The notes under the pieces were generated by a model. That model saw nothing but the letters and a program-made list of their open reading frames with translations. It was not told where the DNA came from and did not search any database. A stretch of DNA of 51,458 nucleotides, from the NCBI GenBank assembly GCA_004124475.1, contig SCKK01000023.1:1-51458 (forward strand), in the 5' to 3' direction. This DNA is from Fidelibacterota bacterium (GTDB taxonomy: Bacteria; Fidelibacterota; Marinisomatia; Marinisomatales; SCKK01). Shown here piece by piece: positions 1-51,458 of the stretch (position 1 is the stretch's first letter; each line of letters begins with the position of its first letter). The translations under genes and the position numbers were made by a program.

Positions 1-1
1 C

Positions 2-184
2 TTGGGATCAATATGTTCAGAACAGCAACGTATGTACGGAAAAACTCGCAGATTGCATCACTTTCCTGTCTTTTTCGGCGATTTAGGCTATATTTGGCGT
101 CAAAATATCGCCAATGGTTGCTCATACGAAGAGTTTGTTGGACATGATGCTCGAACACTCGAATATCTTGCTCAAACAGTTTAA
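2..184 (+). CDS. 3' end of an unidentified protein (truncated by window edge)
   Basis: An open frame enters from the left edge and stops at TAA 182-184, so only the last 60 or so residues are visible. It carries aromatic-rich stretches (HHFPVFFGDLGYIW) and ends LEYLAQTV. I do not recognise the family. The TTG at position 2 is probably internal rather than a start, because the frame is open to the edge. It could also be a chance ORF: no domain motif supports it. Confidence 0.4.
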   Translation: MGSICSEQQRMYGKTRRLHHFPVFFGDLGYIWRQNIANGCSYEEFVGHDARTLEYLAQTV

Positions 185-645
185 ATAGAATGGTGTACTT
201 TTTGCGAAGTTGTCAGTATTAGTATTAAAATAGTAGCCCAGTAGCAACCTGATGGTCATTTGTTGAAGATTTCGACCCACTCTTACACAGCTGGATCAGC
301 CTTATTTTTACCCATTTTTAAGACAAAATAGTTACTATAGAGTCACTAAAACTACTTCTTCCGGCGGGAATCGCAAGCTCCAAAAAATCATCCTGCTGCG
401 TTAGTCCGGACAAGACTCGTACGGCTTGAAATCTTGAAAAGGAGGCCGGGAGAATCCATTCCCCTGTTGCTAAATCGTGTCTGTAATCTAACTCTATGAG
501 TCCACTCCAAAAAGGGGCTCCTGCCCGTCCGGCAGGCGGGAAAGCCCCTAATTTGGGTTGGTACATTTGTAACCCCGCTCTGAAGAGCGGAGCTATTGGT
601 AAATAGTACATGGATTTGATCAAATTTTAAAAAATTAGCTGACAC
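185..645. other. Intergenic region with palindromic repeats, no gene seen
   Basis: This stretch lies between the edge fragment and the 3' end of the minus-strand outer-membrane-like gene. I see no credible gene. It holds two hairpins: a CCTGCC/GGCAGG palindrome at 520-540, and CCGCTC-TGAA-GAGCGG at 575-590. The segment ending in the second hairpin shares about 15 bases (TTTGTAACCCCGCT) with the intergenic region near 33198, so it belongs to the dispersed repeat set. Two overlapping minus-strand ORFs here merely read through the repeat. Confidence 0.6.
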
Positions 646-2103
646 TTACCATCGGTACCAAAAACTAATAGAATGAACACCTCCTCCCCAATGTGAAGTG
701 TTTACAATGATGTCTTTTTCTTTAAATTTAATTGGACTTGAATCTGTTCGCTTGACAATAGGAATCAATTGATTAAAGGAATAGACAATAGTTACTGGTC
801 CGAGTTTCCGTTCAAATTGTCCACGAAACTCCCATAGGTGGGCTTGGTATTGGAGAGGATGATGAATAGGCTGGGAGGTAAGATTAAACTCAAGTTGGGC
901 ATCACCATCTATTAAAAAATCATAAAAACCATGGGTGTAACCAAAAAGGAAGTTGGTTTCAAGGTATCGAAAAACTTTTGTATAGGTGAGTTCAATTCTT
1001 TGAGTGGTGCTTGTTCCCGTAATATCTCCCTCGACACCGTGAGAAATAGGAAGAACAATTCGACCCAGGACAGGAGTAACTAGTTCAAGAGAAAAAAAGA
1101 TATGGCTGTAACCAAGCCCAATCAATAACTGATAATGTTCATTAGAACCCATTAATTTAAGCGCCACACCTTGGCGGTTACCCTTACCATTTCCTAATTT
1201 CTCTAAATCCAGAAGATTAGGTTCCGTCATTGGTGGATTGTTATCAACGTTAAAATCAATTCTTGTCATAAAATATAAGAGAGATAATTGTAATTGATTA
1301 GGTACGTTTGTCAGATTAACATTGAACACACTTTCTTTTAATTCTCCCGGTACCGTGATTTTCCTTTGACCAGTAAGTTCAGGAATATTTGAACTGTTCT
1401 CATAGGAAATTGTGGGGTTATAACGACTATAGGAATAGCGATATAGCAAGGTAAGACGGTTCTTTTTATAAACTGGAATGGACGCAAATATTTGAGGCTG
1501 ACGTATTAACCTGTATCCATCTAAATTTATTTTTTTACCAAATGTGGGTTCCAACCAATCCAAAAAAAATATTCTCATTGCGGCGTTTTCAGAATTTGGG
1601 TAGTCTTTTATCTGGATAGGAGTTTTGTATTCAGTGGTTCCAAGATTTAAACCGACCCCGAATAATGCTACACCGTCAGTAGCAGCAATTTGAATATTTG
1701 CAGAATATAAAGCTCTGCGATCTTGAATATTTATTGCTGTTCGATCCCTGGTGTTGTGAAAATAAGACTCGCTACCGACGATGTCCATTTGAATACCATA
1801 GTTTAACTTCTTGCCGTGGCGAGAATAGAAAGAAGCAAGCTGCCACTCATTCCCATTCCATGCTAAAACCTTTTGATTGTTGATCCATTTTCGGTAGTAA
1901 TCATTATACAGAAATCTGATGCTTACTTCTTTAGTCTGTTCCTGTATATCCTCTATGGTGATCATTTCAATATTGTGAAAATTCATCAGTGACGAAATAA
2001 CTTCAGACAGATCCTGTGAGTTTAACGGACAATTGGTAAGAACTAAAACAATAGAGAAGAGGAAGAAAGCGGGGTTCCTCCTCTTTTTCAAAAAAGTTGT
2101 CAA
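646..2103 (-). CDS. Predicted secreted outer-membrane beta-barrel-like protein
   Basis: 485 residues. The N-terminus has a basic start (FLKKRRN), then a hydrophobic segment (AFFLFSIVLVL) and TNC, which could be a signal peptide or a lipobox with C at about 25. The rest is rich in alternating polar/aromatic strands and ends in aromatics (SISFWYRW), as outer-membrane barrels do. I recognise no named family. It starts at a TTG only 10 bases after the stop of the T9SS-sorted gene upstream, so the two are very likely co-transcribed and translationally coupled. A shared surface or secretion role is inference. Confidence 0.6.
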   Translation of the reverse strand: MTTFLKKRRNPAFFLFSIVLVLTNCPLNSQDLSEVISSLMNFHNIEMITIEDIQEQTKEVSIRFLYNDYYRKWINNQKVLAWNGNEWQLASFYSRHGKKLNYGIQMDIVGSESYFHNTRDRTAINIQDRRALYSANIQIAATDGVALFGVGLNLGTTEYKTPIQIKDYPNSENAAMRIFFLDWLEPTFGKKINLDGYRLIRQPQIFASIPVYKKNRLTLLYRYSYSRYNPTISYENSSNIPELTGQRKITVPGELKESVFNVNLTNVPNQLQLSLLYFMTRIDFNVDNNPPMTEPNLLDLEKLGNGKGNRQGVALKLMGSNEHYQLLIGLGYSHIFFSLELVTPVLGRIVLPISHGVEGDITGTSTTQRIELTYTKVFRYLETNFLFGYTHGFYDFLIDGDAQLEFNLTSQPIHHPLQYQAHLWEFRGQFERKLGPVTIVYSFNQLIPIVKRTDSSPIKFKEKDIIVNTSHWGGGVHSISFWYRW

Positions 2104-2113
2104 GCGTGTTTGA

Positions 2114-4486
2114 TTATTTCAGAAGAATCATTTTATGGGTTTTTACTATTCCGTCATAGTCTATTTGGTAAAAATAGAGTCCCGATGCATATTCAGTTGC
2201 ATTCCATATGAGGTGTTTCTTACCCTGAGTCAGTTGTTTATCAACCAGAGTAGCCACTCTTTCTCCTATTATGTTGTAAACTGTCACTGTTACATGTCCT
2301 ACTTTGGGAATGTCAAACGTGATATTGGTCCAGGGGTTAAATGGATTGGGATAGGCTAAGTAGGCTTCAAATATCTTTGGCAGAGATACCCATCCGTCTG
2401 GACTAATACCTAGGCCTGGTCGGTCGGGGAATAAACCGCCCAGAGTACTGTCAATGCCGAATACATAGTACTTCCACATGAGCAAAAAACTGGTAGGTGG
2501 ATCATCGAACCAGGCTGAAAGATTTACCCGTTCATCATTGATTATTGTCACTGAATCAGGATATGCGAAATCCTGCCATACCTCCCAGGTATGGTATTCC
2601 ATATCTTCCATATCGGCTATGAATTGAGTTCCATCCATGTCAAAATCATCCTCATATGGCTCCATAGCATATGCCAGATCAACCATATGAACGAAGAATT
2701 TGTTTAGATTCTGGACCCCATCTTCCAGCATATCACCGGCTTCGTGGAATTGTTCGATTCCGTAAGGTGTAACCGTCAAGAAGTCAGGATTAGATTGTTC
2801 AAGAATGAGTATGAAATCTGAGTCGCTTTCCACATTACTGAAATCCAACACCGTTGGGTCTAAATCCAAGATAAATATTTCACTAAGTTCATCGTAAAGA
2901 GCTGAGATGCCGTCGACAATTAACTCAAGACCTGCTCCAACTAAATGTAGTTCTTCACGAATCAGGAAAATAACTGGTACAGGAAGATGAATCACATCGA
3001 ATTCGCTGCTGGGACCAATTTCATATGGTTCATAATCATCAGGTTCCGTTTTAACTAGGAATATGAAGTGAGTGAGATCCTCTGACTCAACATAGTATCC
3101 CATGTGGTCGTCAATTTCTTCTATCTCATCAAATATGTCGAAATTATCCCAATCATAGTAGAAAGTCAGGCTATCGATCCTCCCTTCGTCTAATAATCGG
3201 AATGCATCTTCATATACGTTGATATGGTCACGAATTATTTCAAACGTTGAGACTATTGCCAATCCCAGATGGGCATCAGGATCAAATGGATCATTTGCTA
3301 GATCCATTTCCCACGCCTCTTTAAGATCCAATAAATGTGCCTCAAGGGTGTCGAGATCGTCCCAATCGTTGAATACCGCATCTGCACTGATCAAGTCGAG
3401 GGATAGGGAATCAAGACCATCGGGGAATATTCCGCCAAAGGTGTATATAGCCGGTGAACTTGTACGATAAAAATCCATATATACGTTCTGCAGACCGTCT
3501 CCGGGAATGTTCTGAATAATCGCCAGCGGTTTGATAGTTTTTCCTTCTTCGCTGGGTCCGAATTCATACTCTTTGCCACCTAAGAGAGTGTCTATTTCAG
3601 AGATAACATCCCGAAGAGAATCTAGGGGTGCAACATCAATTTCAAAAGGCGCGAAGGGGTGATTGGTGAGAATTACTTTCAGGCTATCTATTAGGTCTAT
3701 CATATCAGTAAAGCCAGCACGGAATAAATTCACTCCAGGCATCACATCGCCACCGGTAATCGACATTACCGAATCCATCCAAGCAACCGCGTCGTCAAAG
3801 TTATTGCCCATCTCCTCACCGAGAACTGAAAAGTTATCGACTCGATTAAAAAGATCTCTTGAGAAAATGAATAATGTATCTTCATAGGAGCTTCCAAGCA
3901 CCTGTAATGCAAATTCAAATTCTGCTGTTCCATCGGCAATTGCATCAATGTGATCTGAGAAATGTTCATCCTCAAAATTACCCTCCAAATCCTCAAAAAA
4001 GTCTTCAATTGTTGGTATCACGCCATTGTCAATTTCATCTTCAATATCATCCATATAAATTTTCAGTGAATCTCGGAAGGCGCTAAAATCTCCTGAATTA
4101 AAAAAGTTTGTAAGATTAGTAAGTAAATCATAAATGTCGCCAATTCCATCAAAGATGGGTACAATATACTCTTCAATCTGGTTGGCTAAGCTATCAACAT
4201 TTTCCTCAATAGCATCAAAGATGGGTTCAAGGTCCATAATCATGGTATCCCCATCTACATGGCTCCAGGCAAAAGACAGAATAGCCAAGCCCATGTGTGC
4301 TTTCATGGTTGCCTCGGAGTCGCCACCCCCCACCTGAATTAACCATCCAACTTCATGGACTAACAAGTAGGTTATGTATTCTGGGGTTATTTCATCCTTC
4401 AGAACAAGGTCGGGTTCAGTCTGAGCAAATAGACCGCTAAATAATAACGGTAGAATCATCAAATGCTTATAACCTTGATATTTCAT
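2114..4486 (-). CDS. Secreted acidic protein with C-terminal type IX sorting domain
   Basis: 790 residues with a signal peptide (LMILPLLFSGLFAQ) and a strongly Asp/Glu-rich body. Two similar segments, AHMGLAILSF near residue 65 and AHLGLAIVSTF near 405, suggest an internal duplication resembling TPR-like units. The last 80 or so residues are a classic T9SS type A sorting domain: YPNPFNPWTNITFDIP, then VYNIIGERVATLVD, then ASGLYFYQI and a terminal KMILLK. It should cross the outer membrane through the Por/T9SS machinery and stay on the surface or be released. An AAAGGAGA ribosome site precedes ATG 4486. The function of the body is unknown. Confidence 0.75.
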   Translation of the reverse strand: MKYQGYKHLMILPLLFSGLFAQTEPDLVLKDEITPEYITYLLVHEVGWLIQVGGGDSEATMKAHMGLAILSFAWSHVDGDTMIMDLEPIFDAIEENVDSLANQIEEYIVPIFDGIGDIYDLLTNLTNFFNSGDFSAFRDSLKIYMDDIEDEIDNGVIPTIEDFFEDLEGNFEDEHFSDHIDAIADGTAEFEFALQVLGSSYEDTLFIFSRDLFNRVDNFSVLGEEMGNNFDDAVAWMDSVMSITGGDVMPGVNLFRAGFTDMIDLIDSLKVILTNHPFAPFEIDVAPLDSLRDVISEIDTLLGGKEYEFGPSEEGKTIKPLAIIQNIPGDGLQNVYMDFYRTSSPAIYTFGGIFPDGLDSLSLDLISADAVFNDWDDLDTLEAHLLDLKEAWEMDLANDPFDPDAHLGLAIVSTFEIIRDHINVYEDAFRLLDEGRIDSLTFYYDWDNFDIFDEIEEIDDHMGYYVESEDLTHFIFLVKTEPDDYEPYEIGPSSEFDVIHLPVPVIFLIREELHLVGAGLELIVDGISALYDELSEIFILDLDPTVLDFSNVESDSDFILILEQSNPDFLTVTPYGIEQFHEAGDMLEDGVQNLNKFFVHMVDLAYAMEPYEDDFDMDGTQFIADMEDMEYHTWEVWQDFAYPDSVTIINDERVNLSAWFDDPPTSFLLMWKYYVFGIDSTLGGLFPDRPGLGISPDGWVSLPKIFEAYLAYPNPFNPWTNITFDIPKVGHVTVTVYNIIGERVATLVDKQLTQGKKHLIWNATEYASGLYFYQIDYDGIVKTHKMILLK

Positions 4487-4745
4487 GTTTATTCTCCTTT
4501 ATTAATATATTAGAGATATCGTCACTTATTAAAATTTTTCAGAACTTGGTTTGTTAAGAAAAGGATAATATGATTTGAACTATCTAACATTTATTGTGAC
4601 ACCCAATGGGGTAGCTGAGGTGCGTGAAAATTGATGTCATTGAAAAATTCCCTTTTCAAAATAACATTCGCAAAACCCCAAAACCTGAAATTCACGCTAA
4701 AGCTTTTCACGTCAGCTTAAGCGGTGGTTAGGCAGACGCGAAATC

Positions 4746-5645
4746 CTATTCCTGTGCTGGCTTACTTTGCTGAGCAGCAAGGAGTATGGTTTCTCTGATA
4801 TATGCCCCTGGGACTATCGCGGCGAATTTACCTCCTGTGGGGTCATTGAAGGTGCCATGGACAAGACCGACGCATTCAAAGGTCCCCTGACTGGAGCGCA
4901 TTGCCCCGACTCGTACGCTTGGAAGCTTCACGACAAGGGCTCCACTGAAGCCAGCCACGCTTGGGTCTTCCAATATATAGAAGTCGGTCTCCTTGTTATT
5001 GTCAAAGCGCTTATGTCGGAAGATCCCACTAGCAGAATGAGACGTTTTCACTATTGGGGAGAACATACCCGTTAGTCCTAAGCTCAAAGGAAATCCAATG
5101 GTCGTCAGGTACAATTCGATATCTGGTGCAACAAGGGAGTCAGCAATCTGGGCAATGTTCACCGCTTTGATCGCTGCGTGAAAATCTGGAGGAGGAGCAA
5201 GGGCGACGACAGCTACATCCGCAATCTCGTGGTAAATCCACTTTGGTGGTTTAGATAGTACCAAATCACTGAGCCTGTACAGCAATGGCGTATCATTTGG
5301 ACCTCTGAGTATTACCTCAGTATCTTGTCCAACACCACGAGCGACATGCTCAGCTGTAACCAGATATAAGCGATCATCCGCTTGGGTTATGAAGCCACTA
5401 CCACTCATTCGTGACATCACAGGCTCTGGGTGATCCTCTCCATTGTACTTTACCCAAAGATCGCCTTCTCGCTCCGCTATAGTCAACCGCTGTGGTCCGC
5501 TATGACCTTGTAGGTACACAACAGCAGGAAACACTTCCGTGGCAGTCTGTGCGGATACACAACTCATGCCGATTGACCATACCAGAAAGAGTGCAAGAAA
5601 GATTACGATGAATGCCTTTTCCGGATGCACTTTAAGATTATTCAT
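4746..5645 (-). CDS. Secreted trypsin-like serine protease (S1 fold)
   Basis: 299 residues with an N-terminal signal or anchor (AFIVIFLALFLVWSIGMSCVSAQ). The protease core shows a GSGF strand, LVTAEHVA with the likely catalytic His, ADVAVVAL with the likely Asp, and GFSGALVV with the likely Ser. The serine motif is GFSG rather than the usual G(N/D)SGG, so the oxyanion region is atypical. This layout matches trypsin-2/DegP-like proteases without a PDZ domain. It probably acts in the periplasm on misfolded or specific proteins. The gene stands alone, with 259 bp of featureless DNA to the next gene. Confidence 0.72.
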   Translation of the reverse strand: MNNLKVHPEKAFIVIFLALFLVWSIGMSCVSAQTATEVFPAVVYLQGHSGPQRLTIAEREGDLWVKYNGEDHPEPVMSRMSGSGFITQADDRLYLVTAEHVARGVGQDTEVILRGPNDTPLLYRLSDLVLSKPPKWIYHEIADVAVVALAPPPDFHAAIKAVNIAQIADSLVAPDIELYLTTIGFPLSLGLTGMFSPIVKTSHSASGIFRHKRFDNNKETDFYILEDPSVAGFSGALVVKLPSVRVGAMRSSQGTFECVGLVHGTFNDPTGGKFAAIVPGAYIRETILLAAQQSKPAQE

Positions 5646-6227
5646 GGCTTTTTCGTTGCACCTTACGTCGTTCTGCCAAACTCGTCAATCAATGGAAAAG
5701 TTTCCACGATATTACCCTTATAGCCTGGAAAAAGTAACCATCTATTGATATATTGTGATCGGAATACGCCTGCCTACCGGCGGGCAGGGAATGATGATTT
5801 ATACACGTAATATTAAATCAATATGGTTCTAACAGAATTTTAATGAACTTACAGGTAATGTTATGGAATTACAAGACAATCTGCAACCTAAATTTGTTCC
5901 TGACCCAGATTTGTGCACAGTCCACAGGATCTCCTACGGAAAAAATATTATAAAAGACTATGTCAAGCTTTAGCTAACCAGTTTGACCCAGATAAATCGA
6001 GGGTAATCTCTCAGTCATCGGGACGAACATAAAATAAAACAGTCATTGCCTGCCTTGTCGTCAGACAGGCGAGCGAAACGCAGTGAAGCGCAGCAATCCC
6101 GTTGTGTTAACGAGAAAGTACCGAGATTGCCATCCCGACATTACAATGTCGGGACTCCTCGCAACGACAAGCTAGTTCCTATTCTCTCCCCGTCACTGAA
6201 GGCATTACCTTTGAGGTTAAAAATCTC
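5646..6227. repeat. Repeat-rich intergenic region
   Basis: There is no convincing gene here. A CCTGCC/GGGCAGG palindrome lies at 5769-5788. A longer repeat cassette at about 6044-6170 contains TGCCTGCC...CAGACAGGCGAGCG, then GAGATTGCC and CCCGACATT...AATGTCGGGA. This type of cassette is found between genes in many FCB genomes. A 61-codon ORF over it is just the translated repeat. A 36-codon ORF at 5863-5973 begins QPKFVPDP, which recalls integron integrase N-termini, but nothing after it matches. Confidence 0.6.
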
Positions 6228-6256
6228 TTGACTTCCATTTTAATATCTTGTAAAAT
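6228..6256 (+). promoter_or_regulatory. Sigma-70-type promoter upstream of the DNA-damage cassette
   Basis: TTGACT at 6228-6233 and TAAAAT at 6251-6256 are separated by exactly 17 bases, a near-consensus housekeeping promoter. Transcription would start near 6263, inside two short palindromes (see next entry). It reads into the broken GxxExxY gene and then lexA. That it controls the whole cassette is inference. Confidence 0.6.
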
Positions 6257-6259
6257 ACT

Positions 6260-6278
6260 TACGAGTAACTTACGGGTA
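6260..6278. promoter_or_regulatory. Tandem TACNNGTA palindromes at the start site: candidate operator
   Basis: TACGAGTA (6260-6267) and TACGGGTA (6271-6278) repeat with an 11-bp period, just downstream of the -10 box. Two half-sites one helical turn apart at the transcription start fit a repressor operator. LexA, encoded about 480 bp downstream, is the obvious candidate, but I found no second copy before imuB that would prove a LexA box. Confidence 0.4.
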
Positions 6279-6315
6279 TGAGAATAGCTACGAAGAACGC
6301 TAAGAAATGCTAAAA

Positions 6316-6716
6316 ATGGATAAAGAACTGTTATACATTGTTATACAAAGAAAGAGGTATATCAGATCATTGGAGCAGCAATTGAGGTGCACAAATAGCT
6401 TGGATCGGGGTTTCTTGAATCGGTGTATGAAGAAGCCATGATGATTGAATCACAGGCACGAGAGATTCCTCACGAAACCCAGGTAAAAATTCCTGTTCAC
6501 TATAAAAGGAGAAAGCTTCGGAAGGAATTCATTGCTGATTATGTGGGATTTGGAAAAATCATTGTGGAATTCAAGTGTATTCCGAAGCTAACGAAGGTAG
6601 AGGAGGCTCAAATCATCAACTATCTAAAAGCGACCGGTATGAGAGTTGGACTTCTCATCAACTTTGGCAGCAAAAGAAAACTTAAGTGGAAAAGGTATGT
6701 TCTGTCTAAAGAATAA
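6316..6716 (+). pseudogene. Broken GxxExxY-family protein gene
   Basis: The family normally begins MDKELLYKEEVYQIIGAAIEVHK and continues LGxGFLExVYEEAL. Here the start MDKELLY is at 6316. A GTTATAC-ATT-GTTATAC duplication and a shifted frame follow, then VYQIIGAAIEVHK in the main frame. An in-frame TAG at 6396-6398 (most likely from CAG, Gln) precedes LGSGFLESVYEEAMMIE. The remainder to 6716, including KLTKVEEAQIINYLKATG and LLINFGSKRKLKWKRYVL, is well preserved. Frameshift plus nonsense codon makes it a recent pseudogene. GxxExxY proteins are common small FCB proteins of unknown function with a nuclease-like fold. It sits between the promoter and lexA. Confidence 0.85.
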
Positions 6717-6756
6717 AACTATTCGCGTTTCTTTGCGTACTTAGCGGCTAAATGAT

Positions 6757-7362
6757 ATGATTTCACTTTCACCCAAACAGCAGCGATTTATCGATTTCGT
6801 CCAGCGATATACTCTCGATTACGGACATCCTCCTTCTTATGAAGAGATCCGGGAGACTCTTGGGTTCTCCTCATTAGGGACGGTGAACTGGTATGTTCAG
6901 ACCCTTACTCAGAACGGTTTTCTGGCGCGGGCTAAAGGTCCCAACGGCAAACGGGCTCTCACCCTTACTGAAGAGCACGTCACCCCCACCCGTTTGCCCC
7001 TGCTGGGACTGATCTCCGCCGGCACCCCTATCGAAGCCATGGAAAATTCTGAAACGGTGGAAGTACCGGCGCTGCTTGTCCACTCCGATAACTTTGTTTT
7101 GAGAGTAAAAGGGGATTCCATGATCGAGGATCATATTGAAGATGGCGACTATGTCATCATCCGGAAGACGGTCACTGCAGAGCCAGGACAGACGGTGGTG
7201 GCGCTTATCAACGGCGAAGCAACTTTAAAACGGTACCACCCCACTACTTCCGGTATCGAACTCCACCCCCGAAATCCCCACTACCCTATACTCCACGTGA
7301 CTGTAGAGGACGACTTCCGTATCAACGGGGTCGTCCTCTACTCCTTCCGGACATATTCTTGA
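6757..7362 (+). CDS. lexA: LexA repressor (SOS regulator, self-cleaving)
   Basis: 201 residues, the usual LexA length. The N-terminal winged helix-turn-helix (about 1-70) has PPSYEEIRETLGFSSLGTVNWYVQTL. The C-terminal S24 peptidase domain shows the Ala88-Gly89 cleavage bond (LISAGTP), catalytic Ser121 (KGDSMIEDHIEDGD) and Lys158 (GEATLKRY). RecA-stimulated self-cleavage after DNA damage would derepress its targets. It heads the imuB-dnaE2 unit, as in lexA-imuB-dnaE2 mutagenesis cassettes. The sequence is visibly GC-richer than genes outside the cassette. A broken GxxExxY gene separates it from the nearest promoter I can see. Confidence 0.95.
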   Translation: MISLSPKQQRFIDFVQRYTLDYGHPPSYEEIRETLGFSSLGTVNWYVQTLTQNGFLARAKGPNGKRALTLTEEHVTPTRLPLLGLISAGTPIEAMENSETVEVPALLVHSDNFVLRVKGDSMIEDHIEDGDYVIIRKTVTAEPGQTVVALINGEATLKRYHPTTSGIELHPRNPHYPILHVTVEDDFRINGVVLYSFRTYS

Positions 7363-7541
7363 AGCAAAGTCTTGGCTGAAAAGAAGGTAAAGGGTAAATG
7401 GGAAATTGGAGGGGGTGAAGTAGTGGAGGAATGGAGAGATGAAATTTTCGGGAATACAATGGATCTGGCGGCTGTTTATCCCCTTATTCCATATACCTTA
7501 TACCCCGTATTGAATCAACAATATGAGCGTGGTCATTCACG

Positions 7542-8711
7542 ATGACGCGTTCGGTTTTTCACATCCGTCTGAGGGAATTTGAGCTTCAGGCTGAGCGAAT
7601 TATGGATGCTTCTCTTCAGACCCGCCCGGTGGCGATCATTTCGTCTCACCGGTCAGATGGCACCGTGGTAGCTCTCTCGGATGAAGCAAAGCAGGAGGGA
7701 CTCTACGCTGGACTTAAGGTTTCCCTGGTTCGGAAGATGAGCCACGGCACCCTTCTGCTGCCTTACAACCGGTCTCTCTACGACCGCCTCCACCGCTATC
7801 TCTACCGCACCTTCTGCCGATTCACCCCCCTGGTGGAGCCTGCTGCTTTCGGACAGTTTTACCTCGATATGACCGGCATGAACCGTCTCTACAAAACGCC
7901 CAAACAGGCGGGGTCTCTCCTTGCCAGGGAGATTACCGGGAAGACGGGTCTTTCCAATGTGGTGGGGATCAGTCCTAACAAATTGGTGAGCCGAATTTCC
8001 ACAGCGGTAGTGCCTGAGTCGATCTACGAGATTCCCGTTGGGGAGGAAGCCCGGTTCCTCTCACCGCTAAGTGCCCCTGTTCTGCCGACAGTCCACGAAA
8101 AGGTAGTGAACAAGATCGTCCGGTTTCTCTTTTTAAACCGGGTGGCGCAGATTCAACGAATTGTGGCGTCGCCGGAAGATGCTCGTGTACTGTTTGGAGA
8201 TTTTTGTTCGAAGCTCACCCGGGAGGCACAGGGAAAGGACACTTCCGCCGTCCGGCCTCCCAAATTCCGGGATCATCTCATGGAGCAGATGGTTCTTCCC
8301 ATGGATACCAACGATAAAGACCTCCTTCGGGGAGCGGTGAGAACGTTGGCTGAGCAAGTAGCATTCCAACTCCGGAAGCGAAGACAGACGGCTCGAAAAG
8401 TTCGACTGGAGGTGCACTATAGCGACGGGTATCGCAGTGTCAGAACAGGTCAACTTTTGGCTAATGATGATCACACCGTTACGGATGCCTTGCTTGTGCT
8501 GTTCACCAAAGCCAACATCCGCCGGAACCGGGTTCGCTCTATCCTTGCAGACACCACTAACTTCCAGCCCGCTTCCCGGCAGTTGGAGCTGTTTCAACAA
8601 AAGGAGGAAGAAAACAGCATTCTTTCCGTTGCTTTGGATAGGATTCGGAAAAAGTATGGCTATGGCATGATCACCCCGGCTATAACGCTGCAAACCGTAG
8701 CCCAAGCCTGA
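7542..8711 (+). CDS. imuB: ImuB: catalytically inactive Y-family polymerase, mutasome adaptor
   Basis: 389 residues with Y-family architecture but without catalytic acids. The palm position that reads DMDAF in DinB is RLREF here (R9-F13). The SIDE position before YLD is replaced by AAFGQFYLDMT (101-111), so both metal-binding acidic sites are gone. An HhH/thumb region (about 165-215) and a little-finger domain follow. A clamp-binding motif, QLELF, lies at 347-351. In mycobacteria and proteobacteria ImuB bridges the beta clamp and DnaE2 during damage-induced mutagenesis. Its stop overlaps the dnaE2 start by one base, giving tight coupling. No imuA is present in the window. The 180 bp between lexA and imuB holds no gene. 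Confidence 0.88.
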   Translation: MTRSVFHIRLREFELQAERIMDASLQTRPVAIISSHRSDGTVVALSDEAKQEGLYAGLKVSLVRKMSHGTLLLPYNRSLYDRLHRYLYRTFCRFTPLVEPAAFGQFYLDMTGMNRLYKTPKQAGSLLAREITGKTGLSNVVGISPNKLVSRISTAVVPESIYEIPVGEEARFLSPLSAPVLPTVHEKVVNKIVRFLFLNRVAQIQRIVASPEDARVLFGDFCSKLTREAQGKDTSAVRPPKFRDHLMEQMVLPMDTNDKDLLRGAVRTLAEQVAFQLRKRRQTARKVRLEVHYSDGYRSVRTGQLLANDDHTVTDALLVLFTKANIRRNRVRSILADTTNFQPASRQLELFQQKEEENSILSVALDRIRKKYGYGMITPAITLQTVAQA

Positions 8712-11700
8712 TGTTCACCCACTTAAACATCCACTCCATCTATTCTCCCATGCGGGGGACGGCGTCTCAGCGGGGGTTGGTGTCGCTTGCCCGGCGCCTG
8801 CGGATGAGCCACCTGGCGCTGACAGAGGTGAACGGGCTGTGGGGTTTCATCCGGTTTGTCCAGCACGCCAAAGCCGCAGACATTCACCCCATTGCCGGCG
8901 CTAATCTCATTACCACCGATGGCGAAGCGATCCTCCTGGCGGAAAACCAAACAGGCTACGAAAATCTCTGCCGAATTATCTCAAAGGTTCACGAAGATGA
9001 CACCTTCCCTATCGCCAATATCCTCCGAAATCATTCCGAAGGGTTATTCGTTCTCTCTCACCATGAGGAGACCCTAAACGCCCTCAGCCGGTTTCTGCCT
9101 GACAGCCACCTTTTTGTGGAGCTTAGGCCAGGAGTATCGGAGGCGAAAGCCCGGCGGATGGCGAAAAAGTTCCATCTCGAAACCGTAGCCACGGGGGACG
9201 TCTATTTTTTGACCCGGGATGACCACACTGCCCACCGCATCCTGCGAGCCATTGAGAACAATACCACCCTTACTCATTTGGATCCGAAGGAGTGCAAAAG
9301 TCCCAATCACTGGTTCCGGGGGGAGGACGAGATAATTCGCCTCTTTCCCAACAGTCTGGAGGCTATCAACAACAGCCACTACCTGGCGGAGCGGTGTAAA
9401 ACGGACTGGACTTTTGTGAATACGATTTTCCCCGACCGCTCACTGAAAGAAACCCACCAGGCAAACCAGACCTTGCATGAGTTGGTCTATGCCGGAGCTC
9501 AAAAGCGGTATGGCGAACTGTCCCAAAAGGTCACAGACAGGATTGAATATGAATTGAACCTCATCACCCAGAAGGGGTTTGCTCCTTACTTTCTCATCGT
9601 TCGTGATATTGTTCGGCAGACGAAGGCGACCATTGGGAGGGGGTCCGCGGCGGCATCTGTGGTGAGCTACTGTCTGTTCATCACACAGGTGGATCCCATT
9701 AAGTATCATCTTCAGTTTGAGCGGTTTATCCATCCTGAGCGGACCGATATGCCCGACATTGACGTGGATTTTCCCTGGGATGAGCGGGATGACATTCTCG
9801 ATTACATTTTCCGGAAGTACGGGACCGAGCGAACCGCCATGGTTGCCAGTCAGGTCTTTTTGCGTCCTCGTTCCGCCGTACGGGAGGTGGGAAAGGTGTA
9901 CGGTCTTTCCAACGAAGAGATCATGAGCATCACCAAACGGATCGGCTATTACCGGTCCCGCACCGACCTCGTGCAGTGGGTCAAGACCGATCCCAGATTT
10001 GCCAATGCCCATTTAGACGATACCCTGCTGGAGGTTCTGAAGCAGAGCGAAAAAGTGGTGGGCGCCTTCCGTCATCCGTCTGTGCATCCCGGAGGCGTGG
10101 TCATCGTGCCGGATGAGATTCGAAAGTATGTGCCGGTTCTGATGGCGCCGAAGGGAGTTCAGATTGTGGAGTGGGAGAAAGATCAGGTGGAAGATTCCGG
10201 ATTGTTGAAAATTGATATTTTGGGGAACCGGAGCCTGGCGGTGGTACGGGATACGTTAAAACAGATCAACTTGAACTATGGCGGTCGGCGAAAGGTGGAG
10301 AATCATGTAAATTACCACCGGATTCAACCCATTGGCGATCCCAAGACTGAAGCACTCATGAAGGCGGGGAGGACTATGGGTGTCTTTTATATAGAAAGTC
10401 CCGCCACGCGCCAACTGTTAGCAAAAGCGGGTGTGGTAGATTTTGAGCATGTGGTTATCTATTCCTCTATCATCCGTCCTGCGGCAAACCGTTTTACCAA
10501 TATTATGCTGGAGCGGATTCACGGGAAGCGGTGGGAGATTCTCCATCCCGATCTGGAATTCCTGAGGGAGAGCTATGGCATTATGGTCTATGAGGAGCAG
10601 GTGTCCATGGCGGCGCGGGTGATGGCAGGCTTTGGCTATTCGGAATCAGATGCCTTGCGAAAAACCATGAGCCGGGATTCCCTCCAGCACCTGATCCCCG
10701 GGTGGAAAAAGAAATTCTACGCCGGCGCCACCCAACGGGGATACCTCCCTTCCCTGATCGATCAGGTGTGGGACATGATTGCCTCCTTTGTGGGGTATTC
10801 GTTCTGCAAGCCTCACTCCGCATCCTATGCCATGCTGTCTTTCACGTGTGCCTATCTGAAGGCTCACTACCCGGCGGAATTTCTGGCGGCGGTGATCAGC
10901 AACCAGGGAGGATTTTATTCCTCCTACGCCTACCTGAGCGAAGCTCGGCGCTTCGGTATAGAAATTCTTCCTCCCGACATCAACCGAAGTCGGCGGGAAT
11001 ACCGGGGCAGAACAAACGAAATTCGCATGGGATTTATGAGCATCAAAAACCTGCAGGAGAAAGCGGTTCGGGCGGTTTTGGAGGAGCGGAAGGGGGAAGA
11101 TTTCCAGTCGCTGGAGGATTTTCTCGTCCGGGTGGATTTGGACCTGTCGGATGCCATGGCGTTCACCAATGCCGGCTGTTTTTCACAGCTCCCGGACCGC
11201 AACGAACGGCTATTGACTCACCGGGAGATTGCGTACCGGGTGGCTCATTTTTATCTGAAGAATGGAGAAAAGGATTCATTTGCTTCCACTCCCCTGAAAG
11301 GGGGATTGAGCGAGGCAGAGAAACGGCTGTTGGAACTGGAAACCTTTGGATTTCCTGCTTCTTCCCATCCCCTGACGGCGTATCAGTCGTTTTTGAAGGG
11401 GCGGGTGAAGAAAGCGAAGGATATACCGATGTACGCCGGGAAGACCATCCACTTGGCGGGAGTCTACATTACCAGAAAGGAAACCCAGACTGTTGAATCA
11501 AAGGATCCTATGGAATTTCTCACCCTGGAGGATGAAACAGATATTTACGAGTGTGTACTTTTCCCCGATACTTTCAGGCAGTACGGCGACCTGTTGCATT
11601 GGGAGAAGCTGTTTGTGCTTCGGGGGAAAGTGGAGGAGTCTTTTCCTGCCCGCCGGTCAGGCGGGGGGGTGTATACTATCACCATCGAAAAATTGGCGAG

Positions 11701-11785
11701 CCTGCCGGAGATGGTGAGGAAGATAGAGAAGGCAGGAACTAAACCAAATAAAAAAGTCATTCTGAGCGAAGTGAAAAGTCCGTAA
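8711..11785 (+). CDS. dnaE2: DnaE2 / ImuC error-prone DNA polymerase III alpha-type subunit
   Basis: 1024 residues, close to the usual 1030-1080 of DnaE2. Domains in order: a degenerate PHP domain (about 1-220, HSIYSPMRGTAS), a polymerase palm with GRGSAAASVVSY (309-320) and catalytic PDIDVDF (348-354), fingers and HhH (about 400-880), and an OB fold (about 910-1010). It does translesion synthesis with ImuB at the clamp. A CCTGCC-type palindrome at 11645-11668 is translated in the OB-fold region as FPARRSGGG, an unusual in-frame repeat insertion near residue 980. It ends 8 bp before the SRAP gene. Confidence 0.93.
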   Translation: MFTHLNIHSIYSPMRGTASQRGLVSLARRLRMSHLALTEVNGLWGFIRFVQHAKAADIHPIAGANLITTDGEAILLAENQTGYENLCRIISKVHEDDTFPIANILRNHSEGLFVLSHHEETLNALSRFLPDSHLFVELRPGVSEAKARRMAKKFHLETVATGDVYFLTRDDHTAHRILRAIENNTTLTHLDPKECKSPNHWFRGEDEIIRLFPNSLEAINNSHYLAERCKTDWTFVNTIFPDRSLKETHQANQTLHELVYAGAQKRYGELSQKVTDRIEYELNLITQKGFAPYFLIVRDIVRQTKATIGRGSAAASVVSYCLFITQVDPIKYHLQFERFIHPERTDMPDIDVDFPWDERDDILDYIFRKYGTERTAMVASQVFLRPRSAVREVGKVYGLSNEEIMSITKRIGYYRSRTDLVQWVKTDPRFANAHLDDTLLEVLKQSEKVVGAFRHPSVHPGGVVIVPDEIRKYVPVLMAPKGVQIVEWEKDQVEDSGLLKIDILGNRSLAVVRDTLKQINLNYGGRRKVENHVNYHRIQPIGDPKTEALMKAGRTMGVFYIESPATRQLLAKAGVVDFEHVVIYSSIIRPAANRFTNIMLERIHGKRWEILHPDLEFLRESYGIMVYEEQVSMAARVMAGFGYSESDALRKTMSRDSLQHLIPGWKKKFYAGATQRGYLPSLIDQVWDMIASFVGYSFCKPHSASYAMLSFTCAYLKAHYPAEFLAAVISNQGGFYSSYAYLSEARRFGIEILPPDINRSRREYRGRTNEIRMGFMSIKNLQEKAVRAVLEERKGEDFQSLEDFLVRVDLDLSDAMAFTNAGCFSQLPDRNERLLTHREIAYRVAHFYLKNGEKDSFASTPLKGGLSEAEKRLLELETFGFPASSHPLTAYQSFLKGRVKKAKDIPMYAGKTIHLAGVYITRKETQTVESKDPMEFLTLEDETDIYECVLFPDTFRQYGDLLHWEKLFVLRGKVEESFPARRSGGGVYTITIEKLASLPEMVRKIEKAGTKPNKKVILSEVKSP
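11645..11668. repeat. Palindromic repeat inside dnaE2
   Basis: CCTGCCCGCCGG-TCAGGCGGGG has the same arms as the intergenic CCTGCC repeats, but it lies in the coding sequence and keeps the frame. It encodes Pro-Ala-Arg-Arg-Ser-Gly-Gly-Gly between two strands of the C-terminal OB fold. Confidence 0.65.
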
Positions 11786-11793
11786 TTTTCAGC

Positions 11794-12462
11794 ATGTGTG
11801 GTCGTAAAACACTCACTGGAGATATGTTTAGTATCATCGAGGAACTAGCCATCGAGGAGTGGGAAGATCCCGATCGATATTTCCCGAGTTATAATATCGC
11901 TCCGACCCAGCTTTCGCCGGTCATGGTGCAACCCGGTAAACGTGTGGTTAAACTCATGCGGTGGGGGCTTATTCCCTTTTGGGCGAAAGATGAATCGATA
12001 GGCTCTAAAATGATCAATGCCCGGAGCGAAACGTTATTGGAAAAACCGTCCTATAAAAATTTAGTGCCAGGGAAACGATGTGTTGTCATTACTGATGGTT
12101 ACTACGAATGGAAAAAGGAGGGAGGTAGAAAGATTCCTTATTATATCCATCACCGTGAAGGGAAGTTAATCCCAATGGCAGGGTTGTGGGATAAGTGGCG
12201 TTCGCCGGAAGGGAAAACAATATTTACCTATACCGTCATTACGACGGAGCCGATGGATTCAATCGCTCATATTCACAACCGAATGCCGGTAATCCTGAGT
12301 CATGAACATTTGGATATCTGGACGAACACATCCGTTCATCCTCACAAAGACGCACTTCAGTTACTGAAACCTTATCACGGTACACTTGAAGCATACCCTG
12401 TTTCTACATTCGTCAATTCCCCTCGTAACAATTCACCCGCTTGCATAGAACCAACTCATTAA
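11794..12462 (+). CDS. SRAP (YedK/HMCES) abasic-site crosslinking protein
   Basis: 222 residues. After removal of Met1 the N-terminal Cys2 (MCGRKT) is the catalytic residue that forms a thiazolidine crosslink with abasic sites in single-stranded DNA. Other family residues are present: Asn34 (YNIAPTQ), KMINARSET, Glu105 (DGYYEW) and His161 (HIHNRMPV). The start is fixed by the obligatory Met-Cys-Gly. The gene follows dnaE2 by 8 bp, so it is probably in the same operon, which fits protection of damaged single-stranded DNA during translesion synthesis. Its base composition looks closer to the host genes than to dnaE2. Confidence 0.92.
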   Translation: MCGRKTLTGDMFSIIEELAIEEWEDPDRYFPSYNIAPTQLSPVMVQPGKRVVKLMRWGLIPFWAKDESIGSKMINARSETLLEKPSYKNLVPGKRCVVITDGYYEWKKEGGRKIPYYIHHREGKLIPMAGLWDKWRSPEGKTIFTYTVITTEPMDSIAHIHNRMPVILSHEHLDIWTNTSVHPHKDALQLLKPYHGTLEAYPVSTFVNSPRNNSPACIEPTH

Positions 12463-12499
12463 AAAACCGGGCTGATACCGAAAAGGTTAATCAGCCCGG
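12461..12499 (-). terminator. Rho-independent terminator for the minus-strand small gene
   Basis: CCGGGCTGAT (12467-12476) pairs with ATCAGCCCGG (12490-12499), and the bases between can extend the stem. On the minus strand the hairpin is followed by TTTTTT (AAAAAA at 12461-12466 on the plus strand), so it terminates transcripts of the gene at 12546-13043. It may also stop the convergent SRAP operon, but there is no U-tract in that direction. Confidence 0.8.
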
Positions 12500-12545
12500 C
12501 CCTTGAGTGGAATTTCGCAAAATGATTAAAAATTTAATCGCATAA

Positions 12546-13043
12546 TCAGTTTTGCGTATCGGCACTCAAAAGAATCGTCTCTTCCTGTTCAGTTGGAATG
12601 GCACTTTCCAACAGGGAATCGTCATCCTTTTCTGCTGAGTCGAGGATGGAAGTATCGGCTAATTGAATCGACTTAGTAACTTCTTCAGCATAGGATGTGG
12701 TGTATTCTTTTCCATTCCAGATGAAGATTTGTCCAGGTCCATGGGTTTCTCTGGCATCAGAGAATGCCTGAGAAAAGGTCACACCTGACTCTTCCTCATT
12801 CATTGTATTTTCCGTAATCGAACTGTTTGAAAGACGAGTATCAACAATAATTCGGCTGTCTTGTTGTTGATTGATTGGAGGATATGTGTTTTCCTCGGTC
12901 ATTTCCCATGATTCTTGCCTGTTTTCAGTTGAGATGACCCTGTTTTCAGCAATCGTTTGTCTGCTTTGTTTTATAATCCCGATTGCAACAATTCCTAATA
13001 CCAACAGGATTACGGATAGAGTAGCTATCTTTTCTTTTTTCAA
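12546..13043 (-). CDS. Small single-pass membrane protein with FxWNGKxYTT motif
   Basis: 165 residues. One N-terminal transmembrane helix (IATLSVILLVLGIVAIGII) follows MKKEK. Then comes a polar, probably disordered region (about 30-90). A compact motif, FSQAFSDARETHGPGQIFIWNGKEYTT, spans about residues 90-117 (FSQAF, GPGQIFIWNGK). The tail is acidic. I recall similar F-AF-AR...W-GK-YTT motifs in small FCB and phage proteins of unknown function. The start is TTG (13041-13043 on the plus strand) with AAGGAGA about 15 nt upstream. No ATG is better placed. Convergent with the SRAP gene and divergent from the GAPDH pair. Confidence 0.7.
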   Translation of the reverse strand: MKKEKIATLSVILLVLGIVAIGIIKQSRQTIAENRVISTENRQESWEMTEENTYPPINQQQDSRIIVDTRLSNSSITENTMNEEESGVTFSQAFSDARETHGPGQIFIWNGKEYTTSYAEEVTKSIQLADTSILDSAEKDDDSLLESAIPTEQEETILLSADTQN

Positions 13044-13086
13044 CTTATTCGTACTGTTTCTCCTTCTTTTGGTTGTTCCGAGTTAA

Positions 13087-13120
13087 AAAAAGAGGGAAGT
13101 CCTGGGACTTTCCCTCCTCT
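13087..13120 (-). promoter_or_regulatory. Leader hairpin plus U-tract upstream of the small membrane gene
   Basis: AGAGGGAAGTCC / GGACTTTCCCTCCTCT forms a long near-perfect hairpin. On the minus strand it is followed by TTTTTTT. It lies about 45 bases upstream of the TTG start of the minus-strand gene. It is either an attenuator in its leader or a terminator for a transcript coming from the right. Confidence 0.45.
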
Positions 13121-13452
13121 CAGTCAATACAGGAGAATTTGATTCCCCTGCTTTTTGTCTCGTACGTTGAGAGTAGACCATCAGTTCCAAAGAGATTCTA
13201 TACCTTTATGGAAACAGATTAAGAAGAATTTTTGTGACCCTCAGTTATTGGTAGGCGCATAAAGAACCAAGATTGTATAAATCGTCGATAAATAAAAAAA
13301 GTTTGGTTCCCCGCCTTACTGACATTAGTCAGGCAGGTTGGCTCTCGGTTTTTGGGTCTTTTTCAACTATACTTTCTACCCATGACTGAGGCATTACGAA
13401 TTTTTACAGATATTCTTTTGTCACAAAAACAATTGCGTTAATTTTACATGAT
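13121..13452. other. Divergent intergenic region
   Basis: No gene is seen between the small minus-strand gene and the GAPDH-like gene. A repeat with CTGACATTAGTCAGG and CCGCC/AGGCAGG arms is at 13310-13336. The promoters of both flanking units must lie here, but I could not pick a convincing -35/-10 pair. Confidence 0.45.
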
Positions 13453-14472
13453 ATGAAAAAGCCATTACGAATAGGTTTAGTGGGATTCGGAAGAATCGGT
13501 AGGAATATTTTTCACTTAGCATATAAAAATCCAAATTATCAATTTGTAGCCATAAGTGACCTTGGTGAACCGAAGTTGCTCCATTATCTCTTGGTACGGG
13601 ATTCAGTTTATGGCCCCATGAAGAATGGAGCCAAGTTAGAGGGAAATTTTCTCGTTGTTGATGGTCAGCGGGTTAGACTTCTACCTGGTGGAGTTCCGGG
13701 AGAAATTGCCTGGGACCTTTTTAACGTGGATGTGGTTATTGATGCCACCGGTCGGTTTAGAAAGTTCAGTGAGTTGGAAAAACATATCAAAGCAGGTGCG
13801 AAACGTGTTTTTGTCACTACACCACCCGAAGATGAGATTGACCGGATTGTTATTCTTGGAATAAACGACAATGATATTTCCGTAGACGATCGAATTGTAT
13901 CATCCACATCCTCAACAACCCAGGTTCTTGCTCTCATGTTGAAAATTCTGGATGAACATTTTGGTGTCAAACGGGCAATGATGACCACTGTTCATGCCTA
14001 TACTTCCGACCAGCCTTTGGCTGATACCGTTGGATCTAATCTACGACGATGTCGCTCGGCTGTGGAAAATATCATTCCTAATGAAACCTTTGCACCTGAA
14101 ATTGTGGAATCCTTAATGCCCAAGTTTAAAGGGAAAATATGCGGTGTCGCTTTTAATGTACCTATCCCGGACGGTTCCTGTGTCGACCTTACTTCCGAAT
14201 TAGAGAGAATGCCTGACGTGAGCGAAGTTAATGAAGTCGTGAAAAAAGTAGCGGAAGGAAGTCTGAAAGGAATTGTGGGGTATACGGAAGATCTTATAGT
14301 ATCCAGTGATGTTATCGGAGTCAATGAATCTATGATATTTGATGCAAAGGCAACAATGATAACGAGTAACTCACTATTGAAAACGATATGTTGGTATGAC
14401 AATGGTTGGGGTTTTTCAAATAGGATTCTTGAATTAATTGATTGTTATGCCAGGTTGGAGGGAAAAGCGTGA
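13453..14472 (+). CDS. GAPDH paralogue lacking the catalytic cysteine (pseudoenzyme)
   Basis: 339 residues with the full GAPDH fold: Rossmann start (IGLVGFGRIGRNIF), ATGRF, catalytic-type His181 (TTVHAYTSDQ) and C-terminal WYDNGWGFSNR. The active-site loop, ASCTTN in the family, reads STSSTTQ at 151-157. Cys is Ser154 (codon TCA, two changes from any Cys codon) and Asn is Gln157. The phosphate-binding STGAA stretch is replaced by NETFAPEI. It should therefore not oxidise glyceraldehyde-3-phosphate by the thioester route. The stop overlaps the next gap start (GTGA), so the pair is co-translated. A regulatory or heterotetramer subunit is plausible. No frameshifts are present, so it appears to be under selection. 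Confidence 0.9.
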   Translation: MKKPLRIGLVGFGRIGRNIFHLAYKNPNYQFVAISDLGEPKLLHYLLVRDSVYGPMKNGAKLEGNFLVVDGQRVRLLPGGVPGEIAWDLFNVDVVIDATGRFRKFSELEKHIKAGAKRVFVTTPPEDEIDRIVILGINDNDISVDDRIVSSTSSTTQVLALMLKILDEHFGVKRAMMTTVHAYTSDQPLADTVGSNLRRCRSAVENIIPNETFAPEIVESLMPKFKGKICGVAFNVPIPDGSCVDLTSELERMPDVSEVNEVVKKVAEGSLKGIVGYTEDLIVSSDVIGVNESMIFDAKATMITSNSLLKTICWYDNGWGFSNRILELIDCYARLEGKA

Positions 14473-15470
14473 GAGTTGCTATAAATGGGTTTGGCCGGAT
14501 TGGAAGAACGGTATTCAGAATTTTAAATCAACAAACTAATCACCAGATTGTCGCAATTAACGACCTCGCTCCTAAAGATGCTTTGATTTATCTTTTAAAA
14601 TATGACACTGTTATGGGTCGATTTTCCGATACAATAGAAATGAAAGACGATGTCCTTATTACATCAAATCATCGAGTAAAATTGCTTACCGTATCCAACC
14701 CTTTTGACCTACCGTGGGGTAGTCTTGGCGTGGACGTTGTCATAGAATCCACGGGTGTTTTCAGAACGAGGGAAAAATTAGCACCTCATTTAGATGCAGG
14801 AGCTGATCGGGTTATTTTAACCGTACCGGCAAAAGGTGAAATCGATTATACCGTGGTAATCGGAGTTAATGATAAGGGCTTGAATTCAAGTCACAAGATT
14901 GTTTCAAATGCCAGTTGTACCACCAATTGTCTTGCTCCAATGGCAAAAGTACTGAACGATGCATTTGGGATTGAGTATGGTGTTATTAATACGATTCATG
15001 CATACACAAATGATCAGCGGTTGGCGGACGTTCCACACACAGATTGGCGACGTAGTCGAGCTGCGGCTGAGAATGTGATTCCAACCAGTACAGGCGCTGC
15101 GAGAGTTGTGGGTAAAGTCCTCCCTGAATTGGATGGGAAATTAGATGGGATTGCCATGAGAGTTCCAGTTCCCGATGGATCCGTTGTAGATTTTGTGGTT
15201 AGATTAAAATCTGATGTAACATCCAAGCAGGTAAAAGAGGCTGTCTATGAGGCTTCCATTTCGGGACAACTATCACGAATACTTGAATATTCTACTCTTC
15301 CAATCGTTTCTACGGACATCATTGGGAATCCTCATTCCTCAATCTTTGATGCCCCTTTCACTAAAGTATTGGAAGGGAATTTTGTGAAAACTCTAAATTG
15401 GTATGATAATGAGTGGGGATATTCAAATCGTGTAGTTGATCTGATTGATATTTTTGATCGTAAAAATTAA
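14469..15470 (+). CDS. gap: Glyceraldehyde-3-phosphate dehydrogenase, type I
   Basis: 333 residues from GTG 14469 (MRVAINGFGRIGR), which overlaps the previous stop by four bases. An upstream TTG at 14442 would add nine residues that no GAPDH has, so I reject it. Catalytic Cys150 (SNASCTTNCLAP) and His177 (NTIHAYTNDQ) are present, as are the NAD-site INDL (Asn31-Asp32), phosphate-site STGAA and WYDNEWGYSNR. It converts glyceraldehyde-3-phosphate, phosphate and NAD+ to 1,3-bisphosphoglycerate in glycolysis and gluconeogenesis. It is the active partner of the Cys-less paralogue upstream. Confidence 0.96.
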   Translation: MRVAINGFGRIGRTVFRILNQQTNHQIVAINDLAPKDALIYLLKYDTVMGRFSDTIEMKDDVLITSNHRVKLLTVSNPFDLPWGSLGVDVVIESTGVFRTREKLAPHLDAGADRVILTVPAKGEIDYTVVIGVNDKGLNSSHKIVSNASCTTNCLAPMAKVLNDAFGIEYGVINTIHAYTNDQRLADVPHTDWRRSRAAAENVIPTSTGAARVVGKVLPELDGKLDGIAMRVPVPDGSVVDFVVRLKSDVTSKQVKEAVYEASISGQLSRILEYSTLPIVSTDIIGNPHSSIFDAPFTKVLEGNFVKTLNWYDNEWGYSNRVVDLIDIFDRKN

Positions 15471-15777
15471 TTATTCTGCTGTATAAGTAAGGCGAATGTA
15501 ATATAAAAGATGTCATCTATCTGTTGACGGATGGCAACTTTCTTCAAAAGGTTAATTACACCTGAAAATCGCTTTAAGCATGGAGCACGGAGTCCTAACC
15601 CAATTGTCCTTCCATAGGATCCGTGTGAAACCACAATTATGGATAGGTAGGAAGGGTACGTCCCGAAACTGAACGAAGACAGAGATCCCATACCGCAGGT
15701 CGGGGTGTCAGGGCTACCTGCTTAATATTTTTGACAACTTTATGGAACTGATATTGTCATAATCTGTTGAAAAGTCA
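15471..15777. other. Intergenic region with degenerate dispersed repeat
   Basis: No gene is seen. The middle (about 15580-15700) resembles the composite repeat found at 20392 and 32873: GGAGCACGGAGTCC, CCATAGGATCCGTGTG, TCCCGAAAC. TTGACA at 15731 could be a -35 box for the DUF5916 gene, but no -10 lies at the right distance. Confidence 0.4.
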
Positions 15778-18444
15778 ATGTGCACTTCCCGAAAACAGTT
15801 AAGACGTTTATTATTTTTTGCGGTAATTAACCCATTTATTTTTGCATCTGAAATAGGGTTTAATCCGGAGGACTACATCTCTCGAGAAATCACTGCGATT
15901 AGGTTAACAAAACCGTTAAAAATAGACGGTGTTCTGGACGAAATTTTATACCAAGAACAACCTATCCAAACTTTTATTCAGGTAGACCCTGACAATGGAA
16001 AGCTGGCTTCAGAAAATACAGACGTTTGGATAGCTTATGACGACGAAGCCCTGTATGTGGGAGCGAGGTTATGGGATAACGAACCCGATTCAATTGTGGG
16101 TAGAATAGGTAGAAGAGATTCTGATTTGAATTCTGATCAATTTCAGGTTGTCATCGACTCATATAATGATAAACGATCAGGGTTTTTCTTTTTTATAAAT
16201 CCCTCCGGTGCCATTCAGGATGGAGTAATTTCAAACGACAGTTGGTTTGATGAGACCTAAGATGGAATATGGGATAGTAAAACCAGAGTTGATGAAAAAG
16301 GGTGGACAGTAGAAATGAGAATCCCCTTTTCTCAGCTTCGATTTAATAACGATGAGGAACTTGTCTGGGGGATAGGACTTGGTAGGATTATCCAGAGAAG
16401 GAATGAGCACGTGTTGAATTTCTATATTCCACGGGGAGAAAGTGGTATAGTTTCCCGGTTTGCCATACTAAAAGGAATTCATCATATTAAACCCCCAAAG
16501 CGTTTGGAATTTTTTCCATATCTCACGTCAGGGTATGGATTTCTTCCATCAAAGGAAGACAATCCCTTTTTTAACGGTCGTGATTCCGATTTTAAATTTG
16601 GAACAGACTTGAAATTGGGAATTGGAAATAATCTAACAGTAGATGTAACCATCAACCCGGATTTTGGTCAGGTTGAGGTTGACCCTTCCGTTATTAATCT
16701 TTCAGCTTATGAGACTTATTATCAGGAGAAGCGCCCCTTCTTTGTTGAGGGAGCAAACATTTTTTCTTTTGGATCCGGAGGACCAACCAATCGCTGGGGA
16801 TTTAATTTTTTTGAACCGGACTTTTTCTATAGCCGGCGAATTGGTCGATATCCTCAAAGCTGGGTAGATACAGATGGCTGGGTCGATATGCCCGAGGCTA
16901 CCTCGATTTTGGGGGCTGCAAAATTAAGTGGGAAATTAAAAGGCGATTGGTCGATTGGTGGAATAACTGCCGTGACCAATAGGGAGTTTGCCCAAGTCAA
17001 TGAGGATGGAAATAAACGTAAAGTAGAAGTGGAACCGTCCACCATTTACAATCTGATCCGTACCCAAAAAGAGTTTCAGGATGGGCATAAAGGTTTAGGA
17101 TTGATTGGAACATACGTATCCAGGAATTTTAAAGATTCCTCCCTAAAGGATGTTCTATCAAAAAATGCAATGGCAATAGGGATTGATGGTTGGACCTTTT
17201 TTGGTGAAGATAGAGAGTGGGTCATTGCAGGATGGAGTGGATGGACTTTAGTTACCGGTTCCAAGACTCAAATATATGATTTACAAAAGAATTCCAGTCA
17301 TTATTTTCAAAGACCGGATGCTGATCATTTAACTCTTGATTCTACTCTTACACAATTGTCAGGATATTCGAGCCGATTGATAATTAATAAAGAAAAGGGA
17401 CATGTTACATTTAATGCTGCATTAGGTATCATCTCCCCAGGTTTTGAGAGCAATGATATGGGATTGACTTTTGGAACGGATAGAATTAATAAACATCTGG
17501 TATTGGGGTACAGATGGTATGATCCGGGGAAAGTATTTCGTTCTGCAGCAATTAACACTGCCTATATGAGCAATCATAATTTTGGTGGATATAAAATCAA
17601 TGAGAGTGTTTTCCTTTTTGGATATGCGCAACTACTAAATTATTGGAGTTTTGAAGGGTTCATGGGTTGGGGACCAAGAACTCTAAGTGATACTAAATTA
17701 AGAGGAGGTCCCATGGTAATATCACCTTCAGGTATCTTCTTGGATTTGGGTTTTAACTCCGATAATCGAAAAAATGTAATCTTGGGTTTTGGTGGGAATA
17801 GGGGCAAAAGTGAGAAAGGGGGACAGTCTTATAGCATATATACAGAATTAGAACTTAAAGTAGGTAATCAATTAAATTTAACCGCTGAACCTATGTATTC
17901 CTTTGACAGATCTATTGATCAATACGTTACATCAGTCGATGATAAAAATGCAAAAGTTATGTATGGAATCAGGTATATAGTTGCTCAATTAGATCAAAAA
18001 ACTTTTTCTACTGATATCCGAATAGATTATGCTTTCACACCCACACTCTCTATACAAACCTATTTTCAACCCTTTATAGCTGTGGGTCATTATTCGAGAT
18101 TTAAAGAATTCAAAAAGCCTAAATCTTATGATTTTTTGGTTTACGGGGAAGAGGGTACATCAATTAGTGAAGAGGAAAATGAATATTTAATAGATCCTAC
18201 TGGTGGGGATGATGGCGATTCGTTTTATATCGATAATCCGGATTTCAATTACAAAGCGTTGGTGGGAAATGTCGTATTACGATGGGAATTTAAACCGGGA
18301 TCCACTTTATATTTTGTCTGGACTCGAAATGGAAGTGATTTTCATAATACAGGTGATTTTCAATTCAGGAGAGATTTTTCTGATATATTCAAGGCTACAA
18401 CTGATAATATTTTTGCAATAAAAGTGACCTACTGGTTGGGATAA
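15778..18444 (+). pseudogene. DUF5916 (CBM9-like plus outer-membrane barrel) gene with in-frame TAA
   Basis: One frame runs from ATG 15778 to 18444 (about 888 codons) with a single TAA at 16258-16260 between DSWFDET and DGIWDSKTRVDEKGW. The N-terminal part has a signal peptide and a family-9 carbohydrate-binding-like domain (KIDGVLDEILYQEQPIQTFIQ, DEALYVGARLWD). After the stop the same domain continues (GWTVEMRIPFSQLRF), followed by a long beta-strand-rich barrel ending FAIKVTYWLG. DUF5916 proteins sit in the outer membrane of Bacteroidota-like bacteria and their substrates are unknown. Both halves look otherwise well preserved, so the nonsense change is recent or is read through. Listed as two proteins it would be misleading. 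Confidence 0.8.
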
Positions 18445-18750
18445 TTTAGTCTACTTCCTATCTCTAAATTTTGATTTGTAAAAACCATTAACATTTTATA
18501 GTGTTCACGTTAGACAGATTATTTAGAATCCCAATCATAAAATGATGTAAAATCTATTATTTCTGATTTTCCCTCCCCAAAAACGGAATAGTTAGTGCAA
18601 CCAAAAAAGTAGTCAAATCGACCTACCAGGTTTGAATCAACCTGACAGGTACAACAACTATTTTTGGTCAGAACAATCCTTGAGATTCATCTATTGGTGT
18701 CATAACTTAATCCTTTAGTATCGCAACTTAATAGAAATGGGAGGGCTGTT
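18445..18750. other. Intergenic region with ACCT...AGGT hairpin
   Basis: No gene is seen. An imperfect inverted repeat, ACCTACCAGGTT-N6-AACCTGACAGGT, lies at 18621-18650, a typical dispersed palindrome rather than a terminator, as no U-tract follows. Confidence 0.45.
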
Positions 18751-20391
18751 ATGCCGGCAAATAATAAAACTTCAGAATTACCGGAATATGTCAAGTATTT
18801 GGAAGATCAAATTGACCGCCTAAGTGAAATTGGCGTTGCCCTTTCCAGGGAAAAGGAGATACCGGTTGTATTGGAGATGATTATAGACGAGGCAAGAAGA
18901 ATTACCAATGCTGATGGTGGAACGCTCTACATGATGATAGATGATGAAACCCGGTTAAAATTCGAGATTATGCAGACAGGTTCAAAAGGAATACGCTGGG
19001 GAGGGGCTTCACCAGATCCTGTTCCTGAATTTATTTATCCTATTAAACTATATAATCCTGAGACGGGGAAACCTAATTATCAGATGATTTCTGCGTATGT
19101 GGCTCTTAAGGGTGAAACCATCAATATCCCTGATGCCTATGAAGCGGAAGGTTTTGATTTTTCCGGAATGAAGGCGTTTGACAAAAGGAATGATTACAGG
19201 TCAATGTCCTTTTTAACGGTTCCTCTGAAAAATCATCTCGATGAAATAATTGGTGTCATACAGTTAATTAATGCTCAGGATCCTGAAAGTGTGGAGACTA
19301 TCCCATTTTCTGAGAAAAAACAAAAACTGATTGAGTCATTATGCAGTCAGGCGGCTGTTTCTATTACAAACAGTCAACTTATCCAGCAATTGGAAGATCT
19401 GTTTGAGTCTTTTATTCAAGTTATTGCAGCTGCTATTGACGCAAAATCACCTTATACAGGCGGACATTGCCAGCGGATTCCGGTAATTACAAAAATGATT
19501 GTTGAAGCTATAAACAAGGCAAAAGAAGGACCATTCGCTGATGTTTACTTTGATGAAGAATCTATGAAAGAAATAATGCTTGCTGCATGGTTACATGATA
19601 CAGGGAAAGTAGCAACTCCTGTCCATGTTGTGGATAAGTCCACTAAATTAGAATCGTTGAATGATCGAATTGACATGGTGATAGCAAGGTTTGAAGTGCT
19701 AAAAAGGGATGCAGAGATCCGATTTATCAAGAAAAGGATGAAATTGGAAAATGAAGGGAAAGGTGACAAAATAAAAGAGTTGAAGAAACAATATGAGGAG
19801 GAGTTAGCAAAATTAGATAAAGACAAAAAATTCATTGAAACATGCAACCTTGGTGGAGAATTCCTTTCTCAAGAATATAAAGAAAGAATCAAAAAAATAG
19901 CAAATTACAAATGGCAACTTGGGGGTGAAACTCGGAATTTTCTCTCAGATGATGAAGTATATAATCTTTCTCTTTCAAGGGGGACATTAAATCCTGAGGA
20001 ACGTAAGATCATAAATGATCACACAGTTGTCACCATTGATATGCTAAAAAGACTACCGTGGCCAAAAAAGCTGAGAAGAGTTCCGGAAATTGCTGCGGCT
20101 CATCATGAAAAGCTCGATGGAACGGGGTATCCTAAGGGATTAAACCATACGGAATTACCTATTCATCCGCGAATTGTGGCGATAGCAGATATCTTTGAAG
20201 CTTTGACGGCAAGCGATAGACCTTATAAGAAGGGGAAAACTGTATCACAATCATTAAGAATCATGGGCTTTATGAGAAATGATTATCATATTGATTCGGA
20301 TATATTTGACCTTTTTGTTAAAGAAAAGGTCTACGAACAATATGCAAAAGAATACCTGCCACCTGAACAACTTGATGAAGTAGTTATTTAA
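18751..20391 (+). CDS. GAF and HD-GYP domain protein, predicted cyclic-di-GMP phosphodiesterase
   Basis: 546 residues, no membrane segment. A short coiled coil (about 10-35) leads into a GAF sensor domain (about 36-205, NADGGTLYMM, SFLTVPLKN, GVIQLIN). The HD-GYP domain starts near 220: TGGHC (His239), LHDTGK (282-286), H424 and HHEKLDGTGYP (451-461), so the metal ligands and GYP signature are present. A charged insertion of about 80 residues (316-395, EIRFIKKRMKLENEGKGDK) splits the HD part from the GYP part and looks coiled-coil. Family knowledge predicts hydrolysis of c-di-GMP, gated by a GAF ligand. GGGAGG lies before ATG 18751. No partner gene adjoins. Confidence 0.88.
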   Translation: MPANNKTSELPEYVKYLEDQIDRLSEIGVALSREKEIPVVLEMIIDEARRITNADGGTLYMMIDDETRLKFEIMQTGSKGIRWGGASPDPVPEFIYPIKLYNPETGKPNYQMISAYVALKGETINIPDAYEAEGFDFSGMKAFDKRNDYRSMSFLTVPLKNHLDEIIGVIQLINAQDPESVETIPFSEKKQKLIESLCSQAAVSITNSQLIQQLEDLFESFIQVIAAAIDAKSPYTGGHCQRIPVITKMIVEAINKAKEGPFADVYFDEESMKEIMLAAWLHDTGKVATPVHVVDKSTKLESLNDRIDMVIARFEVLKRDAEIRFIKKRMKLENEGKGDKIKELKKQYEEELAKLDKDKKFIETCNLGGEFLSQEYKERIKKIANYKWQLGGETRNFLSDDEVYNLSLSRGTLNPEERKIINDHTVVTIDMLKRLPWPKKLRRVPEIAAAHHEKLDGTGYPKGLNHTELPIHPRIVAIADIFEALTASDRPYKKGKTVSQSLRIMGFMRNDYHIDSDIFDLFVKEKVYEQYAKEYLPPEQLDEVVI

Positions 20392-20721
20392 CTGTATCGC
20401 CTGCCTACCGTCAAGTAGGGAATTTCTCTGTGGGTCACAGACTCCTATGGAGAGTCCCGAAACTTCGGGAATGATACACAACTAACTGTTCCGGTAGTTG
20501 ACAAATAAACGTGAAACATGAAACATAATGCGCCTGCCGCGTAGTCCCGAAGTAGTCGGGAGAGCGTATCGGGGTGAAACTCAAGCTCTTATCTTTTGCC
20601 TGTCGCCTTTTGGCTTTTTAATTCCTACCCCCGACCCCGACTTGTCGGGGGGGTCGGGAGGACGTATCTATGTTCTTCTACGGCGAGCTGAGCTCTCTAC
20701 ACATCTAATCAATAAAATGCT
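20392..20721. repeat. Composite dispersed repeat (copy A) and GC-rich palindromes
   Basis: The segment 20392-20470 shares a block order with 32873-33005: CTGTATCGCCTGCC, GGAATTTCTC, GGTCACAGACTCCTATGG, AGAG, then CCGAA and CTTCGGGA. A second repeat is at 20531-20576 (CGTAGTCCCGAAGTAGTCGG). A very stable hairpin at 20628-20658 pairs CCCGACCCCGAC with GTCGGGG-GGTCGGG. No gene is present. Confidence 0.75.
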
Positions 20722-22521
20722 ATGTCATTAGAAATATTTCTATTCCTACTAATTTTAGGAGCTGCCTTTTTATTGTTTGTATTTGAGGTGTTTCCCATAG
20801 ATGTAACTGCATTGACGTTGTTGACTGTACTTTTCTTGGTGGGTTATCTGGATGTTGGAGAAGCCATTTCCGGCTTTAGTAATAAGGCGGTACTTACGGT
20901 TGCAGCTATGCTGGTGTTAAGCCGTGCGCTTGTCAAAACCGGCTTTTTGGAAGTATTTGCAGATCAGTTAAGCAGTTTGGCTGGGAAAAATATTTGGCTC
21001 GGTTTAAGTATATTTCTATTAGCAGCCAGTCTCATATCCGGATTTATCAATAACACAGCCACCGTTGCGATATTTATTCCACTTGCGTTACAGTTATCAC
21101 AGCGATTTCAAATTTCTCCGTCAAAAATACTGATTCCTCTTTCTTATGCTGCAATTTATGGGGGAACATTGACCTTGATCGGTACATCCACAAACCTTCT
21201 TGTAAGTTCCGTCGTGGAAGATTACGGCATTCAACCTCTTGGTATGTTCGAGTTTGCCGGTATGGGTCTAATATTTCTTATTACGGGAACAATATATAAT
21301 TTGTGGGTTGTACCTAAAATTCTTCCTTCCAGGGCAGCAGTTTCATCACTAACCAGAAGTTATCATATGTCCCCGTATCTAACGGAGTTTAAAGTGGCAG
21401 AAAATTCACCTCTAATAGGTGTTTCCTGTATGGATCGTGGAGTGAATGAGAATTATGATATTACTATACTTGCACTAATCAGGGACAAACAGAGATATGA
21501 TAGTGATATCCGAAATATAAAATTACAGAAAGGAGACATACTATTATCTCGGGGGACATTCAAGAATTTTTTACGTTTTAGGGAAGAGGAAAAGGTGCTC
21601 CTCTTAACGGAAGTGAAAATGAATCAAACTGAGTTAACAGGAGATGAGAGTGTCATTATTGAAGGGCTTATACCTCCCGGATCGTCTTTAATTGGCAAAT
21701 CATTAAAAGAATTGGATTTTCGAAATAAGTTTGGTGCCTTTGTTTTAGCGATAAGGAGAGAAGGCAAAACTTTACGGGAAAAAATTGCTCATATTGTACT
21801 CCACTTTGCTGATACGCTTTTGATTTTTGTTCCAAAATCTAATTTGAGTGCACTGGATAAAAATCCTGATATAGCCGTGCTCCAAGAACATGAAATATCA
21901 CTTCACAAGACAAGATTCTGGTGGTTTGCTATCGCTATTATCCCACTCATTATGATTTCTGCCACTTTAGGTATCATAGAGATATTAGGAGCTGCTATTG
22001 TTGGAGTAGTTATTTTACTCCTGGTGAGAAGTTTAAACATTCAGGAGGCATACAGATCTATCGACTGGTCTGTCATTGTTTTGATTGCTGCTTTTATTCC
22101 GGTTGGGATCGTTGTCGAAAGAACTGGAACCGCTGACTTGATCGGGTCTGGTATTATTAATCTGGGCGCCCTTTTTAATCCTGAGTTTGCTCCCTATGCT
22201 TCATTGTCCATATTATATCTGGTAGCTGTCTTGATGACTTCAATCATGTCTAATAATTCCGCAGCTATTGTGTTGATCCCTGTTGCTCTGTCTATTGGGA
22301 ATCAGCTTGGTGTGGATACTCGTCCATTTATTTTTGCCATCTGTTTTGGCGCATCCACATCTTTTATGACTCCTATGGGATATCAGACAAACTTAATGGT
22401 CTATGGTCCAGGAAGTTACCGCTTTGGTGATTTTGTCAAAGCAGGTGCGCCACTTAACGCGTTGTTCTGGTTGTTAGCGACTATATTTATTCCTATGATC
22501 TGGCCATTTTATCCTGGATAA
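20722..22521 (+). CDS. SLC13/DASS-type permease with two RCK_C (TrkA-C) domains
   Basis: 599 residues: N-terminal membrane helices (1-200), two cytosolic TrkA-C regulatory domains (about 215-385; GDILLSRGTFKNFLRF, PGSSLIGKSLKELDF), then C-terminal helices. Both inverted-repeat transport signatures are visible: SGFINNTATVAIFIPL with LIGTSTNLLVSS, and MSNNSAAIVLIPVA with FMTPMGYQTNLMVYGPG. Such proteins carry sulfate, dicarboxylates or similar anions with Na+. The substrate cannot be read from the sequence. It stands alone between repeat regions. Confidence 0.85.
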   Translation: MSLEIFLFLLILGAAFLLFVFEVFPIDVTALTLLTVLFLVGYLDVGEAISGFSNKAVLTVAAMLVLSRALVKTGFLEVFADQLSSLAGKNIWLGLSIFLLAASLISGFINNTATVAIFIPLALQLSQRFQISPSKILIPLSYAAIYGGTLTLIGTSTNLLVSSVVEDYGIQPLGMFEFAGMGLIFLITGTIYNLWVVPKILPSRAAVSSLTRSYHMSPYLTEFKVAENSPLIGVSCMDRGVNENYDITILALIRDKQRYDSDIRNIKLQKGDILLSRGTFKNFLRFREEEKVLLLTEVKMNQTELTGDESVIIEGLIPPGSSLIGKSLKELDFRNKFGAFVLAIRREGKTLREKIAHIVLHFADTLLIFVPKSNLSALDKNPDIAVLQEHEISLHKTRFWWFAIAIIPLIMISATLGIIEILGAAIVGVVILLLVRSLNIQEAYRSIDWSVIVLIAAFIPVGIVVERTGTADLIGSGIINLGALFNPEFAPYASLSILYLVAVLMTSIMSNNSAAIVLIPVALSIGNQLGVDTRPFIFAICFGASTSFMTPMGYQTNLMVYGPGSYRFGDFVKAGAPLNALFWLLATIFIPMIWPFYPG

Positions 22522-22684
22522 TCTGCCATTAATCCAGAAGGTTCAGGATAAGAAACATCCACAGGATCGTTTAGACAAAGAATATAAAAACAAAACCTTA
22601 AAATCATTTTTTCAGGAAAAGTATTTCAATAAAATGAAAAATATCATTTGTCATTTTATTGATAAAAATTTTAGCATTACTTTC

Positions 22685-22706
22685 CCGCCTGACCGTCGGG
22701 CAGGGT
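22685..22706. repeat. CCGCCTGAC...GGGCAGG palindrome
   Basis: Another member of the CCTGCC palindrome family, in the 254-bp gap between the permease and rpe. Confidence 0.5.
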
Positions 22707-22775
22707 GTTTCTTTACGGCTAATGAATAAGTCAGGTTTGAAAAGAAATATTTAATAAATTCGATTAAGTAAAACA

Positions 22776-23429
22776 GTGAAAATAGCTCCATCCATACTCT
22801 CTGCTGATTTCGCAAATCTTTCTATTGCTTTGGATCAATGTGAGCGGGGAGAAGCAGACCAGATTCATGTGGATGTGATGGATGGTCATTTTGTCTCTAA
22901 TATCACCATTGGACCAGGTGTGGTGAAAGATATACGGAAAAGAACTGGACTACCCCTCGATGTTCACCTCATGATCGAAAATCCGGAAATGTATATTCCT
23001 CAATTTATACAGGCAGGATCAGATTTAATCACGGTTCATGTAGAAACATGTGAGAATTTGTCTACGGTTATTCGACAGATAAAGGAATCAGGAGCAAAAG
23101 CAGGGGTAACTCTTAAACCTGGTACTTCTCTAAAAGAGATAGAAAATGTAATTTCGGAAGTAGATTTAATTTTAATTATGTCAGTTGAGCCAGGTTTCGG
23201 TGGGCAGGAGTTTATCCCGGAAACATTGGATCGTGTGCGGAAAATCAAAAAAATGATTGCTGCTTTACAGGAAAGAAATTCTCCTGAGATATCTGTCGAT
23301 GGAGGTGTTAAACTCAGTAATGCAAACAAGATAGTTGAGGCAGGCGCTGATATTTTGGTTATTGGATCAGCTATATTTGCAACAAAAGATCCTGTTAAGA
23401 CAATGAATATGTTTAATCAAATCTCGTGA
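22776..23429 (+). CDS. rpe: Ribulose-phosphate 3-epimerase
   Basis: 217 residues, a standard TIM-barrel epimerase interconverting ribulose-5-phosphate and xylulose-5-phosphate. Metal and catalytic residues are visible: His31 and Asp33 (HVDVMDGHFV), His64 (VHLMIENPE), Met-Ser-Val-Glu-Pro-Gly-Phe-Gly-Gly, and the Asp of SVDGGV. The start is GTG 22776 (MKIAPSILSADF), the family's usual N-terminus. No strong ribosome site precedes it. rpiB follows after 7 bp, forming a non-oxidative pentose phosphate operon. Confidence 0.95.
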   Translation: MKIAPSILSADFANLSIALDQCERGEADQIHVDVMDGHFVSNITIGPGVVKDIRKRTGLPLDVHLMIENPEMYIPQFIQAGSDLITVHVETCENLSTVIRQIKESGAKAGVTLKPGTSLKEIENVISEVDLILIMSVEPGFGGQEFIPETLDRVRKIKKMIAALQERNSPEISVDGGVKLSNANKIVEAGADILVIGSAIFATKDPVKTMNMFNQIS

Positions 23430-23436
23430 GGTTCCT

Positions 23437-23901
23437 ATGACAAAACCGGATATATCAGTCATCTATCTCGGGACAGATCATGTTGGGTTTGAATTGAAAG
23501 AGACGGTCAAAAAGCATCTTGAGGATGAAGGCTTTGAAGTTGAGGACAAAGGCGCGTATTGGTATGATGGCGAAGACGATTATCCCGATTTTGTATTCCC
23601 GGTTGCCAAAGTAGTCTCGAGAGATTTAAATAGCAGGGGTATTATTTTTGGCGGTTCCGGACAAGGTGAAGCCATTTGTGCAAACAGGATAAAAGGTATC
23701 AGAGCTGCAGTTTACTACGGAGGAATGGAGGAAATTGTTCAGCTTTCAAGGGAACATAATAATGCTAACATTTTATCGTTAGGTGCAAGATTTCTTACAA
23801 GTGATATAGCGGTTAAGGTCGTTGACCTCTGGTTAAAAACCGATTTTAAAGGTGAAAGACATATCCGTAGGATACTGAAAATAGATCAGCCAAGTGATTA
23901 A
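23437..23901 (+). CDS. rpiB: Ribose-5-phosphate isomerase B, glutamate-type active site
   Basis: 154 residues of the RpiB/LacAB fold (GTDHVGFELKE, SREHNNANILSLGARF). The active-site loop is GGSGQGEAICANRIKG. The cysteine used by E. coli RpiB is absent and Glu78 takes the position used as base in mycobacterial RpiB (GSGNGEQ). It interconverts ribose-5-phosphate and ribulose-5-phosphate, feeding rpe directly upstream. LacA/LacB activity is less likely given the partner. Confidence 0.9.
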   Translation: MTKPDISVIYLGTDHVGFELKETVKKHLEDEGFEVEDKGAYWYDGEDDYPDFVFPVAKVVSRDLNSRGIIFGGSGQGEAICANRIKGIRAAVYYGGMEEIVQLSREHNNANILSLGARFLTSDIAVKVVDLWLKTDFKGERHIRRILKIDQPSD

Positions 23902-23931
23902 AGAAGTTTATTTCCGTTGGATGGAGTACTA

Positions 23932-24856
23932 GTGAAAAAAGTAATTCTATTGTCGATCTTCTTTATTGTATTACCAATTTTATCGATGGTTTAAGGTCAG
24001 TCGAATGGTCTCAAACCATTTATTCTTATTGGTGAAAGTGGTAAGAGTGTACGGAAAACGGTGGATGCAATCATCGGTTCAATCTTTATGGAGGATGAGA
24101 TAGAAATTTTAGGCAAATACAGTCCGCCAGCTGGCGGACGACCCTGATCGATTTGTTATTGTTGTAACCAACCAGGACCTGATAAAGGCAGTAAAAATAG
24201 GTGATCCAACAACGGGTTTTGCAGCGGTCATGAGATTAGCTATAACAAAACAAGGGGAGATGATCTACGTGACGTGTCAAAATCCGGTTTACTGGGGGAA
24301 TGTCTTTTTCCAGGGGGACTATCCTGAAGTCGAGGAATATTTTGCGGCATTTCAGAAAAAGTTAATGAAATCCATGCCGCGGATGAGGGGACGGTTTAAC
24401 AGATCGTTCGGATCTACTGAAGGGATTACCACCGAGAAATTGCAACATTATCGGTATGGGTTCAGGATGCCTTATTTTGAAGAAATGGTCAAACTCGGAA
24501 CATTTTCTAACTTTAGTGAAGCTAAAAAGGTCATCGAAAAAAATCTGGCATCATCCGATGTTGGGGTTAAAGTATTTGAAAAAGAAGTTCCTGGGAAAAA
24601 TGTGAAGCTCTATGGTATCGGATTGAGAAGACCCAAAGGGGAAAGTTCTTTTTTCCCCACAATAGACACGGGAGATTGGAAACATACTGCTAGTTTACCT
24701 CTGGAAATATTGATCGCAGATAAAAAGGTATTGATGCTCGATGGTAAGTTTAGAATCCCTGTCAGTTTTCCCGATATGCCCAAAAGGACGTTTAAGAAAA
24801 TTCGTTCTACGCCTGATGATATAAAGGCACTTTTTGAAACACTCGTTAAATATTAG
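23932..24856 (+). pseudogene. Broken secreted protein gene with a palindrome insertion
   Basis: GTG 23932 opens a signal peptide (VKKVILLSIFFIVLPILSMV) that is cut by TAA at 23992-23994, followed in frame by GQSNGLKPFILIGESG. The frame then meets an 18-bp perfect palindrome, GTCCGCCAG/CTGGCGGAC (24122-24139). Removing the 19 bases 24121-24139 joins LGKY to DPDRFVIVVTNQDLIKAVKIGDP and restores the frame, which runs on through ITKQGEMIYVTCQNPVYWG to 24856. The C-terminal 208 residues are intact and lie in a 24230-24856 ORF. I do not recognise the family. Two lesions make it a clear pseudogene. Confidence 0.75.
24122..24139. repeat. 18-bp perfect palindrome inserted in a coding sequence
   Basis: GTCCGCCAGCTGGCGGAC reads the same on both strands. 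Deleting it with one flanking base repairs the reading frame of the surrounding gene, which indicates insertion rather than ancestral sequence. Confidence 0.75.
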
Positions 24857-25339
24857 GGTATATGGAACTTAGCTTCGTCCCGCCAAGGCGGGAGAATAAT
24901 GCCTGCCTGTCGGCAGACAGAGAATGCTGCCTGCCCCGTAGTGACGGAGGAACGTATCGGGGGAACAATGCCTGCCCCATAGTGATCCGTCAGCTGACGG
25001 ATGCGTAGGTCTGCTTCGAAGGAGTTCCTGTGGAGCAAATTCCATAACCTGAAAACCCTTGAAAAGGTTGCTAACCTTTTCAAGGTTGAATGGAATGCGT
25101 ACGAAAAAACAAAGAGTATTTTGGTTGAATCTGCCTGCCTGACTTTGTCATTCCCGCCACAAAGAAGGCGGACAGGCAGGCGGGCAAGAAATATCATTGA
25201 GGAGCTAAATGCTCTTATTCATTCGTTGGAGTCTTAGCCTTAGCCTATGCCTTAGCCTTTTTCTAGCAAATAGGCTGAATAGTTACAAATCAATTTAAAT
25301 AATTGTCAATCCGGATAAAATTGTGAGGAGTGTAACATC
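24857..25339. repeat. Cluster of palindromic repeats
   Basis: No gene is supported. Repeats include GCCTGCCTGTCGGCAGACAG (near 24900), two CCTGCCCC(G/A)TAGTG units (24930-24985), CCGTCAGCTGACGG (24987-25000), a hairpin CTTGAAAAGGTT-gct-AACCTTTTCAAG (about 25058-25085), and CCGCC...AAGGCGGACAGGCAGGCGGG (25146-25185). An ORF at 25001-25237 ends IIEELNALIHSLES, like four-helix-bundle proteins, but it is mostly translated repeat. Confidence 0.65.
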
Positions 25340-27376
25340 ATGAGTGAAAAGGAAATATTGGAAGTGAGTGAAGCGGAAATTGCCGTTCATTGGCAGGAGG
25401 AAGAATATTTTCACCCTTCAACCCGGTTTATCGCTCAAGCGAATATGACTGATGCCGGTATCTTTGATCGGCTCAGTTTGGATAATTTCCCGGAATGTTT
25501 TAAAGAATTTGCTGATCTTCTATCCTGGTATAAATATTGGGACAAAACGTTGGATACCAGCGATGCACCCTGCTGGAAGTGGTTTGTAGGTGGAAAAATA
25601 AACGCCTCTTTTAATTGTATCGATAGACATTTAGCGAAGTACAAAAATAAAGCTGCTCTTATTTTCGTACCTGAACCTGAAGACGAACAGCATGTGGTTC
25701 TAACATTTCAGGAACTGTACGTTCGAGTAAATGAATTTGCCGCACTGCTCAGGGATTTTGCTGGCTTAAAAGCGGGTGATCGGGTAACCATTCATATGCC
25801 CATGGTTCCCGAACTACCTATTACCATGCTTGCCTGTGCAAGACTGGGCGTTATCCACTCGGTTGTGTTTGGAGGATTTAGTGGCAAGGCATGTGGGGAA
25901 AGAGCTGCGGATTCCGGAAGTCGGGTAATCATTTATATGGATGCTTATTACAGAAATGGAAAATTACTCGATCACAAACAGAATGCCGATATTGCCTGCA
26001 AAGTTGCAAAAGAGGAAGGCCAAAGTATCGATAAAGTGTTGATCTGGAGACGATACCCAGGTAACGATTCATCTGACACGCCTATGGTGGAAGGTCGTGA
26101 TTTTTTTGTGGATAAAGTGCTCAAAGACTATTCAGGTAAAAGAGTGGCTCCGGTACAATTGCCCGCAGAAGCGCCTCTATTTTTAATGTACACCAGTGGG
26201 ACAACGGGAAAACCTAAAGGGTGCCAACACAGTATCGGTGGTTACCTTGCGTATGCAGCGTGGACGTCGAAGTACATCCAGGACATTCATCCCGAAGATG
26301 TTTATTGGTGCATGGCGGATATTGGGTGGATCACAGGACATTCGTATATCGTATATGGTCCACTTTCTCTCGCAGCTACGATAGTAATGTATGAAGGAGT
26401 CCCCACCTTTCCGGATCCGGGGAGACCCTGGAGGATTGCCGAAAAGCTTGATGTAAATATATTTCACACGGCTCCCACCGCCATCAGAATGTTGAGGAAA
26501 GTTGGTCCCGATGAACCCCCAAAATATGATTATCATTTCAAACATATGACCACCGTAGGAGAGCCCATAGAGCCGGAAGTGTGGAGATGGTATCACAAGG
26601 TAGTGGGGAAGAGAGAAGCGGTCATTGTGGATACCTATTGGCAAACAGAAACCGGCGGTTTTCTCTGTAGCACAATGCCAGCCCTTCATCCTATGAAGCC
26701 GGGAAGCGCCGGTCCTGCCGTCCCCGGAATACATCCTGTTATCTATGATGAAGATGGGAATGAGATTGAGGCGGGGGCTGGTAAAGCAGGGAATATCTGC
26801 ATCCGGAATCCATGGCCTGGAGCCTTCCAGACAATTTGGGGGGATAGGGATAGATATGTATCGACCTATTATGAGAAGTATTGCAAGAATAAGGATAGCA
26901 AAGACTGGAGAGATTGGCCCTATTTCACTGGGGATGCGGCTGTACATGCTGATGACGGATACTATCGAATTTTGGGACGGATTGATGACGTCATCAACGT
27001 TGCAGGTCACAGATTGGGAACGAAGGAGTTAGAATCGTGCTGTCTTACTGTCGAAGAAGTTGCAGAGGCATCCGTTGTCCCCGTCGCGGATGAGATAAAA
27101 GGGAGAGTCCCTGACATATATGTATCTCTGAAGCCGGGCTATAAACAAAGTAAAGAAATAGAAGATAAGGTGGTTATGTCTATTGAGAAAACCATCGGAA
27201 AGATAGCCAGACCTAAGCATGTTTACATCGTACCAGACATGCCGAAAACCCGCTCTGGGAAAATTATGCGCCGAGTACTGGCAGCTATATCAAATCGGAC
27301 AGATGTGGGTGATGTGACTACTCTGGCAAATCCGGAAGTGGTGGAGGAAATCCGACAGATGGTGATAGGGGATTAA
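25340..27376 (+). CDS. acsA: Acetyl-CoA synthetase (AMP-forming)
   Basis: 678 residues of the ANL superfamily. The ATP-binding P-loop YTSGTTGKPKG is followed by CQHSIGGY, typical of acetyl-CoA synthetase. Others are WQTETGG, YFTGDAA..DDGYY and GRIDDVINVAGHRLG at the domain hinge. The C-terminal lysine is in PKTRSGKIMRR, the site controlled by acetylation. N-terminal ACAS_N residues (WQEEEYFHPS, WYKYWDKTLDTSDAP) are present. It activates acetate to acetyl-CoA via acetyl-AMP. The start ATG follows GAGGAGTG. A propionate preference cannot be excluded. It is monocistronic. Confidence 0.92.
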   Translation: MSEKEILEVSEAEIAVHWQEEEYFHPSTRFIAQANMTDAGIFDRLSLDNFPECFKEFADLLSWYKYWDKTLDTSDAPCWKWFVGGKINASFNCIDRHLAKYKNKAALIFVPEPEDEQHVVLTFQELYVRVNEFAALLRDFAGLKAGDRVTIHMPMVPELPITMLACARLGVIHSVVFGGFSGKACGERAADSGSRVIIYMDAYYRNGKLLDHKQNADIACKVAKEEGQSIDKVLIWRRYPGNDSSDTPMVEGRDFFVDKVLKDYSGKRVAPVQLPAEAPLFLMYTSGTTGKPKGCQHSIGGYLAYAAWTSKYIQDIHPEDVYWCMADIGWITGHSYIVYGPLSLAATIVMYEGVPTFPDPGRPWRIAEKLDVNIFHTAPTAIRMLRKVGPDEPPKYDYHFKHMTTVGEPIEPEVWRWYHKVVGKREAVIVDTYWQTETGGFLCSTMPALHPMKPGSAGPAVPGIHPVIYDEDGNEIEAGAGKAGNICIRNPWPGAFQTIWGDRDRYVSTYYEKYCKNKDSKDWRDWPYFTGDAAVHADDGYYRILGRIDDVINVAGHRLGTKELESCCLTVEEVAEASVVPVADEIKGRVPDIYVSLKPGYKQSKEIEDKVVMSIEKTIGKIARPKHVYIVPDMPKTRSGKIMRRVLAAISNRTDVGDVTTLANPEVVEEIRQMVIGD

Positions 27377-27607
27377 TTCAAATATAGGTGCGACACACCT
27401 TTTTCAAGAATTCATCCCCTGACCCCTCTATTATTACAGAACTTTTGACACTTGATGGTAATTTATCTACGGATACACTTGATTTCTTGCCACAGAAATT
27501 CGAAAACATGAATGCAACTTGTTTTGCACTAAAAATTCCCCTTACAATTTAAGTTTCCATTTACGAGGAAGTAAACCTCCCTGTCCGCCAACTGGTGTGG
27601 TGAACTT

Positions 27608-27680
27608 GCAACAAGACGGATCCAGCAAATCAAAGTGGCATTTAGTTGCATTAATTTTTGTGCCTATGTCAGGAGTTCTG
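27608..27680 (+). repeat. 73-bp direct repeat, copy 1
   Basis: Begins GCAACAAGACGGATCC and ends TCAGGAGTTCTG. The second copy is at 28722-28794 in the same orientation with two differences. The transposase remnant lies between them, 1.1 kb apart. Confidence 0.85.
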
Positions 27681-27861
27681 TATTGCATCATTGCGAATCC
27701 CTCTGATACATCGGGGGATATGGCAATCTCGTCTTTTTATCAAAAAAATCACGAGATTGCTCAGTCGCTTCAATTCCTTGTCCACTTTTTCATTGGTGGA
27801 TTATTCCTCCCACACTCCACTTAGTGGATGAATCGACAACTTCCTTGTTGATTTCTCCACA

Positions 27862-27881
27862 ATCCCGTAGGGATGACATGT
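27862..27881. repeat. REP-like palindrome 1
   Basis: ATCCC-GTA-GGGAT followed by GACATGT. It has the same plan as the palindromes flanking the transposase: a 5-bp stem, a 3-base loop, then the GACATGT tail. Confidence 0.7.
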
Positions 27882-27912
27882 TTATAGCTAATTTTCAAAC
27901 AGAGAATGCACA

Positions 27913-27932
27913 ACTCCGAAGGAGTGACATGT
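27913..27932. repeat. REP-like palindrome 2 (left end of the RAYT element)
   Basis: ACTCC-GAA-GGAGT followed by GACATGT. It is the inverted counterpart, with one mismatch, of 28432-28451 on the other side of the transposase remnant. Confidence 0.8.
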
Positions 27933-27940
27933 CTCCTGTA

Positions 27941-28408
27941 TCATTCATCTATTATCCATTCAAAAAGATATTTCTCATCATATTCCACATTGAATTTTTT
28001 GAGAATCTCCAAGTATTCCTCCTTGAAAGTCTTCTTGGCATGGTGGCTCTCCTGATTTTGAATGTATTTCACAACGGTATCGATTTGTGAATGTCCGTAG
28101 GAAAAGGCTCCAAAACCCTTCTGCCAATTAAATTTGCCCATGACCCATTTCTTTTCGTTGATGAATGACGAGGAATTGTTTTTGATATCGCGGACCAGAT
28201 TAGATAAAGCTATGCTCGGTTTTATGCCGATGAAAATGTGTACGTGATCAGGCATGCTATTGATAGCAATTAACTTCTGATTTTTATTCCGAATGATTCC
28301 TGCTATGTATTTGTGCAGCTCTTCTTTCTTTTCTTTATTGATGAGATTCTACCGATGTTGCACGGCGAACACGACTTGAATATAGATTTGGGTGTATGTA
28401 TTTGCCAT
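27941..28408 (-). pseudogene. IS200-like / REP-associated tyrosine transposase with in-frame TAG
   Basis: The minus-strand frame from ATG 28408 reads MANTYTQIYIQVVFAVQHR, then TAG at 28349-28351 (codon 20, most likely CAG), then NLINKEKKEELHKYIAGIIRNK and on to the stop at 27941. The Y1 nuclease features are intact downstream: the HUH-type motif PDHVHIFIG, GFGAFSYGHSQ, and catalytic Tyr in VVKYIQNQ. Total length would be about 155 residues, normal for this family. GGAGGTG precedes the ATG. It is flanked by near-identical inverted palindromes, so this was a REP-type (RAYT) or IS200-like unit, now disabled by one nonsense codon. Confidence 0.88.
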
Positions 28409-28431
28409 TTTTCACCTCCACGTGATAGATT

Positions 28432-28451
28432 ACATGTCACTCCTACGGAGT
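28432..28451. repeat. REP-like palindrome 3 (right end of the RAYT element)
   Basis: ACATGTC followed by ACTCC-TAC-GGAGT, in inverted orientation to palindrome 2. Confidence 0.8.
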
Positions 28452-28489
28452 TCTTGTTACTTTAATTGCCGTTCAACTATAAATATTAC

Positions 28490-28503
28490 ACTCCTAACGG
28501 AGT
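28490..28503. repeat. REP-like palindrome 4
   Basis: ACTCC-TAAC-GGAGT, preceded by AACTATAAATATTAC. It abuts the protein-kinase remnant. Confidence 0.6.
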
Positions 28504-28515
28504 TAAAACGCAACA

Positions 28516-28608
28516 AAACTTCAGTACGATGGTGCGCATAAGCTTGGTGTCCTCGGCTTTGTATACTAATGCTATACCACCCTTGCCAAATTTTTATAAG
28601 ATTCGATA
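28516..28608 (-). pseudogene. Fragment of a Ser/Thr protein kinase N-lobe
   Basis: About 31 codons read YRIL, a TAA, KFGKGGIALVYKAEDTK, then LMRTIVLKF. This matches the glycine-rich loop and the catalytic-lysine strand of bacterial Hanks-type kinases (YRILEKLGxGGMGxVYKAEDTKLxRxVALKFL). The fragment has one internal stop and ends where REP palindrome 4 begins. Nothing downstream continues the kinase. It is a small relic. Confidence 0.6.
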
Positions 28609-28721
28609 GTACGAAATGGTTTACCTAATCAAGTCACTCTTTAACAGACAGGTCAGGCTGGGTACTTTCTTCGATTTACCTCGTGAAACATTCTATTGAT
28701 CCTTGGGACATTTCTGGACTC

Positions 28722-28794
28722 GCAACAAGACGGATCCGGCAAATCAAAGTGGCATTTAGTTGCACTAATTTTTGTGCCTATGTCAGGAGTTCTG
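28722..28794 (+). repeat. 73-bp direct repeat, copy 2
   Basis: Same orientation as 27608-27680, two mismatches. It ends TCAGGAGTTCTG. Confidence 0.85.
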
Positions 28795-28846
28795 CAACAG
28801 GTTTGAAATACCTGTATTATTTCAGCTCTATAGTAGGACATAGCCA

Positions 28847-29365
28847 TCAAGATACAAGTTTAAGAGATAGAGTAAACTCCACTACATCTCTTAATGTCAT
28901 ATAAGCAGGGCACTTTAGTGGGTGATACTTAAAAGCTCTTTGCACCTTTTCTTCTTCTTCCTCTGCATATTTTAAATGGTATATGACTCTAATTTTCGTA
29001 ATTCTTAATACTCCGTCAATACTTTCGATATCGCCCTCGACTTCACTAAACAATCGATCGGGGGCACTCTTTATTTTACGCGCTTCCCCGCCTGCCTCCG
29101 ATCCCGCATCCTGCGGGAGAGGGCGGGCAGGCAGCGCGCCACCAAAGGTACCAGTCGTTCATCCACCTGCAGCGGCGATGATGTGGTCAAGTGTGGCGGG
29201 ATATTCTATCTCTGTTACATAACCGTAAAAATCTTTAATGTTGCTGTGAACACCATAATAGACGGGTTCGTCAAATCCCTCAATGTATGCCCGACGTACG
29301 GGACCTTCATCTTTATAGATTTTTATGTGGCTGGTATGAATTAGTTTTCGATTGGGTTCCTTCAT
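28847..29365 (-). CDS. OsmC-family protein with in-frame UGA (candidate selenoprotein)
   Basis: Read through one UGA (29159-29161, codon 69), a single frame gives 172 residues: IYKDEGPVRRAYIEGFDEPVYYG, YPATLDHIIAAAGG-U-TTGTFGGAL, a repeat-encoded insert, then IKSAPDRLFSEVEGDIE and HPLKCPAYMTLRD. The UGA falls where OsmC-like proteins carry the peroxidatic Cys, a position I recall as selenocysteine in marine OsmC-like selenoproteins. The second redox Cys (KCPAY) is kept. Codons after GGAL hold a 45-bp palindromic insert (29087-29131, in frame). Without it the protein reads GGALEARKIKSAPDRL. It would reduce organic peroxides. It lies 45 bp after xdhC in a molybdo-hydroxylase cluster. The alternative is a pseudogene (Cys TGC/TGT to TGA). 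Confidence 0.7.
29078..29139 (-). promoter_or_regulatory. Candidate bacterial SECIS hairpin interrupted by the repeat
   Basis: If the 45-bp insert is removed, GCGCGCU (29133-29139) pairs with AGCGCGU (29078-29084). This leaves a three-base GGA loop that begins 27 nt after the UGA, inside the usual 16-37 nt spacing and with G in the first two loop positions. With the insert present the loop is replaced by a second, longer structure whose own apex (CCCGCA-GGA-UGCGGG) starts about 48 nt after the UGA. Confidence 0.45.
29087..29131. repeat. 45-bp palindromic repeat inserted in frame in osmC
   Basis: On the minus strand it runs CCTGCCCGCC...CCCGCAGGATGCGGG...GGCAGGCGGG. It is exactly 15 codons (PARPLPQDAGSEAGG), so the frame is kept. 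It belongs to the CCTGCC palindrome family seen between genes. Confidence 0.8.
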
Positions 29366-29410
29366 TTTTAATATCTCTCAATACCCTACCGTCATGGCAA
29401 TAAGTTCAAA

Positions 29411-30196
29411 TCACACTTTTGTTTTCCCCATTGGTTGACCTATCCCCCCATTCCTGTGCAGAACCATCTCAGACATAATACTCAACGCAATTTCTTCAGC
29501 GGTTTTTGTGTTTAGGTTGAGTCCGGCGGGAGAGTGAAACCTCTCCAATTCCGAGTCTGAAATTCCATTCTTTTTGAGATAATCAACCAAGAGCCCAGCT
29601 TTTTTCCTACTGGCAACGACAGCTACGAACGGAATTCCCATTTGTAATGCTCTCAACGACATTTTATCATCGTCTCTATGGTGCGTGACGAGGAGAAAAT
29701 AGTCAACATTAAACTCCAGGTCATCAAGTTCCAGTGGTTTTGTAATGATTTCATCCACATTGTGAAAACGTGATTTCTCTTCCTCAGGTGTCTGAACGAC
29801 GACTCTAAAGTTTAACATGTACCCCAGTTCAGCCAGGACTTCCACAACCCTACCCATCCCCCTCACAAGGAATGTAGGTGATTTAATTTGAGGTTCAACT
29901 ATTATGGACATATGCCCTCCACATGGGATACCCACCCCAATTTCATCACTATCTAAATTAATGTTTACAATTTTTGGTTCCCCATCATTGATGGCTTCAA
30001 GAGCAGTTCGAGACACTCGATTTTCGATGCAACCGCCACCGATAAATCCCATAATTCGGCGACCGTCTTCCCCGAAAATCGCTTTGTCTCCCACCTTGCC
30101 TGAGGAGGATCCCTGGATCATGATCACAGTGGCAATGGCGTAATTCTCGTGATCACGGTTTAATTCTGTGATTTTCTCAAATAGGTCTTTATTCAT
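29411..30196 (-). CDS. xdhC: XdhC/CoxI-family molybdoenzyme maturation factor
   Basis: 261 residues. The N-terminal XdhC/CoxI domain has ATVIMIQGSSSGKVGDKAIF, then GFIGGGCIE, then the cysteine motif GIPCGGHMSIIVEP. The C-terminal Rossmann-like XdhC_C domain carries LVTHHRDDD and HSPAGLNL. These proteins bind and sulfurate molybdenum cofactor before insertion into xanthine dehydrogenase or CO-dehydrogenase-type enzymes, and are often found beside selenium-dependent hydroxylases. It overlaps the mocA-like gene by 8 bp. No molybdo-hydroxylase structural gene is in the window. Confidence 0.85.
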   Translation of the reverse strand: MNKDLFEKITELNRDHENYAIATVIMIQGSSSGKVGDKAIFGEDGRRIMGFIGGGCIENRVSRTALEAINDGEPKIVNINLDSDEIGVGIPCGGHMSIIVEPQIKSPTFLVRGMGRVVEVLAELGYMLNFRVVVQTPEEEKSRFHNVDEIITKPLELDDLEFNVDYFLLVTHHRDDDKMSLRALQMGIPFVAVVASRKKAGLLVDYLKKNGISDSELERFHSPAGLNLNTKTAEEIALSIMSEMVLHRNGGIGQPMGKTKV

Positions 30197-30803
30197 TGAA
30201 ATTCTTTATCCTCTCTCTTTCAATCATATAATGATAATCTTCATCAGTATCACAATCAAGTAATACTTCTTCAGAATCAATCTCTACCCCAAAGATTTTA
30301 TCAGGATGAGTTTTAAGTATTGATTTACAGCCGTTATCGCCACTAATATTAAAAATATGAGGGAAAAATGATTTAGGGAACAACACCGGATTTCCCTGTT
30401 GGGATTCAAAGATGGGGTATATAATTTTTTCTCCTTGCGTGGTTTCAAAAGCCAACATCATTTTTTTTAATGTATAAGGAACTAGTAGCGGCATATCTCC
30501 ATGAATGATAGCGACGCCGTTGATGGTTTGGGGAAGGGATTTTACACCTGCTATGATTGAACCTGCGATTCCGGTGCGCCACTGTTTATTCATTACCGTT
30601 TTTATTTTTTGACTTTTTATAACGGTTTGAATTTGGTGTGATTTAGATCCTATTACAACATGAATGGGTGTGAATCCAGCTGTTATTACGGATGACGCTA
30701 TTCTATAAATCATTGGTCTACCTGATATGGGGAGGAGAAGCTTATTTGTATGTTCCATCCGACTGGAATCACCCGCCGCCAGAATAACTGCGCCAATTTT
30801 CAT
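30189..30803 (-). CDS. mocA: MocA/MobA-like molybdenum cofactor nucleotidyltransferase
   Basis: 204 residues of the MobA-like NTP transferase fold: VILAAGDSSRM with K for nucleotide binding (NKLLLPISGRPMI), WRTGIAGSI, IHGDMPLL with the metal Asp, QGNPVLFP, GDNGCKSIL and LDCDTDEDY. MocA makes the cytosine dinucleotide form of the cofactor used by CO dehydrogenase and xanthine-dehydrogenase-type enzymes. It overlaps the upstream coxE fragment by 4 bp and xdhC by 8 bp, giving a compact maturation operon. Confidence 0.85.
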   Translation of the reverse strand: MKIGAVILAAGDSSRMEHTNKLLLPISGRPMIYRIASSVITAGFTPIHVVIGSKSHQIQTVIKSQKIKTVMNKQWRTGIAGSIIAGVKSLPQTINGVAIIHGDMPLLVPYTLKKMMLAFETTQGEKIIYPIFESQQGNPVLFPKSFFPHIFNISGDNGCKSILKTHPDKIFGVEIDSEEVLLDCDTDEDYHYMIERERIKNFNE

Positions 30804-31210
30804 GCTTTTACATGGAATTGATATGACGAAGAGATTTTCCCTTCTGTTGATTCGATTGAAAGGGATTGAGATTTGAGAAAATAATTCAAATAAAATCTAC
30901 CACTCTCTTTTGGTGATTTATCAATATTTGACAAAACTTTCCAGAGGTCCATATGGCATTCAAGATTATGGATGGAAAGAAAATTGTCCACTTGTGGCAA
31001 AACTGCCTGTATTCCCGGGATGAGGGATTGATATCTTTCGAACCCCAGATTGGGATTGAGCCAGATAAGACGAAAACAACTTTGGCGCAATCTTGCCATC
31101 TCTTTTTCGAGCAGTTCGATATTACCTGTATCCCACCCATCACTGATAAGAATCACAGTAATTGATCGAATCATTCTCAAATTGCCCAATATTGCGTATA
31201 TTATATTCAT
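30800..31210 (-). pseudogene. coxE: C-terminal fragment of a CoxE-like VWA protein
   Basis: 136 residues matching the last third of CoxE (usually about 380-420 residues): ITVILISDGWDTGNIELLEKEM, then RLIWLNPNLGFERYQSLIPGIQAVLPQVDNFLSIHNL. The N-terminal helical region and the MIDAS DxSxS are missing. Nothing upstream to 32.2 kb continues the gene in any frame. This is a 5' truncation, perhaps by deletion. CoxE acts with the AAA+ protein CoxD in inserting the CuSMo centre of CO dehydrogenase. The stub may survive because it leads translation into mocA. Confidence 0.75.
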
Positions 31211-31978
31211 AGTTTTATTCTTGATGTAATTGTAGGTAGTTATTGCGAATAAAATTCGTTTTATCTCTTCCCTTTTTTTGAATTACATATCAATATAACT
31301 TCTTACCAAGACGTATTCGTCTTTCCCAGTGGGGATGAGGAATTTACATCCGGGGATAATTTAGGCGAGAAGTTCAGAATCAAGTATAGATTTCCATACT
31401 GTTTTTTGAGTGCTTGGAATTCAGTACTCTCTTTCCAACTTCAAACTATTTAATCGAACCTCCGAATAAATATTGTGTTTTGGGAAAACTTAACCCATCG
31501 ACGGTAATTAGAATTGTGATGAAAGTCAATATAAAACAGCAACTAAAATTCAGAGAATAGTTCATCTATTTAATAGGAAAAGGTCAATATAATGGTGTAT
31601 TATGTCTGAAAGTTAATTGTTTGCATCAGTCTGTCTGGTACGAAAAAGAACCAAAAAGGTAACTCGAAAGTATAGGAATATTCATTTTTGTGCACAACAT
31701 CCTGCGGATACTCTACATCATCACAGACACTCTTATTTGTTATGTATTCATACGAAGTGTTCCTAATAAAACGATATTTATTGAAAGTCACCTGTCTGCC
31801 GACCAACCAGGTAAGTGTCTGTGACGGTTAACTCGATTGTACCTGCCTCCCGATGAGTCGGGATGCTGTTCTTGCGATAAGTTCAAAGAGTGAATCACAT
31901 GCCAAAATTGACTTTTGAACTGGAGAGATTTTAAAAACAGGGATATCCGATTAATATTTTTTAGTTATCATTTTTTCC
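31211..31978. other. AT-rich intergenic region, no gene seen
   Basis: About 770 bp without a supported gene. A minus-strand ORF at 31600-31806 (68 codons) has no ribosome site or recognisable motif. A CCTGCCTCCCGATGAGTCGG repeat is at 31841-31860. The breakpoint that removed the 5' part of coxE should be near 31211. Confidence 0.5.
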
Positions 31979-32007
31979 TTGACATTTATTCTATTTGTGA
32001 CTATCAT
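31979..32007 (+). promoter_or_regulatory. Strong sigma-70-type promoter for the small membrane protein pair
   Basis: TTGACA (31979-31984), a 17-base spacer, and TATCAT (32002-32007). The transcript would have a leader of about 200 nt before the first ATG at 32213. Confidence 0.6.
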
Positions 32008-32212
32008 CACACCTGTGCGTTGGGTACACGACTTCGGAGCAAAAGTGAAAAATTCCCAAAAATTTCATTCCATTAAATTTCGATCACACTTCCAGATTAA
32101 ATAGTTTATGCACTTAAATAGCGAGATTGTGAACAGTTACTTGTTTACTATTCGAGTAGTGCATATTTGGAAGGGTAGTCTTAAACCATAAAACGAAATA
32201 GGAGGGTTTACC

Positions 32213-32425
32213 ATGGCTGATGTCAGTGGAATAGTAACCAAAGTAATTGATAATTTAGTCACTCTATTAAAGGGTCTTGTTGTCCTATTTGTCTTTGCTA
32301 ACCTCATCTTTGCGACCGGTTTTGATCCTATCGGCGGGATTATTGACCTGATTGAAACGTTCTTAGATGCGGGACTGGCTGGATTGCTTGCACTGTTAGT
32401 GTTTATTTGGTTCCTAAGTAAATAA
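32213..32425 (+). CDS. Small two-helix membrane protein A
   Basis: 70 residues. A short amphipathic start (MADVSGIVTKVIDNLVTLL) precedes helix 1 (GLVVLFVFANLIFATGF), a DPIGGIIDLIETFLDAG linker, and helix 2 (LAGLLALLVFIWFL). There is no signal peptide cleavage site and no cysteine. TAGGAGGG sits 7 bp before ATG 32213. It is paralogous to the next gene: both share hydrophobic-linker-hydrophobic layout and the motif (D/E)AGL(A/V)GLL(A/T)L. The function is unknown. Size and topology recall VirB2-like pilins or small pore or scaffold proteins, but I see no decisive motif. Confidence 0.75.
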   Translation: MADVSGIVTKVIDNLVTLLKGLVVLFVFANLIFATGFDPIGGIIDLIETFLDAGLAGLLALLVFIWFLSK

Positions 32426-32496
32426 ACGGGATTTATTAAGCGAGTCCCGAGTGTAATCGGATCTCGTAATCCTGTAGAATTAAATAGGAGTAAAAC

Positions 32497-32712
32497 ATGA
32501 AAGAGGTATTTGAATTTGTTAATAAATTGATTGGCGATTTTACACAATTACTTGCTGGATTGGTTGTTATCGGCTTGTTCATTGGCGTACTCTTTGACGA
32601 TTACTTTGGTGTGATAGAAAGAGTAGGTGAAGTAATGAGTCAGATTGGAGAAGCCGGTTTGGTAGGTCTATTGACGTTGATTGTGGTCGTAATGTGGTAT
32701 CAAAAAAAGTAA
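32497..32712 (+). CDS. Small two-helix membrane protein B (paralogue of A)
   Basis: 71 residues: amphipathic MKEVFEFVNKLIGDFTQLL, helix 1 (AGLVVIGLFIGVLF), an acidic/Gly linker (DDYFGVIERVGEVMSQIG) and helix 2 (EAGLVGLLTLIVVVMWYQ), ending KK. ATAGGAGT precedes the ATG. It follows protein A after 71 bp under the same promoter. The linker glycines and the EAGLVGLL start of helix 2 are the conserved part. The function is unknown. A two-component membrane complex is a reasonable guess. Confidence 0.75.
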   Translation: MKEVFEFVNKLIGDFTQLLAGLVVIGLFIGVLFDDYFGVIERVGEVMSQIGEAGLVGLLTLIVVVMWYQKK

Positions 32713-33360
32713 ATCCATAGAGTTTCGGCATTTGCTACGCGTAAAAATCTTATGGCGTAGCAAATGTCATTACACAGTTGCTTTTCCTTGTAATTTATAA
32801 AAAATAATACTCGACATAGGGGTAAGTTGTGCCCTTTTATAAGGGGGAAACACGATACTTCCCGGTATGTTCCTGTATCGCCTGCCCCGATTAAATCAGG
32901 GTCAGGCGGGGAATTTCTCCTCCATAGGTCACAGACTCCTATGGAGAGACCCTTTGGGTCATAGGTCACAATGGACTCCCACGGAGAGTCACGAAGCTTC
33001 GGGATTCCACCGGGTGAATTCCCTTTTCATTTGGAATATCATACTTTTTCACAGAATCCTTTGGATAAAACGCCGTGAACGGCATCAGAGTGTTTTTAGT
33101 ATTTCCTAAATTGAGCCCCGATGTTTCGGGATAAGAATAACCCGATGAGTTAACATGTTATCGTCGATTATATGGATAGAATCGCTCAATTTAGGTATTT
33201 GTAACCCCGCTATGCTCCAATAGGAGTCCCAGTTGGGAAATGATGGGGCTACGGAGAAAGAAATCCCAACATTATGAACAGACATTAATTAAAGGCGAAT
33301 GCCTTGATTTTCCTTTAAGACGTCTGTAATTTCGACGCCACAAAATGGAGGAATAAATCG
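32713..33360. repeat. Intergenic region with composite dispersed repeat (copy B)
   Basis: No gene is seen. 32873-33005 matches copy A (20392-20470) block by block (CTGTATCGCCTGCC, GGGAATTTCTC, AGGTCACAGACTCCTATGG, AGAG, CTTCGGGA), with extra GGTCATAGGTCACA units. A shared TTTGTAACCCCGCT segment lies near 33198, and CCCCGATG-TTTCGGG is at about 33116-33131. Confidence 0.7.
32728..32767 (+). terminator. Hairpin after the small membrane protein pair
   Basis: GCATTTGCTACGC (32728-32740) pairs with GCGTAGCAAATGT (32755-32767), giving a 12-13 bp stem. There is no strong U-tract, so it could also act as a transcript-stabilising 3' hairpin. Confidence 0.55.
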
Positions 33361-33681
33361 TTGGAAGTTTTATATGGACAGGGTGGAGTTACGGGTGGTG
33401 GGATAGCCAGTTTTTTCCCTTTTATTCTCATTATGTTTGTCATCTATTTTTTGATGATTCGACCCCAGATGAAACAACAAAAGGAAAAAAAGGCCATGCT
33501 CAAAAACTTGAAAAAAGGTGATAAAGTTGTCACCGTTGGCGGTGTAAGAGGCATGATCGCTGGGTTTAAGGAAAAAAATACAGTTGTGGTCCTAACCATT
33601 TCAAAAAATGTTGTAATTGAAGTAAATAAATCTGCTATCACAGGACTCTTTGGCGTTATTAATGACGGTATTAAGAAGTAA
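33361..33681 (+). CDS. yajC: YajC, Sec translocon accessory protein
   Basis: 106 residues: a single transmembrane helix (FFPFILIMFVIYFLMI) followed by the YajC signature RPQMKQQKEKKAMLKNLKKGDKVVTVGG. It associates with SecDF and the SecYEG translocon in the inner membrane. The start is TTG 33361, chosen because GGAGGAATAAATCG directly precedes it. It heads an eight-gene operon and overlaps def by one base (TAATG). No secD/secF neighbours are in the window. Confidence 0.93.
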   Translation: MEVLYGQGGVTGGGIASFFPFILIMFVIYFLMIRPQMKQQKEKKAMLKNLKKGDKVVTVGGVRGMIAGFKEKNTVVVLTISKNVVIEVNKSAITGLFGVINDGIKK

Positions 33682-34193
33682 TGGCTGTTCGTGAGGTTGT
33701 TAAATTTGGTGATCCTATTTTGAGACAGAAGATGAGACCGGTTGATGATTTTGAAAAATTGCCCGATCTTATACAGGATATGTTCGATACTATGTACGAA
33801 AAAGAAGGGATTGGTCTTGCTGCAAATCAGGTTGGAATCAATTTAAATCTCATGGTGTTAGATATTGCTCATACGGAAGAAATGGATGACCCCATGGTCT
33901 GCATCAATGGGACTATTCTCGATAGCTGGGGAGAAACAATTTTAGATGAGGGATGTCTGAGTATTCCCGGAATCCGGCTGGATATTAAACGAGCGGAAAA
34001 AGTGAGATATGCTTACCAGGATATTCATGGGAATAAATTTGAGGAAGAATTTGATGGGTTACTTGCAAAAGTGATACAGCATGAAACAGACCACCTGAAT
34101 GGAAAGCTAATTACAGATCGGGTCAGCCCCTTAAAATTAAATCAACATAAAAAGCAATTGGAGCAGATTGTACAAAATAATTTCACTGTTTAA
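33681..34193 (+). CDS. def: Peptide deformylase
   Basis: 170 residues. All three family motifs are present: GIGLAANQVG, EGCLSIPG with the metal Cys, and QHETDHLNG with the HExxH metal ligands and catalytic Glu. It removes the formyl group from nascent protein N-termini. fmt, which makes the formylated initiator tRNA, follows after 29 bp, the classic def-fmt arrangement. Confidence 0.96.
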   Translation: MAVREVVKFGDPILRQKMRPVDDFEKLPDLIQDMFDTMYEKEGIGLAANQVGINLNLMVLDIAHTEEMDDPMVCINGTILDSWGETILDEGCLSIPGIRLDIKRAEKVRYAYQDIHGNKFEEEFDGLLAKVIQHETDHLNGKLITDRVSPLKLNQHKKQLEQIVQNNFTV

Positions 34194-34222
34194 CAAATCA
34201 AACCTTCGATTTCGAATATAAT

Positions 34223-35164
34223 TTGACTAAACGTTCACTACGAATCGTTTTTATGGGGAACCCTAAATTTTCTGTCCCCAGTTTATCTGAATTAGTCAGG
34301 TCTCAACATCAAATTCTATCCGTAATAACCAAAGTAGATACCCAACAGGGTCGGGGTAGAAAATTACGTTCAACAGCAGTTGCAGATTATTCTGAGATAA
34401 ACGGGATTCCGGTCTTCAAAACAGAATCATTGAAGTCAGAGAAAACAGTTGAATACCTGAAAAGCTTAGACCCGGATTTATTTGTTATCGTTGCCTATAA
34501 AATTTTACCGAAATCTTTGTTAAAAATCCCACATTACGGTTCTGTGAATTTGCACGGATCCCTCTTACCGAAATACCGGGGAGCAGCCCCCATTCAATGG
34601 GCTTTAATGAGTGGCGATTCTTCAACAGGTCTTACCACCTTTTTCCTCAAACCGTCTGTTGATACTGGGGATATAGCACTGCAAAAAAAGGTGGTTATCT
34701 TTCCGGATGACGATTTTGGGACACTTTCAAATAGGATGGCTGTAATTGGTGCACTGTTGGTCAGAAAAACGGTGGACAGTGTTCGAGCAGGAAAGGTTAC
34801 GGTAATTCCCCAAGATAATACCCGGGCTACAAAAGCGCCTAAAATAACTCCGGAATTTTGTCAGATTGATTGGCATCGTTCTTCAATTGACATTCATAAC
34901 CAGGTTCGAGGGTTATCTCCCATTCCCTGTGCCTACACCCACCTGCGGAAAAAACGTTTGAAGATATTCAAAACTCGAATTTCTGGCGAAAAAAACATAT
35001 CCCCAGGAGAAGTGTCAGCCATTAGAAAAAGTGAATTTACAATTTCTTGTGGGACGGGGTCTCTGGATATCCTGGAAATCCAGTATGAAGGAAAACGCCG
35101 AATGCCTGTAGCGTCTTTTTTACAGGGTGTAGAAATTTCCATCGGGGAGCAAATGGTTGACTGA
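34223..35164 (+). CDS. fmt: Methionyl-tRNA formyltransferase
   Basis: 313 residues with FMGNPKFSVPSL, the catalytic and folate site NLHGSLLPKYRGAAPIQWA, and the downstream Asp in SVDTGDI. The C-terminal OB domain begins near 205. The start is TTG 34223 (TKRSLRIVFMGNP). No ATG fits the family N-terminus. Its last 8 bases overlap the rsmB start. Confidence 0.95.
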   Translation: MTKRSLRIVFMGNPKFSVPSLSELVRSQHQILSVITKVDTQQGRGRKLRSTAVADYSEINGIPVFKTESLKSEKTVEYLKSLDPDLFVIVAYKILPKSLLKIPHYGSVNLHGSLLPKYRGAAPIQWALMSGDSSTGLTTFFLKPSVDTGDIALQKKVVIFPDDDFGTLSNRMAVIGALLVRKTVDSVRAGKVTVIPQDNTRATKAPKITPEFCQIDWHRSSIDIHNQVRGLSPIPCAYTHLRKKRLKIFKTRISGEKNISPGEVSAIRKSEFTISCGTGSLDILEIQYEGKRRMPVASFLQGVEISIGEQMVD

Positions 35165-36491
35165 GAAGGATTACCGTTTTCATACGATCAACATCTTAAC
35201 AGAACTTGATCTTACACATAAACGCTTGTCTTCAATATCCTCTCACTATTTAAATTCAAGAAATGTCAATAGTCAATTACGTCCCACGATCACCTATTTG
35301 ATACAAGAAATAACTCGTCAGCGTGGTTTCCTGGATACCATCCTATCGAGGAGATACCACGGGAATTTCAATAAGTTGGACAAATGTGTCCGTAATATAC
35401 TCCGTCTGGGTGCATTTGAAATCATATTCAGGGAATCTGTTCCACCATATGCGTCTGTCAATTCTGCTGTTCAGTTAACCAAAAAAGTTGGGAGTACGAA
35501 TTTAACGGGAGTTGTAAACGCCATCCTCAGACAACTTGACCCTACAATGAAGCCTGATTTATCCCATCCGGATAAAGAGAAATCTGTGGAAGAGTTAGCT
35601 TTTGAACTTTCCCATCCGGAGTGGATGATTAAGCGGTGGATTACTCAATATGGATATCAGAATACGGTTGCTTTGTGTATCTGGAATAATCAGAGTCCGG
35701 TGTATACAATCCGTCGGAACCGCCTTCAAATAGATCGGGATGAATTCGAATTGTGGTTAAATATGATGGGTATTAAATGGGAGAGATCTCAAGCGAATTC
35801 ACATTTTTATAAGATAAATCAGGCATCCAAATTGAGAATAAGTGATGGGTTTTTAGAAGGGTATTTTACATTTCAGGATATTTCAGCAGGAATTGTATCT
35901 AAACTTGCCTATGAAAATTATAACGAAGTTCTATTGGATGTCTGCTGTGCACCAGGGGGAAAAATCTCCTATCTGGCGGAATTGATGGGAAACAAAGGAT
36001 CATTATTTGCATATGATGTTGATGAAAGACGATTAGAAAAAGTACGCGAAAATATTGCACGATTAAATCTTAATTGCATTCAATTAGGATTAAAAGATGC
36101 TACTAAGGATGATTTTCCTGATTCAGATTTGATATTATTAGATGTTCCGTGTTCGGGGACGGGGGTAATGGCAAAGCGGGCAGATTTAAGGTGGCGAAGG
36201 TGTGAAAAAAACATTTTAGAGATGGTCACCATACAAAAAAATATTTTGAATCATATGGTAACGTATCTAATGGATGGTGGAAAACTAATCTACAGCACAT
36301 GTTCCCTGGAACATGAAGAAAATTGGGGAGTGATTAATACCTTTTTAAAATCTAATAAAAACTTTCAGGTAGTAAAGCCAAAACAATCGGGACTTTCTGA
36401 TTTAGTTGATAATAACAGAGCATTAGCAACATTTCCACCTTGTGATATTATGGATGGAGTTTTTGCCGTAGTTTTGGAACGGATAGGATGA
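35157..36491 (+). CDS. rsmB: 16S rRNA m5C967 methyltransferase RsmB
   Basis: 444 residues: an N-terminal NusB-like RNA-binding domain (about 1-130, ILRLGAFEIIF, SVNSAVQLTKK), then a SAM-dependent RsmB domain with DVCCAPGGKISYLAELM, YDVDERRLEKVREN, LLDVPCSGTGV and YSTCSLEHEEN. Both cysteines of m5C methyltransferases (PCSG and STCS) are present. The start is TTG 35157, overlapping the fmt stop. def-fmt-rsmB is a common order. Confidence 0.93.
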   Translation: MTEKDYRFHTINILTELDLTHKRLSSISSHYLNSRNVNSQLRPTITYLIQEITRQRGFLDTILSRRYHGNFNKLDKCVRNILRLGAFEIIFRESVPPYASVNSAVQLTKKVGSTNLTGVVNAILRQLDPTMKPDLSHPDKEKSVEELAFELSHPEWMIKRWITQYGYQNTVALCIWNNQSPVYTIRRNRLQIDRDEFELWLNMMGIKWERSQANSHFYKINQASKLRISDGFLEGYFTFQDISAGIVSKLAYENYNEVLLDVCCAPGGKISYLAELMGNKGSLFAYDVDERRLEKVRENIARLNLNCIQLGLKDATKDDFPDSDLILLDVPCSGTGVMAKRADLRWRRCEKNILEMVTIQKNILNHMVTYLMDGGKLIYSTCSLEHEENWGVINTFLKSNKNFQVVKPKQSGLSDLVDNNRALATFPPCDIMDGVFAVVLERIG

Positions 36492-37246
36492 AAACAATAT
36501 TTAGATACGTTATCGCTTTTATACTCACTTCAGGAATATTGGTGTTGGTTTTGGATAAAATCGTTATGCCTGTGTATGTCTCACATTATCAAGGTCGATA
36601 CCTCCCGGATGTAAGAGGTCTGCTTTTCGAAGAAGCAAAATACAAGCTCGGTTTGGAAGGATTTAAAGCTATGTTAGGAGATGTAAAATATACAAGTGAA
36701 TTTGCTCCCGGTACTGTCATTGATCAATATCCAAAAGCGATGAGGAGAGTAAAGCCTGGACGGCGGATAAGACTCACGTTAGCGGAGAAAGAAAAGATGA
36801 TCCCAATCCCTGATGTTGTTGGAAAATCCATTCGAAGTGCCAGACTGGAAATTGAAGAAACCGGATTACAGATTGACTCAGTAATGAGTGAGTATGATGC
36901 CGAGGTTCCAAAAGATGTAATCAGGTGGCAATACCCAAAACCCGGTGATTTTTTAAGAAGGGGAAGTGGATTAACCCTCATTATCAGCAAAGGAAAACCT
37001 CCTGATTTTTACCAGGTCCCTCAACTATTCGGTCTTAGTTTGGGGAAAGCAAGAAAACTTCTCGTTGAAGCCCGTTTAAAAGTGGGAAGAATAACATATC
37101 GTCAAAATGAGGATCTCGTACCTTATACTGTATTGGATCAGTCTGTAGAAGCCGAAACTATCCTCGATCATCCGATTAAGGTTGATATTACCGTGAGTAT
37201 ACTCAATCTCGATGATCTATATAACAAACTTACTCTGCCGGAATAA
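36488..37246 (+). CDS. PASTA-repeat membrane protein without a kinase domain
   Basis: 252 residues. One N-terminal transmembrane helix (YVIAFILTSGILVLVLD) is followed by three PASTA domains (about 40-105, 106-172, 175-245), each with the PDV(R/V)G or VPQLFG start and a P-G turn. PASTA modules bind muropeptides or beta-lactams in PrkC/PBP2x. Here they are a stand-alone periplasmic module, as often seen after rsmB in FCB genomes. It overlaps the rsmB stop by four bases (ATGA). A role in envelope sensing is inference. Confidence 0.85.
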   Translation: MKTIFRYVIAFILTSGILVLVLDKIVMPVYVSHYQGRYLPDVRGLLFEEAKYKLGLEGFKAMLGDVKYTSEFAPGTVIDQYPKAMRRVKPGRRIRLTLAEKEKMIPIPDVVGKSIRSARLEIEETGLQIDSVMSEYDAEVPKDVIRWQYPKPGDFLRRGSGLTLIISKGKPPDFYQVPQLFGLSLGKARKLLVEARLKVGRITYRQNEDLVPYTVLDQSVEAETILDHPIKVDITVSILNLDDLYNKLTLPE

Positions 37247-37249
37247 AAG

Positions 37250-37828
37250 TTGACTTATAATCAGGAAATTTATCGGAAATTAATCCATATTACTTCCGTA
37301 AGTATTCCCATATCATACTGGTTTTTGTTTGATCGCTCAACAATGTTGTGGATCCTTTTAATAGCTTCTGCAGCGATTCTGGTTGGTGAAATCTTGAGGC
37401 TGATAATCCCATTCTTTGATGAAATATTCAGCATAATTTTCGGGAAAATAATTAGAGAGCGTGAAAAATCCGGCATTACAGGCGCGAGCTATACTTTGCT
37501 CGGATCTTTGATTACTATCTGGATATTCGAAAAAGAAGTGGCTATTTTTGCATTAATAGTTCTAGCAATTTGTGATTCAACTGCGGCTCTCGTTGGGATT
37601 AAATGGGGAAAATCTCCACTGCTCAATAAGTCTGTACAGGGTACGATGACTTTTTTAAGCATTGCGTTGGTAATTGTTTTTGTCGTACCGGTGTTTCCTA
37701 AAGTAGCTGGTATCTGCTCTGTATTTGTGATAACAGTTGTGGAATTACTTCCGTCACCTGTTAATGATAATCTGTTAATTCCACTCACAGCGGCTGTTTC
37801 CTTTTCAATAGTAAATCTGATTATATGA
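37250..37828 (+). CDS. Dolichol kinase / DGK1-like CTP-dependent lipid kinase family
   Basis: 192 residues with about six transmembrane helices. Family motifs are RKLIHI at the N-terminus, GASYTLLGSLI, CDSTAALVGIKWGKSPL, KSVQGTMTF and a C-terminal VELLPSPVNDNLLIPL. These match the SEC59/DGK1/VTE5 group, which phosphorylates polyprenols, phytol or diacylglycerol with CTP. Bacterial members probably recycle lipid carriers. The start is TTG 37250. It overlaps the next gene by four bases. The substrate is unknown. Confidence 0.8.
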   Translation: MTYNQEIYRKLIHITSVSIPISYWFLFDRSTMLWILLIASAAILVGEILRLIIPFFDEIFSIIFGKIIREREKSGITGASYTLLGSLITIWIFEKEVAIFALIVLAICDSTAALVGIKWGKSPLLNKSVQGTMTFLSIALVIVFVVPVFPKVAGICSVFVITVVELLPSPVNDNLLIPLTAAVSFSIVNLII

Positions 37829-39918
37829 GTTTTTTAGCACCTTCAATTTTGTGGGGTTTGGCAGCGGCAGCTATCCCAATTATTATTCATCTACTGAGTA
37901 TTAGAAAAACACAGCATATTGATTTCAGCACCATTCGATTTATTAAAGAACTGGAACATGAAACAATACGGAAGCTCAAAATTAGACAATGGTTACTTCT
38001 ATTCCTTAGAACTCTTGCCATAATTCTGATTGTTCTTGCATTTTCTCGACCAGTAAAAGTGGGTTATTTCCCACCCTGGGCTGCAGGTGATCGTAATACA
38101 AAAATGGTTATCATACTTGATAACTCTGCTTCCATGTCAGCAATCTATGATGGTGAGAGTCTCTTGGATCGCTCAAAGAATAGCATTGTTCAAATTCTGC
38201 GAGCCGTTGAAGGAAAGATTAATTTAGAGATATACCAGACCACGCCTCTAAAAAACATCTTCTCCGGAGAAATGATCTCAACAGATGAAATTGACATAGT
38301 GTTGACAAGGATAAAACCAAATTTTATGGAAGATGATCTTTGGACAGGTATTAATTTTGTCCTGAATGAAGTAGCGTTTAAGGGGAAGATTTCCACTACA
38401 GAGGCTAATAAGGAATTTTTCATCTTTAGTGATTTTCCATCTACTGCAGTAGAAGATTGGCAGCCTGCATCAACTCAGGAATTGTTGGATGGTAGCAGAT
38501 GGAGGTTCTTCCTTATATCCCAGCCTGAAATAGAGAACAATTTATCAGTTCAAACAGCGGAAGTTTTAACGCAAATCCGATTTCCCGGTCAGCTAATCGA
38601 TATCATAACAGAAGTCCAAAATTATTCAAAAAACAGCTATAAAGATATTCCGGTACAACTTTTTTTAGATCATAAACGGGTAGGGCAATTGGTTTCAGGT
38701 TTCAAAGCAAAGAATTCAAAGGAATTCTTATTTCGAGCATTTGTTAAGAATCCTGGTACATTACAAGGGGTGGTAGAAATCCCGGAAGATGATTATGAAG
38801 CAGACAACAGAAAGTTCTTTCAATTCTCCATTCCTGATCAGGTTTTTTGTACTCTGATTGGACCGACATTAGAATCCCTCTCTTTTCTTGAAAAGGCGCT
38901 CTCTTCTGTTAGTCAAGATCCCCATTTCATCGATTACAGATTAGTAATTTACGACCAAGCAAGCCCTCTTTATTTGCAGAATAGTGATGTTATCATCACG
39001 ATAAATCCTTCTCAATTAAGCCAATCTAATAGAAAAGAGATTGTGAAGTTTTTACAAAGGGGAGGGGGTATGATCGCATTTCTTGGAGATGATGTTGAAA
39101 AACTTAACAATTATAAGTTCTCCAATATCTTTTCTCTGCCTCGAGTCAATAGTTTGGTCGAGTTACCTGACAATATTTTCCATGAAGTTACTTTTATCGA
39201 TATGGACCATGCTATATTTTCTGACTTTCCCATTGCCAATTTAGAAAGTGAAATGCCCCAGGTTTTTAAGCACGTTAGCATTTCACCAGGAGATGATTGG
39301 GACATATTGCTTACTCTGTCTAATGGGAATCCATTATTAATTGAGAAGCATGTGGGGAATGGAAATGTTTTTGTTTTCTCCGTGCCCCCAAATCTTAGAT
39401 GGACTGACTTACCGATTCGAGGGATTTTTGTTCCATTCCTACACAGAATGATTCACTACCTTTCCACAAAAGAGGGAGCTAAAGATGTGGTAATTGTGGG
39501 TGAAAAATTTGAGGTTCCCTTAGACCGATCATCAATTTCCGAAGAGATAGAATTGATTTCTCCTTTTGGTCGGCGTATTTTACTTGTCCCTAACTACCGG
39601 AGAGAAGTAGTAATGATTAATGACGTAGATGAAATTGGGAGTTACAAGCTGATGGCAGGCAGCAAGGAAATAACTTCATTTGTTGCAAATGTATCGGAAA
39701 ACGAGAATCCATCATTTAGATTCACCACAAATAAATTAATTTCCCTTTTTCCTGAAAAGCAGACAAGGGTTGTATCGTGGAAAGAAGATATTGTCAACTC
39801 GGTATTGGAGGCACGGAGAGGAACTGAATTATGGCGTCCATTTGTTATGGCTGTTTTGGTTGTGCTGGTACTTGAAACATGGGTTGGAAGGATTCGGAAA
39901 GGATCATCTGAAAAATGA
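37825..39918 (+). CDS. BatA-domain and VWA-like membrane protein
   Basis: 697 residues. The N-terminal BatA domain contains a transmembrane helix (ILWGLAAAAIPIIIHLL) with RKTQHIDFSTIRFI, and a second helix (LLLFLRTLAIILIVLAFSRP). A VWA-like domain follows with the MIDAS-type DNSASMS (about 99-105). A large periplasmic beta/Rossmann-like region comes next, including a glutaminase-like GGGMIAFLGDD. A last helix is at the C-terminus (FVMAVLVVLVLETW). Such proteins are common in FCB bacteria. Their biochemical role is not known, possibly envelope stress or protein assembly. It overlaps hflX by 4 bp. Confidence 0.85.
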   Translation: MSFLAPSILWGLAAAAIPIIIHLLSIRKTQHIDFSTIRFIKELEHETIRKLKIRQWLLLFLRTLAIILIVLAFSRPVKVGYFPPWAAGDRNTKMVIILDNSASMSAIYDGESLLDRSKNSIVQILRAVEGKINLEIYQTTPLKNIFSGEMISTDEIDIVLTRIKPNFMEDDLWTGINFVLNEVAFKGKISTTEANKEFFIFSDFPSTAVEDWQPASTQELLDGSRWRFFLISQPEIENNLSVQTAEVLTQIRFPGQLIDIITEVQNYSKNSYKDIPVQLFLDHKRVGQLVSGFKAKNSKEFLFRAFVKNPGTLQGVVEIPEDDYEADNRKFFQFSIPDQVFCTLIGPTLESLSFLEKALSSVSQDPHFIDYRLVIYDQASPLYLQNSDVIITINPSQLSQSNRKEIVKFLQRGGGMIAFLGDDVEKLNNYKFSNIFSLPRVNSLVELPDNIFHEVTFIDMDHAIFSDFPIANLESEMPQVFKHVSISPGDDWDILLTLSNGNPLLIEKHVGNGNVFVFSVPPNLRWTDLPIRGIFVPFLHRMIHYLSTKEGAKDVVIVGEKFEVPLDRSSISEEIELISPFGRRILLVPNYRREVVMINDVDEIGSYKLMAGSKEITSFVANVSENENPSFRFTTNKLISLFPEKQTRVVSWKEDIVNSVLEARRGTELWRPFVMAVLVVLVLETWVGRIRKGSSEK

Positions 39919-41192
39919 AACGTACGGAAGCAAAAGAATTAGAGAAAGCTTTACTAGTCGGCGTCGTTCAATCTGGAATGACTGCTGATGTGGTTGAAGA
40001 ACATTTGGAGGAGTTGGCTTTTCTTGCAAAGACTGCCGGAGCTGAAATAGTAGGAACTGTTACCCAGCGCATGGAGAGGATCAATCCCCGGTATTATATT
40101 GGTTCGGGGAAGGCGGAACAAATTGTGAACCAGGCTGAGGAACTTGATGTTCAGTTGATAATTTTCGATGACGAATTATCCCCCTCTCAGGTTCGGAATT
40201 TTCATAAACTGACTCAATCTGTAAAAGTTATAGATCGTACCGGATTAATTTTGGACGTATTTGCTCAACACGCTCAATCACGAGAGGCGAAAACCCAGGT
40301 TGAATTGGCTCAACTCCAATATCTGCTTCCCCGCCTCACGCGAATGTGGACACATTTAGAGAGACAAATGGGGGGAATTGGTACCCGAGCAGGGGCGGGG
40401 GAAACTCAAATTGAAGTGGATCGTCGTTTGGTCCGTGATCGGATTTCCAAGTTAAAAGATGAATTAGGTAAAATAGACAGAGAAAGGATCACTCAAAGTA
40501 AACGACGTAAAGAAGCGGTTCGTGTGGCTCTGGTTGGGTATACGAACACGGGAAAATCAACGTTGATGAACGCATTAACCGGATCAGATATTTTTGTAAA
40601 GGATCAGCTCTTCGCAACATTGGATACGACAGTTAGATCTTTGAATTTGGACACTAATCATAAAATCCTCTTAAGTGATTCTGTGGGGTTTATCCGAAAA
40701 CTTCCACACAATTTAATTGCTTCATTTCGAAGTACATTGATGGAGGTACGTGACGCTGATCTCTTGTTGATTGTTATGGATGCCAGCAGTTCCACGATTG
40801 GCGAGCAACTAAAAACCGTAAGAGAAGTTTTATTGTCCATTCAGGCCCATCAAAACGAGTCACTACTTGTAGTGAATAAAATTGATAAAATTGAAAAATC
40901 GAGTATTTTGCAGAACTTAAAAACTGATTATCAAGATGCTATTTTCATTTCGGCATTAAATCATCTTCGTTTGGATACATTACAAAATGCAATCATAAAA
41001 GTGATGGACAAAGCTTATCAAACAACAACCGTCATTTTTGATCCCAAAATGGGGAAAGAAATTTCATCAGTATATCAAGAACTGGAAGTGTTGAATATGG
41101 AATATCGGGAGGATGGTGTTCATATGACTGTTAGGGGTGATCCAGTGTCTGTAAAACGTGTTAAGAAACTTTCGGAAAATAGTATTTATTAG
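39915..41192 (+). CDS. hflX: HflX ribosome-splitting GTPase
   Basis: 425 residues: an N-terminal HflX domain (about 1-185) with the glycine signature GGIGTRAGAGETQIEVDRR, then a GTPase domain with G1 GYTNTGKST, a TT-type switch region, G3 DSVGFI, G4 NKID and G5 SAL. HflX binds the ribosome and splits stalled 70S particles under stress. It is the last gene of the yajC-hflX operon, whose genes overlap or nearly touch. Confidence 0.95.
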   Translation: MKRTEAKELEKALLVGVVQSGMTADVVEEHLEELAFLAKTAGAEIVGTVTQRMERINPRYYIGSGKAEQIVNQAEELDVQLIIFDDELSPSQVRNFHKLTQSVKVIDRTGLILDVFAQHAQSREAKTQVELAQLQYLLPRLTRMWTHLERQMGGIGTRAGAGETQIEVDRRLVRDRISKLKDELGKIDRERITQSKRRKEAVRVALVGYTNTGKSTLMNALTGSDIFVKDQLFATLDTTVRSLNLDTNHKILLSDSVGFIRKLPHNLIASFRSTLMEVRDADLLLIVMDASSSTIGEQLKTVREVLLSIQAHQNESLLVVNKIDKIEKSSILQNLKTDYQDAIFISALNHLRLDTLQNAIIKVMDKAYQTTTVIFDPKMGKEISSVYQELEVLNMEYREDGVHMTVRGDPVSVKRVKKLSENSIY

Positions 41193-41276
41193 CAGTGAAG
41201 TGTATCAAAAGTTGTGGTAATTTTTATAAATTGTAAAACATGACTCTACAAGTAACGGTTTTGAGAAGCAAAGGTA

Positions 41277-41305
41277 TTGCCTATAAAGCTGAAAGGCTGT
41301 ATTTT
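41277..41305 (+). promoter_or_regulatory. Possible promoter for the PEGA-protein gene
   Basis: TTGCCT (41277-41282), a 17-base spacer, then TATTTT (41300-41305), about 60 bp before the start codon. Only moderately close to consensus. Confidence 0.35.
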
Positions 41306-41364
41306 TCTTTTGGGCATTTTTTATAACTGCATTTTGAAGAGGGATTAATATTACGCTTGTGATT

Positions 41365-43185
41365 ATGAGATTCAGGTTGGTTTATCTTTTGTGTGTATAC
41401 TTATATTTTATAACACAAATATGTGCGCAAACTGCCGAGCGCCGTAATATAGCAGTCGTCACTTTTGATGCCCGGGGGGTTTCACCCATAGAAGCTGAAG
41501 CTGTGGCTGATCGAATCCGCAACGAATTCACAAAAGCTGATGTATATCAGGTAGTAGAACGGGGTTTGATGGAGGAGATCATGGAGGAACAGGCATTTCA
41601 GTTGACGGGGGCTTGTACAGAGTCATCCTGCCTCGTTGAAGTGGGCAAAATTCTGGCGGTTCACTTTATGGCAGGTGGCAGCGTGACGAAGGTAGGAAAT
41701 TTGTTTACCATCGAGGCAAGAATTGTTGACGTGGAGAGCGGAAAGATCGTTCAGAACGTTATCGAAGATTACTTGGGACCCATCGAAAATTTGATGGTTC
41801 ACACGACCAAGATTGTTGCTAACAAATTAATGGGTCTTGAAGAGGAGTTTAAAGCTGTCATGTTAGGAGGCACCAGCGACTTGTTAGTCAAATCAAATCC
41901 TTTCGGAGCAACTATCTACATTAATGACAGTCCTATTGGCGATATAACCCCCTACACCATCCAGGGACTTATTGAGGGGGAGTAAAGGATTAAAGCGAAA
42001 AAGGGAAACCTTGTAGGAGAGAAACTCGTCCTTCTCAAGAAAAATGAGATTAAAGAAATCGTGATCAATCTGGAACTCGAAAAATTCCTAATCCGATTGT
42101 ATTCCACCCCGACGGGAGCGGAAGCCTATATCAATCGCAAGAAAATAGGTCAGACACCTGTGGATTTTACTGTTACCAATACTACCCTGGACTATATAAT
42201 TGAACTACGGAAAGACCTATATAAGACGGTTGTGGATACGGTTATTTTCCAAAAGAACCCGATGTTGAGAATGAATATGAGTCTGGTTCCCTGCGGTAGG
42301 ATTTTTATTCCGGTCAACCTTTCTGGTGTTAATATGTATCTTGACGGGATGCCTGTAGAAAATTACCTCTACTATGATGAGGTTAAGGGAATGATAGATC
42401 AGATGGATTTTGGAGATTACATGGTTAGAATGGAGAAACAATATCACCACCCATTCGAAACTACTGTTTCTTTGACAGAGTCACTGCCCGAAAAGATCAT
42501 CATCCCCAGTTTTGATAAGCTGGAATCCGTCCTCACTCTACTGAACGGTTCTGCTGACGTGGAGGGGCAAATCATTGGCGTTGGAGCTATCATCCGTTAT
42601 TTCAGCATTGCTGCGAATGACAAATCTCCCGTAACCATTACATACGGAGATTACCAAATCACGGCAAAGGCAAAGGGATTCTTACTGTTTAGAGAGAATG
42701 TAAAAGTCTTTTCTCAGGAGCCGCAGACTATTCATTTACGTTTGATACGCCCCGATCAAAAGAAAGCGATAAGACGATCTTTATTGTTTCCTGGTGTGGG
42801 TCAGATCTACTCACTGCAACATTATAAAGGAGGAATTCTTGCTGTTGTCATGACAGCCGGTATGTCCTGGGCATATAATTCTTGGAATAATTACTCTCCT
42901 GAATTGGATCGATATGATGAATACAACAAGAATTACATGAATGCAACGACTATTAATGATATGAACAAATATAGGGTTCTCGCAAATGATAGCAGGGATA
43001 AATTGAATTCTTATCGCATTCAGTTATTGTCTGCTATGGAAGTGAGCGTGGTGACTTATGTTCTGAATCTTGTCGATATTACATGGCTTTATCCGTATAA
43101 ACAATCGAGCAATAGTCTAAGTCTGTATTATAACGGAATGGAAAGTGGTGATTTGGTTTCGATCCATTATTTTTGGGAGTTTTGA
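41365..43185 (+). pseudogene. LpoB/CsgG-like plus PEGA repeat protein gene with in-frame TAA
   Basis: One frame of about 606 codons is cut by a single TAA at 41983-41985, between IQGLIEGE and RIKAKKGNLVGEKL. Before it are a signal peptide (LLCVYLYFITQICAQ), a CsgG/LpoB-like domain (RNIAVVTFDARGVSPIEAEAV, ESSCLVEVGKIL) and the first PEGA domain (LLVKSNPFGATIYIN). PEGA domains usually read GEYRI, so the TAA probably replaces Tyr (TAT/TAC). After it come a second PEGA domain (LYSTPTGAEAYINRKKIGQTP), a beta-rich part, and a C-terminal region with LLFPGVGQIYSLQHYKGG as in DUF5683-type proteins. The rest looks intact, so this is a fresh lesion or readthrough. Confidence 0.8.
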
Positions 43186-43186
43186 T

Positions 43187-44092
43187 GTGATTTGTTCATT
43201 AGCCACCTCCCGAGATTTCGGGATCGTTGCCCCCTATGGTGCGGGAAGGTCAGGCACTACTCCCCACAGGGTCCTTCGGACAATACTCCAGTTATTCGTA
43301 TTAATTCTTTTTCTTTCATCATGCTCCATCCTTGAAGGTCCGGAAGAAATCTCCAACCCCATGGATCCCAATGACCCGGATTTCGCACCCCCTACGGTGA
43401 CGTTTCTACAAGCGCCAGTCGAAGGAGAAATTGTTGATACTTCTTATGTCACTTTTGAATGGGAAGGTAACCAACCCAGTATGAATTTTTCTTACAAAAT
43501 GGATAACAATGACTGGACTGAATGGTCTACTGAAAAATCGGTGGAATTCAATTATTTGGATGAGAGCAGTCACTCCTTTGAGATTAAATCCCGTTATTTT
43601 AACGGGGTGGAATCGGACATGCCTCAAAGGATCCTTTTCTCGGTCGATGATGTTCAGGGACCTGCATTGATTTTTTTTCCGAGGCTATCTATTGTTACTT
43701 CAGGATTAATGTTTTCTGTGGAAATTATGGCGGAAGATGTAGCAAATCTTGCAGGGGCGAAAGTGGTAGTCAATTTTAACCCATCCTACCTTCAGGTTCA
43801 GGAGATAATCGTCTATGCGGACGATAGATCAATTTTCAAAACAAATGGGGGGACAGTTATACCGTTTTACGAGTATAACAACAGTGAGGGCAGCTTGAAG
43901 ATAGAATCCGGGGTAGCCACAGGTGATCCACCGGGTGTGGATGGTACGGGAGCAATTGCATTCGTGATGTTCCAAACAACAAGTAGAGGTACAACAGAAA
44001 TCGTTTTTAATACTTCGTCTGAAATGAGGACCCCGGATAATGAGAGTATCTTATTATCTGAGATAGTGGAGGGAGTTGTTATTATTGAGTAG
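43187..44092 (+). CDS. Lipoprotein with cohesin-like domain and repeat-derived N-terminal extension
   Basis: 302 codons from GTG 43187, chosen because GGGAG lies 7 bases upstream and no in-frame ATG, GTG or TTG occurs before the signal core. The signal peptide (LQLFVLILFLSSCSILEG, lipobox LSSC) is preceded by about 35 odd residues encoded by dispersed-repeat sequence (43205-43283). A fibronectin-like segment follows (TSYVTFEWEGN, about 80-150). Then comes a cohesin-like domain (VEIMAEDVANLAGAKVVVNFNPSYLQVQEI, ATGDPPGVDGTGAIAFVMF). It is an outer-membrane or periplasmic lipoprotein. The partner is unknown. It starts one base after the stop of the PEGA gene. Confidence 0.72.
   Translation: MICSLATSRDFGIVAPYGAGRSGTTPHRVLRTILQLFVLILFLSSCSILEGPEEISNPMDPNDPDFAPPTVTFLQAPVEGEIVDTSYVTFEWEGNQPSMNFSYKMDNNDWTEWSTEKSVEFNYLDESSHSFEIKSRYFNGVESDMPQRILFSVDDVQGPALIFFPRLSIVTSGLMFSVEIMAEDVANLAGAKVVVNFNPSYLQVQEIIVYADDRSIFKTNGGTVIPFYEYNNSEGSLKIESGVATGDPPGVDGTGAIAFVMFQTTSRGTTEIVFNTSSEMRTPDNESILLSEIVEGVVIIE
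43205..43283. repeat. Dispersed repeat in the lipoprotein 5' coding region
   Basis: Contains CCTCCCGAGATTTCGGGATCG and, at 43262-43283, a 22-base block (CCCCACAGGG...TTCGGACAA) that is identical to 45116-45137. Confidence 0.75.
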
Positions 44093-44154
44093 GAAAAATA
44101 ATAAACCTTGATCGTTTGGGAATGGTGGTAAAAACAAACTTGGAGGTGAAAAAA

Positions 44155-44349
44155 ATGGATAAGGAATATGAATGGCTAATGCAGCATCCTGAAGAAGAAG
44201 CGAAATACAGAGGAGAATGTATTGCGGTTGTTGGGAGTAAAATTGTGGCTCACGGGAAGGATTCAAAGAAGGTTTTGGAAGAAGCGAAGAAGTACTCTGA
44301 TAAACCCTTAATTGCCTATGTTCCTGAAGAAGAGGTTTTGATTTTTTGA
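44155..44349 (+). CDS. DUF5678-family small protein
   Basis: 64 residues from ATG 44155, preceded by TTGGAGGTG. An upstream in-frame start at 44116 would only translate the ribosome site. The sequence MDKEYEWLMQHPEEEAKYRGECIAVV, then GSKIVAHGKDSKKVLEEAKK, then PLIAYVPEEEVLIF follows the DUF5678 pattern (Y-GK-IAVV...VAHG...A...P-VP). Members are small cytosolic proteins of unknown function, often near toxin-antitoxin or mobile genes. A TumE-like pair lies just downstream. Confidence 0.75.
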   Translation: MDKEYEWLMQHPEEEAKYRGECIAVVGSKIVAHGKDSKKVLEEAKKYSDKPLIAYVPEEEVLIF

Positions 44350-44430
44350 GTAATGTTTCGTTTACTAATTTGACTTTCATGGAGTTTTGATGCATATTTG
44401 AAATAAGGGCTAATGAAGGAGAAAAACGTT

Positions 44431-44754
44431 ATGCAAACTGTGTCGAAGAAAATAGAAGATTACGCAAATGATTTGGTTCCGGAAGGAAACATTGAGTTCA
44501 AATTTGAAAAACTGATCGAAAATGAACTCATCCGCAGATTAATTCGTTTCCGGCATGTTATTAGATTATTAGAGAAGAAATATGGAATGGATTTCAACAC
44601 TTTTAGGGAAAGAGAAGTGGTGAAGCAGATGAAGTATTCCTTTGAAGTGGAAAATGATTTTTGCGATTGGGAGATGTCTTTGGATGGAATTAAAGCGATT
44701 GAGGGACAATTGAAAGAATTAAGGCGAGACATGAATGAACATAAAGAAGGTTAG
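44431..44754 (+). CDS. Putative antitoxin of a TumE-like (DUF6516-type) pair
   Basis: 107 residues from ATG 44431. The earlier in-frame ATG at 44413 overlaps AAGGAG, which is the ribosome site of 44431. Helical protein with RHVIRLLEKKYGMDFNTFRE and YSFEVENDFCDWEMSLDGIKAIEGQLKEL, a pattern I associate with the antitoxin partner of TumE/DUF6516-like toxins (KYGMxFxxF...ExDxxxWE). It overlaps the next gene by 20 bases, as toxin-antitoxin genes often do. Assignment is by resemblance only. Confidence 0.5.
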   Translation: MQTVSKKIEDYANDLVPEGNIEFKFEKLIENELIRRLIRFRHVIRLLEKKYGMDFNTFREREVVKQMKYSFEVENDFCDWEMSLDGIKAIEGQLKELRRDMNEHKEG

Positions 44755-45088
44755 GCATCAGATTGTTACCGCGGCAAGGGATTTTCCAGTCATAAGTTCG
44801 ACGGAATTGATTGATGAGACAAATTATGCTGTCAAATATCACTTGATTATTGACCAATTGACGTTCGTTCAAGTCTACCACAATGTTGATACGGACACAA
44901 TCAGTTACGTACTCGTCCGAAGCCTTTCGAGAATATATGGCAGGGATTGTTGTGATTGAGTATGGCACAAGCACCCTTTCGAAGATCCTCACACCCACGA
45001 TTTCTCCATAGATGGACAAAAGCCTACCAATATTCAAATGTTCTTGCAGGAGGTTGAGGCGATTCTAACAACAGAACATCTACTATGA
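44735..45088 (+). pseudogene. TumE/DUF6516-like putative toxin with in-frame TGA
   Basis: ATG 44735 opens MNIKKVRHQIVTAARDFPVIS, then YHLIIDQLTFVQVYHNVDTDTISYVLVRSLSRIYGRDCCD, then TGA (44957-44959). The same frame continues VWHKHPFEDPHTHDFSIDGQKPTN and FLQEVEAILTTEHLL to TGA 45086-45088. The conserved WHxHPFEDPxxH tail after the stop shows that the full protein (about 117 residues) was ancestral. The truncated product would lack the histidine tail. A toxin role is by family resemblance. Selenocysteine is unlikely, because the family has no Cys there that I know of. Confidence 0.6.
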
Positions 45089-45115
45089 AGCAATGTGCAT
45101 ATAAAATGAACCTTT

Positions 45116-45137
45116 CCCCACAGGGTCCTTCGGACAA
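45116..45137. repeat. 22-bp repeat identical to 43262-43283
   Basis: CCCCACAGGG...CTTCGGACAA. Exact copy of the block found in the lipoprotein 5' coding region 1.9 kb upstream. Confidence 0.85.
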
Positions 45138-45192
45138 AGGATCGTTATGATAAGGTTTGGAATCATAGGGGAATTTGGAGATAGAGTCACCA

Positions 45193-45465
45193 ATGCCGAT
45201 TAGAGCACTCATCCTATTCTATCTGTTTTTATCATCTGTATTGTACAGTTACGATAATACACATCCCAGACGATCACGCCACGATTCAGGCAGGAATTGA
45301 AGCTTCTACTAATGGTGACATCATCGTTATCCACGCCTCGCAAACTGGATTGAGTATGAGAACTTACAGCTACGATAGTGGAGCCAGAACTGCCCAATTT
45401 GACCCTGTGATCGATTTTAAGGTTAAGGAAGTCATGATTGATATGATTAACTCAGGAAGAGACAG
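45193..45465 (+). pseudogene. Relic of an exported beta-helix/Big_5 protein
   Basis: ATG 45193 opens a signal peptide (MPIRALILFYLFLSSVLYS). After a frameshift near 45255 a second frame reads IPDDHATIQAGIEASTNGDIIVI, the usual start of FCB parallel beta-helix proteins. It is fused directly to HASQTGLSMRTYSYDSGA and AQFDPVIDFKVKEV. That last part matches residues of the giant protein at 47521 (HASQTGLHTGAYSYDSGTKTA, FYPDTDFNVGEV). It is an internally deleted, frameshifted paralogue. Confidence 0.7.
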
Positions 45466-45525
45466 TTGTACCCAAAGTACCTTGATACATCACCTCTCAA
45501 CAATAGATACTATAGTAAAGAAAGA

Positions 45526-47367
45526 ATGAAGATCCTCACCCTACATACGAAAGACGCAAATTTATTTCTTTCAAATCTGAAACAGGAGGGGCTCGTTGTT
45601 CTAGCAGGCTCAGCTATTTCTTGTTGGGAACCGTCTTCTTTATTCTCGGGACATCAGTTTACTCAAGAAATGTTCAATCTACTTTTCACACCATCCTTTT
45701 TGAAGAATAATGCTAATGATGAAGAAATAACAATATTGAAAGAGTTCTTTGAAGCAGTTCCTTTTGAGCATTTACTCGAGAGGTACCCCAACGGCAAAAA
45801 ATTAGCTCATATTCTAAAAAGTTATTTCTCGATAGATAGGTTTAATCGTATACACGAAGTACTTGCGAAGGGACTTATTCATGGTACAATTAAAGGGGTT
45901 ATAACGACAAACTATGATCTCTGTTTCGATAAAGTCCTGAGACTCAATTCAAGTTCAACTAACTCAAAACCATATACCCAATTTAAGCGGGTAATAACTG
46001 TCGAGGATCATAAAAACGTAAAGTATAACATAGAAGATGCAAGAATATACTTTAAAATCCACGGAAGTGCCGATGATAATTCAGGGGAAACTCTGGTTTT
46101 TACACTGACTCATGAGAGCCTTCTGCCGAAATGGAAACGCGAAATTCTATGGCAGGTCCTTCAAAATAATTCCTTATTAATTATAGGTTATTCTGGTACA
46201 GATTTTGAAATTTGTCCAGAAATTGAACGCATCCCACTTAAACAGATAATTTGGAATTGGAGACAAACAGATACCAAAAGTCTCAATTTCCCCAGCAACA
46301 ATGCAGAAAGGATTTTACGTAACAAATCTGGAACTGCATTGATTGGAGACATGAAAGAGTTGCTTTCCTATTTATTTACAGAAAGAATTGAAGCGAATTG
46401 GAATCCTAAAGGATTGGACAAAGTAATATCTCAACTCAGATCTAAATCTGAGATTGAAATTATGGAATGGAGAGCTTCTTTACTCAACAGTATGGGGTTT
46501 CCTTCATTAGCATTTAAATCTAGTGAAATACTACTTGCATCATTTTCACGTGAAGCAATGAATACGGACTTTATCCAAGCCGAACGTCAAAAGGCGCAAT
46601 CGCTATTTCACCTTGGGAAATATCGTGACTCAGCATATCTTTTTCGTAAAGCAGCCAAGCAAGCGAAGGAGCTTGACCAAAAGGATATCGAGGCTAGTCT
46701 GCTATTAGATGTAAGTTCGTCTTATAGAGCCTATGGAACATTTTTGAGATCAATTTACAATACTATAATTGCTCGTAGAATTGCAACTATTATACCTGAT
46801 AGAGAAATATCAAAACGTATAATGGGTAAAGTGTTTCTACGGTATGCTTTAATGATGAGAGAATTTTATAGAATATCAAAATTCATGAGAATATTATTTT
46901 TAACTAAGTCGATTATCATTGGGGAAATGAAGCATCTTTTAAAGATAGCTTCTTCTCGTGCTATAGAAACAGGCAATTGGCATGATTTCTATCAAACAAG
47001 ACTAATAGCAGACCAAGCAGAGATTTCTATTTCTTTCGATAGTACCGATTACTATGAGCCACCACCTACGAGAGATGCGTATACACAATTAGGGTACGCA
47101 ATCCCTATATCTACTTCTAAAAGACAAGAACTAAATAAGTTGAAAAGACCATTGACATCAGATGAAAAGAGGGAATTATCATCAAATTTGAAAAAGAACG
47201 AAGTTACCGAAAATTTTCCCGAAGCTTGGAAAAATCTATGGTTTGGTATCACTCGAATTACAAAATGGAGAAAAGACAAACAGATTTGGAGGAAATTCTT
47301 AACTAACTATTTTTACTGTCAATATACCGTTGGTATGAGGTTACTTAAGCCTTTCATCGGAGAATGA
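45526..47367 (+). CDS. SIR2-like domain protein with helical-repeat C-terminus
   Basis: 613 residues from ATG 45526. A TTG at 45466 would add 20 unlikely residues. The N-terminal SIR2-like domain (about 1-290) shows VVLAGSAIS, GVITTNYDLCFDKVL, YFKIHGSADD and LLIIGYSGTDFEICPEI, the NAD-binding and catalytic-His layout of SIR2_2 proteins. The C-terminal half (about 300-613) has TPR-like helices (QAERQKAQSLFHLGKYRDSAYLFRKAAKQAKELDQKD). SIR2-like domains in bacterial immunity (for example ThsA, DSR and SIR2-HerA types) are NADases triggered by phage. The local context, with a toxin-antitoxin-like pair and remnants, suits a defence role. No obvious partner gene is adjacent. Confidence 0.78.
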   Translation: MKILTLHTKDANLFLSNLKQEGLVVLAGSAISCWEPSSLFSGHQFTQEMFNLLFTPSFLKNNANDEEITILKEFFEAVPFEHLLERYPNGKKLAHILKSYFSIDRFNRIHEVLAKGLIHGTIKGVITTNYDLCFDKVLRLNSSSTNSKPYTQFKRVITVEDHKNVKYNIEDARIYFKIHGSADDNSGETLVFTLTHESLLPKWKREILWQVLQNNSLLIIGYSGTDFEICPEIERIPLKQIIWNWRQTDTKSLNFPSNNAERILRNKSGTALIGDMKELLSYLFTERIEANWNPKGLDKVISQLRSKSEIEIMEWRASLLNSMGFPSLAFKSSEILLASFSREAMNTDFIQAERQKAQSLFHLGKYRDSAYLFRKAAKQAKELDQKDIEASLLLDVSSSYRAYGTFLRSIYNTIIARRIATIIPDREISKRIMGKVFLRYALMMREFYRISKFMRILFLTKSIIIGEMKHLLKIASSRAIETGNWHDFYQTRLIADQAEISISFDSTDYYEPPPTRDAYTQLGYAIPISTSKRQELNKLKRPLTSDEKRELSSNLKKNEVTENFPEAWKNLWFGITRITKWRKDKQIWRKFLTNYFYCQYTVGMRLLKPFIGE

Positions 47368-47520
47368 TTCCTGTTTTAATAGTACTGAATAGTTTGGAAA
47401 TCTTGGAACTTGACATTGAGGAATTAAACTTTTTTAGGAGGTTTCCAATAGTTTCGAGTCCGATGTGGAGGTCGCTGTAACAAACTTGGATCCAGGTTCA
47501 AATAAATAAGCTACTTGCAA

Positions 47521-50500
47521 ATGAATAAACGCACTAGAAACTCACAGTATAGTTGTATCCTATGTAAGCCAGTAATGATTCTAGTATTTATTCTAACTGT
47601 GGGAGCGGAATTAAGCGCCCAAACTGAAGTAAGCGGAATCATTTCTTCCGACACAACTTGGACTCAGGCGATGAGTCCTATTATCATTACCGGCGAAGTA
47701 ACGGTGAACTCAGGCGTCACTCTGACCGTAGATCCAGGTGTGACCGTGCTGTTAAATTCTGGCTTATCTCTTACAATTGATGGCTCACTAAGAGCAATAG
47801 GAACAGTAACTGATTCCATTACATTTACCGCAAATACTGCGACACCTATGCCAGGATTTTGGGGAGGTGTTGTTTTTAATAGCAGCAGTAGTAATGATAC
47901 TCTAGAATATTGCAAAATGGAGTATGGCTGGCAGGTTATTACTGTCTACTCTACTAGTTCAATATTAATTAAGCACTGCATGATTATCAACAATGAAGAT
48001 AGGAGTATACATCTTCGAAATGGTGCTTCTCCGACAATTATGAACAATATAATTTCTAACAATGGGTATGGAATAGTAGGTTGGCCAAACTGCTCTCCTC
48101 TTATTGAAGATAATATCATTACCAATAATTCAGTACATGGGCTCAATTTCGATTTTTCATCCAATCCTACTATTAGGGGGAATGTCATCTCAAATAATGG
48201 TTGGGGCATTGTTGCTGTAAATAATTGTTCTCCAATAATTGAAGATAATATTATACGGAATAATATAGGCGGCATCTATACGTATGGCTACGCCTCTCCT
48301 ATGATTATTCACAATACCATAACTGGTAATCAATATGGTATTTATAGCAATTATGAGTTTTCGCCCGAAGAAGGGACTTGGCCGCCGATTTATTATAACA
48401 ACATTTATGCAAATGTATATAACTTTTACAACCGTACAACACAAAATGTTGATGCTGCTTCCAACTGGTGGGGTACCACAAACACTGACTCCATTGATGC
48501 TCATATATGGGATTATAACGATGACCAGAGCGCAGGTACGATAAACTACACGCCTGTACTCAACGTTCCAGATACTGATTCCCCTTCCATTCCCTATTAC
48601 ATTTCCATATCCCGTGATTCCCTCAATTTTGGCCTAACAAGAATGGACAGTACAAAGAACCTTCAATTTAATGTTTATAACTATGGTACCGATGGAACAC
48701 TTGAGGTTACAAATATTACTTCGTCGGGTGGAGAGTTTGTTCCAACGCCAACTAGTGCATCTATTTCACCGGGAGATGCCTCAACAATAACGATTAATTT
48801 CACCCCTACCGACATGCTCACCTATTCCGATAGCCTCACTATTTTCAGCAATGACCCAAACAATCCTCAAGTTACACTGTATGTTTCAGGCACAGGCGAT
48901 CCCATTGTCGCTCACACCCCTGCACAAAATGCGTTAAATGTTTCGCAAAGCACCGACATTTCCGTTACCTTTGGAGTAGCTATCAATCTCGCCACCATCA
49001 ACGCCAACACTTACGTTATCCACGCTTCTCAAACGGGATTGCATACTGGTGCTTACAGCTACGACAGCGGGACAAAGACAGCAACATTTTATCCTGATAC
49101 GGATTTCAATGTTGGTGAAGTTGTGAACGTGACACTGACAACAGGAATACAAAATATACTTGGCAACCCGATACCGAATTCATACAACTGGAGCTTTACA
49201 ATAGAATCTATTGATGGAAGCGGTGTGTTTGCAGTAGCTGAAGATGTGGGCGTCGGGAGTACTCCGACATCGGTCACATCAGGCGATTTCGATGGTGATT
49301 CAGACTTAGATCTGGCCGTAACGAATGGGAATTCAAACACAGTGTCAATCTTGATAAATGATGGGAGTGGAAATTTTACGCAAACAACCACGTTAGGTGT
49401 AGGAGGTTATCCGAGATCTGTAAGCGCAGGTGATTTTGATGGAGATGGGGATATGGATTTGGCTGTTGCGAATGAATCTTCAAACACAATCTCAATCTTG
49501 AAGAATGATGGTAATGCAAATTTTACTCAGAGCTCAACATTGGGTGTTGGAAGCGGCCCTTTTAGAGTATCCATAGGAGATTACGACGGGGATGGGGATT
49601 TGGACTTAGCTGTCCCAAATCATGGATCGAACACAGTCTCTATCTTGGTGAATGATGGAAGTGGAAGTTTTACGGAAATCTCAACCGTGGATGTTGGAAA
49701 TCAACCAGTTGGAGTAGCAGCGGGCGATTTGGATGGAGATGGGGATTTAGATTTAGCTGTGTCAAATTGGGGTGGGGGTTCGGGCACAACAGTGTCAATT
49801 TTAATGAATGACGGAAGTGGGAGTTTTACACAAAGCTTTACAGTTGTCGTCGGAAGTGGACCTACTGGAGTATATTCGGGAGACTATGATGGGGATGGGG
49901 ATCTGGATTTGGCGGTTGCGAATCAATATTCAAACACACTCTCAATATTAACGAATAATGGGACTGGAAGTTTTACAGAAAGCTCAACGATCGAAGTCGG
50001 CAATTATCCGGCTCGGGTAACTACAGGTGATTTCGATGGAGATGGGGATCTTGACTTGGCAGTGGCAAATTGGGGTCAGGGCTCAGGAACAACAGTCTCA
50101 ATTTTGACGAATGATGGCAGTGGGAGTTTTACCAAAAGCGAGGTGCAGGTACGGAATGGTCCTATTACACCAACCGCAGCAGATTTTGACGGTGACGGTG
50201 ATTTGGATTTGGCAGTTTCCAATTCGGGTTCAAACACGGTCTCAATATTGGAAAACTTGCCTGTGGTTCAGGACATCGAGGTCTCGACAACTTTGCTAAC
50301 ATTCGGAGTGATACAATCAAACTCATCAAAATCCTTAACCTTCCGGATTTTCAATCAGGGTGGCTTGAATCAACTCAATGTTTCGAGTATTAGCGGATCA
50401 TTACCCTCTATCTTCTCAGTGACTCCTTCTTCGGGTATCATCAATGCGCAGGACACTCTTACGATTACGGTAACGTTTACACCTTCAGAAGGGATTATCT

Positions 50501-51354
50501 ATAACGACAGTCTAACCATTTCATCAGACGACCCCGATGAGCCGACGGTAACTGTTTCCCTTACAGGAATAGGAGCGCCAACTGTCACGTCATTCAGTCC
50601 GGATAGAAACTCACACAACGCTACTGAAACGGCGGATATATCCGCAACATTCAATAGTAATATGTCAACAAACACGATTGATAATAACAGCTTTTTAGCT
50701 TTCGGGGAAATTTCCGGGAAACATAATGGAGTCATTTCATACGACTTTGCCACGAAAACAGCTGCGTTCAATCCCGATAGCAATTTTGTCTTTGGAGAAA
50801 AAGTTCAGGTAGTCCTCACCGAAGATGTAAAAAGCGACCCGGATGCCATTTCATTAATAAATGGATACTCCTGGAAATTTGGCGTAGCGCCACTTTTTGG
50901 AAGCGGAGATTTCACTTTAGATGTGACGAGTTATATCACAGGAGCCACTCCCTTTGACATCGCGACTGGGGACTTTGATGGGGATGGATATTCCGATTAC
51001 GTGGTCGCCAATAGTGGAGAGAACAGTGTAAGCGTTTTTCTGAACGACCAGAGCGGTGGATTCAGTTTGTCTGCAACATACAATGTTGGAGCCAATCCTC
51101 AGGGGGTAACGGTTGCCGATGTGGATGCAGATGGTTACACGGACATAATCGTTTCAAACAATTCAGATAACAATGTTTCTGTTCTCATTAATGATGGAAC
51201 CGGGAGTTTTGGTACTGCAACGAACCATTCCGTGGGAACGGGACCAAGAGCCGTTGCCTCAGCCGATTTGGACAACGATGGAAATCTGGATATTGTAACA
51301 GGTAATGTAACAGGAAATAATATATCAATTCTCAGTAGTGTCCGGTTAAAATAA
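47521..51354 (+). CDS. Giant secreted beta-helix / FG-GAP repeat protein, C-terminus cut by an IS
   Basis: 1277 residues from ATG 47521: a signal peptide (VMILVFILTVGAELSAQ), a right-handed parallel beta-helix (about 40-330, repeated NNIISNNGYGI and IIEDNII turns), a choice-of-anchor-D domain (about 360-465), a Big_5 domain (about 470-570), and seven FG-GAP/VCBS repeats of about 50 residues (GDFDGDGDLDLAVAN-SNTVSIL-NDGSGSFT). A second anchor-D plus Big_5 pair (about 920-1130) and three more FG-GAP repeats follow, the last stopping mid-repeat (NNISIL). The final SSVRLK and stop come from an IS end. DxDGDGDxD loops should bind calcium. It is a surface adhesin-like protein that has lost its expected C-terminal sorting domain. 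Confidence 0.85.
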   Translation: MNKRTRNSQYSCILCKPVMILVFILTVGAELSAQTEVSGIISSDTTWTQAMSPIIITGEVTVNSGVTLTVDPGVTVLLNSGLSLTIDGSLRAIGTVTDSITFTANTATPMPGFWGGVVFNSSSSNDTLEYCKMEYGWQVITVYSTSSILIKHCMIINNEDRSIHLRNGASPTIMNNIISNNGYGIVGWPNCSPLIEDNIITNNSVHGLNFDFSSNPTIRGNVISNNGWGIVAVNNCSPIIEDNIIRNNIGGIYTYGYASPMIIHNTITGNQYGIYSNYEFSPEEGTWPPIYYNNIYANVYNFYNRTTQNVDAASNWWGTTNTDSIDAHIWDYNDDQSAGTINYTPVLNVPDTDSPSIPYYISISRDSLNFGLTRMDSTKNLQFNVYNYGTDGTLEVTNITSSGGEFVPTPTSASISPGDASTITINFTPTDMLTYSDSLTIFSNDPNNPQVTLYVSGTGDPIVAHTPAQNALNVSQSTDISVTFGVAINLATINANTYVIHASQTGLHTGAYSYDSGTKTATFYPDTDFNVGEVVNVTLTTGIQNILGNPIPNSYNWSFTIESIDGSGVFAVAEDVGVGSTPTSVTSGDFDGDSDLDLAVTNGNSNTVSILINDGSGNFTQTTTLGVGGYPRSVSAGDFDGDGDMDLAVANESSNTISILKNDGNANFTQSSTLGVGSGPFRVSIGDYDGDGDLDLAVPNHGSNTVSILVNDGSGSFTEISTVDVGNQPVGVAAGDLDGDGDLDLAVSNWGGGSGTTVSILMNDGSGSFTQSFTVVVGSGPTGVYSGDYDGDGDLDLAVANQYSNTLSILTNNGTGSFTESSTIEVGNYPARVTTGDFDGDGDLDLAVANWGQGSGTTVSILTNDGSGSFTKSEVQVRNGPITPTAADFDGDGDLDLAVSNSGSNTVSILENLPVVQDIEVSTTLLTFGVIQSNSSKSLTFRIFNQGGLNQLNVSSISGSLPSIFSVTPSSGIINAQDTLTITVTFTPSEGIIYNDSLTISSDDPDEPTVTVSLTGIGAPTVTSFSPDRNSHNATETADISATFNSNMSTNTIDNNSFLAFGEISGKHNGVISYDFATKTAAFNPDSNFVFGEKVQVVLTEDVKSDPDAISLINGYSWKFGVAPLFGSGDFTLDVTSYITGATPFDIATGDFDGDGYSDYVVANSGENSVSVFLNDQSGGFSLSATYNVGANPQGVTVADVDADGYTDIIVSNNSDNNVSVLINDGTGSFGTATNHSVGTGPRAVASADLDNDGNLDIVTGNVTGNNISILSSVRLK

Positions 51355-51458
51355 GTATAAGGTCTGGTAATCCTCATAAAGGAGAGTAATTTCTCCTTAT
51401 GAAATCATAGAATAACAGAGGAGAACCAGACCATGAGGCAAGTTAACACGATTATGTT
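51336..51458 (+). mobile_element. Left end of an IS4-like insertion sequence
   Basis: TAGTGTCCGGTTAAAATAAG begins where the FG-GAP repeat of the host gene breaks off, and resembles IS4-family terminal repeats. It is followed by a hairpin AAGGAGA-gtaat-TTCTCCTT (about 51378-51399) and the transposase start. The element runs off the window, so the right end and target duplication cannot be seen. Confidence 0.7.
51433..51458 (+). CDS. Transposase N-terminus (IS4-like, DUF4372 type), truncated by window edge
   Basis: ATG 51433 follows GAGGAG by 6 bases and encodes MRQVNTIM before the edge. IS4-type transposases with an N-terminal DUF4372 domain often begin with this pattern (MR-VN-I). Eight residues are too few for certainty, but position within the element supports it. 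Confidence 0.55.

Follow-up and report, generated by a model that had tools for sequence, protein, structure and literature searches.

The gene described here, which lies in a contig of a Fidelibacterota bacterium (SCKK01000023.1, assembly GCA_004124475.1; the whole stretch of 51,458 nucleotides is referred to as the window), probably encodes a stand-alone antiphage abortive-infection protein, in which a SIR2 NADase is gated by a TPR-like helical solenoid. An earlier note, made from the sequence of the window, had proposed a single-gene SIR2-like/helical-repeat protein with the layout of a single-protein defence effector and a possible antiviral NADase activity. The architecture holds: the reading frame is intact and joins a SIR2_2 domain to a modelled helical solenoid (Table 1). 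The functional proposal is supported by defence genes beside most of the relatives and by DSR2 as the top fold match; we infer the NADase activity and the protection against phage, and an antiphage role is probable from the distribution of the family, the neighbours of its members and the fold.

Table 1. Positions of the SIR2–TPR gene, its domains and motifs, and a repeat in its upstream flank.
Feature	Window position	Residues	Strand	Basis or remark
SIR2–TPR protein, complete gene, 613 aa	45526..47367		+	Intact ORF; full-length homologs known from five or more lineages
SIR2_2 catalytic domain (putative)	45526..46395	1–290 (boundary approximate, from the model)	+	Pfam PF13289; KomC/ThsA alignment; invariant motifs; alpha/beta model
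Motif GSAIS		28–32		SIR2 domain
Motif TTNYD		127–131		SIR2 domain
Motif KIHG		177–180		SIR2 domain
Motif GYSGTDFE, extended GYSGTDFEICP		221–228, extended 221–231		SIR2 domain
C-terminal TPR-like helical solenoid, presumed sensor/autoinhibitory half	46414..47364	297–613	+	AlphaFold2; Foldseek; faster divergence
Dispersed 22-bp repeat, CCCCACAGGGTCCTTCGGACAA	45116..45137		+	Sits where synteny with the congener stops; second copy at 43262–43283, 1.85 kb upstream

Reading frame and SIR2 domain

The reading frame starts with ATG and contains no internal stop codons. A TTG at 45466 would provide an alternative start and a longer frame; the alignment with the closest homolog begins at the ATG. That homolog is 43–44% identical and full-length, spanning residues 1–612 of the window protein, and a chance reading frame or chance motifs are therefore excluded. 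A SIR2_2 search of the whole genome of the organism returned the window gene (44 bits) and one other match, which is weaker and below threshold.

Pfam places SIR2_2 (PF13289) at residues 124–229 of the window protein, where it scores 42 bits (cut-off 24.5; E = 1.3e-10), and the four motifs that had been read as a complete SIR2-like active site are all present. The residues G28, S29, S32, N129, Y130, D131, K177, H179 and G180 are invariant in ten of ten family members, as are those of a second block, G221, Y222, S223, G224, D226, F227, C230 and P231; the window protein keeps every residue that is invariant among its relatives. In particular, alignment reveals no loss of the catalytic Asn/His pair, N129 and H179. 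Comparison of the sequences strongly supports Asn129 and His179 as the catalytic residues, and the SIR2_2 domain as a putative NAD+ hydrolase by enzyme class. A search of the PDB with a nine-member profile gave KomC as the best match (1e-6), followed by an entry named ‘USG protein’ (6e-6) and by ThsA (4e-5 to 7e-5). The TTNYD and K-x-HG positions of the profile align with the corresponding TTNYD and HG histidine in KomC, and also with ThsA; the HG histidine of the family coincides with KomC H146, which is substituted in entry 9xvc. Substitution of the asparagine or the histidine abolishes NADase activity in DSR2 (N133A and H171A; PMC11290490) and immunity in the Nezha SIR2 protein (N168A and H227A; PMC11559045). 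A match of the single sequence to BB0238 in the PDB was rejected as a chance hit, since the profile search did not return this protein.

Motif 1 has the form GSxxS in every homolog, compared with the canonical GAGxS, and retains the first glycine and the last serine. It reads as a family-specific change of the canonical loop, which could alter the binding of NAD.

Deacylases are found among SIR2-fold proteins, and the gene might on this account encode an enzyme of ordinary physiology, either a protein deacylase or an ADP-ribosylating enzyme. This is very improbable, given the patchy distribution of the family and the fact that its closest solved relatives are defence NADases. Furthermore, the window protein differs from the canonical sirtuin deacylases in lacking both the zinc module (no zinc-binding CxxC pairs in a motif scan) and a match to the canonical SIR2 family (PF02146, searched with Pfam).

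The C-terminal helical half

The AlphaFold2 model of the window protein, calculated from a seven-sequence alignment, has a mean pLDDT of 82 and a pTM of 0.83. In the model, residues 1–290 form an alpha/beta SIR2 domain, and residues 297–610 form about sixteen successive helices, most blocks of which have a pLDDT above 80. A Foldseek comparison with the PDB gave sixteen matches at E ≤ 0.001, all of them DSR2 chains, followed by EfAvs5, TPR proteins and SIR2–HerA. The TM-scores to DSR2 are about 0.3, indicating that the match is by domains and not by one rigid arrangement. The TPR proteins matched include LGN, NprR, Rap phosphatases and MalT, with E values of 0.004–0.02 and modest TM-scores. The all-helical, TPR-like solenoid predicted by the model, together with these matches, agrees with the proposed fusion to a long TPR-like half. 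The earlier note recognised no named family in this half; the TPR profiles of Pfam stay under their cut-offs (TPR_12, 13.9 bits against 30.1).

The two halves have diverged to different extents. The identities of the window protein to eight relatives, given for the SIR2 half and the C-terminal half respectively, are 50/38, 44/34, 42/25, 35/15, 29/17, 33/17, 27/16 and 28/15%. In distant pairs the SIR2 half is 25–35% identical and the C-terminal half mostly 12–19%, the former being about twice as conserved in most of them. A conserved effector joined to a fast-changing helical half would fit a sensor under selection by phage, and is supportive of this reading; the faster divergence can also mean relaxed or weaker constraint, which would look alike.

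Relatives, their neighbours and the window locus

Nine full-length homologs, 22–44% identical, are found in Aminicenantes, Ignavibacteriales, Acidobacteria, Bacteroidota and Rhizobiales. Three of them are plasmid-borne and were returned by tblastn from the Agrobacterium group (A. salinitolerans, Allorhizobium ampelinum and A. tumefaciens). A wider scan, with a four-sequence alignment as the query and one genome per species, returned full-length relatives from Aminicenantes (43%), Ignavibacteriales (40%), Acidobacteria (35%), Bacteroidota (31%) and Bradyrhizobium forestalis (29%), besides a distant Sigynarchaeota protein. A further full-length member, from a genome (G275) of the same phylum as the Aminicenantes genome, was matched at E = 2e-125 and brings the total to nine. 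Within its own phylum the gene occurs in one of 245 genomes by single-sequence search, and a profile adds only three matches, weak and partial. Such scatter across distant phyla would be expected of genes that move horizontally and not of housekeeping genes; the contexts differ from genome to genome, with no conserved housekeeping surroundings. No viral or phage homologs were returned from IMG/VR (three query sequences) or from INPHARED, and a search of BFVD for viral relatives gave TPR look-alikes only.

In one Sigynarchaeota genome (G250), about a dozen genes carry the SIR2 N-terminal domain of the family, in open frames of 650 to 1650 aa, which suggests an expanded SIR2 effector repertoire.

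The neighbours of the homologs that were compared with the PADLOC models were chosen by eye, and the following tallies refer to these picks. Strong defence neighbours are present in four of the nine loci. The annotation makes a fifth (L006) likely, since its DUF262 gene is described similarly to the HEC-05 gene (726 bits) that adjoins the homolog at L005, and a sixth (L009) has partial-domain matches to an Old/AriA-like ATPase and a PD-T4-6-like kinase. A cytosine methylase, Vsr and an IS66 element are found at L004. Integrases were seen at L010 and a defence gene was not; no clear defence gene is present on the 4-kb contig of L008 or at L011, where the homolog lies among metabolic genes. The homolog at L043 (genome G275) is immediately preceded by tyrosine-recombinase-like genes and a small ORF, and on its downstream side come QatA (485 bits) and an HTH–IrrE gene. 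Here (8862–16362) the homolog adjoins three large tyrosine-recombinase-like genes, a set which we take to be a Tn554-like layout, and which suggests that the homolog moves as transposon cargo.

The locus of the closest homolog (L007) carries, in order, a type II methylase (647 bits), an MjaI restriction endonuclease, a DUF1883–TIR protein (region 6078–8748) and the SIR2 gene. The TIR protein is encoded directly upstream of the SIR2 gene on the same strand, and may be a one-gene system in its own right or work together with the SIR2–TPR gene. Its position and its match to the ThsB model (154 bits) would fit a SIR2–TPR protein that serves solely as the effector in a two-component system, in which phage is detected by a separate protein, such as a signal-producing TIR protein of the Thoeris kind, and the TPR half receives that protein or its signal. 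We regard this arrangement as unlikely: the best match of the TIR protein is the single-gene candidate PDC-S66 (245 bits), and on the strand of the window gene no intact gene immediately precedes it. Across the loci the upstream gene varies (BNR-like, lipoprotein-like, DUF4145 or a divergent ATPase gene), and the lack of a recurring partner favours a single-gene system.

Members of the family are plasmid-borne and beside recombinases, and some SIR2 systems, for example SPARSA, respond to invading nucleic acid. These points would suit a guard against mobile DNA, plasmids included, or a general stress-triggered toxin, in place of a phage sensor. Such a role is nevertheless improbable, as an Argonaute or other nucleic-acid-binding partner is absent, TPR-like solenoids usually bind proteins, and the adjoining defence genes are mainly of antiphage types.

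In the window itself, the gene is surrounded by genes for surface-type proteins and an HflX-like GTPase, by DUF5678 and by a toxin-antitoxin-like pair that is broken, with no recognised defence genes among them. The toxin-like and DUF5678 sequences of the earlier note are thus in place, while its IS sequences come down to one IS200/REP-type Y1 transposase fragment (27941–28255, reverse strand), 17 kb from the SIR2 gene and the sole IS sequence found; the support for defence that had been drawn from this neighbourhood is weak. The toxin-antitoxin-like pair (44413–45088), which by eye is reminiscent of TumA/TumE, gave no profile match, and its second gene has an in-frame stop in the window but is intact in the congener (G070; L044 10280–10633). 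We reject a functional connection of this pair with the SIR2 gene: the congener carries the pair but did not yield the SIR2 gene, and in the window, which has the SIR2 gene, the pair is disrupted. A weak Csn2 match (6.6e-05) on the 113-aa neighbour at 44413–44754 was also rejected, as it covers about 60 aligned residues and has no Pfam or NCBIfam support. Elsewhere in the window (6757–11785), LexA-like, ImuB-like and DnaE2-like genes are consecutive and, as read from the sequence, look like an SOS mutagenesis cassette.

The congener is collinear with the window from 34756 to 45103, at 89–95% identity; only short repeats of window 45104–49250 were matched in it. Its contig stops about 50 bp past the breakpoint at 45103, and no empty site is visible. 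The 22-bp repeat at this point has seven copies in the genome at up to two mismatches (none for the reversed control) and similar copies in the congener. It holds a small hairpin, GTCC-TTC-GGAC, and is possibly a REP-like element, for which the Y1 transposase fragment is a candidate mobiliser. Just upstream of the SIR2 gene, a 108-bp segment (45325–45432) matches 49014–49121 at 70% identity and appears to be a decayed fragment of the Ig-like/beta-helix surface protein gene that lies downstream.

The G+C content of the SIR2–TPR gene is about 35%, compared with about 41% upstream and around it. This, and the broken state of the adjoining toxin-like gene, might indicate a horizontally acquired gene that is decaying or inactive in the window genome and active in its relatives. 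With all 613 codons intact and the invariant residues kept, decay of this kind seems quite unlikely.

Proposed mechanism and comparison with known systems

The best reading is that the protein is an abortive-infection NADase made of one SIR2–TPR chain that lacks an NTPase, and that it belongs to an unnamed subfamily of the SIR2_2 single-chain effectors with an outline like that of DSR2. The SIR2_2 NAD+ hydrolase would be held inactive until the C-terminal solenoid binds a phage-derived protein. Upon binding, the SIR2 domains would assemble or open, NAD+ would be depleted and growth of the infected cell would stop. DSR2 is triggered by a phage tail tube protein (PMC11290490, PMC11263360), and triggering of the solenoid by a phage protein is proposed by analogy with it. 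The trigger and the activation step are drawn by analogy only; NADase activity, sensing by the solenoid and oligomeric activation are what we infer for the family. The chances appear evenly balanced that its members form a distinct, unnamed subfamily of minimal immune sensors, in which the solenoid recognises a phage protein directly and turns the NADase on without an NTPase, a nucleotide signal or a partner.

Compared by structure and profile with the ThsA, DSR and Avs proteins that had been named as reference points, the window protein finds its best fold match in DSR2, and assignment to the DSR2, ThsA or Avs5 family fails. The ThsA protein of Thoeris (SIR2–SLOG) has an alignable SIR2 domain, at the E values given above. 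In contrast, the C-terminal half of the family is a helical solenoid and not SLOG, and matches of the ThsA model are confined to the SIR2 domain of the homologs. A ThsB/TIR partner was not seen near the window gene; among the homolog loci, a TIR gene is present at one, L007. SIR2–HerA (Nezha) and KomC (Kongming) share the SIR2 NADase domain, KomC being the best sequence match in the PDB; both are multi-gene systems, while the family has neither HerA nor a conserved partner, and no HerA or Argonaute gene, as in SIR2–HerA or SPARSA, adjoins the gene in the window or in the homolog loci.

The single-gene candidates PDC-S25 and PDC-S65 of PADLOC also contain a SIR2 domain, with a best match of 5.8e-13 for a relative (L011). 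The match covers only part of this domain and leaves the C-terminal halves unmatched, and for the window protein no PADLOC PDC model was returned at E ≤ 1. Neither PADLOC (2023) nor NCBIfam (2026) has a model spanning the full length of the family, and no paper on a stand-alone SIR2–TPR family was found in the open-access literature. The signature GSxxS ... TTNYD ... FK[IL]HG ... GYSGxDF[DE]xCP, followed by a TPR-like solenoid, could serve to annotate relatives missed by the profile libraries tested.

Avs5 consists of a SIR2 domain, a STAND NTPase and a repeat sensor, with C-terminal helical repeats, some of them TPR (PMC12931631). The family resembles it in the SIR2 effector and the C-terminal helical repeats, but is without the central STAND NTPase: the P-loop (Walker A, GxxxxGK[ST]) is absent from ten of ten members, and an NTPase profile is absent too. 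The likeness to DSR2 and DSR1 is closer in outline, as both have one chain, an N-terminal SIR2 domain with the catalytic asparagine and histidine, and a long all-helical C-terminal half. However, the window protein has 613 residues and DSR2 about 1000 or more (SIR2, MID and CTD), the overall arrangement is unlike, as the TM-scores indicate, and the full-length Dsr2 profile of NCBIfam does not match the window protein (one homolog, P0003, reaches 13.9 bits against a cut-off of 1400). If the proposed reading is correct, the general picture of SIR2-based immunity is unchanged, and the family would represent a compact, portable, one-gene NADase defence, much smaller than DSR2 and lacking the NTPase found in Avs5, as well as a simple case for studying the gating of a SIR2 NADase by a repeat domain alone.
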